Shown piece by piece: positions 1 through 64,000 of a stretch of DNA of 64,000 nucleotides (the stretch's first letter is position 1; the number at the start of each line of letters is the position of its first letter). The stretch covers positions 496,001-560,000 of the forward strand of contig JAQFWX010000001.1 of NCBI GenBank assembly GCA_027605045.1, given 5' to 3'. This stretch comes from Phallus indusiatus (Eukaryota > Basidiomycota > Agaricomycetes > Phallales > Phallaceae). The notes under the pieces were generated by a model. That model was not told where the DNA came from. It did not search any database and worked only from the letters and a program-made list of their open reading frames with translations. Position numbers and translations under genes: made by a program.

Positions 1-1544
1 GCGAGCGACATTAAGAAATTGCAAGATGAAGATACAGGAGAATCATAGTCTTCGTATTCCTCTAATAACACTGATTAGAACATGGAATATCTTTGAACGT
101 CTTGATAACAAACCTGTAGACGATCTGACAAAGTCCACAGGATCGCTCTCCCAAAGCTCCTTTCGTGTGTCATTGAAACAAAACTGTGGAAAGACGCAAT
201 TTGATACAAGTCTTTCGACGTGGTCCTTCATGAGCGCCCAAGTAGACTTGGGCTTGACACTGAACAAAAAACGAAGCAATTCAGAGAGAGAAGTCAGATT
301 CATATAAAGCTGAGCTGCTTCTCACCACTCGGTCAAGAATTGAAAGATGAGATATTGACATTTCTTTGACATCCAGACCTGACCTGATGTATAAAGATCG
401 AGTTGCCGAAGATACATTCTGATCATCTCCGGAGCAAAAGTTGAAATGAAGTGTTCGGCGAACGGCATGTACTCTTTCAAAGGAGTGGGCAATTGGCTTG
501 GACTACCAAAACGATGGAAAAGTCTGTCAAGAGAGCTGTACGCCCATTTTTTGGCCTTCCACCATTCGCAACGCTCTCTGTCATCCTCATCCGAAGGTAA
601 TGCCTCAGGGGGGATTTGGAGATTGATTATTCTGAAGAAGAGTTGTCCCCAAGGAACGATTGAAGCGGCGGATTGCTGATGCGCCGTTAAATTAGTGACG
701 AGCGTGCACTTGTATGATTTTAAGATAAGGTGTAAAAGGTATGGGATTTCGGGAGATTGAGGTGTAAGAGGAGCTGGAGGAGAATCCAAAAGTTGAAGTC
801 CAATTGTGACAAGCATAGGGAAGGTCTCTTCAATAATTTTGGGAGTAACGCGATCCGTCTGCCGGTACCTGGGGTCATGATGTTAGACTAGACTGTAAAC
901 AGCAGCTAAACAGAGACTACCAACCTAAACGCCTTGATGATCTCCAAAAGAACGACTAAGCCGGTCTCAACATCGCGAATGTTTGAAGAAGTGAGGAGCC
1001 TCTTGGTATCTCCCAACAGATTTGGCCAATCATCTGGGAAATCAACACTGATGATGCTGCGAATGCCGTTGGCAATTTGAACATGAATCTGCTTGGAAGG
1101 TGCCGTGGCGATAAGAAGAGGGATAATGTTGGCTTTTAGAGCAGCACGATCAGCGGGTAAGATCGGGTTCTGGTCGCCGGTGGGGGTAGCAGTTGGGTCG
1201 AGGTGGTAGGTACGACGCAGACGATTCTTCAGATAAACAGAACAGGACTGACGTGTCGCACTTTGTTGTAGAGTTGAGAATGAGTTTGAAATGAATAACG
1301 AGATGAGCTGTAATTAGTTCACGCACGCATCCACGCCCTCATTGCCAATTATCTGCATCAAGGCTGCGAGCACACCCTCTTGACGTGCTACCTAAAGCAG
1401 ATAAGGTCATTATGAGCAGACGCGAATCAACGCGATATGAACGCGTATACACACTTTTCTGATCTCAAGTTCAGCGGCTTTTCTAGCATTAGGATCAGGA
1501 CTAAGAGTGGCGTTGAACAGGTTAGAAAGAGCTTGGATATCCAT
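1..1544 (-). CDS. Importin-7/8-like (Nmd5/Sxm1-type) nuclear import receptor, partial
   Basis: Karyopherin-beta receptor, expected to carry cargo such as ribosomal proteins or histones through nuclear pores. The 3' end lies beyond base 1. The start at 1544 gives an N-terminus (FNATLSPDPNARKAAELEI) typical of the importin-7 family's first HEAT repeat and importin-beta N domain. At least six exons can be followed: about 1544-1453; 1390-1320 (EGVLAALMQIIGNEGVDAC); 1310-925 (DFPDDWPNLL and IIKAFR); 870-326 (WWKAKKWAYSSLDRLFHRFG); 260-114 (KELWESDPVDFVR); and 61-1 (EEYEDYDSPVSS). The WESDP..F/Y.R and EDYDSP stretches match the middle of importin-7/Nmd5. Introns are about 50 bases with GT..AG ends. 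Family assignment is strong; telling Nmd5 from Sxm1 is not possible from this half. Confidence 0.88.
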
Positions 1545-2317
1545 ATTGCGAAGATATGGCTTGATTTTGTAGGAAATCCGAGCAGGAGACTTGTTGGCTA
1601 TTTAAAAGTGAGAATAGATGTAGAGAGGGAAGATTATGGTTCGATAGTAAACAAAGAAAAGAAAGGATTCTCCCCTTGAGCTGGGCCTTGGCTGGGTTTA
1701 CAAAAAAGTTTTGAGGCGTCACTTTGTCACTCGGTCACATTCCTCGGGGCTGAAAAAAAAACAGGCCTGTTTTTGGAATTCATACCAGTTTATTAATTCT
1801 TAACCATGCGAGCATCCTAATGATGGAAATTATCGTACATTGTTATCTATTGTTATGAAGAAGAAGAATTAAAAGAATTCGATTTTTCTGCAGCACGTTT
1901 ACAACGCGTGGTCGCCAGAGTGACCGTGAAAGATCTTCCAAGCATTCAGGGACTGACAAGCCCTGCAGACACAGGACCGTCTATGTAGATAAAGAGAAAC
2001 ATGGCCGTGTACATAATAACAGAGTAGCCTGGCCTCCACGAGGCTTTCGAAGCTTCAAGCCAATTCCCATCAATGGGAAAAGAAATAATCTCGTATTCGC
2101 TGCGTCTACAATGCCGGTGTGGTAAATATACATAAAACAGAGGCCGGCGAGGTTCCAAGCGTCGGAACTCAATTTGAAACTGGTGCTCAAAACTGTATGA
2201 TGTACGCATGACCCAAGGAAACTTACATTTTTATGATCACCGCTTACTGTGCCTTTTGACTAATTAGAATCAGCATATATTTATCGATGGTACATACGTC
2301 AACCGGAATTGTCTAAC
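1545..2317. other. Intergenic, no gene seen
   Basis: Space between the 5' end of the importin gene and the 3' end of the TANGO2 gene. Short open frames on the minus strand (1946-2209) have no recognisable motif and no convincing splice partners. I see no repeat here. Confidence 0.5.
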
Positions 2318-3506
2318 CTAGCACCTGATCTGAAAGGTGTATCTCCTGTCATGTTTCGTTTCTCCTGACTCTCCCAAAACTCGTTCCATGTTGCTATTCG
2401 TGAACCATACATCACGCTCTACGAAAACCACTTCCCCGTTTCTTCGTACAAGTATCACAGTGGCTAGCCGTGTGGCATAATACCGGCTTGAAACTGTGCC
2501 TTGCTTCTTCGACGAGTCTTGAGGGCTGGGACACCGAACGCCATCTCCCTTGAAAGAATAGCCTCGTCGTATCTCAGCCAGATCAACTGATTCTATCATA
2601 ATATTATGTTGGAAGTCTTCTCTGCAGGTAGGTAGTGGTCGTTCTTTTGTCCTAATACATATTTTAATGGCACGTAAAACAGAGTTTCTCGTCGCTTAGA
2701 GATATTACCTCAAAAGATGAAACAACTCTTCAATAAGATCACTTTCGTTTAAATCACGGCGTAAAATATCATCGAGAATTTTCCGCCCTTGGGCAACCTT
2801 AGGCCACTCCGACAGCTTTTGCTCACCAGTAAAAGGATCAATGCCACTTGGTGTATTGTTTGAGATCCCGAAACATGAACTATTGCTAGTCTGGGATTCT
2901 GAAAGCTTAATCGGATTACCAATACCTCCATTCGAAAGGAGGGCAAAATCATATCGAAGACGAGAAGGCTCGCTCTTGTTTGAAGGTGACAGAAGCAATA
3001 AATTAAAACCCGAATACGGTATTTCGGCTGTCGTAAGTTCTTCCACATATTGGTCAAGTTTCACTTCCGAGCCATATCGGGGATGAAGTAGGAACGAAGA
3101 ACACAAATGACCTCTCGACGAAGGCACATTACGGTGGGGCTCCGTAATATTCGTTCTGAAGTGCATTTACATCAGACTCGTCATCAATTTTTAAGCAATA
3201 GTCATTCATATAACACCCACTCACAGAATTGCGGCATTTCCCGATTTATTTATACCAAGCCATGTTCCACCTGCGACGTTATCTATTCCCGAGAGTACAT
3301 TAGGTTCAGCTGATTCCAGACCGGTTTGATTGAAATTATGCCAATGTGCAGTTCTTGTAGATCGATCAAAATACTCGTCTCGATTACTACAAAATATCCT
3401 ACATATTACATATGGCAAGCTTTGTAAGAGAAAATGCGTACAGTATTAATCGAGACGCTTACAAGGCATATTCCGGATGGTTCAGCGTCCAAAATGCAAC
3501 ACACAT
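2318..3506 (-). CDS. TANGO2/NRDE-family protein
   Basis: Transport and Golgi organisation 2 homologue (NRDE domain), a cytosolic/mitochondrial protein linked to Golgi organisation and haem/lipid handling; its biochemical role is still debated. Exon 1 (3506-3463) encodes MCVAFWTLNHPEYA. After a 50-90-base intron the frame gives NRDEYFDR, the signature motif of the family, then VLSGID..AGGTWLGINKSG, the second conserved block. Exon 3 (about 3166-2710) carries SSRGHL and the variable middle. The last exon (from about 2599) carries YYATRLATVILVRRNGEVVFVERD, the family's typical C-terminal strand pair, and stops at 2318. Order and spacing of all blocks agree with TANGO2, so the gene appears intact. 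The start is set by the family's first residues (MC..F). Confidence 0.87.
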
Positions 3507-3948
3507 TACAACTAGAACTAGCCCCTGAATTATAAAGGGATGATCGCTGGCTGGCACTGTGGAAGCTCACATTTATATGACGAACGCGATTGGAAACTAG
3601 CGCCGCATGGAGCGGCCATTTCCCTGCACCGTTGTATGACACCCAGAGAAACTTAAACTCAGGTTACAAAGTTGAACACGGTACATAGTGATATTAGGTG
3701 TTTCGAAACCTTACAGTGTTGTCTTGTATTGAATTATCTCCATGTCTTGACCATATTTGAAGAATTTTAAACTCAGTTTCATCTCCAGATTTTAGCTTCC
3801 GGATGGTCCTGCAGAACCCTGCTTGGTGCAGGGAATGGGGAGAGATGACGTAATGAATCGGACCCCGATTTTGCACTCCGACTCCTTTACCTCCTCCAAC
3901 GCGAGGTTGGGCTACACACTATCTATTTCTACACACAAGTTAACTCGC
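3507..3948. other. Divergent promoter region
   Basis: About 440 bases between the divergently transcribed TANGO2 and Atg14-like genes, so probably a shared promoter. I see no clear TATA box or repeat. Confidence 0.4.
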
Positions 3949-5358
3949 ATGGAATGCCCAAATTGTCAAGTATTTCGTCGTAGATTTTACTGCCAAAACT
4001 GCGTCAATATACAGTATGTCCAAAGTTCTGTCCACAAAGGCCAAGCAAAAGTGCTGACAAAACAATGAACTTGTGTCGTTACTGACAGCATTCGAGAAGT
4101 TCGGACAACAGCCAATAATTTAGGATTGGAACGAACACGCAATGTAGAACGAGCGACCGCCGCCCTTCCGTTCATGGAGATACCGCGACATACCCGCGCC
4201 GAGATCGCTGCTCTCGAAGAGCGTGTGGCAGAATTGCGTAAGGAGACCCAGAAGATTAGAGACGCGTACTCTACAGGTACAAGTTCTTTTTTGGACTTTA
4301 TAAAAATTTGCTTACTCATGTGGGCTAATTTAGCTCGTGAACGAGTAGCAAGACTGCGCGCCTCGACAACGGAACGGCGGAAAACTTTAGCTGCCGCGAA
4401 GGCGTTACCTGTGGTGTCGCATACGCAATCCATACAATCATTTCAGGCAGGAATGAAAGATTTGGGTGACATGTTAGCGCACACGCGAAAGGTTTTGATT
4501 GAGGAATTACTCAACGTCTTCGATATCGCAGAGGTAGGCGGAAGACCATCTCTCGGTGGGACACGAGGGATCAAAGGCGAGATGACAATAGGAGGTTTAG
4601 TTTTACCTGTCCCTGGGGACATGAGAAGTAAGTATCGGAGTTGCTTCATTCCAACCATTGTGCCAGATATCTCATCAAGAATTCAGGATACCCTCCAGAG
4701 CATATCAACGGAGCAATTACTCAAACTTTACATTTCCTTGGACTACTTACTTTTTACCTCGGTGTCAAGTTACCCTTTGAGGTGACTTGGAGCGCCGATA
4801 TTGTTGGCGTTGGCGTTCCCTATATCGCGTCTGGACAAGGATCTGAGTCAGGAGGCTGGGCTCGGTAAAGCATTTTTGCTTTTCTCGTCCATCCACTATT
4901 AACCGGTCTATCTCATTAGATGGTCAATCAAACAGCCTCTTCATATACTTCCTTCTCCATCAACATCTTCATCCCCTAACCCCGGTTCAACTTCAGAGTC
5001 ATCTTCTGCACCCTCATTCATGACTGCACTCACAATGCTTCTATACAATACCCTATACCTTTGCCATACCCAATCTCTAAATATTCCCTTATCCCAGTCC
5101 GGAGAACTCCTACGGAATCTTATGAATCTATGTTGTGCCTTGGAAGTTGGACACAAGAGCCATCAAACAGGTTTCGGGATAGCTTTAGAACATCCGACAC
5201 CTCCCTCGTTTACTCTTGAATTTACCCAGCTGCTTCAAATCACAAGTGCTGGACCAGCGTTGCGGAAACCCTTGCCAGCTCTGATGAATCTTCCGCTGAG
5301 ATCGTCTCACGCGGATGAAGAAGCGGAAGACTGGGATATAATAGAGGTTGATCTTTGA
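3949..5358 (+). CDS. Atg14/UVRAG-family (Vps38-type) autophagy protein
   Basis: Subunit of the class III phosphatidylinositol 3-kinase (Vps34) complex, acting in autophagosome formation or endosomal sorting. Exon 1 (3949-4011) encodes MECPNCQVFRRRFYCQNCVN, the paired CxxC module at the N-terminus of Atg14/UVRAG proteins. Exon 2 (from 4090) and exon 3 (from about 4335) form a long coiled coil (AALEERVAELRKETQKI; ARERVARLRASTTERRKTLAAAK). This is followed by the highly conserved VGGRPSLGG..GEMTIGGLVLPVPGDMR block, continued by YPPEHINGAITQTLHFLGLL in exon 4. The last exon ends in LLRNLMNLCCALEVGH, a low-complexity tail and a stop at 5358. The end of the protein, EAEDWDIIEVDL, resembles an Atg8-interacting motif. 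Which of the two complexes it serves (Atg14 or Vps38/UVRAG) cannot be told here. Confidence 0.87.
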
Positions 5359-6274
5359 AGGCTTATTTCTGTAGCTCTATCATTCAATTCTGTATCAATT
5401 AGCGGTAAGATCCCTATCTTTGACGTGTGCTACGATGCTGATGTTCACAACAGTAATTAAGCTTTTGCGATATTAGATATGCAATACATTACTTTATAAC
5501 GCAATTGTAATTCACAAAGCACTTTTACTCATTTAAATTATTCTATGTCCTCAATGCGATTCGTTAATGCCAAGACATCTAGGATCCACGATGTGGGAGT
5601 GAGGAGTTGCGGTCGTTGCCACCAAAGGGGATCGCACGCCGGCTATCGACAACTGTGATGATAAATTACACTAACGATTAAAATTCTGAACTTGGATAAC
5701 TTTCGACGACCGTTCGGCCTGTAGTTGCTTAAACGTTTTAAGTTGTGCCATCAAAGGAGGCCTGAATTCGATCCCTATCGGAAAGGTCATTGAAGTCCTG
5801 AAAAAGCTGAATACTCCAAGACTGCTATAGGTCTAATAAGAGAATACCAAAAGAATTTTGCTGTCAAAAAGTATGTGTAGCTTCGAAAACATGTTACATG
5901 GACTCAAAATAAGGTCACGAGACGAATTAGCGGTGGATTTCCCAAAATGGAATCAGCGATCGTTCTGCGTGAGAAGTCGCGATCGGATGCATTTCATGAA
6001 ATACGCTTATCTTGAACGACCCTGCTCAGCACTACGTCACTTAAAAGAGAATTCCACGGGGACGGGTATTGGAGCCAACTCACGCAGTACTTATAGCCTA
6101 AGAGCAGATAAAAATGCGACGGTTTACAAATTTGTCAAGGCTTCATCTGTTGCTTGTGGCATGGCTCCAAGCAGGATAGCCGCCCAATGGTTCAACTGCC
6201 TATCGGATCGTTGCGACTCTGGCGAGGCGAAATTAATTTCTTTGATAATTTACGAAGCTTTTGTTTATTCTGCT
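5359..6274. other. Intergenic, likely long 5' region of the mannosyltransferase gene
   Basis: No gene recognised. An open frame upstream of 6275 is in phase with the mannosyltransferase but has no membrane anchor or homology I can name. I therefore treat it as 5' untranslated or intergenic sequence. Confidence 0.4.
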
Positions 6275-7991
6275 ATGACAGGTTTTCTTCGCCCGCGCAT
6301 CTCTCGCCGGTGGATTTTATTCTCTCTTTTCATCTTCTCCTGTATTTCATTTTACCTTTTCTCACCTGGAAGGATACCCGCAACTACCCTAGGAGGATCC
6401 CAGAAGGCTGATCCTTTTTCCACAATACCAGCGCCACCCGCTGTTCCTTTCGTTTTGTCCAGCAGGAATAGTAAACTATCGAAGCCGGATGACCGTATAA
6501 AAGCATTGGAAAAGGCGTATTCCTATGGCGCCCATTTCACCGCCCCAAAATACCGACCCGCGTGCGCTCTTCTTCCAACACTGGCCAAGGATTCACGTTT
6601 CGTGAAATTGCAACAAGAGTCCTCGTCGTCCAAACCAAAAACCATCTATCTTGCACTCAATCTAATCAATAATCAACAAGTCTTGCCTACATTTTTTCAC
6701 GAGCTCTCAACATTAATAACTTATTTGCATAATTACCGGTTTTACATCTCAATCTTAGAGAATGGGTCGTCAGATTTGACGCCTGGTTTACTTGTTGTGT
6801 TGAGTCAGATTTTGGACACATTAGGGGTTGTCTATGAGGTGTGTGTTTTGGTTGGTTGTTCGCACAAAGAAAAGCACGCGTAACAGCATTCCAAAGATTA
6901 CGGTTAGAGGAGATACGGATATACCTCAAAAGGAGGACGGAAGGCGGATCAAAGAGCTCATTAGGGTACGAAATGGTGTAATGCAATCGCTGTACGATGG
7001 AACAGCTGCCAAGGCTATTGGAACAGACGGTTTTGATCTTGTTCTATTCATGAACGATATCGTTTGGTGTGTTTCTGATGTCCTTGAGGTGTGTTCATAT
7101 TTTCATGCTCTGCTTTCTTATTAATGGTAATACCTGACGGGAAAACGATAGATAATATATGAACACATCAACAAAAACGCACATATGACGTGTACAACCG
7201 ACTGGGGCAGCAAAGTCGTATATGATCGCTGGGTAGCGCGCACAATGACCGGACGGTAGGAACCATCTAGATTGACTTGCTATATTTTTACTTAAAATCC
7301 ATTTCCTTCATAGACCCTTTTACTTGCAAAGTGATCTTACAGAATACTTCAACGGCGACACTGCTTGGCAACCTCCGTACCCTAGCCCACTACCAGATGA
7401 TGACGACGCGCGCGAAAAATTCCTTTCTCTCCAAGTTTTCCAGGTCTTCAGCTGCTGGAACGGTGCCGCTGTCATCAATCCCCAAGTTTTTGTCGATAAC
7501 ACAGGGTCTCCATCCTCTTCACATGAATTGTCAAGAACCGATAATAGTCCCATTCGGTTCAGAATGGCGAAAAATGACGATAAACGTGTGACAGAGAAGG
7601 CAAGCGAATGTTACCTGATTTGTGTCGATCTATGGCTCAGAGGTTTGGGGAGAATTCTCATGGTCCCTCGGGCGAGGTTGGTTGCAAATCAAAAATTTTC
7701 TGTTTAATGCCAACCACTCATTTGTTCCTCCAGCGTCGCGTATGAATTATCCGAGTATGAGCTGTTTCGACAAGACGGAGGCCGAACACAACCTCATCCT
7801 ATAGGTATAGAACGCACTCAATCTCGCGTGCAATCTACGCCTCCTTTCGTGTGGAAAGATGAGCCTCCGGCGCAAGTCGTGTATCATGATTACGCGCAAT
7901 GGTATGCACCAGAGGTATGTTTCCTTTTACGCGTTTCTTCCAACAATTTGTTCACTAAGCTCAGCGCTGGGGACCTTGGGATGAACCGTGA
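6275..7991 (+). CDS. GT69 alpha-1,3-mannosyltransferase, CAP59/CMT1 family
   Basis: Type II Golgi membrane glycosyltransferase of the cryptococcal mannosyltransferase 1/CAP59 family, probably adding alpha-1,3-mannose to glycans or capsule-like polysaccharide. The chosen start gives a short cytosolic tail followed by one membrane anchor (RRWILFSLFIFSCISFYLF), as expected. Later come the family blocks IYLALNLINNQQVLPTFFHEL, ISILENGSSD and a GTDGFDLVLFMNDIVW core. Then follow MTCTTDWG..VVYDRWVARTMTG (exon 7150-7255), FQVFSCWNGAAVINP, SECYLICVDLW and GRILMVPRARVAYE. A short last exon (RWGPWDEP) stops at 7991. At least six exons with small GT..AG introns join in phase, so the gene looks intact. 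Confidence 0.87.
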
Positions 7992-8225
7992 TAATTCAGA
8001 GTCTTGTATGTACATATGTACATATGTAAAATTTAAAGGTAGCATCCTTTGGGGCTACACAAATGAAAATGTACAGCGGTAAAACCAGGCAAAAAAGAAA
8101 AGAGGATCTATTGTTGAGAGGCTAAGTGGAGAATTGTTCAAGAAAAAAACCGAGGAGAACGGAGCGTAGTCCAATGTGCCAGGCCGGGCCCAAGACTTTC
8201 ATTACACGAAGGTCCGGGGTATGAT

Positions 8226-9945
8226 TTAGTCCTGAGCGGGCTGAATTTCTAAATCTTCTACAGATACAGGTCCTTGATGAGCATGTCCTTTTATGTCTAT
8301 ATTCTCGTCGGGAGTGGCAAACTCGACAGTTACGACTTGATGTATGCGATGAAGGACGTTTGAAAATTGGAGTGATGGCAAGGATGCGTTGCTAGCCTCA
8401 ATCTTAGCTGAGTTGAGGCTGCGAAGGTCGAGTGTGAAATCGGCTACAAGAATACCGGATAAACTTTCGAGGGGGAAATTCAGAATAAGCTCGTATATAT
8501 CTTGGATTAAACAAGGATCTCACGCGTTTTGGAGGATATTGTAGCCTTGTGATAACCCCGTCCCGGGCAAAAGGAGCTAAACGTGGCAGTCCCATGACTA
8601 GATCAACACAAGGAATACAAAGGAATCCGTACATTTTGAATCTGAAAAGAGGAGAAAAAAACTTTCAAAACAAACCAGTTATATTATTACAAAAAACTTA
8701 CACTTAATAACACCACATCTGTGATAGTAATAACTATCACGAAGCTTATAGACTTATGGGCTGAGAGATCTTTTGACGCGTGGATTTGTTTACTTACCAG
8801 CATCTCAAAACACCTCATGATTGCTGTTAAAATTATTTTCAAGGTTATTGTTAGCATGACTTACTTTGTTGAAGTATTACAGACACGAGACTATCCCTAT
8901 TTTCAATTCCGGCCTCTCGTTTCAATTTCCAAACTCCCCAAACCTTCCATATGCAAATGATGAATACAGATATGTCAGTGAAAATGACACAAATTCCACC
9001 AGCCAATTCGAGTAAAGCAGGTCCGGCTAACATGTATTTTCGTCTTTTAATCAGCCAAACTTATTGATGATAAACGCAAAACATTACCAGGCAAACTAAA
9101 CGAGGCTGAGGTATTGAGATATGTATCACAAACAAATTTGAGTTATTCACCTTGTAAGACATCCGGGAAACGCTATAAAACCTAATTGAGCAGCGGTGAA
9201 GTCAGTTACATAAATTTTTTTCACAACCTGATATTTTTCACCATAGACTAGGAGTATTAAGCCTGAAAAAAAACCAAAGGCTAAAATCACGGCAGGGATT
9301 TTACCTCTACCGCACAAAGCATATGCTCGAGCAACTAATAAACCTATGACAATGATTAATCAATTGTTTTTTTTTTCAATTTGACAAAGTGAAGCACTTG
9401 CCTTGAATACCAGTATGGGATACAGCTACAGCAAAGCTTAATAGATCGTTGATCGTGTTACAAGTCCTTGAAATTTATTTAATTCCAATACGATGACAAG
9501 CATATGATAATATACCTTCCTAGCTTGAAAGTGTTTGAGAATGATGATAAGAAATTGAAGAAAAAAAATCTTCAGTAGACTTACCGGTAGGTAGCTCACC
9601 ACCAGAAGAAGTACCTGCTGAACTAAAGTCCCATATCTTGTGAAAATGTACAACCATGTTATTAGACTGAATGGTTTGAGCCATATATATTCTTTTTCTT
9701 GAGGAAAATTTAACAAGGTGTTATAGATGAGGAGTGCTACAATTTGGTTCTATGATATGTGTTTTTGTCCTCAAAGCCTGTTAGATTACGCACTTATAGA
9801 ACTGTAGAAAAGCTGGTAGAAATTGCTATTCGTATTCCGTTAGATAAACATGAGTGTTTGACATCAAAGCAGAGACATACAAATCTTCCTGGATGATCTC
9901 ATCTATGTTTGAAGCAATAGTTATGTTATTACTTGTGCTGTTCAT
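8226..9945 (-). CDS. DUF6533-type multi-pass membrane protein, copy A
   Basis: Fungal integral membrane protein of the DUF6533 family, which is abundant in mushroom genomes and often described as receptor-like; its function is unknown. The start (MNSTSNNITIASNID) is shared in form with the other two copies (26.1 and 45.0 kb). Downstream exons give the DUF6533 signature EKEYIWLKPFSLITWLYIFTRYG. Further hydrophobic segments follow, then VWGVWKLKREAGIENRDSLV at the cytosolic end of a helix. The soluble tail (LRSLNSAKIEASNASL, then IHQVVTVEF) ends in QPAQD at 8226. Exon borders within the middle third were not fully resolved. All three copies lie on the same strand within 38 kb, pointing to local duplication. 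Confidence 0.68.
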
Positions 9946-11778
9946 GATGATAGGGGGAACTGTGACAGGAGTTTTTTGGTGATTGAACTTTTAGTTTGTA
10001 GATGTCGACACTATAAATGTAATTTGAGTCATGGTGTAAAATTTCTTGAGTGCATTGAAGATTTTTTGTTCATACTATATCTGGTATGTATATCAAGGAC
10101 ATCCCAAAGCCTGTGTGCCCTCTTTTGATGTAGTACCGAGTCGAAGTCGCAGATGAAGCTCACGAAATCTCGCCGAGAGTTGATTTATATCAAAATCCAA
10201 GAAAACACGCTTCGTCTCGACTCATGTTGTCATTGACTAGTGACTAGTGACTCGGTTGTCTGGTGTAGCTGAAAAAGGGTTTGATTTCCCATTGCAGAGT
10301 CAGGAATGATGGACTCAGCCCCGAGATAGATTAATGTTACACCTTAGTATTTTCATAAACACCCATGTCGAACTCGACGGATACGCTGAGTTTGGGTGAT
10401 TACAGGTTATCTCTAGGTAGCTTCGTTGACACAGTGGCAAAGGAGTTTCTTGGTTTAGTTATTATCTTGGAATTAGTGATGTGGGATAGGTGATACGATC
10501 ATAGGATTCATAGCACTATACGCGGTACTAATTTGTGGCACTGTAAGAAGTAAGAAGTACAAGGTCGGCCATAAGATGGGGCACAAGATGATGGAAACAA
10601 ACACCTCAGTTCTATCATGTGCATATCCTCTAGGGTAAATTATAAGCCAATGCTAAAACCCCAACAAGTCATCATGATTTCTTCAATTTTTTTGGAAATC
10701 GGAATTTCGCCTGGTAGATTGTCAACTTGATTACGCCGAAGGAGTTCAGGAACTCATCATGATCTTCATGCGAAATGTAGTGTCTGTCGTTGCTCTACAC
10801 CATTGCGTCTCATCGTACACTAATTCCATTCGTTTGTAATTGACAATATTTGAAAATGTCTTCATCAATTTGCTGATATATCAAAAATCACCTATAAAAA
10901 ATGATACCTTCTAAATGTACATCAAGTTTCGGTCAGGAACGAGGTCAGGTGCTTATCAAGATGGAATACCGACGGTCCCGTTCCAAAGCATAGTTAGCAT
11001 GCTGCATCATGCATCTTGTCTAAACCATGGCCCTTTATGCATTATGATTTGAGAGCATTTGAGATCTCGTTCAAGGTCTGTCAGCCATGAAAATATGCAT
11101 GTCCGGATGTATAATAAATATGAACGGAAGGTACCTCAAGCTGAAAACTCCGCGGTGAACATCATGATCGTGATGTGCACGTATAGTGCCCAGTGGTAGC
11201 CTAGAATCTTCTGCGCCACTGTGGCTTATAATGTAGAATTGTCGAAAAACTCCCACCAACCTTTTCAAGGTTCGGAGCTGCCTCAGGCTTAGGTCTCGAA
11301 TGGGGCGAGACTGTTGTTGGTTCGCATGATTTCGAAAAAAGTCCGTGTAGTGCCTGACAATCCAGTTACTGTACATACATACGTCGCATAGTACCATTGA
11401 ATCTCACCGATGGCAATGATTGTAGTAAACTCGTCTGGGATAAGCTTCACAATTGGGAGCGCGTCATTACGCGTTCAAATTCAATTCGCGCTAAACGCAT
11501 TTGAACATCGCCCCGTGACTCTTCTCCGTCTTGTTCAAGACAAAATATTCGTTTTTTTTTGGATTTTTTTTTAGAGAGTCAGCCATATTTTCGCAGTTCT
11601 GCTAGTCAAAACTGTTGACAGGGCTGATGACCTTGCGTGTAAACATAGATAAATACATATAACATAAACTCAAATATGGATTAAACACATAGAATCTCAT
11701 GCCTGAGTCGTTCGTCAAGATACACGCACACCTTGATGGGTAGCGCGGAATTCGTTCGGCTGGGTTAATAGTTGAATA
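9946..11778. other. Intergenic, no gene seen
   Basis: About 1.8 kb of AT-rich sequence. A small minus-strand open frame (11071-11397) has no motif or splice support. No repeat structure was noted. Confidence 0.5.
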
Positions 11779-13037
11779 CTAATCATAATACAACCCGCCA
11801 TTTATTGAGATAGTTTGTCCTTGAAGTTGGAAAAAAAATTAGCCGTGTAAGTAACATATGGTAAAAACATAGCCACACACCCGTAACAAAACCCGCGTTG
11901 TCCGAGGCAAGGTAGGATACTAATCCAGCCACCTCTTCGGACGAGCCGGCTCGTTGCACTGGTGTTTGTTCGATAGCCTGAGGGGGATGCCCACGTCAGT
12001 GCTGACGTACAACGCATACATAAATAGCTACCAACCAATTTCAAAAGCGCATCTCCTGCGTCTTCTTCGCCCATCCCTTTCCCTGGCAATTTTATTCAGC
12101 GATGGTCAATATAACAAAGAAGCATGATCACGAACAGATATCTGTCACAACAGGGCCGGGTGCATAAGCATTAACCGTGATCTTTGAGGGAGCTAATTCA
12201 GTGGCTTATACAATAGAGTGTCAGCTTTGCAAGAAGGAAATTTGTTACTACATGGACTCACCGAGAGATTGAGTTAGACCTCGCACCCCGAATTTAGATG
12301 CCGAGTAAGGTCCGAGCATAGGGGAGCCTAAAATTGATCAGATAATTTAAAGAGAATTTTTCTTTTTTCGTGTTGCTAACCTCTTTTGCTCCCCACAGAG
12401 GCTCCTCCTGGATATTCGATGTTAGCCTGAGAGAGAAATATGATATTGATGGCATGGGAATGGTCTACCAATAATCCTTCCTCCGCTTCCTTGCTTTAAC
12501 ATCTGACGAGCTGCCGCACGATAACAGAGGAACACGCCATCCAAGTTGACTTCCAATACCTTTTTCCAGTTCGAGAATGAAGCTAATTATATCAGTTTAG
12601 TAGTGATACGCGTAATAATAAATTTAATTACTGTCGACGATTGGAGCCAACGGCGTCGTGAGTCCTGAGTTGGCGATCATCTTTCAAATATTCAGTGTTA
12701 TTACGCGTGCGATGGCCAAGAGATTATCAAATCAACATACAACATGAAGTTCCCCGAGTTCTGACACAGTTCTGTCTACCAATTCCTGTACAAAATCTTC
12801 GTTACTGACATCTCCGGTTACGATAATCGCTTTGCGGCCTTTCTGCTCGATTATTTTCGCCACTTCCTGGAGTAAGTCAGTACTGTGGGGAAGGCTATTC
12901 AGTGCAACGTCAAAACCATCTTCAGCGAGTTGAATTGCAATTGCACGGCCGATGCCACGAGATGCTCCTGTTACTATTGCTACACGAGTTTTTGCGGGTT
13001 TGAGGGGGATAGCGATGGTATCTGAGGAGTTGGACAT
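11779..13037 (-). CDS. Classical short-chain dehydrogenase/reductase, copy A
   Basis: NAD(P)-dependent oxidoreductase with a Rossmann fold; substrate unknown, with the general look of 3-ketoacyl-ACP/diacetyl-reductase-type SDRs. The first exon (13037 down to about 12742) carries the cofactor motif TGASRGIG and [20 protein letters not shown]. Following exons give MIANSG (NAG-type motif), [21 protein letters not shown], the catalytic YSASK in [54 protein letters not shown] and the C-terminal SINGGLYYD, stopping at 11779. All classical SDR elements are present, so it should be active. It is a close paralogue of the gene at 23373-24616, with the same exon plan. An upstream in-frame ATG (13097) is possible but would add residues not shared with the paralogue. 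Confidence 0.84.
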
Positions 13038-16000
13038 ATTAGAGTAAAAGTGAGTTGTGCTAGGGAAGCAACAGCTTGCGGAATTTATAGACTTCACAAA
13101 CCATGTATCATGCGGAACGAATTTCAGTCCCTGGGCTGTGAAGACATACCATTATCAATCGTCAGAGTGAAAGCTTGGCTTCTCCATGTTGGTGATTACA
13201 TACCTCGTGCTTGAGTTGATCGCTAAAGCCATACAATTGCTAATATCACAAGGAGACCATGCTTTATATTACCTTACCATGGGTATCATCGTAATGGTTC
13301 CCAATACTCCTCCGAGTGATGAGAATAACACAACCTCTCTCGATGTCTTGACTTATATGCATTGCTTCATAAGCAAGGGTGTCATTGCTCGAAGTTAATC
13401 CCCTCACTGAGCTTGACGGGACTGAAGAGCGCAAGCATTCCGCTTGTCAGGGGATTTTGAAGACTCAATTGCATAGGTAGGAAGAGACGCCCGCCCGCAA
13501 GCTCCTCGGGAGAGTCGGCTCAAGTTTTTCCTTCTTGCAATGGCATCCCTTATTATCAACAATTTGCCACATCGTTGTTAAAAAACACCGCGTCTCTACG
13601 GAACCTGTCGTATACTTGGATCCCACTACGATTATGATAGGACCTCCGGCGGACAGAACAACTTGAAACTCGACCTCGGAGATTGGATAAAGCAGAGAGG
13701 ATGAATGAGAATGAATTGAATTGAAATGAACTCCGGTTGATGCCACAGTTGTGAGATTCCGAGAAAACCCCGATCGAATTTGACGCCTCTTGCGTGGACG
13801 ATAACCATCATCGCGTTGAAATTTTGGCGTTGATGGTGTAAATCGCTCCGATGTGACTCAGTGAGTGTGACTTACATCACGACTGGCGCTAAATACATTC
13901 GTACGGAACGTATTGTTGTCTCTCAAACCGGTACGTGTGCTCCTGCCTTGCCTCGCTCCCCGTGAAGGTGTCCGTGGTAGGTTGGGGGGAAGAGCTGTGC
14001 TCAGAACGCGGAACAAGACCGCCAGGTGGGCGGGCTCTTGCTCGACGAATTCGGACGCCGTCACTCGGATTCTCGGAGTGACACGAGATTGTGCTGTTGA
14101 GTGCTCTAGCGAGCGTTAGGGTGGGATGGAGGGCGCGAAAGAATGAGGGAAAGGATGATGGTGCCGGTGACGACGCTAGGATGTCCCTAGCTTGAGTGCG
14201 ATGACGAGGAGAGCAACACGCGATGGGCTCTGACGCCCGCGAGCTCCGATTCAGCAAGAGTCCGGACATGTACATTGGTATCGTTCCGGCGTTTTCTCGT
14301 ACAATACGGACACTGGCGAGCCCAATATATACCTCCAAGAGGCCTGGCAGCTCGTCAGCACCACTCGTGCATTGTCGATGATCAGATACTGGTATCACAA
14401 TATTATGTCGCAACCGGTAGGACACCTTACAAGCTCACTCTGAGCGAGGTACTTAAAATTGTCTGTTAGATCATAATTTAGCATCAGTCCGAGTTCTAAC
14501 GTACTCTTGGTTTGACGGGCGACCCAAGCAATTTCTTGTCGACTCAAAGCGTTATAAACGGATGATACCACTGAACGTTTGGTCAATTTTAACCAAGAAA
14601 CGTGTCTGTGAGTGTGTTCAAAATTACAATAACTGCGTTATCATGAGATGTAGAGACAATTGTACGTATAGTCCTTGAAGAATGGCTACTGATCAAAAGT
14701 ACTTCATAACAATTGGCAGCGTTCATTTAACAACAGAGAGTTTCGAGATACAGTGCACATGGTGTCGTGGACGTCGATGTCCGTCAATACTGTTGGTGAT
14801 TCAGAAAGCCTTATCTATCTTTCGAAAAGACATGACCAACCGACGTTGACCCTTCTCTTGGACCATGTTGCCAACGATGTAAAAATCAGAGGGCCATTTA
14901 GATCCGGTATCATGACACCAGCTGACTGTGGATATCATTCTTGATCTCAAGCAACTAACTGGCGGCTTATCCCTGAGCCCCTGACCGAACAAAAATCACA
15001 AATTGCTTAACGTCGATAAGCCTAGTACAAGAATATATGAGAATATATCGTGTGAGATTTATTGTAACTCGTCATTGATTTTCCTATCTCAACTCACATT
15101 TACATAACAGGGTCGTAGTGCGCGTTTTGATCCCTGAAGCGCATTCGACTTCTCACACGAAAAATTGCTGTTTCGCTCAGTTGGAGCGGTTCGTATCGTT
15201 TTGGCCGATGCACTGTTATTCTATTCACACGGGGCCTGGGTTGGAGGACTGGAACAAAATGCTGTACTGTTCAAACATAGATTCGTTGTTCGAATTTGAG
15301 CAGATAAGGCTAATTCGTCATCTTATATATTATGGGGTAAGTCTCAAGTATTGTAACCGGTTGTATCAATGTTCGTCTTATGTACTGTACATCTATTAGA
15401 TTTCAATTGATTTTGGATTGGATTTGGTTGGACCCTCAATTCAGCCCGAAATGAGAATCAGGCCGAACCATTTTTTTCGTGTCTTGACCCTGAGCAGCTC
15501 CAATGTGATTTCCCACCAAGGCATATGTCTACGAAAGGGTTTAATTGTCATGTGCAGTCATCTTCTTCAACAACGATGAAAACATCTTACGGAGACACGC
15601 TGGCAGAAGGCAAACGTCGAATGCTGCTGGTTTGAGCTGATGCTAATTTCTAACTGTGGACGGGTTGCTCTGTAAGTGTCTCGTGGGATTGCCCATTTCA
15701 TCACTTATCCAAACGCAGCTAAAAAGTCTCGTCACTCCGCTCCCTTATAATTCTCCCGGACCATATGCCTTGTATTGGTTTAGATAGAAGATAAGGGTAC
15801 ATCCACTCAGAATTTGTTTCAGTTTCTTGACCCTGAATGAGTAATTTGCATTACATGTGACTGCTTTAACCATAATTTTGAAATTACAACAATTATTTTG
15901 GTGAACAGGTCTAAAGTGCATAAAGGAGAAGACCTCGAGCAAATTCCTATGGCTCCTATGAATTGCAATAGTCAGTTTGGTACAGTGAGAGGGGCCAACT

Positions 16001-16453
16001 ATTCACAAATGTTTCAGAGCTCCTGTCCGTTGTTTTGATTCTTGGTTTTGAATATGAGTAAAAACCTTTGTTCATGATTTATGACAACAGTCCTATCATT
16101 ATGGGTCGTATTTTCTCGTTCAACCTTTTTTCGTAATCTCAAAGGGTTTTGCACTAATTTTTCCCTGAACGCGTTGATCGTGTTTTCGCAGATAAGCAAA
16201 GGATACTTATGGCCCGATTGCAGGGGAATTATGTCATTGGAAAGGGATGCGAACTATCTGGGAGATAAAGACATGTGGTTTGTTTATTCGCACCAAGAAA
16301 TTGTTGGAACTAAAGTGATCTCGTGCACGTAAAAAAACAGGTTCAAATCACCATGCTTTGGGCATTATTCAGCTCCACCGGAATCTCAGGTACAAGTATG
16401 TATCTGTTTGTTTGATTGTTTGCTTTCCTAGCGCTTCCCCATTCAAAAAAAAG
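13038..16453. other. Long gene-poor stretch with a GC-richer island
   Basis: No gene recognised over 3.4 kb. From about 13,850 to 14,370 the sequence is clearly richer in G+C than its surroundings. It holds overlapping open frames on both strands (for example 13889-14425, minus, 178 codons) without any motif I know. This could be a decayed mobile-element piece. The rest is AT-rich with only short frames. Confidence 0.4.
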
Positions 16454-16460
16454 TATAAAA
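16454..16460 (+). promoter_or_regulatory. TATA box of the secreted-peptide gene
   Basis: TATAAAA lies 76 bases before the ATG at 16536, followed by an AC-rich leader (TAACAACACAAGTTACAAC). Position and context fit a strong fungal core promoter. Confidence 0.55.
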
Positions 16461-16535
16461 CTCACGACCTCTATGCCTTGTAATAACAACACAAGTTACA
16501 ACAGCTTTGCTCAACTTGCTTGAAACACTACTATC

Positions 16536-16794
16536 ATGCTCTTCTCAACCTTTGCTAAGCTCGTCACTGTCTTATTCGCTTTGGCCGTGGTAAATGCGGC
16601 TCCTACTAACGAGTATGGATTCTATTCTCATATTTGCTGTATGCATCGCTGACTATGTTAACTGAAGAGCCGCCAACGTCCGCCGCAAGTAAGACCTTCT
16701 CGTTCAATGAAATAGCATGTCGTTTAAGTATATGTAACTCCATTTCAGCGGTGGGCCTTGTCCTTCAAATGCTGCTCTGTGTGGGAAGATCTAA
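16536..16794 (+). CDS. Small secreted two-cysteine peptide precursor (47 residues)
   Basis: Not a family I recognise. Three exons join in phase: 16536-16612, a 21-base microexon 16668-16688, and 16749-16794, with introns of 55 and 60 bases (GTATGG..AAG and GTAAGA..CAG). The first exon encodes a clear signal peptide (LVTVLFALAVVNA followed by AP). The microexon encodes EAANVRR, ending in a dibasic Kex2-type site. The last exon encodes NGGPCPSNAALCGKI and a stop. Expected path: secretion, cleavage after RR in the Golgi, and release of a 15-residue peptide that one C-x6-C disulfide could close into a ring. A role as pheromone, effector or antimicrobial is open. The reading depends on both splice events, which are clean but untested. 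Confidence 0.6.
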
Positions 16795-17081
16795 AGTGTC
16801 CCCGGTTTCTTTCCTCTCAGGTCACGGTGCGCTTTTCTTTGAACATGATTGTTACCTATCAACTCGAAGTCAACTAAATTATCGTTTGCATTCCAATAGT
16901 TCATCTGATGACCTTTACTTTGGAGGAACGAAGATTGTATCAATATCTAATTGATTGAAATTGAATAAACTTTGTCAACAGTGTCTGGTTATCAATGTAC
17001 ATATGCGTGATGATGGCGATCAGAGGTCCATTTGAAAGGCCAAGTTCGGGTGTTATTTTTGCGCAATGTGCCACAATAGTA

Positions 17082-17565
17082 CAGTCGGACCTCTAATAAG
17101 GCATACCCCTCCGTGGACACAAAAAACTATGCCTTATTGGAGGGTATGCCATAGGGGATGTCCGGCAATTTCCGAATCCTCGGCTATGCTCTAGACGCCG
17201 GCTTACATGATAGAAGTTAGCCTATCCTTTGCACAATCTGTCACGCGAGTCACGACTCGTGACATGACGAAGCCAATATTTTCCAGTTTACGAGCCCTTT
17301 TTTTTGCCGAATTGTATTCATTATGATGCTTTTACTCTTTTTTGGGACATTTGAGCGCTACCTTTCACCAAATTCATGACCTGCATCTCCTTAATAGGAT
17401 AATACTTATGCCTTTTTTTTCCTAAAAAGGTATGCCTTATGGGGTATTGGAGGATTATGCCTTATGCCTTTCAAATCCCCGCCCATCGACTCGGGAGTCA
17501 CAAAATTTTATGCCTTACGGGAGGTTATGCCTTTTCAGATGTATGTCTTATTAGAGGTCCGACTG
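17082..17565. mobile_element. MITE with 26-bp terminal inverted repeats and TA target duplication
   Basis: 484-base non-coding element. Left end CAGTCGGACCTCTAATAAGG (17082 on) and the inverse of the right end (17565 back) agree over about 26 bases with one clear mismatch before they diverge. Both ends are flanked by TA (17080-17081 and 17566-17567), the duplication made by Tc1/mariner/pogo-class transposases, and the CAGTCGG start also suits that class. Inside, variants of TATGCCTTATTGGAGGGTATGCC occur several times near both ends (about 17130-17152, 17420-17462, 17505-17530), as subterminal repeats that may bind transposase. There is no open reading frame, so it would need a transposase in trans. 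Confidence 0.83.
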
Positions 17566-17567
17566 TA

Positions 17568-18601
17568 CATCTAAATCGGTTGATATATGATCATCTCCAA
17601 GCCAACCTATGATAAAGCATGCGTGAGCTTGTCTGTGGACTTCTGCTACATACCATCGTGTCAGTGATTTGGAACATATCATGAGTAAAACAGTATTGGC
17701 GTACAGAGTCAGTCTGTGACCATGAACTTCATAGTCTCTTCTGAAAAAGACTGGACATCTAAAAGGCCAACCACCGTGAATTATCATAAGCTTTGCTTTT
17801 GACATGGACGAAGGCGAAAAAGTCCGGCGGAAAGTTTAGGCAAATAGTTTAATTCAACACTGTTCAAGGCCGGTTATTTGACCTTGAATCTAAGAATCCG
17901 AGGTTATGAGATTTGTAATCTCATTGACCATGGACGATTCAAAAATGGAAGGCCATTCCTACCCATAGAAATTGAAAAAATCAAACATCCGTTGGATCCG
18001 GAGCTAGGAGAATATGATGGCTTCATCAAGCTCCTTGAAAACCTTAGCATATTGAGGTATGTGCTTCACCTCAGATGTACACATCTGAGTGCACAAGTTA
18101 ACTGGTAAAGTTTTAAAAATAAACTTACGGTAAATTTCGGTTTAGGATCCCTGTTGAGCAATTAAGAACTAACTCACCCAGATTTTCCGATCTATAAAGC
18201 CCGGAAATATTTGCTTGCTCGCGGAGGTCAAAGCATCTCTGTATCTGTCAACTTTACCTTCATTATTGACCCTTGATTAATGAACTTCCCTGCCATATTT
18301 TGATATCATAAGCTATCGTGCGTTTGATAGATAATCTTGTGGCATCGATTTGAGACTGTAATGCCAACCGGCATGAATTGACGATTTACGCGTTTGTAGA
18401 TATTTAATTTTATATCTGAATCGTTTGGAGGTTCGCATTGACACACCGTTAATATAGGGCGCTAAACATCATCCGGAATTTACCGGATGCCTTATCTTTG
18501 GCACGCCAACTTTTCAACGGCTCTCATGAGCCATGACGACCTCTGGCGCAATCGGTATCGCTCATTATCGTTCATCTTGAGAATAAACTCTCATAGTTTC
18601 C
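17568..18601. other. Intergenic, no gene seen
   Basis: About 1 kb between the MITE and the permease gene. A plus-strand open frame at 17878-18108 shows no motif. This is probably the upstream region of the permease. Confidence 0.4.
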
Positions 18602-20897
18602 ATGTCAGATTCCAACGAAACAGACCGCTTGCTCGAGACGCAAGAAGTAACTTGGGCAGATAACGTCAACCATCCTCAAATTGGGACTGCGTCGGACGGA
18701 GTGTCGTTGACGAGGAATGATGGTAAGGTTTACCAGAAAAATTTCTCTACAAGTTTTAAAATAACAGTACTATCAGCATCGCAAGGCGAAGCATTTGATG
18801 TTGTCCCGCAGGCAAAGCGACAGCTAGGTTCATATCGACACTGGCTTAGCTTTTCGTACTAAACTCTGTTCTGCAGGTTTATACAGTGCCGTGTTTCTTA
18901 TAATCAACCGTATAATTGGAACTGGGTACACACATCTTCAGTTCGACATCACTTTTTCTCTGTTAACTGGTTATGGCTGATAGGATCTACGCCACCCCAA
19001 GCAACATCTTGCGATCTTCCGGAAGCGTCGGCGTTGCTTTCATTATGTGGATTGTTGGCGCCTTGGTGGCTTTTTGTGGCACGGCCGTATACGTGGAATT
19101 GGGAACTGTGAGCGCAGCTTATCTTGAGCTGAGACAGCCTTACCTAACTCGATGTAACTCTTAGGGTCTACCACGGAGCGGAGGAGAAAAGAATTATCTA
19201 GAGTTTACGTTTCGGCGTCCTCGCTACCTTGTGACGTGTATCATCCCCGTTTATTTATTCATTATGGTATGATGTTTGGCCAGCTAGGGGGAAGTTCATA
19301 ATACTGATTTATTTTAGGGGAGCGGGGCAGCAAATAGCGTTGTCTTCAGCGAATGTACTTTCCCACTTCCATTCATTGTTGGCTTTGATCAGCTAATCTC
19401 ATTAACCGCAGACGTTTTACATGCCCTATCCGTTGAACCAAGTCGATTCAATACCCGACTCGTGGCATTTTTATGTCTCTCATTTTGCTGTTTCCTACAC
19501 GGAACGTGGATGAAAGCGGGACTAAGGCTACAAAATACCCTAGGCTTATTCAAAGTGATTGTCCTCGTGCTAATCATTATATCCGGCATTTTTTGTCTGC
19601 TTCACGTCCCCGGTTTCACTGTTGACAAGGCCTACGAGACTCCTCACAATTTCGAATGGGATAACTTTTGGGAAGGATCAGGGACTGATGCTAATGCGTT
19701 TGTTTCGGGCCTTTATAACGTTATTTGGTATGAGATTTCTTCTTTGAAAACGAATCCTCGGTGAAAGTAGTGATTAGGTCATTCATTGGGTATTCTAATG
19801 CCAACTACGCCCTTTCAGAAGTTAAAGATCCTGTACGAACACTGAAACGAGCTGCGTTTCCGGCGATTTTTTGCCTCGCGACAATGTTCATCCTAATCAA
19901 CGTTGCCTATTTTGCTGCAGTATCAAAAGCCGATATCTTGGGAAGCCAGCGGATTGTCGCGTACGTAGTTTTTTTTTTTCTCTGACCAAGCTTGGCGCCA
20001 AGCTGAAACATTTCACACTTTTCAAAGCGCTCTTTTCTTTCGGAATCTTTTTGGGCCTACAACTGAAAGGGTAAACACCACTTTTTGAAAAATTTTATTC
20101 ACGTCTGAATGAATATCTAGGCACTGAGCGCCTTTATTGCTCTTTCAACTTTAGGAAACCTCCTGGCCAATTCATTCGCGCAAGGAAGAGGTAAGGCAAT
20201 GCTGTCATTATGCGAAGTATACTCAAACGTCAATCTAGTCGTACAAGAACTAGGCCGAGAAGGCGTTCTGCCCTATGCATCATTCTTTGCAAGCAATAAA
20301 CCGTTCAACACGCCTTTAGCTGGTCTACTTACAATGTACAGCGTCGCATGTTTATTACTCTTTACAGTTCCGACCGGAGACGCGTATACATTTATTATCA
20401 CACGTATGTCATCTTCGCTTATGAAACTCCCTATTTAAAAGCCACGCCACTGAATTGCCTGCAAGTGTCCGCATATTGTCTTTCGTTAATCAATACTTTC
20501 GTATCATTCGGGCTATTATTGTTGCATACTCCCGCGTACAAAGTTTGGAAGTGGGATCCACCTTTTACCGCTCCTAAAATTGTCATCTGCGCCTTTTTTC
20601 TTTCGAATCTCTTTCTAGTCGTTGTTCCGTTTATTCCACCTTCTCCTGGGTCGCGAGTTTATGAGCGATTGCCTTACTGGGTATGTATATATTCTTTCCG
20701 TACGTTCTAGACTGCTTGACTCACGGGCTTTATAGTCGCATACCGTGGCGGCATATCTAGTATCGCTGTTAGGCATTGGATATTGGTATATTTGGAGCAT
20801 TTGGCGACCTCGGAAGTATGGGTATCAGTTGGAACGTAAATGGGTTGTCCAGGATGATGGGGTTTATAGATATGCTTTCCATCAAGTTCCCTTATGA
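18602..20897 (+). CDS. APC/LAT-family amino acid permease, methionine permease (MUP1)-like
   Basis: Plasma-membrane amino acid transporter of the APC superfamily. The arrangement resembles fungal high-affinity methionine permeases. After a hydrophilic N-terminus (MSDSNETDRLLETQE), exons encode GLYSAVFLIINRIIGTG (the helix-1 unwound substrate-binding segment with GTG), then IYATPSNILRSSGSVGVAFIMWIVGAL. Further segments follow in order: GLPRSGGEKNYLEF, TWMKAGLRLQNTLGLFKVIVL, GLYNVIW, GYSNANYALSEVKDPVRTLKRA, NLLANSFAQGR, VVQELGREGVLPY and AYCLSLINTFVSFGLL. This is the order of LAT-type transporters with about twelve membrane helices. About ten short introns interrupt the gene. The last exon ends FHQVPL and stops at 20897. 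No damage was seen. Confidence 0.85.
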
Positions 20898-21855
20898 ATT
20901 AGATTGATCTATTGAGAACTTTGGTTAGTTTATATATTACACACTACATGATAACCATGCTTTCAAAACCTGCTGCGCAAGGAAATTTTAGTGCAGCCAC
21001 TCCTTCAGAGGTCCGTATCGTTTTGTAGGTGCATTCTTCATCGGGCGCGTCGATTCCCTCATCGGAACCATAACGATCAGCAGCCTAACGTGACTTCTTT
21101 CGCTTTGTCATGAGACTTGATGTCCATTCAAATATACGTCTAGTCGCCGTACCATGAGTACTTCAATTACGTCTCATTGATGTGCATAACTTAGGAACAA
21201 GAACGACAGCGCATTGGAAAGACACCGGTGCAATGTCCCGTCAATACAGGTAACAGCACAGTTGATTCATTTTCATTGGATGACATAAAATAAATTTGAG
21301 TTACCAGTCATCGGATTTTATAAAGGCCTTATCCAAGCTTTCTGGAACTGCGGTCGTATGAGAAGGGCTTGGAGAAGTACGATGGCGGTGGCCATTTCCA
21401 ATTGATTTATTAAACGAACTTGAGTGCCAACACATGTAGATTTAATTGATATACAGCACACTTCATTGAAAACTGTTAGTGACGCGTATTGTTTGGTTTT
21501 CTATGTTGATGAATCGACTGTTAGACGTCGACAAATCTTGTGTCGTGTATAATTTACATGAACTTAAAAGCCTTGAGATATTTTCACCGGTTCACAATTC
21601 AATTTGAAAGAAAAAGGTTCAAGTGAGTTGATGTGCTTTAGTGTCCTCAAATAGTGTTCGTCATCTCGTAATGGTATCGTACGGCGACGCTACTTAGTAT
21701 GCTTCCGTAGTATTGGTGTTTACACGTTTCAAATATTCCTGCTTAGACTAGGCACACACCGGCTGGCAAAGCCGGAAAAAACAATCACCATTGAAATTGA
21801 TACTGTCAACACATTTCATAAAACCAGAGGTGCTCAATCTACGTGGCCTCTGATT
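20898..21855. other. Intergenic, no gene seen
   Basis: About 1 kb without coding signals or repeats; it probably holds the terminator of the permease and the promoter of the next gene. Confidence 0.4.
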
Positions 21856-21863
21856 TATATAAA
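21856..21863 (+). promoter_or_regulatory. TATA box of the decarboxylase-like gene
   Basis: TATATAAA 56 bases before the ATG at 21919. Confidence 0.5.
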
Positions 21864-21918
21864 CGACAAGGCATCCGGCTCGCTCTATGTACTGCAAAAT
21901 CCAAGCTGTCCAACACAA

Positions 21919-22878
21919 ATGACTGACTCCTATTCTTCAGAAACCCCCGCCTATTTGCCCCCTCCTTGGAATTTAACAGCCGAGATGTACACCTTTCTAG
22001 TCTCAAATTCTGCTGGCTCCACCAGTCTTCCACCAAGCGCATATAGTCGTCTCGAGGCACAAAGTGACTTCGCAGATGAGACGAAATCGGGAAAATTCAA
22101 GGGGGGTGCTTTGGGATTAGGGCTAGTCTGTATTATCAGATATCACACCTCACCAGTTGGTACGGTTTTTTTTAACCATTTGAGAGAAAAGATGTTGATC
22201 GTAAGTATGTATCTAGGACCTTACGATGAATTGGCATATTCACCTGGGCAGTTTGAGACACCAGGAGGTAATAACCATTTGCGATGGACGAATATTTATG
22301 TATCGAGTGAAGCGTCCATCTACAACGGTGAGCTTTTGAATGTCATCAGGAAGGAAATAAATTCATAGGCAACTTTCCTCCTATTAAACTTAGGTCGTCG
22401 TATCTGGAACATCCCCAAACACCTCGCAACATTCTCATTCACTAAACTCCCCGAACAAGGAAACGCTGACTCTGAAAGACCCGGGTCCAAACGAGTCCAC
22501 ATACAAGTATCACAGCCCTACATCGACGGCTCCGAAGCCAACGTGCCTTTCTTCAATGCCATATGCACATTGAACCCACACACCTTTATCCCCGAATCTT
22601 TCCCGTTTAACACGGAAGACATCCCATTTAATGCGATTTTTCAAACGTACCCTCCATTACCGGGATTGCCAAACTCTGCTATCGAAGTTTCGACGAATGA
22701 ATGGCGAACGTTCAAATCGAGTATGAAAGGGAGAGCGAGCTTGATGAATATTCAGCCAGCTGACGACTCAGACGGTGAAATTGCAGATGGAGTTCATTTT
22801 CCAAAGATCAAATTCTTTGTGGGAGTTTACGCACAGGGTGTTGATATGATAGTTTCGGAGCCGATGGATGAAGCTTAG
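21919..22878 (+). CDS. Acetoacetate-decarboxylase-fold protein
   Basis: Protein of a mushroom family related to the acetoacetate decarboxylase-like fold; substrate unknown. Exon 1 (21919 to about 22160) encodes PPPWNLTAEMYTFLVSNSAG and KFKGGALGLGLVCIIRYHTSPVG. Exon 2 continues PYDELAYSPGQFE and TNIYVSSEASIYNG. Exon 3 continues RRIWNIPKHLATFSF and runs to FFVGVYAQGVDMIVSEPMDEA with a stop at 22878. The first intron splits a glycine codon and both introns join in phase. The N/GGxxR-type lysine of true acetoacetate decarboxylases is not obvious, so a decarboxylase activity should not be assumed. A decayed copy of its 3' end lies at 52930-53170. Confidence 0.68.
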
Positions 22879-23372
22879 TTGGGTTAAATCAGTTATTATG
22901 GAAGCGTTGACAGGTGAATCTGAATCAAATTGTTTCTATTCGGTTATGCTATAGGCATATTAGCCTTGGAGCGAATAGTTAATAAAAGCGACAACTTGCC
23001 AGTTTCGTCGGTGAGTCTTGTACATAGTTTATCTGTGTCGAACCGTGAATCCTCAGAAACCGACGCAGACAGCTTGAGTCGGTTTGACCGAATACAGGCG
23101 TTTCGAAAACTACACTCAAAACTATACAATTTGGAAGAACTTCCTCACCACCCTTCAAAGCCTGAAACTCCCAGTCTCTCGGGATTCACGCAGATTCACA
23201 TGTACAAGGATCAAAAGACAACATGATTATTCATATCAAACGAGCCAATGTTCCATCGATGGAATTGTTGGCTCTGAACAAACTTTGGATTTCAATGAGT
23301 CAACTAATCACCAGAATCTGAGCGTACAACAAAATAAATTCGCATTGGTTTTGCCTCGCTTTCTTTCCTCCC
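22879..23372. other. Intergenic between convergent genes
   Basis: About 490 bases between the decarboxylase-like gene and the SDR copy B, which point towards each other. Plus-strand open frames here (22930-23226, 23084-23398) show no motif. Confidence 0.4.
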
Positions 23373-24616
23373 TCAATCGAAATATAAACCACCGTTGATT
23401 GAAACAGATTGACCTGTCATGAAACTTGCCTTGTCCGAGACAAGGTAGGATACTAATCCAGCCACCTCTTCGACGGTTCCATATCGCTTCATAGGCGTCG
23501 TTTTCACAAACTAATCGTGAGAGTGACGGGTTTTCATAAATGTTCGATCAATAGCTTGGGATAGAACAAGTATACTTACTCTGTCCCTGTATCCTTCCTG
23601 ATCTCCCTCTCCTTCTATAGAACCCGCTTTCCCTGAAGTTTTTATGTAGGTATCAAACCCTTTGATTTGAGAAATAGAACATAGACAAACCAATATCCGT
23701 TTGTATAAGTCCAGCTGCATAGGTATTAACAGTAATATTGGATGTGGCTAATTCTGCGGCTAAAGACCTCGTGGTTTAGTTGATAGGCGCGTATACGGAG
23801 ACATAGATTTACCAAGGACTTGTGTCAACCCGCTCATTCCAAACTTTGAAGGACAATAGGGACCCCACAGAGGGAAGCCTGAGATTGATTAATTTAGTAA
23901 ATGAGAATACAGGATGTTCCTCCAGCGAGTATGCTGACCTTTTTTACACGCGACGGAAGACCCTCCTAAAGCGCGGCAATCAGGTCATAAAAATAACATA
24001 ACCAAATTCGGAAGAAAGTACCAATTATTCTTCCTCCTTTCCCTTGCTTTAACATTTGACGGGCCGCGGCACGATAGCAAAGGAAAACGCCATCTAGATT
24101 GACTTGAAGCACTTTCTTCCAGTCTGAGAACAACGCTAATTAAGATCGGTAAGAAAACTACGAGTAGGCCTGAGCTTTTGACTTTGAATTTACTGTCAGC
24201 AATTGGGGATAACACGGGTGGGGGAATCCCGGCATTAGCTACCATCTATTTTTTTTTTCGGTATTACACTACTAAGCACGGGGAACTAGGGATCAACATA
24301 CGATGTAGAGTTCTCCGAGCTCTGACACAGTCTTATCGACTAATTCTTGTACAACGTCTTCATTGCTGACATCTCCAGACACAATGATTGCTCTGCGTCC
24401 TTTCTGTTCAATAATCTGAACCAATTCCTTAAGCAGGTCGATACTGTGGGGAAGACTATTCAAAGCGACATCGAAACCATCCTCAGCAAGTTGAATTGCG
24501 ATTGCACGACCGATACCACGAGAGGCTCCAGTGACAATTGCTGCTTTGGGTTTGTTACTATTGACGGTTTGCGTTGCTGGGGTCGAAATAGCTGAAGAGT
24601 CGATAACGGTAGACAT
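23373..24616 (-). CDS. Classical short-chain dehydrogenase/reductase, copy B
   Basis: Close paralogue of the SDR at 11779-13037 with the same exon plan; substrate unknown. The first exon (24616 down) carries [30 protein letters not shown] and GELYI. Next come MVANAGIPPP (NAG motif), [24 protein letters not shown], the catalytic tyrosine/lysine in GPYCPSKFGMSGLTQVL, NAYAAGLIQTD-type residues, [33 protein letters not shown] and SINGGLYFD, stopping at 23373. Compared with copy A the active site reads YCPSK instead of YSASK. The substrate loop (about 23655-23580) is different and glycine/glutamate-rich (AGSIEGEGDQEGYRDR), suggesting a changed substrate. The upstream ATG at 24694 is in frame, so the start is uncertain. 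Confidence 0.82.
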
Positions 24617-25378
24617 AGGTACTGGATGGGAAAGAGTAGATGAGATCTTTGATAAGGCGAACTCGGGAACAATGGTCGTTTGGTATGATGTCAATTTTCA
24701 GCTGATCTACATATTAATAATTAGCAATGCAGAAGAACCTTCTAGTTGACACTTGGTTCTCACCTACTTCACTCGACCAATCACATTCGTTATTCTGCTA
24801 GACCAGGCGTCCCGGGTCCCGTCAAAACTTTAGCGGCTTTTGATAGGCATTTCTCATACAATTGTACGGAGAGGAGTATTCCTGAACACGTATCGCTTAT
24901 CACATTCTGAATCAGAAGAGTGTGTCCAGTCGACACTTGTGCGTAATATGGAATAGTACCACAAACTCGGTTGATTGTCTATCTTAATGTTGTTGAATTT
25001 GGGAAAGAGCTTGGGAGGAACAATTCTAGTTCAGTGTCAAGCGTATGTTTCACTAATATTGAAGGTTTATACCTACAGAGGCGGCTAATCCGCGGGTGCC
25101 ATTGACAATGGTGTGCATCCACTGCGCAGACGGACGAGAAAAGATGATCAGGCGGTTCGGTCTTCGGGTCACGTAAGCATGACAAGCCCTAAGCGAGATC
25201 TTGAACTTAAGTTACTTAACCGTCCTTGAACCGTCCTCAGGCTCGCGGCCGACGTCCTGAGAAGCTCTGGTGACGATTGCTGCTCGGAGACAGATCAAAT
25301 TTCAATTGGCGCGCAGGTTTATGAGGAAAAGTCTCGCCAGTAAGTGTTGCATATGCGTTTGTTTGAAAGCTTGAATAA
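24617..25378. other. Intergenic, no gene seen
   Basis: Promoter side of SDR copy B and flank of the SINE insertion. No coding signal was recognised. Confidence 0.4.
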
Positions 25379-25394
25379 GTGACCCAAGCCTTTT
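25379..25394 (+). repeat. SINE target-site duplication, left copy
   Basis: GTGACCCAAGCCTTTT, identical to 25696-25711. Confidence 0.85.
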
Positions 25395-25695
25395 TTTTTT
25401 TTTTTTTTTTTTTTGGTGGAGCTTAAAGATAGTTTTCGAGCGAGAGTGTCATTTGACACCCCTTGTCAACTCGGTCCACTACCCTAACTAACCGAGCGGA
25501 GAAATGCATTTAGGCACACCTAGATAGGTAGTGTGGGACTCGTCCCCAATACCCACTAAAACTCCGCTCTGCGGTAACAGAGGCCTACATAGCGGCGTGT
25601 GTGAGGGGATTCGAACTCACATTCGGACGAAGGACACCCCTGACATAATCAGAGACACCCCCCGGTGATGGTACCGCTAATCCATCACCCCCCCC
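25391..25695 (-). mobile_element. tRNA-derived SINE with 16-bp target-site duplication
   Basis: Retroposed element read from 25695 to 25391. The head has a pol III B-box-like GAGTTCGAATCC (inverse of 25607-25618), and upstream TTAGCGGTACCATC as a possible A box. The body is unique and the tail is 24 A's (seen as T's at 25391-25414). The element is flanked by perfect direct repeats GTGACCCAAGCCTTTT at 25379-25394 and 25696-25711; the left copy shares its last T's with the poly-A tail. Head, A tail and long perfect TSD together show insertion by LINE-type target-primed reverse transcription. It encodes no protein. Confidence 0.87.
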
Positions 25696-25711
25696 GTGAC
25701 CCAAGCCTTTT
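25696..25711 (+). repeat. SINE target-site duplication, right copy
   Basis: GTGACCCAAGCCTTTT, identical to 25379-25394. Confidence 0.85.
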
Positions 25712-26087
25712 CAAAGATGGGATCCTGACTATTCTGATGATTGGTTAATATCAAAATGCAAGTACAGAACATTCGGTTTGTCTCGTGGTTCTTGACTTAG
25801 TTTGCCTCCTTACAGTTTACTTGCAGACCGAACCTCAGTAAATTCTGGGGACCATATCATAACTTATGGATGGCGTTTTGTTTCACTCACAAATCGCATG
25901 AACACGCGCGAAAGAGTGAGCATTTTATCATACGCCTATAACAGACATAAAAATCAAGATGTACATATTTTGGACAAAGTATTTCTGCGTTTTGTATATA
26001 CATAATCGTTCTATGACGTTGAAAATAAACTGAGTTTGAGTAGCGTGTAAAGAAAATGTACTGAATGGTCACCCACTGAAACTAATC
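25712..26087. other. Intergenic, no gene seen
   Basis: Short region 3' of DUF6533 copy B; nothing recognised. Confidence 0.4.
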
Positions 26088-27845
26088 CTAAACAGGCTGA
26101 ATGCCTGGCATGCCATCGATGTCATCGATGTCATCTGCACTCCTAAGAATGTCCGGACTGTGATCATCGCCTTCTCCTACATTATCACTAATATTCTCCT
26201 CAGGGTGGGTCAGTTCTATGACAATAGATTGGTGTATGTGCTGGAGAACGCCTGATAAATTAAGTGATGATAAAGATAGGCTGCTATCATCAATTTTGTT
26301 AAGCTGGCGAAGATACAGTGTAAAATCGGTGACCAGGATGGCTATCAGGCTTGAATAGATATCAAGATACGTTATGGATGCAAGCTAAAATAATGAGTCT
26401 CACGTATCTTGAAATAAAATAAAACTCTGCGCAGCAAGGGAGAATGTCGCTGAAGACTATTAACCAAATTAGACCACTTTGACCGACACAAAAGATGAGA
26501 CTGCATACATATATGCTAGCTGGAACCTAGCAAAAGAGTGTAATTATCATGTACAAGCTAGTCATGACGAACTATCCTTACTGCTTCTAAGACTGCATTG
26601 ACGACACTAAGAATAATCACAAAACTTGTCATTCCGAAATTTATAATCTCGCTTAACTCATTGCGCACAAACGGAATGCTCACCCAAATTTCAAGGTACC
26701 TGAAGTTTCATATCTTAGAATCCATTCAGGTAGTCGTGCAATGACAGAGAATTTCACTTACATTGTGAAAAAAGTGTAGAAGCAACGTCGTGGTCGTGAC
26801 CATTTGCTATTCTAGTCTCCCGTTTCAACTTCCATATTTCCCAGACATTCCGGGTGATTATACAGAATATAAGACTGTCCGTATAGATGATGGTAATATT
26901 CATAACAAGTAAAGCCGTATTGAATTCAGCTACCATTTTTGATAACTTCGAACGAAAAATATCGATAAGCTTGAAGCTTACGAGTAATACTATATGTGAG
27001 ATATGTTTGTCAGAATTGTTACATAGGAGGTAGGACCTAAACTTAGACTGACACCGTGATGCATATCGGGAATGCTATTGCGTCTCGATAAAATGTAAGA
27101 TTTTCATCGAATATGATTTTACAAGTTCAAACCTACAATACAGTTTCGAAATAAAACCTGAAGAAAGGCCTAAAATTAAAGCCATAACGAGAATTCTATT
27201 TCCTCGACACATTGCGTATGCTCGCGCGACAAATAAGCCTAAGGTTAACATGGAATGAGCTTTCAAGAACATAACAATTGCCTGGTTTATACCTTGAACA
27301 CCAATGTATACTACAAAACCAGTGAAGTTAAACACAATGGCGACCCTGTTACAAGATCTTGGTTTTGTCGATCAACTTCCAATGCCAATACTGGCTTTGT
27401 TAGTAGGTTTCCTTACTTTTCCAGCTTTGGGCGATCAGTTATCAAGAGCTAATAAATACTGGAGGATCTGGTTCACTCACTGACGCGGGGTTTATAAAAA
27501 ATACAAGCCCTTGATGCAATAGAAAACCATATCTTGTGAAAAGGTACAATAGAGTGGGCAGACTGAATGGTCTGAGCCATATATGCTCAACTTCTCGGGA
27601 AAAGTTTAAGAGATAATCGAAAAAGAAAAGCGCTGGAGGTTGTTCTATTAAATTTGTGCGATCATATTGCTCACAGGCCGCTCACCTAGAGAACTGATCA
27701 AGTTATAAACAATAACACGACTATTATAATCCATAAGCACCAAGTGTCAAGACATAACCACGGTTACATACGTCTCATAATAAATCTCATAATAAACCAA
27801 TTGGACTATGGCAGCTACGACGTTGTTGTCGCTGGTGCTGTTCAT
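26088..27845 (-). CDS. DUF6533-type multi-pass membrane protein, copy B
   Basis: Paralogue of copies A and C; function unknown. Start MNSTSDNNVVAAIVQLVYYE at 27845. The next exons carry the DUF6533 signature EVEHIWLRPFSLPTLLYLFTRYGFLLHQGLVFF, then VYIGVQGINQAIVMFLKAHSMLTLGLFVARAYAMCRGNRILV (membrane helices) and VWEIWKLKRETRIANG. The C-terminal tail (LYLRQLNKIDDSSLSLSSLN, VLQHIHQSIVIEL) is longer and more acidic than in copy A and ends GMPGIQPV at 26088. The tail sequence L.LRQLN....S.LSL..L....VLQHIHQSIV.EL is shared by all three copies. This shows that the whole gene, not only the membrane part, was duplicated. Confidence 0.68.
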
Positions 27846-28664
27846 GATGCTATCGTGGGGAAGACTCGCCTAAGGTTTTCCGAAGCTAAGAACTTATATA
27901 AATCCTGGGTTATACATTTATTCACAATCCATATCGAAAGAGAAAAAAATATAATGAGTACGATGATTCAACCAAAACTATTATATCATTGATCTGTGGA
28001 GCACGCCCTGCCATCTGGAATCTGGATGAAACCCAGATCGCTGATTGGCACGGCCAGCGCCATGATCACTGACTGAATTAAAACGTTGCACGAGGTGATG
28101 AAGTGTGAATTCAGTGGCAAAAGATCCATGATGGAAGAAGCCATCCTACAGTCGCCGTGACATCTCTGGTAAATGCAATGAATTGCTTTGCGATGTCCAG
28201 GGAATATTCGCTCAGTCCTGTGAATTAGCTGATGATGAGACTCCTGAGCATAATTTTGTAATATTCGGAATGCACAAAGTGGGATTAACTGCATCATCAT
28301 CCATATTGCATAATTTAACATTGAGGTCTAGCACATGACGGCAAATTATATGAACGACGGACCTTGATGGTGGGCTGTGACCCAACCTTCGATTCACAGC
28401 TTGCAGCTGTGCGTTGTGGAGGCTCTAGCGAAACTTGTATTGGTTTGGTTATTTTGATTGAGTTTAGCTTCGAAGACTCCACCGCCTAAAATTACTGTAC
28501 AAACAACAGGCCTGGGGTATAACTTCGATGCCAAACACTCTTCTTTAAAGTTTGTTGCGCCCGACGTTGACAGATCTGCTCCTAATTGCAGCGCTCTTTT
28601 ATTTCATATCAACTCATCTACTATTATTAGTAGAGTTCGAGGATGAAAGAAATCATTTGATACA
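27846..28664. other. Host sequence left of the LINE insertion
   Basis: No gene recognised. A frame at 28458-28646 (KTPPPKITVQTTGLGYNF and on) might be a gene piece cut by the LINE, but nothing on the far side (44129 on) continues it convincingly. Confidence 0.35.
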
Positions 28665-28676
28665 CTGCGGGCGTGT
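28665..28676 (+). repeat. LINE target-site duplication, left copy
   Basis: CTGCGGGCGTGT, identical to 44117-44128. It runs directly into the GT-repeat tail of the LINE (28677-28692), so the exact border is ambiguous by a few bases. Confidence 0.75.
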
Positions 28677-28824
28677 GTGTGTGTGTGTGTGTGAGTCCGT
28701 TGAGTCCCAGAGGGCATAGCCCTATGTGTAGGGACTTTTACTCGATGTTATAGTCGCGTCGCGTCATTAAGAGGCTTGAGTCGCTGATCAGGTGCGTAGT
28801 GGGGCGTTGTGGGGTGCCGCATTC

Positions 28825-30081
28825 TCACGGGCGTCCTTCATCGATCGTCGCTGCTCCTCTCCCTTTCCTCCTCCTCCGTTTTCCTTCCGGCTCGTCCAGC
28901 TTTCCGTACACTTGGTGAAATCGTCCCGTTCTATTGATGTACTCGAAAAGTACTTTCGTCGCTGTTGGATCTTTCAACAGTTGGTGTTTCAGGACGACAT
29001 GCTGCTTGAAGTGTTGTTGGATCTTGACGCGATATGTGTCGTATCGTGGGCAGATACACAAATAGTGCGTAACAGTTTCCGTGTCCATCTGGCAGGCTGG
29101 GCACATCGGGGTTTCTGATCTTCCTATCTTGTGCAGGTGGCTGTTCAGCTGTGCATGACCTGTCCTTAGCTGCATTAGTACTGTGGTATTTCGTCTAGGC
29201 CACTTAGCGGTTCTTCTCAGGAAAGATGGTCCAGGCAGACTAGTGTCAACTTCCTTCATCTTCTGGTACCGCGGCGATTCTTGCCATTTATCTCTCGCTC
29301 GTACTTTCAGACTAGCCTCCATTGCTTGTCTTGCCGCAGATCTGCTAGTCGGCAAATTCTGTAAGTATCTCATGTGCTCACTGTTTTTGTCCCCTTCAGT
29401 TATAGCTTTTGCAGCTTCTTCATCCGCTTCCTCATTGCCCGCAACTTCTTCATGCCCCGGTACCCATGCTAAGGTGACTTGCTTGCCCTGTTTTTTGTAC
29501 AGATCTTCGACTTCCATCTGAATCTGCTCCACTAGGTGTTGTCCTGGGCCTGCCCTCTGTTTCGCGGTCGCTCTGATCGCCGCTTGATTGTCGAGCATGA
29601 TGCAAATCCTGTTCGCCCATCTCAGCCGTCTCGCAATGTCTAGCGCTAACAGTATTCCTGTTAGTTCGGCTTCATAGACTGTGTGCTCTGTGTCTGGCCC
29701 CAGCAGTTTCCGTCTAACGAGCTTTTGCCCGTTAGCTGCAGTGTACACTGCAGCTGCTCCTATCTTTCCGTCCCGCCCTGAGCCGTCTGAAAATATTACA
29801 TGGCTTCCCTTGTAAGCGTCAAGCCTTTGTTTTGCCTCCGCCTTGTCTGACGCAATCTCTATCTGGTGTCTTTTTTCCCATTTTGGTCCCCAGGTATGAG
29901 GCTTAATGCATTCGTATTTTGCCGTGTGGATTCCAACTGTCCTCATGACCTCGTGTAAGGGTGTTCTGTGCCTTGCTATATATCTTTTAGCCGCTCGGTT
30001 GACCTGTTTATGCAGGATGTGCGTCTTTGGCAGGGTGGCTAGCCTGGTGGCCGCATTACCAATTACCTTTTCTACCGTTAG
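28825..30081 (-). pseudogene. LINE ORF2, 3' part: RNase H and C-terminal zinc finger
   Basis: C-terminal piece of LINE ORF2, cut off from the reverse transcriptase by the gypsy insertion at 30082. The RNase H domain has its acidic residues in place: SDGSGRDGKIGAAAVY, YEAELTGILLALDIARR, IMLDNQAAIRA and WVPGHEEVAGNEEADEEA. Near the end the CPAC-x8-H-x4-C finger (CPACQMDTETVTHYLCIC) is the usual C-terminal knuckle of LINE ORF2. The protein ends in a very basic tail (GKRRRRKGRGAA) and stops at 28825. By itself it has no start codon of its own; the first residues belong to the linker after the RT. Confidence 0.87.
30077..30081 (+). repeat. Gypsy target-site duplication, left copy (GTTAG)
   Basis: GTTAG directly before the 5' LTR, repeated at 39273-39277 directly after the 3' LTR. 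Confidence 0.85.
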
Positions 30082-30401
30082 TGTAACGGATCCACCGTAT
30101 GCGGTGGATTGAGTATATGCCACTTGGGCATATGCAGAGGGCTTCGCCCTCTGCAGTAATTACTATTAGTACTTCTAATAATAGAGGCGCTTAACGCCTC
30201 TGGCTCGCCGTGACGCGGCGAGCCATTATGTAATAACTGTACATTAGTAGTAGTTACGCGCGTGCTGATTCAGCACGCGCATTTTGTTTTTACACCATAA
30301 TAATACAGCACCCTTGGTCTGTTATATTGGTGTGAGGACTACAGCGTGATAAAACTTGTGTACCGTACGCGGTACACTATAAAAAGTAACGAAGCGTTAC
30401 A
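30082..30401 (+). repeat. 5' LTR of the gypsy element (320 bp)
   Basis: Starts TGTAACGG and ends CGTTACA (TG..CA). It contains a string of hairpins: TCCACCG/CGGTGGA, GCAGAGGGC/GCCCTCTGC, AGAGGCG/CGCCTCT, GGCTCGCCG/CGGCGAGCC (30202-30224), GCGCGTGCTGA/TCAGCACGCGC (30258-30280), GTGTACCG/CGGTACAC and GTAACG/CGTTAC. A TATAAAAA lies at about 30376, only about 20 bases before the LTR end. Confidence 0.9.
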
Positions 30402-30486
30402 TCTTTTTTAACACCAAAGGCGTTAAAAACAACCCGCCGCTGTATTAAGCAAGCGAAATTAACCCTTCCTATTACAGGAGGATTCA

Positions 30487-31508
30487 ATGGCTCCTACTAC
30501 CAGGAGTCAGAGTGCACCAGATCGTGGTACACCTGATTCCAATCAGCCTGACCCACCCGGGCCAGTGCAAACCGAAAATCCCGACCCGTCTAGGGAAGGA
30601 ACCCTCGAAGGAGAGTCATCCACATGGGAGAGAGTGGATGCATCAACACAAAATCCCACTCGTCCTGCGTCGCAGACGATGGAACATCAGCCCCAACTCG
30701 CTGATGAAGAAGATGAGGACGTAAAGTCCGTAGCATCTGGTCGCTCCAGACTTAGCGTCAGGAGCGACAGGTCCATCCGAAGGGACGAGACGATGAACGC
30801 TGTTCACGCATCGTTACTCGATGGCGTGAGGAACGGGAATATGTCCCCGTCAGAACTGCAGAGACTAGCTCGATTAATCGAGAATGTCAACGCAGGAGTT
30901 GAAAACCCCGAGCCAGAGCCTGTTACCACGGGCTCTGACAGGGACCAAGTCAGGACAACAGACTTGTCTCCTGAAGCAGAGCCTGCACGAGCACGCTCTG
31001 ACAAAGGAAAAGCAGAGCGGTAGACCCGCCTGCACCAGGTACGGGATCTACTCGTCCTAGACCAGCAGGGCCGACGAGTCGCCTTGCCTATCAATTCACA
31101 AACCCAGCCCCACAAGCTAGGTTTGCTACACCGACGGGACCGACATATGCCAGTCCGTCACCAGCGACAGCTGGTAATTCCCAATCCCCTGAGCCTGCAC
31201 CAACAGGCACCAGACAACGTTCCCAGAACGTTACCCCAGGACCGAGTACGCGTCCTGATAGACCTCCTACTCAAGGAGCTACAGCATATACAGCTCCTAG
31301 AAACCCCGGCCCCGAAATAGAGGCTGGCAGAGAAACAGTGAGACGAATGCACCGTTTCACAAGACAACCGCCTCACGAGTCTGACGCGGTTGGTGACTAT
31401 ATCGATACCGAGATAGCCACGCGACTGGTGAACCAGTCGCGAAATGGAGCACCCCACGAGAGGATGCTGAAGTGGTCGCCCAAGCTGCCCTCGAATACCA
31501 GAGGATAG
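30487..31508 (+). pseudogene. Gypsy gag, N-terminal region (two frames)
   Basis: N-terminal part of the gag protein. The frame opens at the ATG at 30487, 85 bases after the LTR, and reads a hydrophilic, proline/serine-rich, disordered region (MAPTTRSQSAPDRGTPDSN) with a short helical stretch (SELQRLARLIENVNAG). It meets TAG at 31021-31023. The coding sense continues in the next frame (VDPPAPGTGSTRPRPAGPTS and on) from the GCGG at about 31017 to a stop at 31508. From there sense passes to the frame of the main gag-pol ORF, best placed at the CCCC at 31452-31455. Both switches are what one missing base would give. No known fold is visible in this part; Ty3/gypsy gag N-termini are usually variable. 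Confidence 0.65.
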
Positions 31509-34500
31509 CAAGGCTACTCTCCGACAGAGCAATCCGTACGCATGCACGGGCTGTGGAGACGGCCACTAACGCGCTCGAGGAAGCTGTAGCAGGCTCTCTC
31601 GAGACTGACACTCCCAACGAGCAGCAAATGCGGATCATCCAAGATAGGATCCGCATCGCGAGGGACGCGCGTATGAACGCGGTCCGCCATGCTCGTGTGC
31701 TTGAAGGTGGCTATAATGCCATCACTGGCGATAGGATCCCATCGCCAGACCCAGCCACAAGCTCAAGTCGTCCAGACGACAGAGCACCACCGCCTGGCAG
31801 ACAACTGCCAAGGCAAAGTGCCGAGCCCAATGGGCAGAGGCAAGCATCTGCTAACCCAGCAGAAGCACCACGTATCGATCCATATGATGGATACGCTTGT
31901 CGACCACAGTATGGCGAGGATCTCCGCGCCACACCGTTCGATGAGGAACGTGTTGAAAGGTTTGACCCTTTCAACGACGACGCCCCAGTACTTGAGGGCG
32001 TCATAGCCATGGTTCAAGAAGCCCTGATTGCAAACAGGGATATGATGCCAGGCAACTCGCCCCTTGCGAAAGCAGGAGCGAAGATAGGGCTCCCGCCCAC
32101 ATATAGCGGCTCGTCCAGAGCCGAGGACTTCGACAACTTTGTGTCGGGTCTGTTACGCTGGCTACGCGTAAACCACCTGCTTGGAGAAGTCAGCCAAGCA
32201 GAGCAACTCTCCTTTCTAGGCATGCGCCTAGAAGGATTGGCACAAGAGTGGTTCACCCAGAACGTGGAACGAGGTACTCGTCCCATGCATGAGTGGACCC
32301 TAGTCCCCGCTTTACGGAGACTACACGAACGATTCCTCCCACCCCACTCGAGAAGTGAGGTGGCGATCCAGTTCGAACGCGAACGGCAAGGATCGCACTC
32401 TGTACACGAATACATGAGTGCGTTACTCACGCTAGCCAACAGACTAGCGCACCCTCCTGATGATTATACATTCAGGAGGAGGTTCCTTGATGGGCTGAAC
32501 CACAGCCTCGCCGCTGAAGTAGCATTCAGAGGCGGTAGTCCTGAGCAGATGTCTGCTAAGGAACTTCTTGCACTCGCCATCCAAGTAGAGGAGGCGTTCA
32601 AGAAGCGGAGGTCGATAACGGCCTCCCAAGGAAGCACTACCCGTCCAACGGGTAGTAGTGGCAGTAGTGGTAGTGGCAGCAGCAGCAGCCACACCAACTT
32701 GGCCAGACAAGCGCATTCAAACAATATGCGCTTGAACCAGAGGAACCAAGGTCCCTCTGCGCGTCCTCATGAGACGCGAACTAATGGCAATTCCCCATTG
32801 GGGAATCGCCCCTTGAGCTCATCAAGCTCGAGAAATCATAACTCGCAGCCCGCTAGGACTGCCCCAACTAGTACGAACAATCGCACTAGCACTACCCCTC
32901 CCACGTGTTTCAACTGTGGGCAGGTGGGACATTACAGAAATGCGTGCCCCAGACTGAGACAGGTACGAGCCAATGTGGGTCGTATCGAAGAGGTTGAAGA
33001 GACCTCTGGCGAGACATCGAACGATGCCCCGCAGGAGAACGTGGAAGACCCCACAGCTGAACAAGCTGTGGAGGAAGAGGTGGCCCAAGACGAGCCCACC
33101 AACGACCCCGTCGAGGACGACGAGGGCATCCAATACCAATGGGACGATGATGACAATGGTCCCAGTGTATACATGCTCCTCACAATTGGTGACGAGTATG
33201 AGGAGCGCAGACTGCACTTCGCGGTCCACAAGTCATCGCCATTGGATGACAATGAGTCCTCGCTCGCTACGAGCAAGGAACCACTCTATGACCATACGGC
33301 TAGAGTGAGCTCTCGTGCCCCAACACGAGACAGAAACGCATCGAGACCCATTGAGGGTTTCTGGCCAGTCAATGGCCAATTGGCCCACTGCCTAGTCGAC
33401 AGTGGATGCCAGGGGATGATCATGTCCCCTCATTTCTCTCTTGCCACCGGGGCAAGAACCTTCAAGCTCGACAAACCTGTCGTGCTGCAGCTGGCCGTTA
33501 AGGGCAGCAAGTCTTCCATCCAGTATGGAACGTACACCCGAATCCAATTCGGAGGTATCGATGTCCAAGAGTACTTTGACATCGTCAACATCGATCACTA
33601 TGATGTGATCATTGGCGTCCCATTCCTGAGACGCTACAACATCTGCCTGGATTTCAGCAGAGGTACAATCACCCGCGACGGCGAGGTGATTGACACCAAT
33701 CACCATGTGATTGGACACGCTCCTGAAACAGGAGCGATGGTGCTAGCCAGCACCCAACATTCCAGCTCCTCCGTCCCTGAGATGACGGAAGAGAATATCC
33801 CAGCACTCATCGAGTACTGGAAGAACAAGTACAGTGACCTGTTCGGTCCTGTCCCTTCCCGACTTCCCCCATTTCGGGAAGTGAATCACCAGATTCCTCT
33901 TATTGAGCCCAATAAGAAGATCCGGTACCACCTTCCCAGGTGTCCGGATGCGCTCAAAGCGCTACTCGCTGAAAAGATTCAGCGATACGTAGCTGCAGGC
34001 TGGTGGGAACCAACTGTAGCTACACAGGCAATCCCTATGCTTTGCCTGCAGAAACGAGCCGTAGTCCTAGCACTACGGACCGTGTTCGATCTGCGCCTGC
34101 AGAACGAAAACACAGAGAAGGACGTAACGCCCTTCCCTGACCAGGAAACCATCCGCCAGAACGTGGCGAGACACAAATACAGATCAAAAATTGATCTGAC
34201 TGAGGCGTACGAGCAAGTACGCATAGTCCCAGAGGACGTCCACAAGACGACCTTTGCCACCATCTATGGCACTTTCAAGAGCCATGTCATGCAGCAAGGA
34301 GACTGTAATGCCCCATCGACGTTTCAACGTCTGATGACTCACATATTTAGGGACTGCATCGGTCGTTCGACGGATGCATACATAGACGACGTGTTCGTCT
34401 ATTCAAACACAATAGATCTGCATCAGCAGCATCTAGAGAATGCCTTCTCGCGTCTGCGAGAAGCACAACTTTACCTAAGTAGTCGTAAAGTTGATTTGTA

Positions 34501-35650
34501 CTCTAAGCGACTGGAGTGCTTAGGCCACATCATCGACGATGATGGCATCCATCCCGATCACGAGAAGATGGACAAAATACGTGAGTGGAGAACTCCACGC
34601 ACGTATAACGATGTCCAGAAATTTCTGGGCCTCGTACAATACGTTGCGGCATACCTACCAGGGGTAGCCGCATACACTACACCACTATCAGGGTGTACGT
34701 ACAACAACAGACCGTTCGTATGGACGCCGTTGTTGAACAAGTGCTTTGATTCAATCAAAGCACTCACGCGAAAGGCTCCTATCTTGAAGCCTATTAACGT
34801 GGACGACCCAGATCCAATTTGGGTCGTAACTGACGGCTCTAAATGTGGCGTCGGTGCCTATTATGGGCAAGGGCCTACATGGCAAACGTGTAGGCCAGCA
34901 GGGTTTCTCTCGAAGAAGTTCACCCCTGCTCAATACAACTACCGCACCCATGAGCATGAGCTCATCGCGGTACTTGAAGCCTTCCTCAAGTGGGAAGACA
35001 AACTACTAGGGCGTAGATTCACCCTAGTAACGGACAACGAGGCCATGGTCCACTTCAAGACCCAGCCTCGCATGTCACCGCGTCAAGCACGGTGGTATGA
35101 ATACCTGTCTCGTTTTGACTACGAGACGATTCATGTCAAGGGCGTCACTAACAATGTCGCCGATGGCCTCTCTCGTTATTACGAAGAGGACACTCCGGAT
35201 GAGGTTCACCCTCCGGAGGTATACGTCAATGCTGACGTTAGACTTGATCCCGAAGGGGATCATCTTCCCATCGAAAGAAGGGATGAAGTGAGAGTGAACG
35301 TTATTACACGTTCACGAGTACGAGAGGAACCTCGAGTTGAAGGTCCCTCAAATACTACACCTTCTGATATTACAGAAGCGCAATCCGATGAGGATATACT
35401 TGCTCTAAGTGCAGAGCAAGACAGCAAGCTTCTTAAAGCCAAAATTGAGGGCTTTGCTGAATTCACCTCGCTGATACAGCAAGGTTATCACAAGGACCCA
35501 GTATTTAAGCTGGTTCTTGCCAACCCGAACGCTCACAAGGCGTTTGGAATTAAAAATCAACTGATCTTTACCAAGAATCAGTTCCTCCGCGATGTATTAT
35601 GCGTCCCCATAACGCATTTTACAAGGGGAGGAGGATCACTGAGATTATAA
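31397..35650 (+). CDS. Gypsy gag-pol: capsid, zinc knuckle, protease, reverse transcriptase, RNase H
   Basis: Single long open frame, open from 31397 with no ATG at its head; it is fed by the upstream gag frames. Domains in order: gag capsid (RWLRVNHLLGEVSQAEQLSF, ERERQGSHSVHEYMSAL; 32.1-32.6 kb); CCHC knuckle CFNCGQVGHYRNACP (about 32,910); and aspartic protease with LVDSGCQGMIMS (about 33,395) and VIIGVPFLRRYNI. Next come reverse transcriptase, with KIDLTEAYEQVRI and catalytic YIDDVFVYS (about 34,380), and RNase H, with VTDGSKCGVGAYYGQG, THEHELIAVLEAF and VTDNEAM. The start of the integrase follows. Gag and pol are fused in one frame with no shift between them. The frame breaks off at 35650 in the integrase zinc-finger region because of one missing base near 35605-35608. 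Confidence 0.87.
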   Translation, partial: LYRYRDSHATGEPVAKWSTPREDAEVVAQAALEYQRIARLLSDRAIRTHARAVETATNALEEAVAGSLETDTPNEQQMRIIQDRIRIARDARMNAVRHARVLEGGYNAITGDRIPSPDPATSSSRPDDRAPPPGRQLPRQSAEPNGQRQASANPAEAPRIDPYDGYACRPQYGEDLRATPFDEERVERFDPFNDDAPVLEGVIAMVQEALIANRDMMPGNSPLAKAGAKIGLPPTYSGSSRAEDFDNFVSGLLRWLRVNHLLGEVSQAEQLSFLGMRLEGLAQEWFTQNVERGTRPMHEWTLVPALRRLHERFLPPHSRSEVAIQFERERQGSHSVHEYMSALLTLANRLAHPPDDYTFRRRFLDGLNHSLAAEVAFRGGSPEQMSAKELLALAIQVEEAFKKRRSITASQGSTTRPTGSSGSSGSGSSSSHTNLARQAHSNNMRLNQRNQGPSARPHETRTNGNSPLGNRPLSSSSSRNHNSQPARTAPTSTNNRTSTTPPTCFNCGQVGHYRNACPRLRQVRANVGRIEEVEETSGETSNDAPQENVEDPTAEQAVEEEVAQDEPTNDPVEDDEGIQYQWDDDDNGPSVYMLLTIGDEYEERRLHFAVHKSSPLDDNESSLATSKEPLYDHTARVSSRAPTRDRNASRPIEGFWPVNGQLAHCLVDSGCQGMIMSPHFSLATGARTFKLDKPVVLQLAVKGSKSSIQYGTYTRIQFGGIDVQEYFDIVNIDHYDVIIGVPFLRRYNICLDFSRGTITRDGEVIDTNHHVIGHAPETGAMVLASTQHSSSSVPEMTEENIPALIEYWKNKYSDLFGPVPSRLPPFREVNHQIPLIEPNKKIRYHLPRCPDALKALLAEKIQRYVAAGWWEPTVATQAIPMLCLQKRAVVLALRTVFDLRLQNENTEKDVTPFPDQETIRQNVARHKYRSKIDLTEAYEQVRIVPEDVHKTTFATIYGTFKSHVMQQGDCNAPSTFQRLMTHIFRDCIGRSTDAYIDDVFVYSNTIDLHQQHLENAFSRLREAQLYLSSRKVDLYSKRLECLGHIIDDDGIHPDHEKMDKIREWRTPRTYNDVQKFLGLVQYVAAYLPGVAAYTTPLSGCTYNNRPFVWTPLLNKCFDSIKALTRKAPILKPINVDDPDPIWVVTDGSKCGVGAYYGQGPTWQTCRPAGFLSKKFTPAQYNYRTHEHELIAVLEAFLKWEDKLLGRRFTLVTDNEAMVHFKTQPRMSPRQARWYEYLSRFDYETIHVKGVTNNVADGLSRYYEEDTPDEVHPPEVYVNADVRLDPEGDHLPIERRDEVRVNVITRSRVREEPRVEGPSNTTPSDITEAQSDEDILALSAEQDSKLLKAKIEGFAEFTSLIQQGYHKDPVFKLVLANPNAHKAFGIKNQLIFTKNQFLRDVLCVPITHFTRGGGSLRL

Positions 35651-35820
35651 TCAGTGAGGCCCACCAAATTGTTGGGCACTTCGGACGTTACAAAACGTCT
35701 CAGTACGTTAGACAAGCGTACTGGTGGAAATCGATGATTGAAGACATCGATACGTTCTGCAGATCCTGCGGAACGTGCCAGACCAATAAAGGGAGAATAA
35801 TCACCCCAGTGGTCTGTTAA
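35610..35820 (+). pseudogene. Gypsy integrase zinc-binding domain (displaced frame)
   Basis: In the frame next to the main ORF the HHCC zinc finger of the integrase can be read: H at HNAFYKGRR and SEAHQIVGHFG, then YWWKSMIEDIDTFCRSCGTCQTNKG with the CxxC pair. The frame starts making sense right after CCCC at 35605-35608. It ends in TAA at 35818-35820, while sense moves on at CCCC 35804-35807 to the integrase core frame. The piece is thus one segment of a pol protein broken at both ends by one-base losses in C runs. Confidence 0.78.
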
Positions 35821-37004
35821 AACAACTCCCGATTCCCAATAGACCTTGGGAATCGATTGGAATGGACTTCGTCGGTCCACTACCCGTTTCAAACGGCCAC
35901 GACTTCCTATTCGTCGTGATTGACAGACTGACCTCTATGGTTCGTCTGATGCCAACCACCACCAAGCTGACCGCCAAGGGCACAGCCTGGTTATACCTCA
36001 GTGAAGTCGTAAGACTCCACGGTGTCCCTGACTCAATCGTGAGTGACAGGGATGCACGATTCACTGCCAAGTTCTGGCAGGAACTGCAACGCCTAATGGG
36101 GACACGATTGCTCATGTCCACGGCGTTCCATCCGCAAACGGATGGATCTACCGAGCGAGCCAATCGCTCGATTGGCCAAATACTTCGTTCCGTGATACAG
36201 AACGATCAAAAAGATTGGGCCGAAAGGATCCCAATGGTGGAGTTTGCTATTAATAGCAGCACCAGCGAAACCACTGGTTTCGCGCCGTTTGAACTCAATT
36301 ACGGCTATCTTCCCAGTTTGGGAAGGAAAATTGAGACGAACACCAAATTCAAAGGTGTTCAACACTTTGCTCAACAGGCAAAGTGGAATCTCATGATAGC
36401 GCATGACGCTATCATAGCCAGTCGCGTTAAACAGGCTCACTACGCGAACAACTCACGGCGCGATGCACCGGAGTATAAAGAGGGTGACCTCGTCTATCTG
36501 TCGACGAGGAACCTCAACCTCCCCAAGGGGAGAGTTAAGAAGTTGATCCCGCGTTATGTGGGACCATACAAAATATTGTCCGCTAAAGACAATATCACAG
36601 TGAAACTTGAGCTCTCTGAGGAGCTCAAGCAACGTCGCATAAATCCCGTATTTCACGTGGATTTGATTAAACCTCACATCGCTAATGACGACGAGAGGTT
36701 TCCACGCCGCGATACACTCACGGCGTATGATTTTGGACAGCCAGACGATGCTGAATGGCACGTCGAGGAACTCCTAGCTCATCGCTGGAGTGGAACTCGC
36801 GAGAAAGATCTCGAGTTCCTAGTCCAGTGGACCCTTGGGGATACCACTTGGGAACCTTACAGTAACTGTAAGGACTTGCAAGCTCTAGACGAGTACTTGC
36901 AATTACGAGGCGTAAACGAGCCTCGGCAGCTGCCACGACTATCCAATCACGGAGAGTCGCGGACCAGCAACAAGCGCCCAGATCCCACTCGGGGATCTGC
37001 TTGA
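35808..37004 (+). CDS. Gypsy integrase core and chromodomain
   Basis: Carries the DDE integrase core: MDFVGPLPVSNGHDFLFVVIDR (first Asp), VSDRDARFTAKFWQEL (second Asp) and HPQTDGSTERANRSIGQILR (Glu). A GPY/F-type module follows (VKKLIPRYVGPYKILS, NPVFHVDLIKPH). Near the end comes a chromodomain, WHVEELLAHRWSGTREKDLEFLVQWTLGDTTWEPYSNC, typical of chromoviruses; it steers insertion to particular chromatin. A short basic tail follows and the stop is at 37004. The first ATG of this frame is at 35862, but it is expected to be made as part of the gag-pol polyprotein rather than from its own start. Confidence 0.88.
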   Translation, partial: SGLLKQLPIPNRPWESIGMDFVGPLPVSNGHDFLFVVIDRLTSMVRLMPTTTKLTAKGTAWLYLSEVVRLHGVPDSIVSDRDARFTAKFWQELQRLMGTRLLMSTAFHPQTDGSTERANRSIGQILRSVIQNDQKDWAERIPMVEFAINSSTSETTGFAPFELNYGYLPSLGRKIETNTKFKGVQHFAQQAKWNLMIAHDAIIASRVKQAHYANNSRRDAPEYKEGDLVYLSTRNLNLPKGRVKKLIPRYVGPYKILSAKDNITVKLELSEELKQRRINPVFHVDLIKPHIANDDERFPRRDTLTAYDFGQPDDAEWHVEELLAHRWSGTREKDLEFLVQWTLGDTTWEPYSNCKDLQALDEYLQLRGVNEPRQLPRLSNHGESRTSNKRPDPTRGSA

Positions 37005-37089
37005 AGATCCCACCCACAGGGATCCACTGGCACTTCACTGCTACGCGGTGAGGTAATTTTCACTTGGGCGCTCCATGAGGCCGCCCAAG

Positions 37090-37096
37090 TATATAA
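37090..37096 (+). promoter_or_regulatory. Possible internal TATA box before the extra gypsy ORF
   Basis: TATATAA 41 bases before the ATG at 37137. It could serve a separate transcript for the downstream ORFs. This rests on position and motif only. Confidence 0.3.
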
Positions 37097-37136
37097 CCCA
37101 AAAGTCCGTTCACGGTCTTTTCTCCTCAACACCCCC

Positions 37137-38277
37137 ATGCCTGACAGCAAGGGAAAGCAACGCGAACGATCACGCTCGCGGTCGCCTACGCCGCAACCTG
37201 TTAGTAGGTTCAAAAAGCAGAGGCTCAACTGGCCCTGCAAAGGTCCGAATGGACCTTAGACGCGATGGACGGATGCATATCCGTCTATCATAACAATGAT
37301 AGTTGCACTGCGTGCAACGACTTTGCCAGTCACCTGGCAGGCCCCGCTGGCAGCGGGGCAATCATCCTTGACCATGATATGGTCAAGCAGGCCGTCTACA
37401 AGGCCTTTCCCTTCATAAGGAGGGAGTACTATCATCTAGACGAACGTCTAGAAGAAGCTGAAAAGGACGTCAAATCCTTGACAGACCACCTCGACGATGC
37501 GAATCGTCGTATCTGCGAGCTGAAAGCTCGCATTGCTGAACTTGAACGTTCAGCGTCGACGGCAGGCCCGTCGACTACCCCATCGACCTCCAAAAAGCGG
37601 TCGAGAGACCAGGCCGATAAAGCGCCTGAACCATCCCAGGCAGCCCCTTTGCCTGATATTTTCAACGACATGTCGTCTGACGACGACATGGAAGACATAG
37701 TCGATGATAACGACTATGATGACGACGCCTCCATCGCGTCGTCCACCAAACGCAAACCTCAGCGTACCTACGCTGATGCAACCAAGGCATCGGGCTCTCG
37801 CGATGCTGCCCCGGTTTCTCCAAGGAAACCCTCTGGTCCGTATCCACGGACCAAGCCAGGATGGGACTCCAACCGGGACCCATGGCCCTTCTTCGTCAAG
37901 GGCTTCGACCCCACTGTTAGTGGGGATCACTCTCTGGTGCCTGGCACCCCAATCCTACTGCATGGTATAACACCTGCAGCCTCGACGAACCATTGTTCGT
38001 CGAGATTGGAACCCGGGTTTGGACCGACCCCCCGGTGTTCACGTACCCCGATGACAGGGGGGTTCACATGCGTATTTCATACGCATGGACTCGCTGGCGC
38101 AGATCCATGAAGGAGCGTCGCCTGGCGAGAAAGACCGCCAAGCTTGAAGCTATGGAGGCTGCCGCCAACCGTCCATCGGTGGTGTCTATCTCGGGAGAAC
38201 TCATACACCCCGAGATCAAGTATTTAATCAATACTTGGAATGCGGACCCTAACCAGGTCCTCCTTACATCCGACTAA
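37137..38277 (+). pseudogene. Gypsy extra ORF 1, downstream of integrase (broken twice)
   Basis: Unrecognised protein encoded between integrase and 3' LTR. It opens at the ATG at 37137 with an arginine/serine-rich stretch (KGKQRERSRSRSPTPQP), then continues in a second frame after the A5 run at 37212-37216. A third frame follows after CCCC at 37947-37950, reaching TAA at 38275-38277. The middle part has a clear coiled coil (YHLDERLEEAEKDVKSLTDH and LDDANRRICELKARIAELER). A serine/threonine linker with a basic cluster (KKRSRD), a very acidic segment (MSSDDDMEDIVDDNDYDDD) and the sequence DPWPFFVKGF follow. There is no signal peptide or membrane segment, so it is not an envelope-type protein. 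Function unknown; a nucleic-acid- or chromatin-binding accessory role is a guess. Confidence 0.6.
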
Positions 38278-38891
38278 TGTCGGATGGATCATTAAACCCT
38301 CAAGATGTTGAGGTGTTCGCATGGCTCAAACGAGTCACACGTACTCGTGAAGTACGTGCCAAGTTCCTCGAGAAGGCGGCTGAGTGCCTCCTCGACCCCG
38401 CACTTACTGTGTGGGAAGAAGTTCTCGGTGGTAAGGGTAATTCCTCCACCCACCTGCCTTCCACGCTTATGGAAGGCTACACTCGTTCCTTCGAGTGCAA
38501 ATCCCCCTCCTCCATTACCATAGAGGAGGTGATTCGCTCCATGCATGCCAATGGAGCGACGACAAGACGCGTCACTGAGGTGATCGCGCCCCTTCTCCAA
38601 CGATACGCCAATGGAGAAGATGTCAATCGCATCGCGCATGACTATCGCGTGCGCCGTGGACTGGATCGTCCAACAAAAAAGGCGCGTACGACTCAGTCGT
38701 CCGCCCCCGCCGTCCATGCATCGGTTTCACCTGCCAGCATCGTGGCAGGCCAGCCTAACAAGGTCTACTCCCCGTCCGTCCCAATTCAGATGACGGACGA
38801 GGAATTGTTAAGGCCCCCTGAGGACCTTGACGCGCCGCATCCGAGTGCCTCGGAGAGCATGGAGATTGACTACAGCAATCCCTCTGACTGA
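38277..38891 (+). CDS. Gypsy extra ORF 2 (204 residues), function unknown
   Basis: Starts at the ATG at 38277, which shares one base with the TAA of extra ORF 1 (TAATG). It could therefore be made by coupled re-initiation, or be the end of the same protein displaced by one base. The N-terminal half is helical (DVEVFAWLKRVTRTREVRAK, FLEKAAECLLDPALTVWEEVL), followed by a second helical block (IEEVIRSMHANGATTRRVTE). Then come a basic patch (RVRRGLDRPTKKARTT) and a Ser/Pro-rich tail ending ESMEIDYSNPSD. No family recognised. Its protein-like composition and lack of stops argue that it is real and was recently maintained. Confidence 0.6.
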   Translation: MSDGSLNPQDVEVFAWLKRVTRTREVRAKFLEKAAECLLDPALTVWEEVLGGKGNSSTHLPSTLMEGYTRSFECKSPSSITIEEVIRSMHANGATTRRVTEVIAPLLQRYANGEDVNRIAHDYRVRRGLDRPTKKARTTQSSAPAVHASVSPASIVAGQPNKVYSPSVPIQMTDEELLRPPEDLDAPHPSASESMEIDYSNPSD

Positions 38892-38941
38892 TTACAGTCA
38901 GACGCCTCCTCTTCGCGATCCCATGACTTGGAGTCCAAGTC

Positions 38942-38953
38942 ACAAGGGGAGGA
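38942..38953 (+). other. Polypurine tract of the gypsy element
   Basis: ACAAGGGGAGGA directly before the 3' LTR, the expected primer for plus-strand DNA synthesis. Confidence 0.75.
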
Positions 38954-39272
38954 TGTAACGGATCCACCGTATGCGGTGGATTGAGTATATGCCACTTGGG
39001 CATATGCAGAGGGCTTCGCCTCTGCAGTAATTACTATTAGTACTTCTAATAATAGAGGCGCTTAACGCCTCTGGCTCGCCGTGACGCGGCGAGCCATTAT
39101 GTAATAACTGTACATTAGTAGTAGTTACGCGCGTGCTGATTCAGCACGCGCATTTTGTTTTTACACCATAATAATACAGCACCCTTGGTCTGTTATATTG
39201 GTGTGAGGACTACAGCGTGATAAAACTTGTGTACCGTACGCGGTACACTATAAAAAGTAACGAAGCGTTACA
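38954..39272 (+). repeat. 3' LTR of the gypsy element (319 bp)
   Basis: Identical to the 5' LTR except for one C missing from a CCC run (39019-39020, against 30147-30149). The missing base breaks one arm of a hairpin that is perfect in the 5' LTR. Confidence 0.9.
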
Positions 39273-39277
39273 GTTAG
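39273..39277 (+). repeat. Gypsy target-site duplication, right copy (GTTAG)
   Basis: Matches 30077-30081; with one copy removed, the LINE reading frame is continuous. Confidence 0.85.
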
Positions 39278-41127
39278 GTGAAAAGGTAGGATGTTTGCGT
39301 GCGCATCTAATATGTCAGTAGCCGTGGATCTCATTGCACCTGTAATTAGGATGGCTGCCTCTCTCTGTACTTTGGCCAGCTTTTTAATCATGCCCTTTGC
39401 CCCCATCGCTCCCGCTGTTCCTTTTGCTAGAAATATTTCCGCTGCGTACAACATTTTTGGTAGCGCTACCGTCAAAAAGTACCGTCTCATGTATCTCATT
39501 GCAACTCCCTTTGTTGGCTTGGCGAGGCGCCTGTATTGGCTGAGCCAGGTTATCCCTTTTTGCAGCGCATAGTTGGCATGAGTTTTGAATCTTAATTCCT
39601 CATCCAGCATGATGCCTAGGAATTTATGGTGAGTTTTTGGTTCTATCTGCATACCATTTATGTTGATTGCTGGTCGCGATCTAGGGATTGTCTTTTTTGG
39701 GTTGTCTGGGTCTGCTTCTCGCTTTCTTGAGAAGCCGACTAGGGCAAACTTGTCTATCGCGAAAGCGCAGTTGTGCGTGGTTCCCCAGCTACTGGCTCCA
39801 GTGGGTTTGTCCATCATCTCCTTCAGCTTTTCCACTGCTTCTTCTAACGTTTTGGCTCTTGCTAGTAGTGTTGTGTCGTCCGCAAAGATCACCACCTCCT
39901 CTTTTTTCTTGTCTTCTATAATGTCTGCTAGAGCTGCATTGTAGAACGCGAAGATTGGTCCGGATTCGGGCCGTCCTTGATCTAAACCTATCTTCAGTTC
40001 TCTTGGCTCAGATTTATAGTTGTCAAAGGTTAGAGTGGTTCTTCTTTCCCGTAGCACTTCACTGAACCAATCAGTATACTGCTTTGGCACTCCCCGCTTT
40101 CGCATGCTGTGTGTTAACCATTCCGGTAACACACTTGGAAAGGCTGCTTTGATGTCTAGGAATAGTGCTGCCACTTCATCCCCTGCCCGCCATGCATTCT
40201 TGATGAATGACACTGTATGGTGGATCGCGTCTGTTGTGGTTCGACCCGGCCTGCATCCAAATTGGGTTGGAGGTAATAATGCGTGTTTGTCAGCGTAGTA
40301 CAGTAAGTCTTCTGATACGCATGATGATAACACTTTACCAATAGTATCTAACAGTGCAATTGGTCGGTATGCGCCTGGGTTTGTATAGTCGGGTTTTCCT
40401 GGTTTTCTTATGACCACTATGGTAGAGTCTTTCCACTCTTGCGGAAAGTACTTTAACTTAAAGGTAGCGCGGAATAGTGGGCCGAGGATTGGGATGATAA
40501 GGTCTGCGGTTTTTATCAGCACTACATTGGGGATGCCATTCGCACCTGGCGCCTTATATGGTTTTAGTCGCTCAATGGCTCTCCTGATCTGTTCATTGTT
40601 TATTGGCTTGAACTTGAATGCTGCTGGTGGGTATTTGCACTGTTGTGGTGGTCTTGGGTAGGTTCTTGTGTGCGGGAAGAATGTGCCGAAAAAGAGGTCT
40701 GCCTTTTCTCCGTCCTGATCTACTTGTATCTGCTCGCCATTTTGATTGACGGCTTTTAGTGACAGAGTTTTGGAGTTAGCACCATCGGTTGGCTCGCCTG
40801 ATACATACTTGTGAGCTACCCATACTGTTTTTTCATCCATCTCTTTTAAGAAGCCTTCCCAGTGTGATTGTTTTGCCTCACGGATCATTTGAGCATACCG
40901 GTTTTGCTCTGCTCGGAGTTGGTTGTGTATTGGGTCCTCTGTATCATGTCGCCTTTTCCGACTTCTGTTTCTGAGGCTTCGCACATTCTTGTTTGCTACC
41001 GTCAACTCCTCATTCCACCATCGCTTAGAGAAGGAGGTGATGTGCGCTTTGGGTACTGTCTCCTTGACTGTGTCGCTTAAGGCTTTCATTAGTTTTGATA
41101 AGCGTTCGTTGAAGTCTTCTCTGTCTG
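39273..41127 (-). pseudogene. LINE ORF2, middle part: reverse transcriptase
   Basis: Carries the reverse transcriptase of the LINE: IRRAIERLKPYKAPGANGIPNVVL, WKDSTIVVIRKPGKPDYTNPGAYRPIALLDTIGKV (the PxxxYRPI block), FGCRPGRTTTDAI and AALFLDIKAAFPSV with the first catalytic Asp. GLDQGRPESGPIFAFYNAAL follows, then VVIFADDTTLLARA with the catalytic FADD (usually YADD or FADD in LINEs), and HHKFLGIMLDEELRF. The frame is cut at its 5' side by the solo LTR (41128) and at its 3' side by the gypsy element (39272). No stops or shifts lie inside, which indicates recent activity before disruption. Confidence 0.88.
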
Positions 41128-41523
41128 TGTTAGGGCTACTCAGCTCAAGCTAGAGGGAGGGGATCCTAAGAGAATATATTGGAAGGGAAACTAACTACTC
41201 ACCTAGAGGGAGGGGATCCTAAGAGAACAAGCTTAGGGACCCTCACTCTAGGTACAGCGACTATATACATAAAACGACGACGCGGCGTGCGGCCCTGACA
41301 CAGCTAAGTGCCAGACGCCCAAGCCGAACCTAAGCGATGTGATGTCACGGGCATCACGCCGGGTACGAGCGCGCGACGCGCGCGAGTAGAGAAAGTGAAA
41401 TAGAGACAGAACAAGGAAACGGAGAGTGAAAGTAAAATACGGAAATGATAAATAAAATAGAAAAGAAACGATGCCGATGATAATAAATAAGAAAATGAGA
41501 GACGGCGGTAGCGTACCCTGACA
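41128..41523. repeat. Solo LTR (396 bp) inside LINE ORF2
   Basis: Begins TGTTAGGG and ends CCCTGACA (TG..CA with inverted ends). It is flanked by GTCTG at 41123-41127 and 41524-41528. Inside, CTAGAGGGAGGGGATCCTAA occurs twice (about 41149 and 41205), followed by a TATATACATAAAA. The sequence bears no likeness to the 319/320-base LTR of the neighbouring gypsy element and lacks its hairpins. It is thus the remnant of a different LTR element after LTR-LTR recombination. Confidence 0.85.
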
Positions 41524-42393
41524 GTCTGCAACATGCTCTTCTTTATCTATTTGTTCTAGCCTGGGCTCGAGGTTTTCTGTAAAATCCTCCCAGTTTGTTT
41601 TCTTGAAGTTGAGGATTTCGCGGTCTTGTGATTTATCTACACTAACGGTTAGCTTGGTGATTATAGGAAAATGGTCAGTTTGAGGTGGTGTTTCCTCTTC
41701 TATAGCATTGCATAATACCAGATTTTGGGACAAGCCCCTTGTTGCGAATACGTTGTCTGGTCTGGTGCGGTTTCCAGTGGTCCATGATTTCAGAGTCGGT
41801 ATGTCCTGCGGCAGTAACATCTGTAAATCCAATTCATCAGTAATGTTAATAAGGACTTGTGCTTTCTCTAGGTTCTCCTTTGTGAACAGGTGTGCATTTC
41901 TTAATTCGTCCCACAAAGGGTGGTGCCAGTTAAAGTCTCCTACCCAGATTATGTGTAGGTTTGCTCCTTGCTTTTGCGCTTCCTGTTTGCTGATTTCCGC
42001 TGCTGTTTCCACTGCTGTGGAGTTCTCTCTGTCGCTGTATATGTTTATGATTAGTATCTCGCCTATGGCTGCTGTTACCTTTATTGCTACAATGTCTGGT
42101 GAGTCTATTTGTATCTGTTGCCATGCATTTAGCTTGGTGTTCACTAGAAGTATTGCTCGGGTTCTCTCTTCTCCGTCTCTGTTGTGGTTTGTCGGGTATA
42201 CTGTGGTCCATGCCCGGGTTGCTCTAGTTCTCTTGAGGTGATCTAGGTACGGCTCCTGGATTGCCATTATGTCAGTACTGTTTGGGCTTACCGTGTTTAT
42301 CATGCTTTGAGTTGCGGCCATTGACTTGTTTAGGTTTTGCTGTCTGATTGTGAGTATCTCCTGTGTGTTTGTGTTGCCATTTCTCCTATTCAT
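41524..42393 (-). pseudogene. LINE ORF2, 5' part: apurinic-type endonuclease
   Basis: N-terminal endonuclease domain of LINE ORF2, which nicks the target DNA. Visible motifs: QQNLNKSMAATQSM, IMAIQEPYLD (catalytic Glu), IINIYSDRE, WVGDFNWHHPLWDELRN (GDFN.H...W), SWTTGNRTRPDNVF and QTDHFPIITKL (the DH pair). The likely start is the ATG at 42391-42393, which overlaps the ORF1 stop as ATGAATAG. Upstream in-frame ATGs up to 42447 lie inside ORF1. The piece ends at the solo LTR, so the chain runs into non-LINE residues and terminates within the LTR. Confidence 0.86.
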
Positions 42394-44011
42394 CAGCCTC
42401 TTCATCGTCATCCCCACTTTCCTCATTTGCCTGTTTTCTGTGTGCAAAAACTTCTAAGGTGGTTTGGGTCAGCGCTGTTGTTTTTTGTTTACTTCTACTT
42501 CTCTGTACTGTGTTCCATCCTTCCTCTACTTCTCCTTCCTCTCTTTCGCTGTCTTCTCTCTCCTCTATAATCTGTCTCTCAGTTTCGCGGTCTTGGTTTG
42601 CACTCACCTCAAATCTTGGATCTTTTTCCCATGTCCATTCTTCACTTGTTGGGTAAAAGCGGTATGTGATCTCCTCATTTTTCTTTATCAGTTGTTCAAA
42701 CCGATTTCTGTAGGTTTCACATCCTGTATCCCATGCTGCGTGTCCGTTTTTGTTGCAGTTTGTGCATCTGAGTCCTTGTCTTCCTTTTTCGCAGTCTTCC
42801 CTCTTGTGTGGTCCCGTGCATTGTGGGCACTTCGGCGGTTCCTGGCTCTGTGGGCAGTTAGTCGCAATGTGTCCGTACCTTTGGCAGTGGAAACATCTTA
42901 TTGGTCCATTAGTCATTTTATTTCCTCTTACTCTTTTCCCTTGTATGACCATTCCATCCTTTATTGCCTTATTTGCAGATTCCGGGCTTTTGAAGCGCGC
43001 TATTAAGGTAGCTACTTCCTGGTTATCTCTTCGCTGGTTCACTGGTTTGATCCATGCTGTTGCTGTCAGGTGACCTTGCTTTATGCTTGATATATCCTCT
43101 ATGCATCGCCTTTCCCATTCACTGTCAGTTTCATGTCTTACCGATACAAAGTTGAGTTTCACCGCATAGCTTCTTTCTCGTAGTTGGGCTGCAGGACTAA
43201 ATGACTTACAGAAATCTACCTTTTCATTTCGTACTGTGTCCGCCACTGCAGTAGAGTTGAGTTCGAAAACCACCCCTCCCCTTTGCAGTTTCTTTGCGCT
43301 TATGATTTTGCACTCGCCCTCTCCACTAATCTTCGCTATTCTTACAGCTTCATTCGCCTTTGTGACCAGCTGCTCCTCTGTCAGTTTCATTAACATGTTG
43401 GGGTACTCACTATCTTGTTCTATTAGTACTTGTCTTCTCTTGATATCCACTGGGGATCCTCTTGCCCCTGTGGTCTTTCTTGTCGCTGCCACAGTTGCGT
43501 ACGTTTCTTCCTGTCTGGGTGCTAGGTTAGTATCCTTCATTTGCCTCACCGCTAGTTCTAACTCCTCTTTGGCCTCTATCAGCTGAATCACTGTAGGAGT
43601 CAGTTTTTCATCCAGTACGTCCCCTATAACTTCAGCTCTTGAGGAATCACATGACTCTCTTAAGAGTATTGCAATTGCTCTTGCTCCTTCCTGCAAGACT
43701 CTGAGGTTGGTTGCGGCTGAAAATAACATCAGTGCATAACTTAGATGGTCCAAGTCAGTACTCATTGTCTCCTCAATATATCCTGCTTCCGAGAGGTACT
43801 TTTTTGCTGATTCTTTATCAGTCAAATTTTGTTTTGCCTCAAGTAGGGTTTTCCATTTAGGCTTTACGAAGTTGTCAACCTGTGTCGCCAGTCTTGTCGA
43901 GCGCCTACCCGGGCTGTCGTCATCCCTTGTTGGGTTTACGATTGTCTTACCTCGTCTCTCCGTTACCGTAGAGTCTATCTTTGTTTTTTGTGTCGGGTTT
44001 TGGACCGACAT
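42386..44011 (-). CDS. LINE ORF1 (gag-like RNA-binding protein with zinc knuckles)
   Basis: 541-residue protein that should coat the LINE RNA. The N-terminal half is hydrophilic with predicted helices (KWKTLLEAKQNLTDKESAKK). A middle RNA-binding-like region (KISGEGECKIISAKKLQRGG and on) is followed by CCHC knuckles: CFHCQRYGHIATNCP, CPQCTGPHKREDC and CTNCNKNGHAAWDTGC. The tail is acidic and rich in Glu (EEREDSEREEGEVEE). It starts at 44011, 105 bases after the LINE 5' end, and is intact. ORF2 begins inside its last codons. Confidence 0.88.
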   Translation of the reverse strand: MSVQNPTQKTKIDSTVTERRGKTIVNPTRDDDSPGRRSTRLATQVDNFVKPKWKTLLEAKQNLTDKESAKKYLSEAGYIEETMSTDLDHLSYALMLFSAATNLRVLQEGARAIAILLRESCDSSRAEVIGDVLDEKLTPTVIQLIEAKEELELAVRQMKDTNLAPRQEETYATVAATRKTTGARGSPVDIKRRQVLIEQDSEYPNMLMKLTEEQLVTKANEAVRIAKISGEGECKIISAKKLQRGGVVFELNSTAVADTVRNEKVDFCKSFSPAAQLRERSYAVKLNFVSVRHETDSEWERRCIEDISSIKQGHLTATAWIKPVNQRRDNQEVATLIARFKSPESANKAIKDGMVIQGKRVRGNKMTNGPIRCFHCQRYGHIATNCPQSQEPPKCPQCTGPHKREDCEKGRQGLRCTNCNKNGHAAWDTGCETYRNRFEQLIKKNEEITYRFYPTSEEWTWEKDPRFEVSANQDRETERQIIEEREDSEREEGEVEEGWNTVQRSRSKQKTTALTQTTLEVFAHRKQANEESGDDDEEADE

Positions 44012-44116
44012 GTGGATGGAATAAATCTAACCAAATTTAAGTTGTTTAGATATAGATAAGAGGGTGATTAAGCGTAGAGAAGTTTTTAGTGGTGATGGTA
44101 ATAGCGTGAGAAGCTC

Positions 44117-44128
44117 CTGCGGGCGTGT
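44117..44128 (+). repeat. LINE target-site duplication, right copy
   Basis: CTGCGGGCGTGT, identical to 28665-28676. Confidence 0.8.
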
Positions 44129-45035
44129 ACGTCTCACCGATAGTGTCAAAATCGTCCTCAGCGCCCGCTTTTTAGCTTCTGTCCTAATTTCCTCCCAAAC
44201 GTGATTGAGATTCCTCGTCTTTTTGTTTCGATATTGTCACTGCAGCTTATTGAAGTGTTTCTACATAATTTTTTTTTATTATAGCATACTATGTTCTTGA
44301 GTTCGATGCTAAATTTGCTTGCCAGAGCCAAACAATGAACTATGCATTTTCATCATGGTAAATATACGGAATCTGCGAAAACTTGTAATAACTTAACGTA
44401 TGCTTTGTCGTCCAGATGATACAATCTTATCTCAGTCACCGTGGTTGAATACAAACTCGATTGGTTTCGTATTGGGGGCGTGGGTCACAAGTCTAGGGTT
44501 TAAGATATAGGGCTATAACTCTCATCACAATACACGAACCGGGTATCTGTATATTTCAAGGGGTGTTATACAAATGTGATAACGATACTTGGGCGCATAT
44601 CCTGAGCAGTTCATGATGACCACATAGTGCTGATGTTGTCCGACTAGCACTTCTCTTGATCCCGGAGTACATATCGTTGAGAGATGAAAGGAATGACATC
44701 ATCAGAATAGTCTTCCAAGCGGCGAACGTTGATACAAAGTTTAAGATTGACTGACAGCGTCTCTGATAATACACGAGCTAAAGATTTGTATCAGACCATG
44801 ACAGTGTGCCGAAGCGGCTATATGACCGTTGAAGGGAACTCCGTTACTTCACAGATACAAAAATGAGTATATGTATTTGAATAAATTACTTCGCGTTTAA
44901 ACCACAATTGACGATTCCATTTACGATAATGCTAGAGAAACCCATTAGAAGTTATTGTCAAATAGCCAGAGTTGTTAGTAACAAACATTGAGTAACCGTG
45001 CCAAATTACTCCGTGTGAGAGAAAGTTCTATAGTT
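44129..45035. other. Host sequence right of the LINE, no gene seen
   Basis: About 900 bases with short frames only; nothing recognised. Confidence 0.4.
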
Positions 45036-46726
45036 CTAATCCTGAACTAATTCGACGTTCATATCGTGTTCTATGTCATCAGTAACCTGCCGTTCAGGCT
45101 CAGCTAGTTCCACAACAATTGATTGGTGCACATGTTGAAGAACATTCGAAAAATGAAGTGTTGGCAGAGACAAATTGCTAGCCTCGATCTTGGCAGCATT
45201 GAGCTGGCGAAGATCCAGCGTAAAATTGGCGACCAGGATGCATGACAGGCTTAAATAGATATTAATATGGGTCGTAGACGTGATCGCAAAATGATTTACT
45301 CACGCGTTTTGAAAAGACTGTAAACCTTGAACGAGCAGGAAAATGTTTGGTGTCTAATTAAGTCAAGTAATAGTTAGTAGAGTTAGTAGTTTTAAAGGAA
45401 AAGGGGGGGGAAATTACGTTATCGGATGGAACCTGAAGAAATAATGTGGTGTTCATACATAAACTGCCTTAAACAGTGAATACTATTGTAACCTACCGAT
45501 GATGCCACAACTACAACGGTTACAGTAAAAAGAATGACAAAGCTTGTATATTGGTGCGTCATGAGCCGATCATAGCACAAAAGGTGAATCCTCACCAAAA
45601 TCTTGAAAAACCTAAAACTTCTATTACGTTTGCTCAAATGAAATATAGGAATATCGAAACTTACTCTGGGAAAGAAGTACAGAAACAAGACTATGGTAGT
45701 TGTGAATTCCAGCTTCGCGTTTCAACTTCCATGTTCCCCAGACCTTCCACAAAATAATGCCAAATACAATAATATCCGTATAAACGACACAGACATCGGC
45801 AATAAGTTCAACCAGTTTGGTTGTAGCTATCCACGTTCAATATTTCAAGTGATATTTAAAATGAACATGAAGCTTACCAGTCACCCTAATATATAGAGAT
45901 GATTGTCAACAAACGCTGCACGTTAGAAACCCTGAGTCACTGACATTACAAGACATTCGGAAAATGCTATTGTGGCTAGATATAATGCTAAGATAGTGAA
46001 ATTATGATTCTGAAGTTCAACTAACCATACAATCTTGTACTAATGCATGCAAGGAGACCAAGGAATAACGCGATAGTGAGAATTTTGCTTCCTCGACAGA
46101 TTGAATATGCCCGAGCGACCAATAAACCTGTCGCGATTATTTACCCTTGAGAATAATACATAAAGTATAAGTAAACACACACCCTGGACACCAATAAATG
46201 CCACTGTGTCGAACGTTAGTGATGTAATAACCAGCATGTTACAAGATCTTTGAAAAAAGTTGAAAGGAAACATGATCTTTCAAGCTAAGGTATCTTACCT
46301 TCCTATCTAAAACCAGGTTAGGGATGATAATAATGAAAACTTTCAGCTACGCTGAATAATTAACTCACTGTCACGTAGTTTAATGAAAATCGAAATCCAC
46401 GAGCGATCAAAAACCCATATCTTGCGAAGATATATAATATCCCCGGTGGACTGAATGGTTTAAACCATATATACTCTACTTCTCGTGAAAATTGTAGGAG
46501 AAGATCATAAAACAGGAGGACTGATCCTTTGTTTAATAATTCTCTTCCTCTAATCTAAATTGCTCACCAAGGGTACTGATAATGATCCAAGTAAGGGTGT
46601 AACTAATCTTTACAATCAGTATACACAATCAATAATGGGTGCAGAAAGAAACACATACCCTATAAAAGCGTTATCGATAGAAGCATCCATAATTGCGGTT
46701 GTTGTGCTAATGTTGGCGCTGTTCAT
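45036..46726 (-). CDS. DUF6533-type multi-pass membrane protein, copy C
   Basis: Third paralogue of the family at 8.2 and 26.1 kb; function unknown. Start MNSANISTTTAIMDASIDNA at 46726. The following exon carries SREVEYIWFKPFSPPGILYIFARYGFLIARG (DUF6533 signature). Membrane segments follow (FIGVQGVCLLILYVLFS and others), then the conserved WGTWKLKREAG-type cytosolic motif (about 45,700). The tail (LRQLNAAKIEASNLSLPTLHFSN, VLQHVHQSIVVELAEPERQV) ends NVELVQD at 45036. Its tail is closest to copy A in the KIEASN segment. It sits on the other side of the transposon block from copies A and B. Exon limits in the middle are not fully settled. Confidence 0.66.
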
Positions 46727-48721
46727 GTTGTTAACCGGAGGTAGTTATTGGAATTGAGAGTTAAGTTTTCATCCATATAGCCTTTTAAATACCATCCACG
46801 ATGTCTATTAATAACATTAGGCATTGTTCCCTTCTTCGAGATCCGAAATATTGGGGTGAACCATTCTTCTTAGGGTGAAATGGGACCTGAAAAAAGGTGT
46901 AATATGTATCCAGTTGGTCGGGGCATCTTCAACTCCGAATTCAGTAGGCACTATATGTTTAATACTTTTAAGTCATTACCAGCAGGACAACAATGCCTTT
47001 CCCTGATTTCTGTTATCGAATGAAATGATAATTTCCTTGGAAGGATTGCGCCCCAATGCGTTCCGTGTAAATTTGATTGCAGGGCATTATTAGGCACCTG
47101 ATTAAAGTATGCAGCCTTTAGTAATTTTAGTAATGTTGAGGAAATAAAGAACAGAACACCAACACTTAGCTAACCAATAGCGGAAGCACACTAGTAATTG
47201 CATGATGTCCGTATCGGAACACACGGAATTTTTAATTTTGCAACGACTCATAATCGTTGTTATTCACTTGCATTTTGCAAATCATCTGCTGAATGACACG
47301 ATCTGAAGCTGTCAGGTAATTGTTGCTATAGTATTCGGCATCGCCGCCGTGCGACGGGTTTGATCGTTATGGTTGATTCATAAGATTTTGAAGTGTAGAT
47401 TTCGTAAATGAAGAAGCATTCCATCCGATATTGGATGAGCTGTCGAAGTCCGTGAGTCCCGATGATGCCTTATGTAAATGATCGATGTTTGTCGACACTG
47501 ACTTATTCCCGCCAGAGGTCAAGCCATAAACCAACCTTTTACTGAACACGGTGAACAGTAGGAATTTGCCATCGCCGATATCATTCGGATATTCAATTTG
47601 ACTCCGATCCATTGAGGTCCAAATGAAAGTCCTTCCCGGGAGAAAGGGGTAGACTTTGAACTTGGTATTCCAAAATGAAGTCTGGGTCTCAGTCCTATCC
47701 GTTCATAACCATCGCGCATCAAAACACAGGTCTGGCACATCTATGAGTAGAGACAATAGGTGATGGAAAATGTGATACAAACGTGCGGGCGGTGCTCGGG
47801 AGCACATGCTGAAGATTTGTGATTGCATCATTCGGATTTCTTGGCAAAATGTATTGACTGGCTCACTTGGTGCGGATGACACTGCCAGCGCTATATCCGT
47901 TCTATAACTTTTTTAAGTGTTGAACGTTGATTTTTCAAAGATAAAAATAACAGACAGCGTACGAACCAACCGTAATACCACCACCCTTCCACTCAGAGTT
48001 ACCCGACTCAGGTTATCCCTTTCTCAGGTTGTGTCAATTGGGTAAACTGAAAACATTATCGCATTCCTAGGCGAGAGTCATCTCCTTCTGTAAAAAATGA
48101 ATGAGATAAAAGATAATAAACTTTGTGATAATGTAATGGAATGCTGACATTTTCTGAGACAGATCTTGAGAGCTTTGCATTTTTGTCGCCTCAATTGAGC
48201 GCGGTGACCGTGCGGCCGGTAGTAAAGTCGAACGTCAACGTCTCTGAGCAGAACGGGAGGAAGCAGGAATATCAGACCATTGCTTTGAGCATTGTTGCTG
48301 GACACGCTTTGGAAGGCCATCCTACGTCGTTGCGACTAATGGACATGGACTCCCGGACGCGGGAGAGGTTTATCATACAATGCTGACAAATACTCGGAAT
48401 TGACCGCGGAGCTTTGACCAAGCCCCACTGACATCTTTTAAGCATTCTTAAGAGCTCAAGATCTCACTCGATCCGAATTTCTTTCAAGGATGTAGTACGA
48501 TAAGAAGCAACCAGCAGAGCTTTTTTCAAGTGCGCTGAACAGTTGTCACGAGACAAAGGCAGTCGCGACTCTTTTACACGTGCAACGAACAGAAGCTCCT
48601 AATTACAGAGTCATATTTGAAGGATAAAGTTTGGTCTTGGAAGATATAAATAAATATCCCTCGTTCCAAGAGAATAAATTGCAAAGGAAGATATAATAAA
48701 TATAAAGCTTCAAAATAGTCC
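46727..48721. other. Gene-poor stretch
   Basis: About 2 kb with no recognised gene. The longest reasonable frame (47367-47612, minus; about 110 codons open from 47702) reads FLLFTVFSKRLVYGLTSGGN and similar without a known motif. It may be a piece of an unknown or decayed gene. A plus-strand frame at 48141-48386 is equally unassigned. Confidence 0.35.
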
Positions 48722-50214
48722 TTAATCATCGCAGTCGTCTCCGCCGTCAGGGCAATGACTGAAATCGACTGAGCTAAACGGTACAGGAATAGATCACTGG
48801 TGACTAGTGACTTACGGAATAATGGTTTCAGTCGTACCAGGATCGGTTGACAAGTGTGGGAAAGGACGAAAGAGGCAAGCTTTCTCAACATCAGCGCGAC
48901 TCTTCGTAGCAGGGTAACTGGAACACATAAATAATCCACGATCATCAATCAATAAAGAAAATAAAACACGTACGTAGCAGGCTTAGCAACGGGAGGAGCG
49001 GCTGGGGGTATAACTACGGAGCAGTCAACCAATTTATGGACATCCTGAGCAATGACGGCGACTTTGGCCATTGCAGCGGCGAAAGCTTTGCTCATCTTTT
49101 CCTGCTCGTTGATGAACCCTTGCCAGGTGCATGCTGTTCTGTGGTCTAGAAAAAACGCAATGCGGATAGGTATATGTAATTATAATCACATTTTCAAAAT
49201 AAACAGCTTACCACGAGCAATAGCAAAGTCAGATTGCAGACGCAATTCACCAACACTTTCATCCTCGCCGACAGGGAGGGGAGACAAAGCTTCACCTATC
49301 GATGTCGTGCGGATTGATGGATATCAATTGGAAAACTGAATGATCTACTCACCCTGGTTGCCTCCGGTTCCGGGATATCCAACCCCTTTCAAAAGAACTT
49401 CAAGATAAAACTGTGTATCGAACGTGAAAGGGGTGGTATCGAATGGTGCAGCTTTCAGAGTGGGGTCAACATGGTCAGCACGAGCGATAGTGTGGGAAGC
49501 CAGAAGCGCAACGATTTCATGAGGTTTAAATCCTCCCCCATCGGCAAAACGGGCAAAGATTTTGTCGACGGGGTCTTGCGGTTCGGGGACAAGGCCAATT
49601 GGACTTGGTGCGGTAGCATTGGGACGACCAGCTAGAAATTGGATGCGCGGTGCACCAGGACAGTTGGTAATACCGACGGCGCCAGCAAATTGTACAAGGT
49701 CTCCGGCAGAGATTGTGTTATATTTTTGCAGGAAAGGGAGAAGCGCGGAGATAGAGTCGTTAATGCCGAGGTTGGCGGGGTAGTTTGCTTCGATGTCCGG
49801 GAAAACTAGGACTGAACCGTCCGCTCCCCCACCCGGAAATGTTCCTTCGTGTTCAAGTGAACTCGAATATCCGATCGCATCATCTAAAAACGGTCAACCT
49901 CAGGTTTAGATAATGTATCTCTGGGACTTACGAAAAGTCAAGCGGAGAACCTCGTGAACATCTTCACTGCATTCTTTATCAAACCTAGTAGTCCATGTTA
50001 ATATAAAAAAAAACCTTGTCATAAAAGAGATGCGGTACAAGTTGGCTTGGAGATCATCACGCAAAGCGAAGAAGGCGCAGCAGGCATCATGAGGAGCCCT
50101 ATTTCCATCAGGGCATTGAATGAGCCCGTCACTTTCAACGACTTGACCTGTGAAGGTAGACGCAAGAAAAGAAGCCTTTGATAGGAGGTCAACGAGACCA
50201 GATACTGACAACAT
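48722..50214 (-). CDS. mnp: Class II fungal peroxidase, manganese peroxidase type
   Basis: Secreted haem peroxidase of the lignin-degrading class; oxidises Mn(II) to Mn(III). Many short introns. Visible parts: [26 protein letters not shown], then [12 protein letters not shown] joined across an intron (49884-49931) to [24 protein letters not shown]. Distal Arg and His and the two manganese-ligand glutamates (ExxxE) are present. [17 protein letters not shown] supplies the proximal His and the third ligand, Asp. The position of the surface tryptophan of lignin/versatile peroxidases (before LLASH) is Ala, so this is an Mn-dependent enzyme. A perfect donor after TETIIP leads to a last exon [11 protein letters not shown] (stop 48722), giving the extra C-terminal disulfide of manganese peroxidases. 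The N-terminal signal ([19 protein letters not shown]) is weak, so the start is uncertain. Confidence 0.87.
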
Positions 50215-50349
50215 GGTCGTGGTATGAGGGAAGGTGTGTTAGTGGTAAGGTGGGCTTAGACGATTTGGGTTTGATTAGACGACAAATTATGTGTAGGAGA
50301 GATAGCACGACGGGCGCAGTGCTCGGACAACATCAGGTCGATCTGAGCG

Positions 50350-50357
50350 TTTATATA
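50350..50357 (-). promoter_or_regulatory. TATA box of the manganese peroxidase gene
   Basis: TATATAAA on the minus strand, 136 bases before the ATG at 50214. Confidence 0.45.
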
Positions 50358-52929
50358 TGTAGTTAGTATACCAAAATCTGGAACCTAATATCACAGCTTC
50401 GGTAAAACAAACAGGAATTCGGTCGCGCTGCCCTACATGGCCGTGTTCCTCCTATTAGCGGGGTCCATCAAAAAGGTTATAGATTGAGATCGAGGAAACT
50501 TAATGACTCGGACGCTGTAACGTAAGGCCTAACCAATTCTAGGCCACACAAACTGTATCAAAATCTCCATATCGAGCGTCATATAGAGTTTTCAACTGAT
50601 GGGCTATTTCAAAATTTTTGGTTAGATTTGAACTCGCGCGCTACCAAGTTGGAGTGAACATACTAGTATCACTACCCGAGGGCGGTGAACTTGGCCGGCC
50701 GGAACTATTTTGCTCATATATGCATCCCTTTGTTCGTTTGAACACAATAAATCTCAGAGACATTTTGAACATAGCTTTGGGGGACTGGAGTACAAAAGAA
50801 GAGGACCGGCGATGGTGGATCCCGATATACGAACCAAAACGATCCTGCCTTGACCGGAGACAGTGAAGCCGATACCAACTTCAAATTCACCGTCATTACA
50901 TACTTATGGACGAAGAAAATAGAAAAGTCTTTAAATCGCTCACGTGAAGCAAGATGCCATGGCGGAACTGAAAAGAGGATATTTGGATCCCCATCTCATT
51001 GGAACGTTTCACGGGGGTGATGACTTGTGATAGCAGGCTGTGTAGGCCCCAGGGTCAAAATTAAAATGCTTTGAATGGTTTCATCACCGAACGGCCCAAA
51101 ACGGGCGCACGGTGTTCTACAGCTTGTACTAGTATGGTGTCCTTGAACGTTTTAGGGAAGCTAAAATAACACTATTTGACCAAAGTTCGCACGTGTTCCA
51201 CGTATGGTTAGGACTACTAAGTATTGAAATGAAGAAATGATCAATTTTTGTGAGGTATTGCATATACTTGAAGTCCACAACGAAAAGGCAACGTACATAG
51301 AGGCGTGTCCGGTGAGGGCTAGTAAGGGCCCGGCTGACCTTAGTCCGCGGTCATTCCAAGACTTCTCAATTTATTGTCCTGTTCGTTGTGACTCATGTGC
51401 GTTGAATATTGCCAAAAAGTCTAACGCTTAATAAAAGGGTGAAGAATAAAATGAAGTTTGTACCTACTTTGTATGGCTTAGTAGAGCGCCATAAGTGGAT
51501 ATTGAAATTGAGGTCAGGGTGGTCATCAATTCAAACTGTTCATCATATGAACATATATGAACATTTTGACAGACATTCATAATACATGGAGCTTACCCCA
51601 GCTGGCACCGGTGACATTGATCCACCACATTGTTATTAGGTTTGATGCAGATCTTTAGTCTTAGCTCTGAATTTGAATAGGCTTTCAGCACTGCCTCACA
51701 AGCGGTCACGAATCCATCGATGGTTTTCAATATTAGCCCTAGTATTGTTCTGTCCCTCAGGCCGCCTGACGCGCCCTTTGCAAGTGTAATGAAACTTTTT
51801 ATTACTTCTAAGTAAGCCATATCCAATAGGATCAACATTGACGGAAACTCATCTTTGTTTTGGTTGGAAGATTTGGATTAGAACGATACCGTAATTTAGC
51901 AAAAGAGCTTGGCGTGTCGCCGCCCATAAGATCCAGGTACATTGTAAATTCGACCGCGTCAAGATTTCAAACGGAGCTTGAATAAGCATCTAAAAAAAAG
52001 CCTCATTTCATCTCTACTGTCTTCCACGCTTATTTTGGCAATTTTCGATGTGGAAGATGTCGGAGAGGAGATATATGGGAACTTGGGAACTAGTTTGGTT
52101 TGGCAGAGTTTCAAAGTTGAGTAGGAGTAGTAGAATTTAAGGGAATTGGGTGCGCAATGTTTCCGTTGGTTGAAATATTCTTTTTAATTTTATCTGCTTA
52201 TCTAGATTTTAACCTCATTTTTGGTTTTATATTTACCAGAAACATGTTGTTAGTTTTTGTGTTTCAATATACCAGGTTTTCAGAATATGTACTTCGCCGG
52301 TTCGTTTCTAGCTTAGTGAAGTAGTGAAGTAGTCCTAAAACGCACTGAAAAGGATGGCCACAATTTCCACGAAATCGCTAAGATTTTATTTCCTGCTGAA
52401 TATTATCTATCATAAAAATTGATTAACTTTCTTTACTTTGACTTCGGAGACTTTTTTGGCAGTGAATACGCTAGGCATACATTTAGACTCAAAAACCTAG
52501 CGCAAACTTTGAATCACGTGACTTTCCGTCTCAGTAAATTAGGTTTTTTTTTATACCAATAACGCTACAAATCTAATTTTAGTAATAGATGCAAATTTGG
52601 AGGACATCTGTGATATCAGTGTGCCTGGAATTTTCCGGGTTTCTAGGAGCTTTTGTGGAAGTTGTGTAAACATGATTATCCCGTGCAACGCTCGTCCGAC
52701 ATGCCCATGTCAATGTCATTGTGCAATACACACGAACACAATCAGCGGGTTTAGGTACAAAATAATTTACAATTTTCGAAAAATGCTACCCCCTTAAGCG
52801 AAAGCATTTGCTCCAAGCCCGTGTGAACCAAAGGTTCAGCGGCTTGCGCCGAACCTAATCTCTAGCTATAGGTTGATGTGCAATCAAGTCGGTTCATTTA
52901 CTAGTAAAATGATTGCATATACTCATAAC
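50358..52929. other. Gene-poor stretch upstream of the peroxidase
   Basis: About 2.6 kb. Frames such as 51593-51838 (minus) and 51237-51431 (plus) carry no motif I recognise. AT-rich, no clear repeat. Confidence 0.4.
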
Positions 52930-53170
52930 GAGTCAGACAGTGACGTTGCAGATGGAATTGATTTTCCAACTTAAAAATTCATTGTGGGTACACTTATGCC
53001 CAGGGTCTGGATGTACTAGCTTCAGAGTCGATGTGTATTAACGCTTAAGCTTATAGCTTCAAGTGATGTCAGTTGAATTTATGTAGTTGAGAAACGTCAG
53101 ACCTCCATCTTCGAAACAAAAAGAACGATTGACAGGTAATTCATATTATCAATATTCAGTTATGCTATAT
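52930..53170 (+). pseudogene. Decayed 3' fragment of the decarboxylase-fold gene
   Basis: The stretch from GAGTCAGACAGTGACGTTGC to about 53033 aligns with 22768-22870, the end of the gene at 21919-22878, at roughly three bases in four by eye. GCAGATGG..TT.ATTTTCCAA, TGTGGG, CAGGGT and TTC.GAG.CGATG are shared. An in-frame TAA and an indel destroy the reading frame. The likeness resumes in the 3' flank: GACAGGT followed by ATTC.GTTATGCTATA (53131-53169) matches 22909-22957. It is therefore a piece of duplicated genomic DNA, not a processed copy. Confidence 0.75.
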
Positions 53171-53494
53171 CCAGACGAGCCGAACACTGAACGATTCGTC
53201 CGAACTCGACCTTACTCTTATCTTTTGTTGGCAGTAAAAGTAAAGACGTATACATCAGAACCATAAGGAGAATTAAATCCAAACCAAACGGGTAAATCAG
53301 GTAAAGAAGAAAAAAAAATATCCTTTCACGACGACAGAAAAGTTCGAGATGAAGAAAATGAAAAAATAGTGAGGGATATAAAAAAAAGTCCGTCAAGTAA
53401 TGGGAGAATCGTGTCCAAGGATATAGAAAAGCATTAGCACCAGTTATCCATATTTGGATTTTCGGTTAGCATTCTAGAATCCATTATCATCACT
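53171..53494. other. Intergenic, no gene seen
   Basis: 3' flank of the GPI glycoprotein gene; purine-rich on the plus strand. Nothing recognised. Confidence 0.35.
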
Positions 53495-54984
53495 TTAAAG
53501 CAAGACAGCACCAATACCAGCCATAACACCCATTAAACCAATCGAAGCGGATAAGGTCATGGCACCGCTGGTATTGGTGTTAGCAGCACCAGCTGCGGAA
53601 CCGGATCTCGAGCCGGTGGCGCCGGAAGTGCCGGTTGCACCAGGAGCTCCGGTTGTTGTAGCACCATGTGACTGCAAAGGCGATGAAGGCGACGGAGATG
53701 ATGACGATGATGATGATGATGAGGGTCCAGTATGTGAAAGGGAGGAGGAAGAACTTACCCCTGATGCGGAGGATGTGGCAACAGCTGCGAAGAGATCGGT
53801 CGATTGGAAGGTTTTGCAGTTGGATGAGGCAGGAATGCGAGGTGTGTATGGTGGGGGAGCAGTAAGTGACTGAGGCATCGACCAGGTCAAAGCTAAAAGG
53901 TGTATATGAGTGAAGGTGAAGGTTGACCCAATAAGATAAAACGTACTTTGGCCGTCGGATGTGTAAGTACCGACGACGTCTTGCAGGTCACCGTCACATT
54001 CCGTGAACTCGCCCTCTTGAACAGATGATGGCATGTTGTAATCGCAACCGACGAGATCGTAACGATTCTCGCAGTAGTCGGGGGAAGTGATGTTGTTGAA
54101 GCATGCTTTGAAGCAGAACTGATTGTTACCCACGAATCTAGACGAAGATATTTATTATAACGTCAAACAGAAAAGGGACAAGGAGCGTACGTGTTCCAGT
54201 TGAAAACTTGGGTTTCCTGATTGCCATTGTTCATAGCGTCGACGGTTCCGTTTGAGTAGACGACACCGCCGAGAGGGTTTCCTTGAAGATCGGCACCATG
54301 GGGGTCAAGTTCACCTCCAGAGTCAGTAGGGTCGAGGCCAATACCGGTGTTGTTGATGAACCCGACGACTTGGATGTATGCAGAAGTTTTAGTCCACTAC
54401 GTAAATGGTTAATTGCTGGACATTTTGAGAGGCAGAAGAGTATACTTGAAGACCAGTGATGGCACCTGGAGGGATAACACGTGTACCATGGGTGTCTTTT
54501 GTACAGTATGCGACGACCTTAGCTTCAACATCGCCAATCTGACCATTTACAGTTGGAGATCCCCAAAGACAAAAGTCATCCTAGATCAAAAAGCAACAGG
54601 CAAACACGAAGCGTGATTAGTGTGAGAACTACAACAACCGAAAGGGAAAAAAAAGCGTGGAAAAAAATTTACAGGGCTGTTGAAAATGAGTGTCTGGCAG
54701 TTTGAAGTAGGACCGACTGTGGTATCATTGCAAACGTTGAAACCGAACTGAGGACCACGGAGAACTGGGAATGGGTAGACTTGTTCGGGGAGGGCCGTGA
54801 TCGGGAAGTGAAGTGTTGAAAGGATGGGAGTGCCCGGAGCACCAGCGACTTGACGACGATAGAGCTCTTCGTCTGTTGGTGCTCGGGGTGCAGGAGTGAT
54901 TAAAGGGTCTTCAGCTGCAGAGACAAAAGTAAAGGAGTGGAGGGCGGCGACGAGGCCAGCGACGAAAAGTTTTGAGGAGGGCAT
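53495..54984 (-). CDS. GPI-anchored glycoprotein, macrofage-activating-glycoprotein family
   Basis: Secreted cell-wall or surface protein of a family common in basidiomycetes and annotated as macrofage activating glycoprotein; its role in the fungus is unknown. The start at 54984 gives a signal peptide (LFVAGLVAALHSFTFVSA) and then YRRQVAGAPGTPILSTLHFP, with an RR site. Later exons carry FNVCNDTTVGPTSNCQTL, DFCLWGSPTVNGQIGDVEAKVVAYCTK, GTRVIPPGAITGLQ, GIGLDPTDSGGELDPHGADLQGNPLGGVVYSNG, NQFCFKACFNN, YDLVGCDYNMPSSVQ and FTECDGDLQDVVGTYTSDGQ. The C-terminal part is a long Ser/Thr/Pro stretch (likely O-mannosylated), followed by Gly/Ala-rich repeats and a hydrophobic GPI signal (ASIGLMGVMAGIGAVLL), stop 53495. 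Six or so short introns. An upstream ATG at 55035 is less likely. Confidence 0.86.
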
Positions 54985-55768
54985 GTTTTTGGGAGGAGAA
55001 CGGGGAAGAAAAAAAAAGATATGGGAAGATGTCACGGGGCTAGGCGCTGACTTTATTTGTGGAGGAATTTAGACGCCCGACAGCTGGCAACCCGGCGGCC
55101 GGGCCAAACAATTTGCCAACAAACGGTATCGTGTCACGGTATTGGGGGTGGATGGATGAACATCTCTCTCAAGCAAATGGGAGACCTGGGCCTGAATACT
55201 ATCATGTGAACATGTGAAAGAGAAGATGGAAACGGCACTACGGCACTTCCTGTAAGCACTTTTCGATAGTTCTGCTTTGGTCCTTTGGCGTTTAATATCA
55301 TGGAATAGCGAAACATTCTGAATTATTTCAATCTAGTCCTTTATTGGCGAATAAGCTGTGGTCATTATTCTGAATTTACTTCCTATACAAGTTGATTAGA
55401 AAAAATCAGTTCCATCCTTTTTGCGATACAGTCATCGGCTCTAGATCTAGCTTCTCTTCGTTGTACGTATGAAAGATTAAGTCATGGTTTATTATTGTCA
55501 ATAGTCGCAAGTACTGATAGTACGAATCATGTTACGGTGTTGGTAACTTGGTAAGTATATTTACATAGACACGCGTAATGAGGTGCAAGAGTAATGAATC
55601 AATGAAAGACGACGTACAATTCCAGGGTCGAATAAGGCGACTTTGGGGCGACTTCCGAAAAAGTTCGAAAGCGGGACGGAAACTTTTACATAACATGTAA
55701 CGCGTAGTAACGCACTTGACGGTCACTAGCACTAACGCGCAAAAAGTCCTCATCTCCATCATCTGGCC
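54985..55768. other. Divergent promoter region
   Basis: About 780 bases between the divergent glycoprotein and F-box genes; no gene recognised. Confidence 0.4.
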
Positions 55769-57539
55769 ATGGCTCAGAAGGATGATAAAGTGCCGGTGCC
55801 ATACCTCAATGAGCTCAAAAATGAAATAGAGTGAATACACTTGTTAGTTCTATGCTCGAGAGCTAATAATAAATGCTAGGACAAACTCAGAACAATGGAC
55901 TTTGGAAACCATACAACAAACACAACAAAAACTTTCTTCCCTCACTTCACAACTGAACAGTGTCCGAAATTCCAGGCTTTGGATTAACAAAATTAGTCCA
56001 GATATTCTCTACATCATTTTCACGCTGACAGTTTACTGTCCAACTTCTAATTTAACCGCCCTGGGTATCTCGCACGTATGCCGTCATTGGATGAAATCCT
56101 CATTGCGATGGCCTATTTTATGGGCAATTGTAGACCTGGACAATCCCTCCCAAATCACAGATCTGATGATGAAAAGATCACGAAATGCACCCCTTACGTT
56201 AGTATGGAGGACGCCTCCCGGTCAACTTGTCTTTTTCGACGAAGCTCCTTCAAGATGGTATTTCGAATCCCACGCGGACATCATCTTGCCTCGTTTATGT
56301 TCTCTCAATGTATTCGCTACATTCTTCAACTTCATTTCGATTTACGACGTCATCAAGAACGTGATAAAGGACGCGAAATTGCCCTTACTCCAACTACAGG
56401 ACTTGACTATTGTCCTTTTCAGACTTCTCAACGGGGATAGCGATAGGCTAGTACCGCCATCATTAACACATCTGATAGACAACTCTCGTCTGCAGCATAT
56501 TGAACTTTGGGGACCGGATTTACCATGGCTCGACCTCCCACATAACAAATTAACATACCTTACGTTAAAAGATCCAATAAACCCGCCTACGCTTCCTCAG
56601 CTTCTCGATTTCTTGTCATACTGTCCATGTTTACAATCTCTTGATCTTGCACTTCAAGACTGCGATTATTATAGGGTCGAAACCGTCTTTGCACCAATAA
56701 CATCATCAACAAGCCTGCGGACAATTGATCTTCCTCGTCTCACCAGAGTTCAATTAGAAGCGCAAGGACGCTCTAGTTACGAGTGCATTCGGCAGCTCGC
56801 CTTGCGCACTCGAACTCTGGGAGAAATAGACTTTTTTAGGCTGGTTTACAACCTAAAGTATCTCGACCCCTCGGACGAACCCGACGAAGACTCTGACTCT
56901 CATGATTCTGATGAAGACAGCACACCTTTCCAGATTCTCGGCGCAATTCCACCAGCGGCATATTCTCACTTTTCGCAATATCAATATCTAATTATCGGTT
57001 TCGGAGATGAGATGAATTTTTTAGGAATTCGGGCACATACTTCTGTTAGCGATCAACACGGATCGTCCGATTTGCCCGGCCATTCATTCATCGTCACATG
57101 CACAGGTCTCGATCTTCCAATCGTTTATACTCCGATTATCGAACTGATCTACTCCATGTCCCAATTACGACATCTCACATTGAAATTTCACTCATGGAGG
57201 ATACTCACTTTACCGAATTTGGATACGCGAAGAGCATTCCCCAATCTTCGTACGCTCGTATTGACCAACTGTAACGATGAAGCGTTGAAGTCACTACCAT
57301 CCGATTTACGTGTCAAAAGATTTATCCTGGATTCCTGTACTTTCTCGTTTACCACTCTGCTTGAGGTGGTTATGTCGGTGCACGTTGAAATTCTGGAGTT
57401 GACGCGATGCTATGACGTGGATTCGGATACGGAGCCAGACGGTGCTGAAGAAATAATTTCTACTTTGCGAAGTTGGGGAGTTGACGTTGTTTGGGTACCG
57501 CATGATGATGAGGTGGACACCTCAGAGTCAGAATTGTAA
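55769..57539 (+). CDS. F-box / leucine-rich-repeat-like protein
   Basis: Probable substrate receptor of an SCF ubiquitin ligase, from a family greatly expanded in mushrooms. A short first exon (55769-55830, MAQKDDKVPVPYLNELKNEI) joins across a 49-base intron (55831-55879, with a CTAAT branch site and a CTAG acceptor) to a long second exon. That exon begins with a coiled coil (QQTQQKLSSLTSQLNSVRNS), then the F-box (INKISPDILYIIFTLTVY, ISHVCRHWMKSSLRWPILWAIVDL). Irregular LRR-like repeats follow (LPLLQLQDLTIVL, HIELWGPDLPWLDLP, LTYLTLKDPINPPTL, CLQSLDLALQDC, LRTLVLTNCNDEALKSLP). An acidic insert (DEPDEDSDSHDSDED) lies in the middle; stop 57539. The long frame has no ATG of its own at the 5' end, which is why the upstream exon is needed. 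Confidence 0.8.
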
Positions 57540-57884
57540 GTCAGTACGCAAGTATTATGTTTTCATATGAATACGATGCTTAGTTTTATTTCCACATCTT
57601 GTATTCTGTTGTTACTTTTTATATTAATGTTCTTGTAATGAGAATTCGGAGCTCATCATTTGAAATGTGACTAAAAACACCCCTTCCTCAGATTGGCTTC
57701 TGGACGAGTTAAATTACCCGTCAAGTTTTATTCTCTCTGGAGAGTGTATCGATAGATACAGGACTAAACAGCAACACCGGAATGTTGTCCAATGTCAAGG
57801 TCAGTAATAGTCCACAGCCCGACGACATTTTGCTATTTAAACTCCGTCACGATAAACCCCAATACCCAACGCCCCTCCCAAACA
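57540..57884. other. Intergenic, no gene seen
   Basis: Terminator side of the F-box gene and promoter of the RhoGAP gene; TATTTAAA at about 57833 may be its TATA element. Confidence 0.35.
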
Positions 57885-60430
57885 ATGCAATCTTCCCGAA
57901 TATCTTCAACTCTAAAACAAAAACTTTCGGTGCTATCACAATCAATTCCGTCTTCACCACCTTCTTCTTCTTCGTCGCCCGCGCCGTCATCACCGACCTC
58001 GTCTACTTTAACCAGTCCCAGGCCTAAATTCAAGGATTTGATACCTTCAGCGTGGAGAAAGAATGTTGACACCGGCGGCTTTCAAACTCCAATATCGTCG
58101 TCGGATGAAAGTCATTTCAGCTTTTTTAGAATGGAGGAAGTCGTTTCGAAGCTGATTTTCCAGGCTGGGGTTGATTTTGAGTGTGTACCCTTTTCTGAGG
58201 TCAATGACATACTATACAAGCATGCTAACTGCCTAATCTTATCCACAGAACACGTCCTATGTAAGGTCTATTTTATTGATCATAGTTTTGAAGATTAATC
58301 GTTTTGGGACGAAAAGGATCGTTATGGCTGCTTGCGCTTTTCCGGATCCCGCCACGTTATCATATGATATCCTTCTTAGGTGAGCCCGCCTTGACTTGAT
58401 ACGATCCGGTACAGCGGCTGACTTATCATTTTAAGCCGGATTCTATCATACCTTGATCTTTATGGTATGTCGCACATCCTCGGACTGTGTTCTCGCTGTA
58501 TGGGCTAAATAACATGCTACAGTCGAGTCCGATTATACTCTCGTTTTCTTAGCCGCGGGAAATCACCACACTCCGTCCTGGAACTGGGTTTGGAAAGCCT
58601 ATCGCAGCTTAAGCCGAAAATACCGTAAGAATCTGAAGAAAATGGTACGCGTAATCCCCGTTTGTGTATACGCATATCCACGGCGGAGAAGGCTGACTCT
58701 TCTTTTTTTCATTCCGCAGTACATTGTCCATCCTTCATTCTTTACGAAAAGTGCGTTTATGATTTCATTCAGTATTTCCAAATAGCTCAAATTATTTCAA
58801 CAGTGTTATTCTCCTTGGCTGGGTCATTGATTAAGTAAGCAACACTGCTCCTCCCCTTTGCACCGGTCCGCAGAGGTATTCACGCCTTGCCTCCTTTACA
58901 GCCCTAAGTTTTTCAATAAGATTCAATATTGCCGCACACTCTCGGAACTTTCCCGGCATGTTCCCTTAACTCAAATAGATATACCCCCGGAAGTATACAA
59001 GTGGGTATCACTCCTTTGCCACTCTCCACCATCATCTGCTTCCGTTCATCTGCTCACACGTTCGCCACACGATTGATAATTCATACTCATTGGTTCATTT
59101 TTGTTTAGAGAGAACCTCAAGTTCGAAGAAAGAATCGAGCTTCCAGTGCCACCCGCGTCATCTCAATTTGGTGTTCCGCTAGAGGAGCTTATGGGTGTCT
59201 ACGGAGAGAAAGGTGGTATACCACGGGTTGTACGTGACTGCGTGATTTACTTACGGGAATATGGTGAGATCAGCTTTGCTTCTCGCAGCTGTATTCACTA
59301 ACTCAGTCCTATCCAGGACTGGAGCACACTGGTCTATTCCGTCGATCACCATCCTCAGCTGTCCTCAAGCAAATCAAAGATGCGTACGACAGAGGTTCGT
59401 TTCTTCAAGTTACGTTTAAGACGTCGATATCTAAATTAATACTTTCTGAACAGGACAAATGGTTAGCCTTGAAACATACAATGATCCCAACCTGGCAGCT
59501 GTACTCCTGAAGATGTTCTTCCGCGACCTACCTCAACCTATCTTTCCAGAAACTATCTATCCTTTAATTGAACAATGTCCACTACCCTCAGATAAAGACG
59601 GAGACGTGGCCTGTATAACATATATTAGGGAGACTATCCTGCCGGCTTTAGGAAGCTTTTCCTCTGTACTTGTGCTAAGCTATGTTCTAAGTGCGTATTG
59701 TTCATTCCTGTTCGCTTTCTTTGTATTGATTTATCATTCTCCATACTTCACTTACACAGGTTTATTACACGATATTTCGGTACGAGCGGATACAAACAAG
59801 ATGACATCACACAACCTCGCTATTGTATTCTCACCCAACTTGGTTAAATCGCCCAACCCTCTCAGGGACGTGCAGATGTGTGGGGTCCCTGGCGGACCAA
59901 CCATGTCAGGCAGCAATAGCCAATCTGTCGTCTCAGGTGCCAATACAGCTTCAAGTTCAACTACGTCCGCGGGGACAGTTGGGATGGTGATCAAATGCTG
60001 TATCGAGCACTATTCTGAGATATTCGACGAAGTTCCGGATAGGAGTGAAGCCATCCCTGTGCCGAATACATTATGGCGCGCGATGACTAGTAAACTATCA
60101 CGGAAAGACTCCACCCGGTCTACCAGATCTGCCGTGGACGGCACGACTACTGGCAGCCAGAGGACGATGCCGAGTTCACGAACACGACCAATTCTGAACG
60201 GTACGTCCTGTCTTTATGCTACAATGGGACGTCCGCGATCGTTCATTAGCCTAGAGAAATCTTCTGCTTCTTTCGGTCGAAGAGGGTCTGTACGCTTTCG
60301 GATCGCATCTGGGAAGTCGGATGATTATAACAATAACGCTATTACCGCTTTTAAGAGTTCTGCCGCTGGCGTCGAGGCTCTAGGCGTTAATGCGGTCGGC
60401 TTGATTAGTAGTTCTAGTTCGGCTGACTGA
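57885..60430 (+). CDS. RhoGAP with N-terminal CRAL-TRIO-like domain (Cdc42GAP/ECM25 type)
   Basis: GTPase-activating protein for Cdc42/Rho, acting in cell polarity. The first exon is a Ser/Pro-rich leader (MQSSRISSTLKQ; an upstream ATG at 57792 is possible). The next exons give the CRAL-TRIO/BCH-like domain seen in p50RhoGAP: ACAFPDPATLSYDILL, VESDYTLVFLAAGNHH, WVWKAYRSLSRKYRKNLKKM, YIVHPSFFTKMLF, FFNKIQYCRTLSELSRHVPLTQIDIP. A linker, SSQFGVPLEELMG, leads into the RhoGAP domain: PRVVRDCVIYLREYG, HTGLFRRSPSSAVLKQIKDAYDRG with the arginine finger (about 59,335), NLAAVLLKMFFRDLPQPIFP, and NKMTSHNLAIVFSPNLVKS. The tail is Ser/Thr-rich, stop 60430. About nine short introns. All catalytic features are in place. 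Confidence 0.86.
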
Positions 60431-61360
60431 GGGAAACTGTAGTACGGTCTTTTCCTTTCTCATAAGTTATTCAGCTTTTCTTTCGTTTTCGATGTGTGTT
60501 GTTATTGTTGGTACTGTTTTTTTACTATATCTGTTGATTATCATCTTTTTCTTCGACTATAATTTGATTTCTTGAGATTGTAATTCCGGACATTAATATG
60601 TATGCCTACCATTTATAAATAATCCGATTTGGACTTTATTCAGTGCGTTATTGTAGAAGTTCAACATTTACAAGTCAGACGAGGCAGTTGGGCCTTGCTA
60701 CTCTCAAAGATCAATCCGTTAAGAGAGCAGATGATATTGCGAATAAATACAAGCTTTCAAGAGTGATATTTGTCTAGTATTAGAGCATTACTTCCAATAT
60801 CAACCACAAATGTCATACATGTATCATACATTGTAAACCTGCGCGTAAGTCGCGCGAGGAAGCAGATAAGAGGGTAAAAGAAAAATAGATAGAAACTTCT
60901 ACGAGAGATACTTTGTAACTACATGAGGGTTTATATAATAAATATGAATGTAGCACAAAGTCGCGAATAAAGAAAAGTGAAACAAAGGAAGTGAACATAA
61001 AGGAAAGGGATGCATAAAGGAACATGGAAATGTGCGAATGCGCACAAAGGAAGCTAAAAATACTCGGGGCAGACAAACGAACGGATGACGTTACTTCCGC
61101 TGCACACGGGTACCGACCCTTACAACATGGACCAAATAAAATGGACCGTTATAGGTATCGCCCTGAGTTGGAAAGCGATACGGCGGTTATAAAACCTGGT
61201 TCCGGATATCGACGTCTAAGTGCTTCAATCACATACGACATCAGCTTTCAAAAGATAACCAAACTGGATAGCGCCGATGTGTAGTTCCAGTGCTAACAAA
61301 TATTAGCGAGCTTACAGTGAAGCAGCTCCTCAGACAGATAGATCTGAGTTGCAGAGTTAG
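60431..61360. other. Intergenic between convergent genes
   Basis: About 930 bases, no gene recognised; plus-strand frames at 61024-61284 and 61290-61490 look non-coding. Confidence 0.4.
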
Positions 61361-62326
61361 TTATGTATACCCAGCAAACTGCAGCCACGCCACTATCTCG
61401 CTGACTCTTCGTACACAAGGAATACTAGACGCAAGTCTTAAATCCGGGCGAAAAGCCATATCTTCCTTCGCAGTAGTGGCAGTGCGATAACATATTTGAG
61501 CGGCGGACTTGTGACTTGGAGAAGCAGTAAGCTCAATGAAAGAGGCGTCTCGTGGCGTAGCAGCGCCATTGAACACGATATCTATTATAAATGACATTAA
61601 TTTCGCTGCCACATTCATAACAGGTAGCCTTACTCTCGAAATACACAACGTCGCCTCGTTTCATGGCTGAATTATTTGATGATAGCCCACTCCAAAGTTC
61701 AGCTGTATCTCGCCACACAATCAGCTTGCAGATCTGTCCACCGTCATCACCAATGACGAGCTTCAGCAGGGCCATTTCTTCAGAATTGTTTTTGTTCTTT
61801 GACGTGACGTATGCAGGTCCGTCAACTTCTAGGATGCTCACGAGGAGATTGACTTTCATGAATTGGTGCTTCTGATTTTGAATAGCTGATATCAATAAAG
61901 ATAGACTGGTGACATGATCGAGGTTGAAGTTGAACGTTGGAAAGCGGCTGATAGAACTCCCTTCGGATAACATGGTCGATCCTTCATAGCTGTCATACGT
62001 TCTGTTGAAGGTCCTGTCATCCGCGCGTAAAAAGGGTAGTGTCGTGTTCTGTTGATGAAAGACTGTTTTTCGACTTTAAAATCATGAAAAAACAATACAC
62101 AGCTTCGTGACTACTTACGAGATTTGTAACCTGACTTATTGTTCAGACTCTTGGTCACCTCACTTTCGTCTTCAAAGGTAGCGTTCTGGTGATACGATTG
62201 AGACTGACCATCTGCACAAGTGAGATACCAACCCGATTCTGCTTCATTTACCGCTGCTTCGGAAGAAAGGGCATCTTTGAGCGAAAGTTTTGGTGCGCCA
62301 GTAAAGATTCGATATGATTTCACCAT
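61361..62326 (-). CDS. OB-fold single-strand DNA-binding-like protein (RPA/shieldin-like)
   Basis: Probable nucleic-acid-binding protein. Exon 1 (62326 to about 62120, MVKSYRIFTGAPKLSLKDAL) joins exon 2. Exon 2 encodes a folded domain: FPTFNFNLDHVTSLSLLISAIQNQK, KVNLLVSILEVDGPAYVTSK, EEMALLKLVIGDDGGQICKLIVWRDTAELW and MKRGDVVYFES. The run V.ILEVDGP..V....G/N..ALLKLVIGD....CKL..WRD....W....KRGDVVY is the pattern of an RPA-type OB fold. A last exon (DIVFNGAATPRDASFIELTA, RPDLRLASSIPCVRRVSEIVAWLQ) stops at 61361. Its length (about 250 residues) is short for RPA1, and the C-terminal block reminds me of fungal proteins related to the shieldin subunit SHLD2. That last point is uncertain. Confidence 0.6.
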
Positions 62327-64000
62327 GGCTCAGCGAACCACACAGCTCGGAAAGAACCGAGAAGCCCACAAGCATTTCACGTCACGAACGCGTCACTTCA
62401 GAAACGTGACGACGGCGGACCCGGCCATCCCGGGCTATTAATCGCATCTGCGTTCGAATGGCGTATACCATGCATACCACCTCATGGCATGGTAGATCAA
62501 AAAATCTCGTTCCAAAACGCCAGAGTCTCTGATCCGTTTTACACCTTTTCTTTGTGTTGAGTTACAGTCACGCCGTGACTACGTGACTATAGTTACTGTA
62601 AATAGTACCTACGCGCACGCGCCTAATTTCCTCACTCGTGTCATTACACGTAGTGAGGTACGTTCGTTATAGTCTAGTTTCTCATTATCTCTTTATTAAC
62701 AATGTACCTAGCTATTATTCTTTAGGTACGCAATCATAATATCACTCGTGTCATTACACGTAGTGAGCTATTATTCTTTACTTTGGCTGATCAATGATTA
62801 GGTTTATTCCTGGCCAAGGACACGAAAGCTGTCATCTCAGGAGGTTCTCAACAATTCTCTGGAAGTGAAATTGCATATAGTCCCTATATAACCATCGATA
62901 CGAAATGAATCAATGGGATCAGAGATTGTATCAGAGCATCGTTGATGCCTTGATTCCAAGTTACGCTTCAGGAAGACTAGACTGAGCAGTCGAGCTGAGG
63001 AGATGTTTGAATTTCGCTAACTTCGTAGATGATAAAATATTAGCAGCGTATGTACATACCGTATCATCCAACAGATTTGAGTATTGTGCTGCGCACATGA
63101 TAAAGGACGCGTACGGTATTGAATCACAGCCCAGCCTGAGTATTGTTTCAGATTCGAGCTGATAATTCCTAAGGAATACTGTGTTTGAAAGGCGATGAAA
63201 TTCGTAAGCATCACCATAGACCTCTGAAAGGCATACAGCTCACTTACAACCAAACAATTTATGAGCCCGAATTGCTTATGATCTGTTGTGATCATCATTC
63301 AACCAAGTACACGTGGTTGCTGTCAATGATAATGGCGGCGCTCACATGCGTATCAATAAACTGACGATGATGCGATTCAACTGTGAACAGAGTTAGGAAT
63401 TCTAATGAAGTAATCAACAATTCCAAATTACTACATATTCTCAAACCGGCTTTTCAATAGATGGTTGCAATCTTTCTTGGCGTCTCAATCGATATCCGCT
63501 TCTTGCACCCATGCATTATGTTTGATCAGTCTCCTACCCTTATATTTGGTAGTCCGCGACCATTTATTGCTTTAATTTCAACTGCTATATCGCTCAGTTG
63601 ACGTCGCCGGGTTCTGAAACACTGGAAGGATTAATCGTCTTAATATTTTCTCCATCTCAGACAAAGCTCACGACGCAGATGCATATTTGAGTGATAGTTA
63701 CTCACCTTTCATTCTTGCAATTGTAGTAAAATGAGTGGATGTGCTAGAAGAATAAAGTCTCATCCTAATATAACATGTTCCTCCCCAAGATCCAATTATC
63801 CATTTTCGCGCACACATCAACATCTTCTATTGATGAGCATGTAACTCGTCCGAATGACGGCAAAAAAGCAAGAACGGCGGATACCGAATTCGTTTAGTTC
63901 ATCCCCAAATCGCAATGAGTGGTTTATAAACGATTACCATTTAAATAAATCCTTGTGAATTTAAAATATTCGTCCTGCGATCATGCCAGTCCTTCAGCTA
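62327..64000. other. Gene-poor right end with hairpin-rich tract
   Basis: No gene recognised. From about 62,540 to 62,790 the sequence is rich in inverted repeats and contains a duplicated hairpin (see the repeat entry). The remaining 1.2 kb is AT-rich with short frames only. Confidence 0.4.
62632..62767. repeat. Two copies of a 26-base hairpin motif 110 bases apart
   Basis: TCACTCGTGTCATTACACGT followed by AGTGAG occurs at 62632-62657 and again at 62742-62767. Each copy folds on itself (CGTGT/ACACG inside, CTCACT/AGTGAG outside, one bulged base). The first stretch after it (GCTATTATTCTTTA, 62711) is also repeated after the second copy (62767). Confidence 0.75.

Follow-up and report, generated by a model that had tools for sequence, protein, structure and literature searches.

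Does the Ty3/gypsy retrotransposon at positions 30082-39272 of a 64,000-nucleotide stretch of Phallus indusiatus DNA (the window) really consist of one short hairpin after another, and, if so, what keeps it in that state? A first-pass annotation had described serial hairpins through its LTRs, gag, pol and extra ORFs and had offered two causes, selection for an RNA made of serial hairpins or template switching of the reverse transcriptase. The serial hairpins are confirmed, with an excess in the 5′ LTR and all five ORFs; of the two causes, selection is favored here.

Hairpin density in the element and its relatives

The element belongs to a multicopy Ty3/gypsy chromovirus family (family A), of which it is a young member. 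As in other chromoviruses, LTRs, here 99.7% identical to each other with one gap, and a 5-bp target-site duplication enclose gag and the order PR-RT-RH-IN, with a chromodomain (Table 1). In the integrase frame, rve scored 29.6 bits (cut-off 32.6) and the chromodomain stood at its cut-off (25.1). Its group is that of the Tf1/sushi-like chromoviruses, and among the best 120 of 730 protein relatives, those with names belong to Agaricomycetes, with relatives there at ~60% identity. Positions 29900-39400 contained no Rfam match at gathering score, and two scans of viral_contigs found no DNA of relatives outside the element's own genome. Within that genome, the hairpin property was present in seven further family A copies (99.7-99.9%) and, more weakly, in a sister family (B) with ~71% DNA identity to A. 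Of the Ty3 loci sampled, only those of A and B had it, and the other families lacked it. A hairpin-rich ORF at locus L013 lies antisense to an LTR-gag piece; since a family B RT motif follows both LTR-gag pieces at L013 at the expected distance, we assign them to B. A hairpin-rich patch at L014 (7.0-7.8 kb) was rejected as this element, being a short palindromic repeat sequence.

Table 1. Features of the element and its flanks, with perfect inverted repeats (arm at least 6 bp, loop at most 12 nt); for ORFs, the comparison is the mean (maximum) of 1000 codon-preserving shuffles
Feature	Position	Strand	Remarks
Target-site duplication GTTAG, 5′ copy	30077-30081	.	Flanks element; 3′ copy at 39273-39277
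5′ LTR	30082-30401	+	Ends TGTAACG...CGTTACA; hairpin series in itself; 10 repeats vs. 1.1 in dinucleotide shuffles
LTR hairpin	30292-30338	+	Both arms differ between subfamilies, pairing retained in predicted folds
First ORF piece (gag1)	30487-31023	+	N-terminal part of gag, judged by position; no Pfam match; hairpin-rich, 8 vs. 1.4 (6)
CTCGATTAATCGAG hairpin	30869-30882		7-bp arms, loop 0
Gag-protease-RT-RNase H open frame	31397-35650	+	Retrotrans_gag, zf-CCHC, RVP_2, RVT_1, RT_RNaseH; hairpin-rich, 75 vs. 12.7 (24), counted over 31481-35647
Compensatory pair within family A	34503-34523	+	Sites 34506/34520
Longest perfect hairpin	34740-34764	+	12-bp arms, loop 1; 11-bp arms if a 3-nt loop is kept
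Integrase frame	35790-37004	+	rve below cut-off, Tf2-1-like SH3, chromodomain; hairpin-rich, 25 vs. 3.6 (11)
Hairpin	35830-35855		10-bp arms, loop 6
Hairpin	36363-36385		8-bp arms, loop 7
Hairpin	36606-36629		9-bp arms, loop 6
ORFx	37208-38110	+	Weak coiled-coil-type matches below cut-off; densest in hairpins among the five ORFs, 28 vs. 4.6 (12)
ORFy	38253-38891	+	No Pfam match; hairpin-rich, 13 vs. 2.9 (10)
3′ LTR	38954-39272	+	

At the thresholds of Table 1, the element held 185 perfect inverted repeats (20.1 per kb) against 22.8 in shuffles, while the remaining 54.8 kb of the window held 165 (3.0 per kb); counts in the other 27 bins of the window were 0.3-2.2 times expectation. Each of the five ORFs exceeded all 1000 shuffles that kept protein and codon usage, at 4.5-7.0 times the mean, which bears out the earlier claim that the arms are drawn largely from synonymous choices. 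When dinucleotides were also kept (100 shuffles), no maximum reached the observed count, the nearest being gag1 (7 vs. 8); at arms of at least 5 bp, the 18 repeats of gag1 equaled the shuffle maximum (18). Family B showed 3.9-5.8 times as many repeats as expected. Between 33200 and 35050, where some fifty repeats had been counted by eye (one per 35 bases), we found 55 nonoverlapping ones with arms of at least 5 and loops of 1-15, or one every 34 bases, compared to a mean of 17.1 and a maximum of 24 in 100 shuffles and to 16 in a LINE piece of equal size. The LINE had been said to be free of the pattern, and its pieces indeed gave 6 vs. 3.7 and 4 vs. 2.0 repeats (dinucleotide shuffles). All five hairpins that the annotation quoted are present, except that the arms at 34740-34764 measure 12 bp rather than 11. 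The excess peaked at loops of 4 nt and did not extend beyond about 20 nt, and the codon register of pairing was near even (51/43/52, vs. 6.6/9.3/9.9 in codon shuffles), so pairing is not confined to the most permissive register.

Base pairing is likewise predicted along the element RNA. With dinucleotide shuffles, the folding-energy excess (MFED) averaged 42.3% (lowest of 25 fragments, 25.6%), and codon shuffles gave 33-41% in three ORFs; family B reached 11-17%, four further Ty3 families lay between -1.3 and 1.4%, and 47 kb from elsewhere in the window gave 0.5 and 1.4%. By strand, MFED was 42% for sense and 31% for antisense. In the windowed folding check that the annotation had proposed, 36 element segments of 250 nt had mean z-scores of -6.3 on the sense strand and -5.7 on the antisense strand, compared to -0.2 and -0.4 for 20 flank segments. 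Sense z was below -3.5 in all 36, and under a codon-shuffle null, z fell below -2 on both strands in 27 of 27 segments.

Stem geometry and divergence between copies

We then considered the shape of the hairpins. For loops down to 5-8 nt, complementarity continued inward 56-64% of the time, but the figure dropped to 4/28 at loop 4 and 7/21 at loop 3; pairing therefore ends at the 3-4-nt loops that physical hairpins need. The probability that an arm extends by a further pair was 0.54-0.66 at 4-7 bp and 0.30 at 8 bp (19/63), where chance is about 0.25, and this stop was sharp (63/105 vs. 19/63, p = 0.0002). Arm growth thus had a ceiling of 8 bp in family A and of about 6 bp in family B. Among 8-bp frames of family A, perfect stems were enriched 27-fold and those with one mismatch 3.4-fold, and those with two mismatches stood at 1.0; family B gave a weak signal (perfect, 1 vs. 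0.6; one mismatch, 8 vs. 4.5). A synonymous repair was possible in 10 of 36 one-mismatch stems, against 50% expected, the mismatches in good stems being biased to positions where a synonymous change could not have created a pair.

Divergence between copies was analyzed as the ratio of paired to unpaired sites, against a neutral simulation. In family A, paired bases diverged less than simulated in seven of seven comparisons, which overlap in their pieces and share history, and significantly so in three: L016 (0.46 vs. 0.73 simulated; 0/120 simulations), L054 (0.34 vs. 0.75; P = 0.008) and L051 (0.29 vs. 0.81; 0/80 simulations). The other four were not significant (L003, P = 0.067; L055, 0.14; L043, 0.17; L053, 0.11), and in family B, the effect appeared in one of four comparisons and was absent in three. 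We relied on simulation because another signal, avoidance of stems by shared variants, was strong when stems came from one reference copy and vanished under symmetrical ascertainment, where shared and private variants no longer differed in stem content (p = 0.17 and 0.28). We give no weight to a folding-effect test of shared variants, a weak test in which A (n = 18) gave P = 0.037 for the sense strand and 0.485 for the antisense, and B (n = 42) gave 0.118 and 0.255, respectively.

Specific structures were not, as a general rule, conserved from A to B: across seven B copies, retention of family A stems did not exceed that of control pairs (0.50-0.52 vs. 0.49-0.53), although single stems look covariant. 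Retention of family B stems in A was somewhat higher than that of controls (0.58-0.62 vs. 0.50-0.54). The compensatory double changes that the annotation had suggested looking for numbered two in A and two in B; since controls slid by 1-3 bases in A gave 0-1 but those slid by 5 gave 2 and 9, they are illustrative only. Sites 34506/34520 carry A-T in the window copy and 15 others, G.T in L049 and G-C in L051, and in the LTR, three of four double changes between the window copy and L016 pair (slid controls, 0-2).

Probable selection for folding and its alternatives

Our best reading, with a probability of roughly 0.65, is selection to keep the element's single strand folded into consecutive local hairpins, similar to viral GORS but stronger. 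The selected form would be the genomic RNA, perhaps with minus-strand cDNA or antisense RNA, in hairpins whose loops span about 3-12 nt and whose stems reach about 8 bp at most. The comparisons above suggest that folding itself, rather than any single structure, is selected, as the viral GORS proposal holds. More speculatively, pervasive folding could let each strand pair with itself in stems below the length needed by Dicer or dsRNA-binding proteins, which would leave fewer sense-antisense duplexes and reduce targeting by small RNAs; a benefit through compaction, for packaging in virus-like particles, has about the same likelihood. Against shielding, a maize study reports that more small RNAs map to structured regions of TEs (PMC10760457). 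The host genome has Piwi- and RdRP-domain matches. We regard as rather unlikely a whole-genome hairpin code whose ruler caps stem length at 8 bp in A and about 6 bp in B and which serves as a nucleic-acid armor under active RNA silencing; sense and antisense or cDNA strands would then self-fold below the size acted on by dsRNA sensors and Dicer, and the element would proliferate despite the silencing system.

A mutational drive is less probable still. The element's reverse transcriptase would switch template at near-palindromes and so perfect hairpins, with protein constraint as a filter; this would suit a property that is element-specific and hairpins that are local and, for A stems, mostly unshared with B, and a correcting process could also reduce divergence at paired sites. 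Template-switch mutations can make perfect RNA hairpins, with loop inversion as the clearest footprint in the available part of that report (PMC8794818), but exact inversions numbered 0 in 895 hairpin-copy comparisons, a test of limited power since 795 loops were identical. One-arm conversion between A and B left no clear footprint either: differences were slightly more frequent in left arms (118/352 vs. 96/355), but arm asymmetry was within control (0.355 vs. 0.324, sd 0.035), and the left-arm excess flipped for B stems (47/185 vs. 59/186). Three of five hairpins with at least two changes (window copy vs. L016, L003 and L004) were one-armed, a number too small to weigh, and only 1 of 83 window-copy hairpins had two changes relative to L016. 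The strong excess of imperfect stems, their mismatches at sites that amino acids keep unfixable and the abrupt 8-bp stop also argue against template switching, leaving room for a minor role.

The hairpins might instead be needed in minus-strand cDNA or an antisense transcript and not in sense RNA, which we consider quite improbable. One-mismatch coding stems showed A.C 17 times and G.T once (scaled shuffles, 6.7 and 4.4; p = 0.0015), an excess that would also suit the mutational drive, through priming on the nascent minus strand; in stems of at least 8 bp, A.C steps were enriched 4.1-fold compared to 1.8-fold for G.T and 1.9-fold for A.G/C.T, and family B LTR-gag pointed the same way in small numbers. 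However, the bias was absent from family B pol, and A.C and G.T were both at 4.8-fold in A pol with dinucleotide shuffles. G.T steps were more often synonymously fixable in shuffles (73% vs. 59%), which accounts for part of the excess, and the test was picked post hoc with the data already seen. The divergence test came out alike on both strands. On the strand that matters, the evidence points both ways, the 17:1 excess of A.C over G.T to the minus strand and the higher sense MFED to the sense strand.

Dispersed packaging signals, in which every hairpin binds Gag or another element protein, are a shade more doubtful again: hairpins of similar size throughout, extra ORFs included, and a stem limit of about 8 bp would be compatible with binding sites, but 159 hairpins had no common loop motif by composition and short k-mers, their loops being mildly A/T-enriched, and spacing was irregular (CV 0.75; random expectation, 0.61). 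An origin in chance, composition, codon usage or an assembly artifact has negligible probability in view of the codon-preserving shuffles and the recurrence in further copies and a sister family.

Known systems and significance

In the available text of a coronavirus report, several hundred consecutive local stem-loops run along the genome with high MFED, and stem positions and pair identities are poorly conserved between relatives (PMC7642675). The element shares these traits: its native folding energy lies well above shuffles, consecutive stem-loops extend beyond cis-elements, and pair positions are poorly conserved between A and B, with the partial exception of B stems in A. MFED there is 15% for SARS-CoV-2 and at most 23.4% among the values given, compared to 42% here with dinucleotide shuffles, the shuffling programs being different (PMC7642675). 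Those are vertebrate viruses, whereas ours is a retrotransposon with near-perfect Watson-Crick arms and an 8-bp ceiling, a combination that the same text does not describe for coronaviruses. GORS belongs to positive-strand RNA viruses with host persistence; for an LTR retrotransposon, we therefore use "GORS-like" and do not class it as a GORS member.

Nematomorph mitochondrial genes also carry many perfect inverted repeats in coding sequence through degenerate codons, with gains and losses; in the portion of the study at hand, these reach 284 bp, and imperfect ones are not in excess, which inclines the authors toward conversion as the mechanism (PMC6649704). In contrast, the element's arms are short and its imperfect stems in excess. 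The genomic RNAs of yeast Ty3, Ty1 and HIV-1 likewise contain stable folds, as mosaics with a stable share of up to 30% (Ty1, Ty3) or about 40% (HIV-1) in the available excerpt (PMC11381356), whereas all 36 element segments were strongly folded in silico. The annotation knew of no described retrotransposon with this property, and our literature search found none, although comparably dense folding is reported for some RNA viruses.

If selection for folding is correct, genome-scale ordered structure extends from RNA viruses to an LTR retrotransposon, in a form stronger than in the available coronavirus text (PMC7642675). The weaker sister family and the unstructured Ty3 families of the same genome are built-in controls, and what such structure is for could be tested in a fungus, an organism that lacks the vertebrate immune system. 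The results also show a protein-coding element whose synonymous sites hold a further, dense layer of information, with a sharp 8-bp limit for which any mechanism must account.

Inverted-repeat packing and anatomy of the element

According to the first-pass annotation, the Ty3/gypsy retrotransposon at 30082-39272 (plus strand) is packed with perfect inverted repeats, a pattern missing from the LINE on either side, and both claims held. When perfect repeats (arm of at least 6, loop of at most 12) were counted in 2-kb bins (32 in all), those over the element, five in number, contained 5.6-10 times the shuffled number, compared with 0.3-2.2 times in the remaining 27; near the window's end, bin 62001-64000 had a mild excess (13 vs. 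5.8). Against 1,000 codon-preserving shuffles, the test which that annotation had proposed, gag-pol contained 75 repeats vs. 12.7, IN 25 vs. 3.6, ORFx 28 vs. 4.6, ORFy 13 vs. 2.9, and the first ORF 8 vs. 1.4, and in each of the five ORFs the observed count exceeded every one of the 1,000 shuffles. The folding check it suggested agreed: z was -6.3 (sense) and -5.7 (antisense) over 36 element windows, and close to 0 in 20 flank windows. The folding-energy excess over dinucleotide-keeping shuffles (MFED) was 42.3% in the element vs. 0.5% (1-28000) and 1.4% (45001-64000).

The LTRs (99.7% alike, one gap, termini TG...CA) are flanked by a 5-bp duplication, GTTAG, at which the host sequence, a minus-strand LINE, is interrupted. 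Pfam recognized gag, a CCHC knuckle, aspartic protease, RT, RNase H and a Tf2-1-like SH3, together with an integrase core below cut-off and a chromodomain at cut-off; thus, the element is a chromovirus.

Coordinates of the element's features and of the interrupted LINE in the window
Feature	Position	Remarks
LINE RNase H piece	28828-30081	minus strand
5' LTR	30082-30401	~320 bp
ORFx	37208-38110	after integrase; no confident match, weak coiled-coil-type matches; densest hairpins among the five ORFs
ORFy	38253-38891	after integrase; no confident match
3' LTR	38954-39272	~320 bp
LINE RT piece	39251-41149	minus strand; 39273-41149 beyond the element

The 67-Mb genome holds at least 40 copies of the RT region at 97-100% identity (40 scored of 127 candidates), hereafter family A. 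Among the best 120 of 730 protein relatives, the closest is 62% identical and most are unnamed; the named ones come from fungi such as Trametes and Pleurotus, presumably all Agaricomycetes.

Distribution among Ty3 families of the genome

As a sample of Ty3 families, 20 loci around Ty3 integrases were fetched (of 150 scored of 369 candidates). Repeats stood at 0.7-2.0 times the codon-shuffled number in 38 of their 40 ORFs (≥400 aa), the two exceptions being a family A piece (7.4x) and an ORF antisense to the LTR-gag of a sister family, B (4.6x). Family B (about 71% identical to A at the DNA level and 80% in RT protein; 51 exact RT-motif matches genome-wide) reached 3.9-5.8x in nine 2.5-kb loci with dinucleotide shuffles and 3.7-5.4x in nine ORFs with codon shuffles, with MFED of 16-17% in pol and 10.6% in LTR-gag, and had 1-2 arms of at least 8 bp per locus vs. 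19 in A. A more distant type (L044, L045) gave 1.7-1.8x.

Some side observations were also made. Another Ty3-like family (L019:2876-8236, L020:5488-8199) had a mild excess of 1.8-2.0x over codon shuffles (z 3.4 and 2.4). The short sequence at L014:7000-7800 is dense in inverted repeats, being composed of palindromes (among them CAGGTACCTG and ACCCGCGGGT), and L042 and L043 carry a similar-looking insertion; it has the appearance of a small non-autonomous mobile repeat and seems to have no relation to family A. Directly after the LTR (30402-30430; L013:8420-8480), A and B have a stretch in common, TCTTTTTTAACACC, which does not open with the TGG typical of tRNA primer sites; self-priming, as in Tf1, is a candidate alternative.

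Stem geometry and the origin of the hairpins

The excess was restricted to loops up to ~20 nt. Inward pairing went on in 56-64% of cases down to 5-8-nt loops and dropped to 4/28 at loop 4 and 7/21 at loop 3; this limit is that of a bending single strand, unlike that of a protein-binding DNA palindrome, and is what physical hairpins would show. Outward extension by one pair occurred at 0.54-0.66 for 4-7-bp arms in family A (63/105 at 7) vs. 0.30 at 8 bp (19/63, p 0.0002), and in B pol (L035) at 0.51, 0.36 and 0.10 for 5, 6 and 7 bp. Whatever makes the stems ceases at about 8 bp; the stop was absent from the LTR-plus-5' piece of A alone, where just 7 arms attain 8 bp.

As to which strand matters, the indications diverge, the A.C bias pointing to the minus strand and MFED to the sense strand. 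In family A stems, A.C steps (G.U on the folded minus strand) outnumbered G.T by 17:1 (p 0.0015, a test chosen post hoc), in part because G.T is more often synonymously fixable; the bias was not repeated in B pol. MFED was 42% sense vs. 31% antisense, and the codon-shuffle z was slightly more extreme on the sense strand (p 0.09). Stem pairs (30082-38951) showed an orientation, the 5' arm holding C in 385 and G in 264; in coding stems the proportions were 0.346 vs. 0.223 (shuffles, 0.298 vs. 0.255), the opposite of the G-C excess reported for RNA stems in PMC8794818.

We consider that a single strand under selection for serial short-hairpin folding best explains these stems (probability about 0.65). 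Mikhailov et al. (PMC6649704) reason that selection working against protein constraint must give an excess of imperfect repeats, while conversion yields perfect ones only. In family A, perfect 8-bp frames stood at 27x expectation, those containing one mismatch at 3.4x and those containing two at 1.0x, and 10-bp frames with one mismatch at 12x; family B gave 1.7x and 1.8x for perfect and one-mismatch 8-bp frames. Only 10/36 one-mismatch stems were pairable by synonymous change (50% expected), mismatches at unfixable sites being commoner than expected, and these mismatches were identical in every copy covering them (1 to 19 copies). In conserved columns, stem codons departed from the homologues' majority no more than others did (2/49 vs. 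8/127; 9/37 vs. 54/119); in variable columns the proportions were about equal (24/39 vs. 58/102).

That template switching, a copying process perfecting hairpins, built the stems is improbable: besides the imperfect stems, exact loop inversions numbered 0 in 895 comparisons (795 without any loop change) and no one-arm pattern separated A from B. Among hairpins with at least two changes between the window copy and L016, L003 or L004, 3/5 were one-armed, a small sample; older copies also differed from one another in a few places by at least three changes lying close together, and in the LTR such clusters include a hairpin changed in both arms with predicted pairing kept.

Selection for folding was also sought in present-day copies, a small set (the 1-kb RT piece was read in 17 of 39 other scored RT copies). 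Lower stem variation by a first count was not proven once a fairer count was used. Against a neutral simulation carrying the same ascertainment, paired-base divergence was lower in 7/7 family A comparisons and significantly so in three: L016 (paired/unpaired ratio 0.46 vs. 0.73 simulated, 0 of 120), L054 (0.34 vs. 0.75, P 0.008) and L051 (0.29 vs. 0.81, 0 of 80); L003, L055, L043 and L053 were non-significant (P 0.067-0.17). It was lower in 1/4 family B comparisons (P 0.05 sense, 0.013 antisense). Since A stems were retained in B at control level (0.50-0.52 vs. 0.49-0.53, seven of nine B loci) and B stems in A a little above it (0.58-0.62 vs. 0.50-0.54), general folding appears to outlast particular structures.

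Likeness to known systems and possible function

The closest known property is the genome-scale ordered RNA structure (GORS) of RNA viruses. The coronavirus paper PMC7642675 describes several hundred consecutive stem-loops at poorly conserved positions and MFED of 15% in SARS-CoV-2 (maximum 23.4%), and proposes that selection acts on folding as such, perhaps because it protects against recognition. The same pattern is seen in family A, at ~42% vs. at most 23.4%, though the shuffling programs differ. PMC11381356 describes yeast Ty3, Ty1 and HIV-1 RNAs as mosaics in which at most 30-40% is stably folded, and the open-access literature searched yielded no retrotransposon described with such dense hairpins.

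The host genome has Piwi-domain and RdRP-domain matches, so folding may shield the element from RNA silencing. Proteins that recognize dsRNA usually bind stems longer than the ~8-bp ceiling, which would hold the stems under that size. Evidence to the contrary comes from maize, in which more small RNAs map to structured TE regions (PMC10760457). Packaging is the main alternative as the benefit of folding; neither a common loop motif nor regular spacing was seen among the hairpins.
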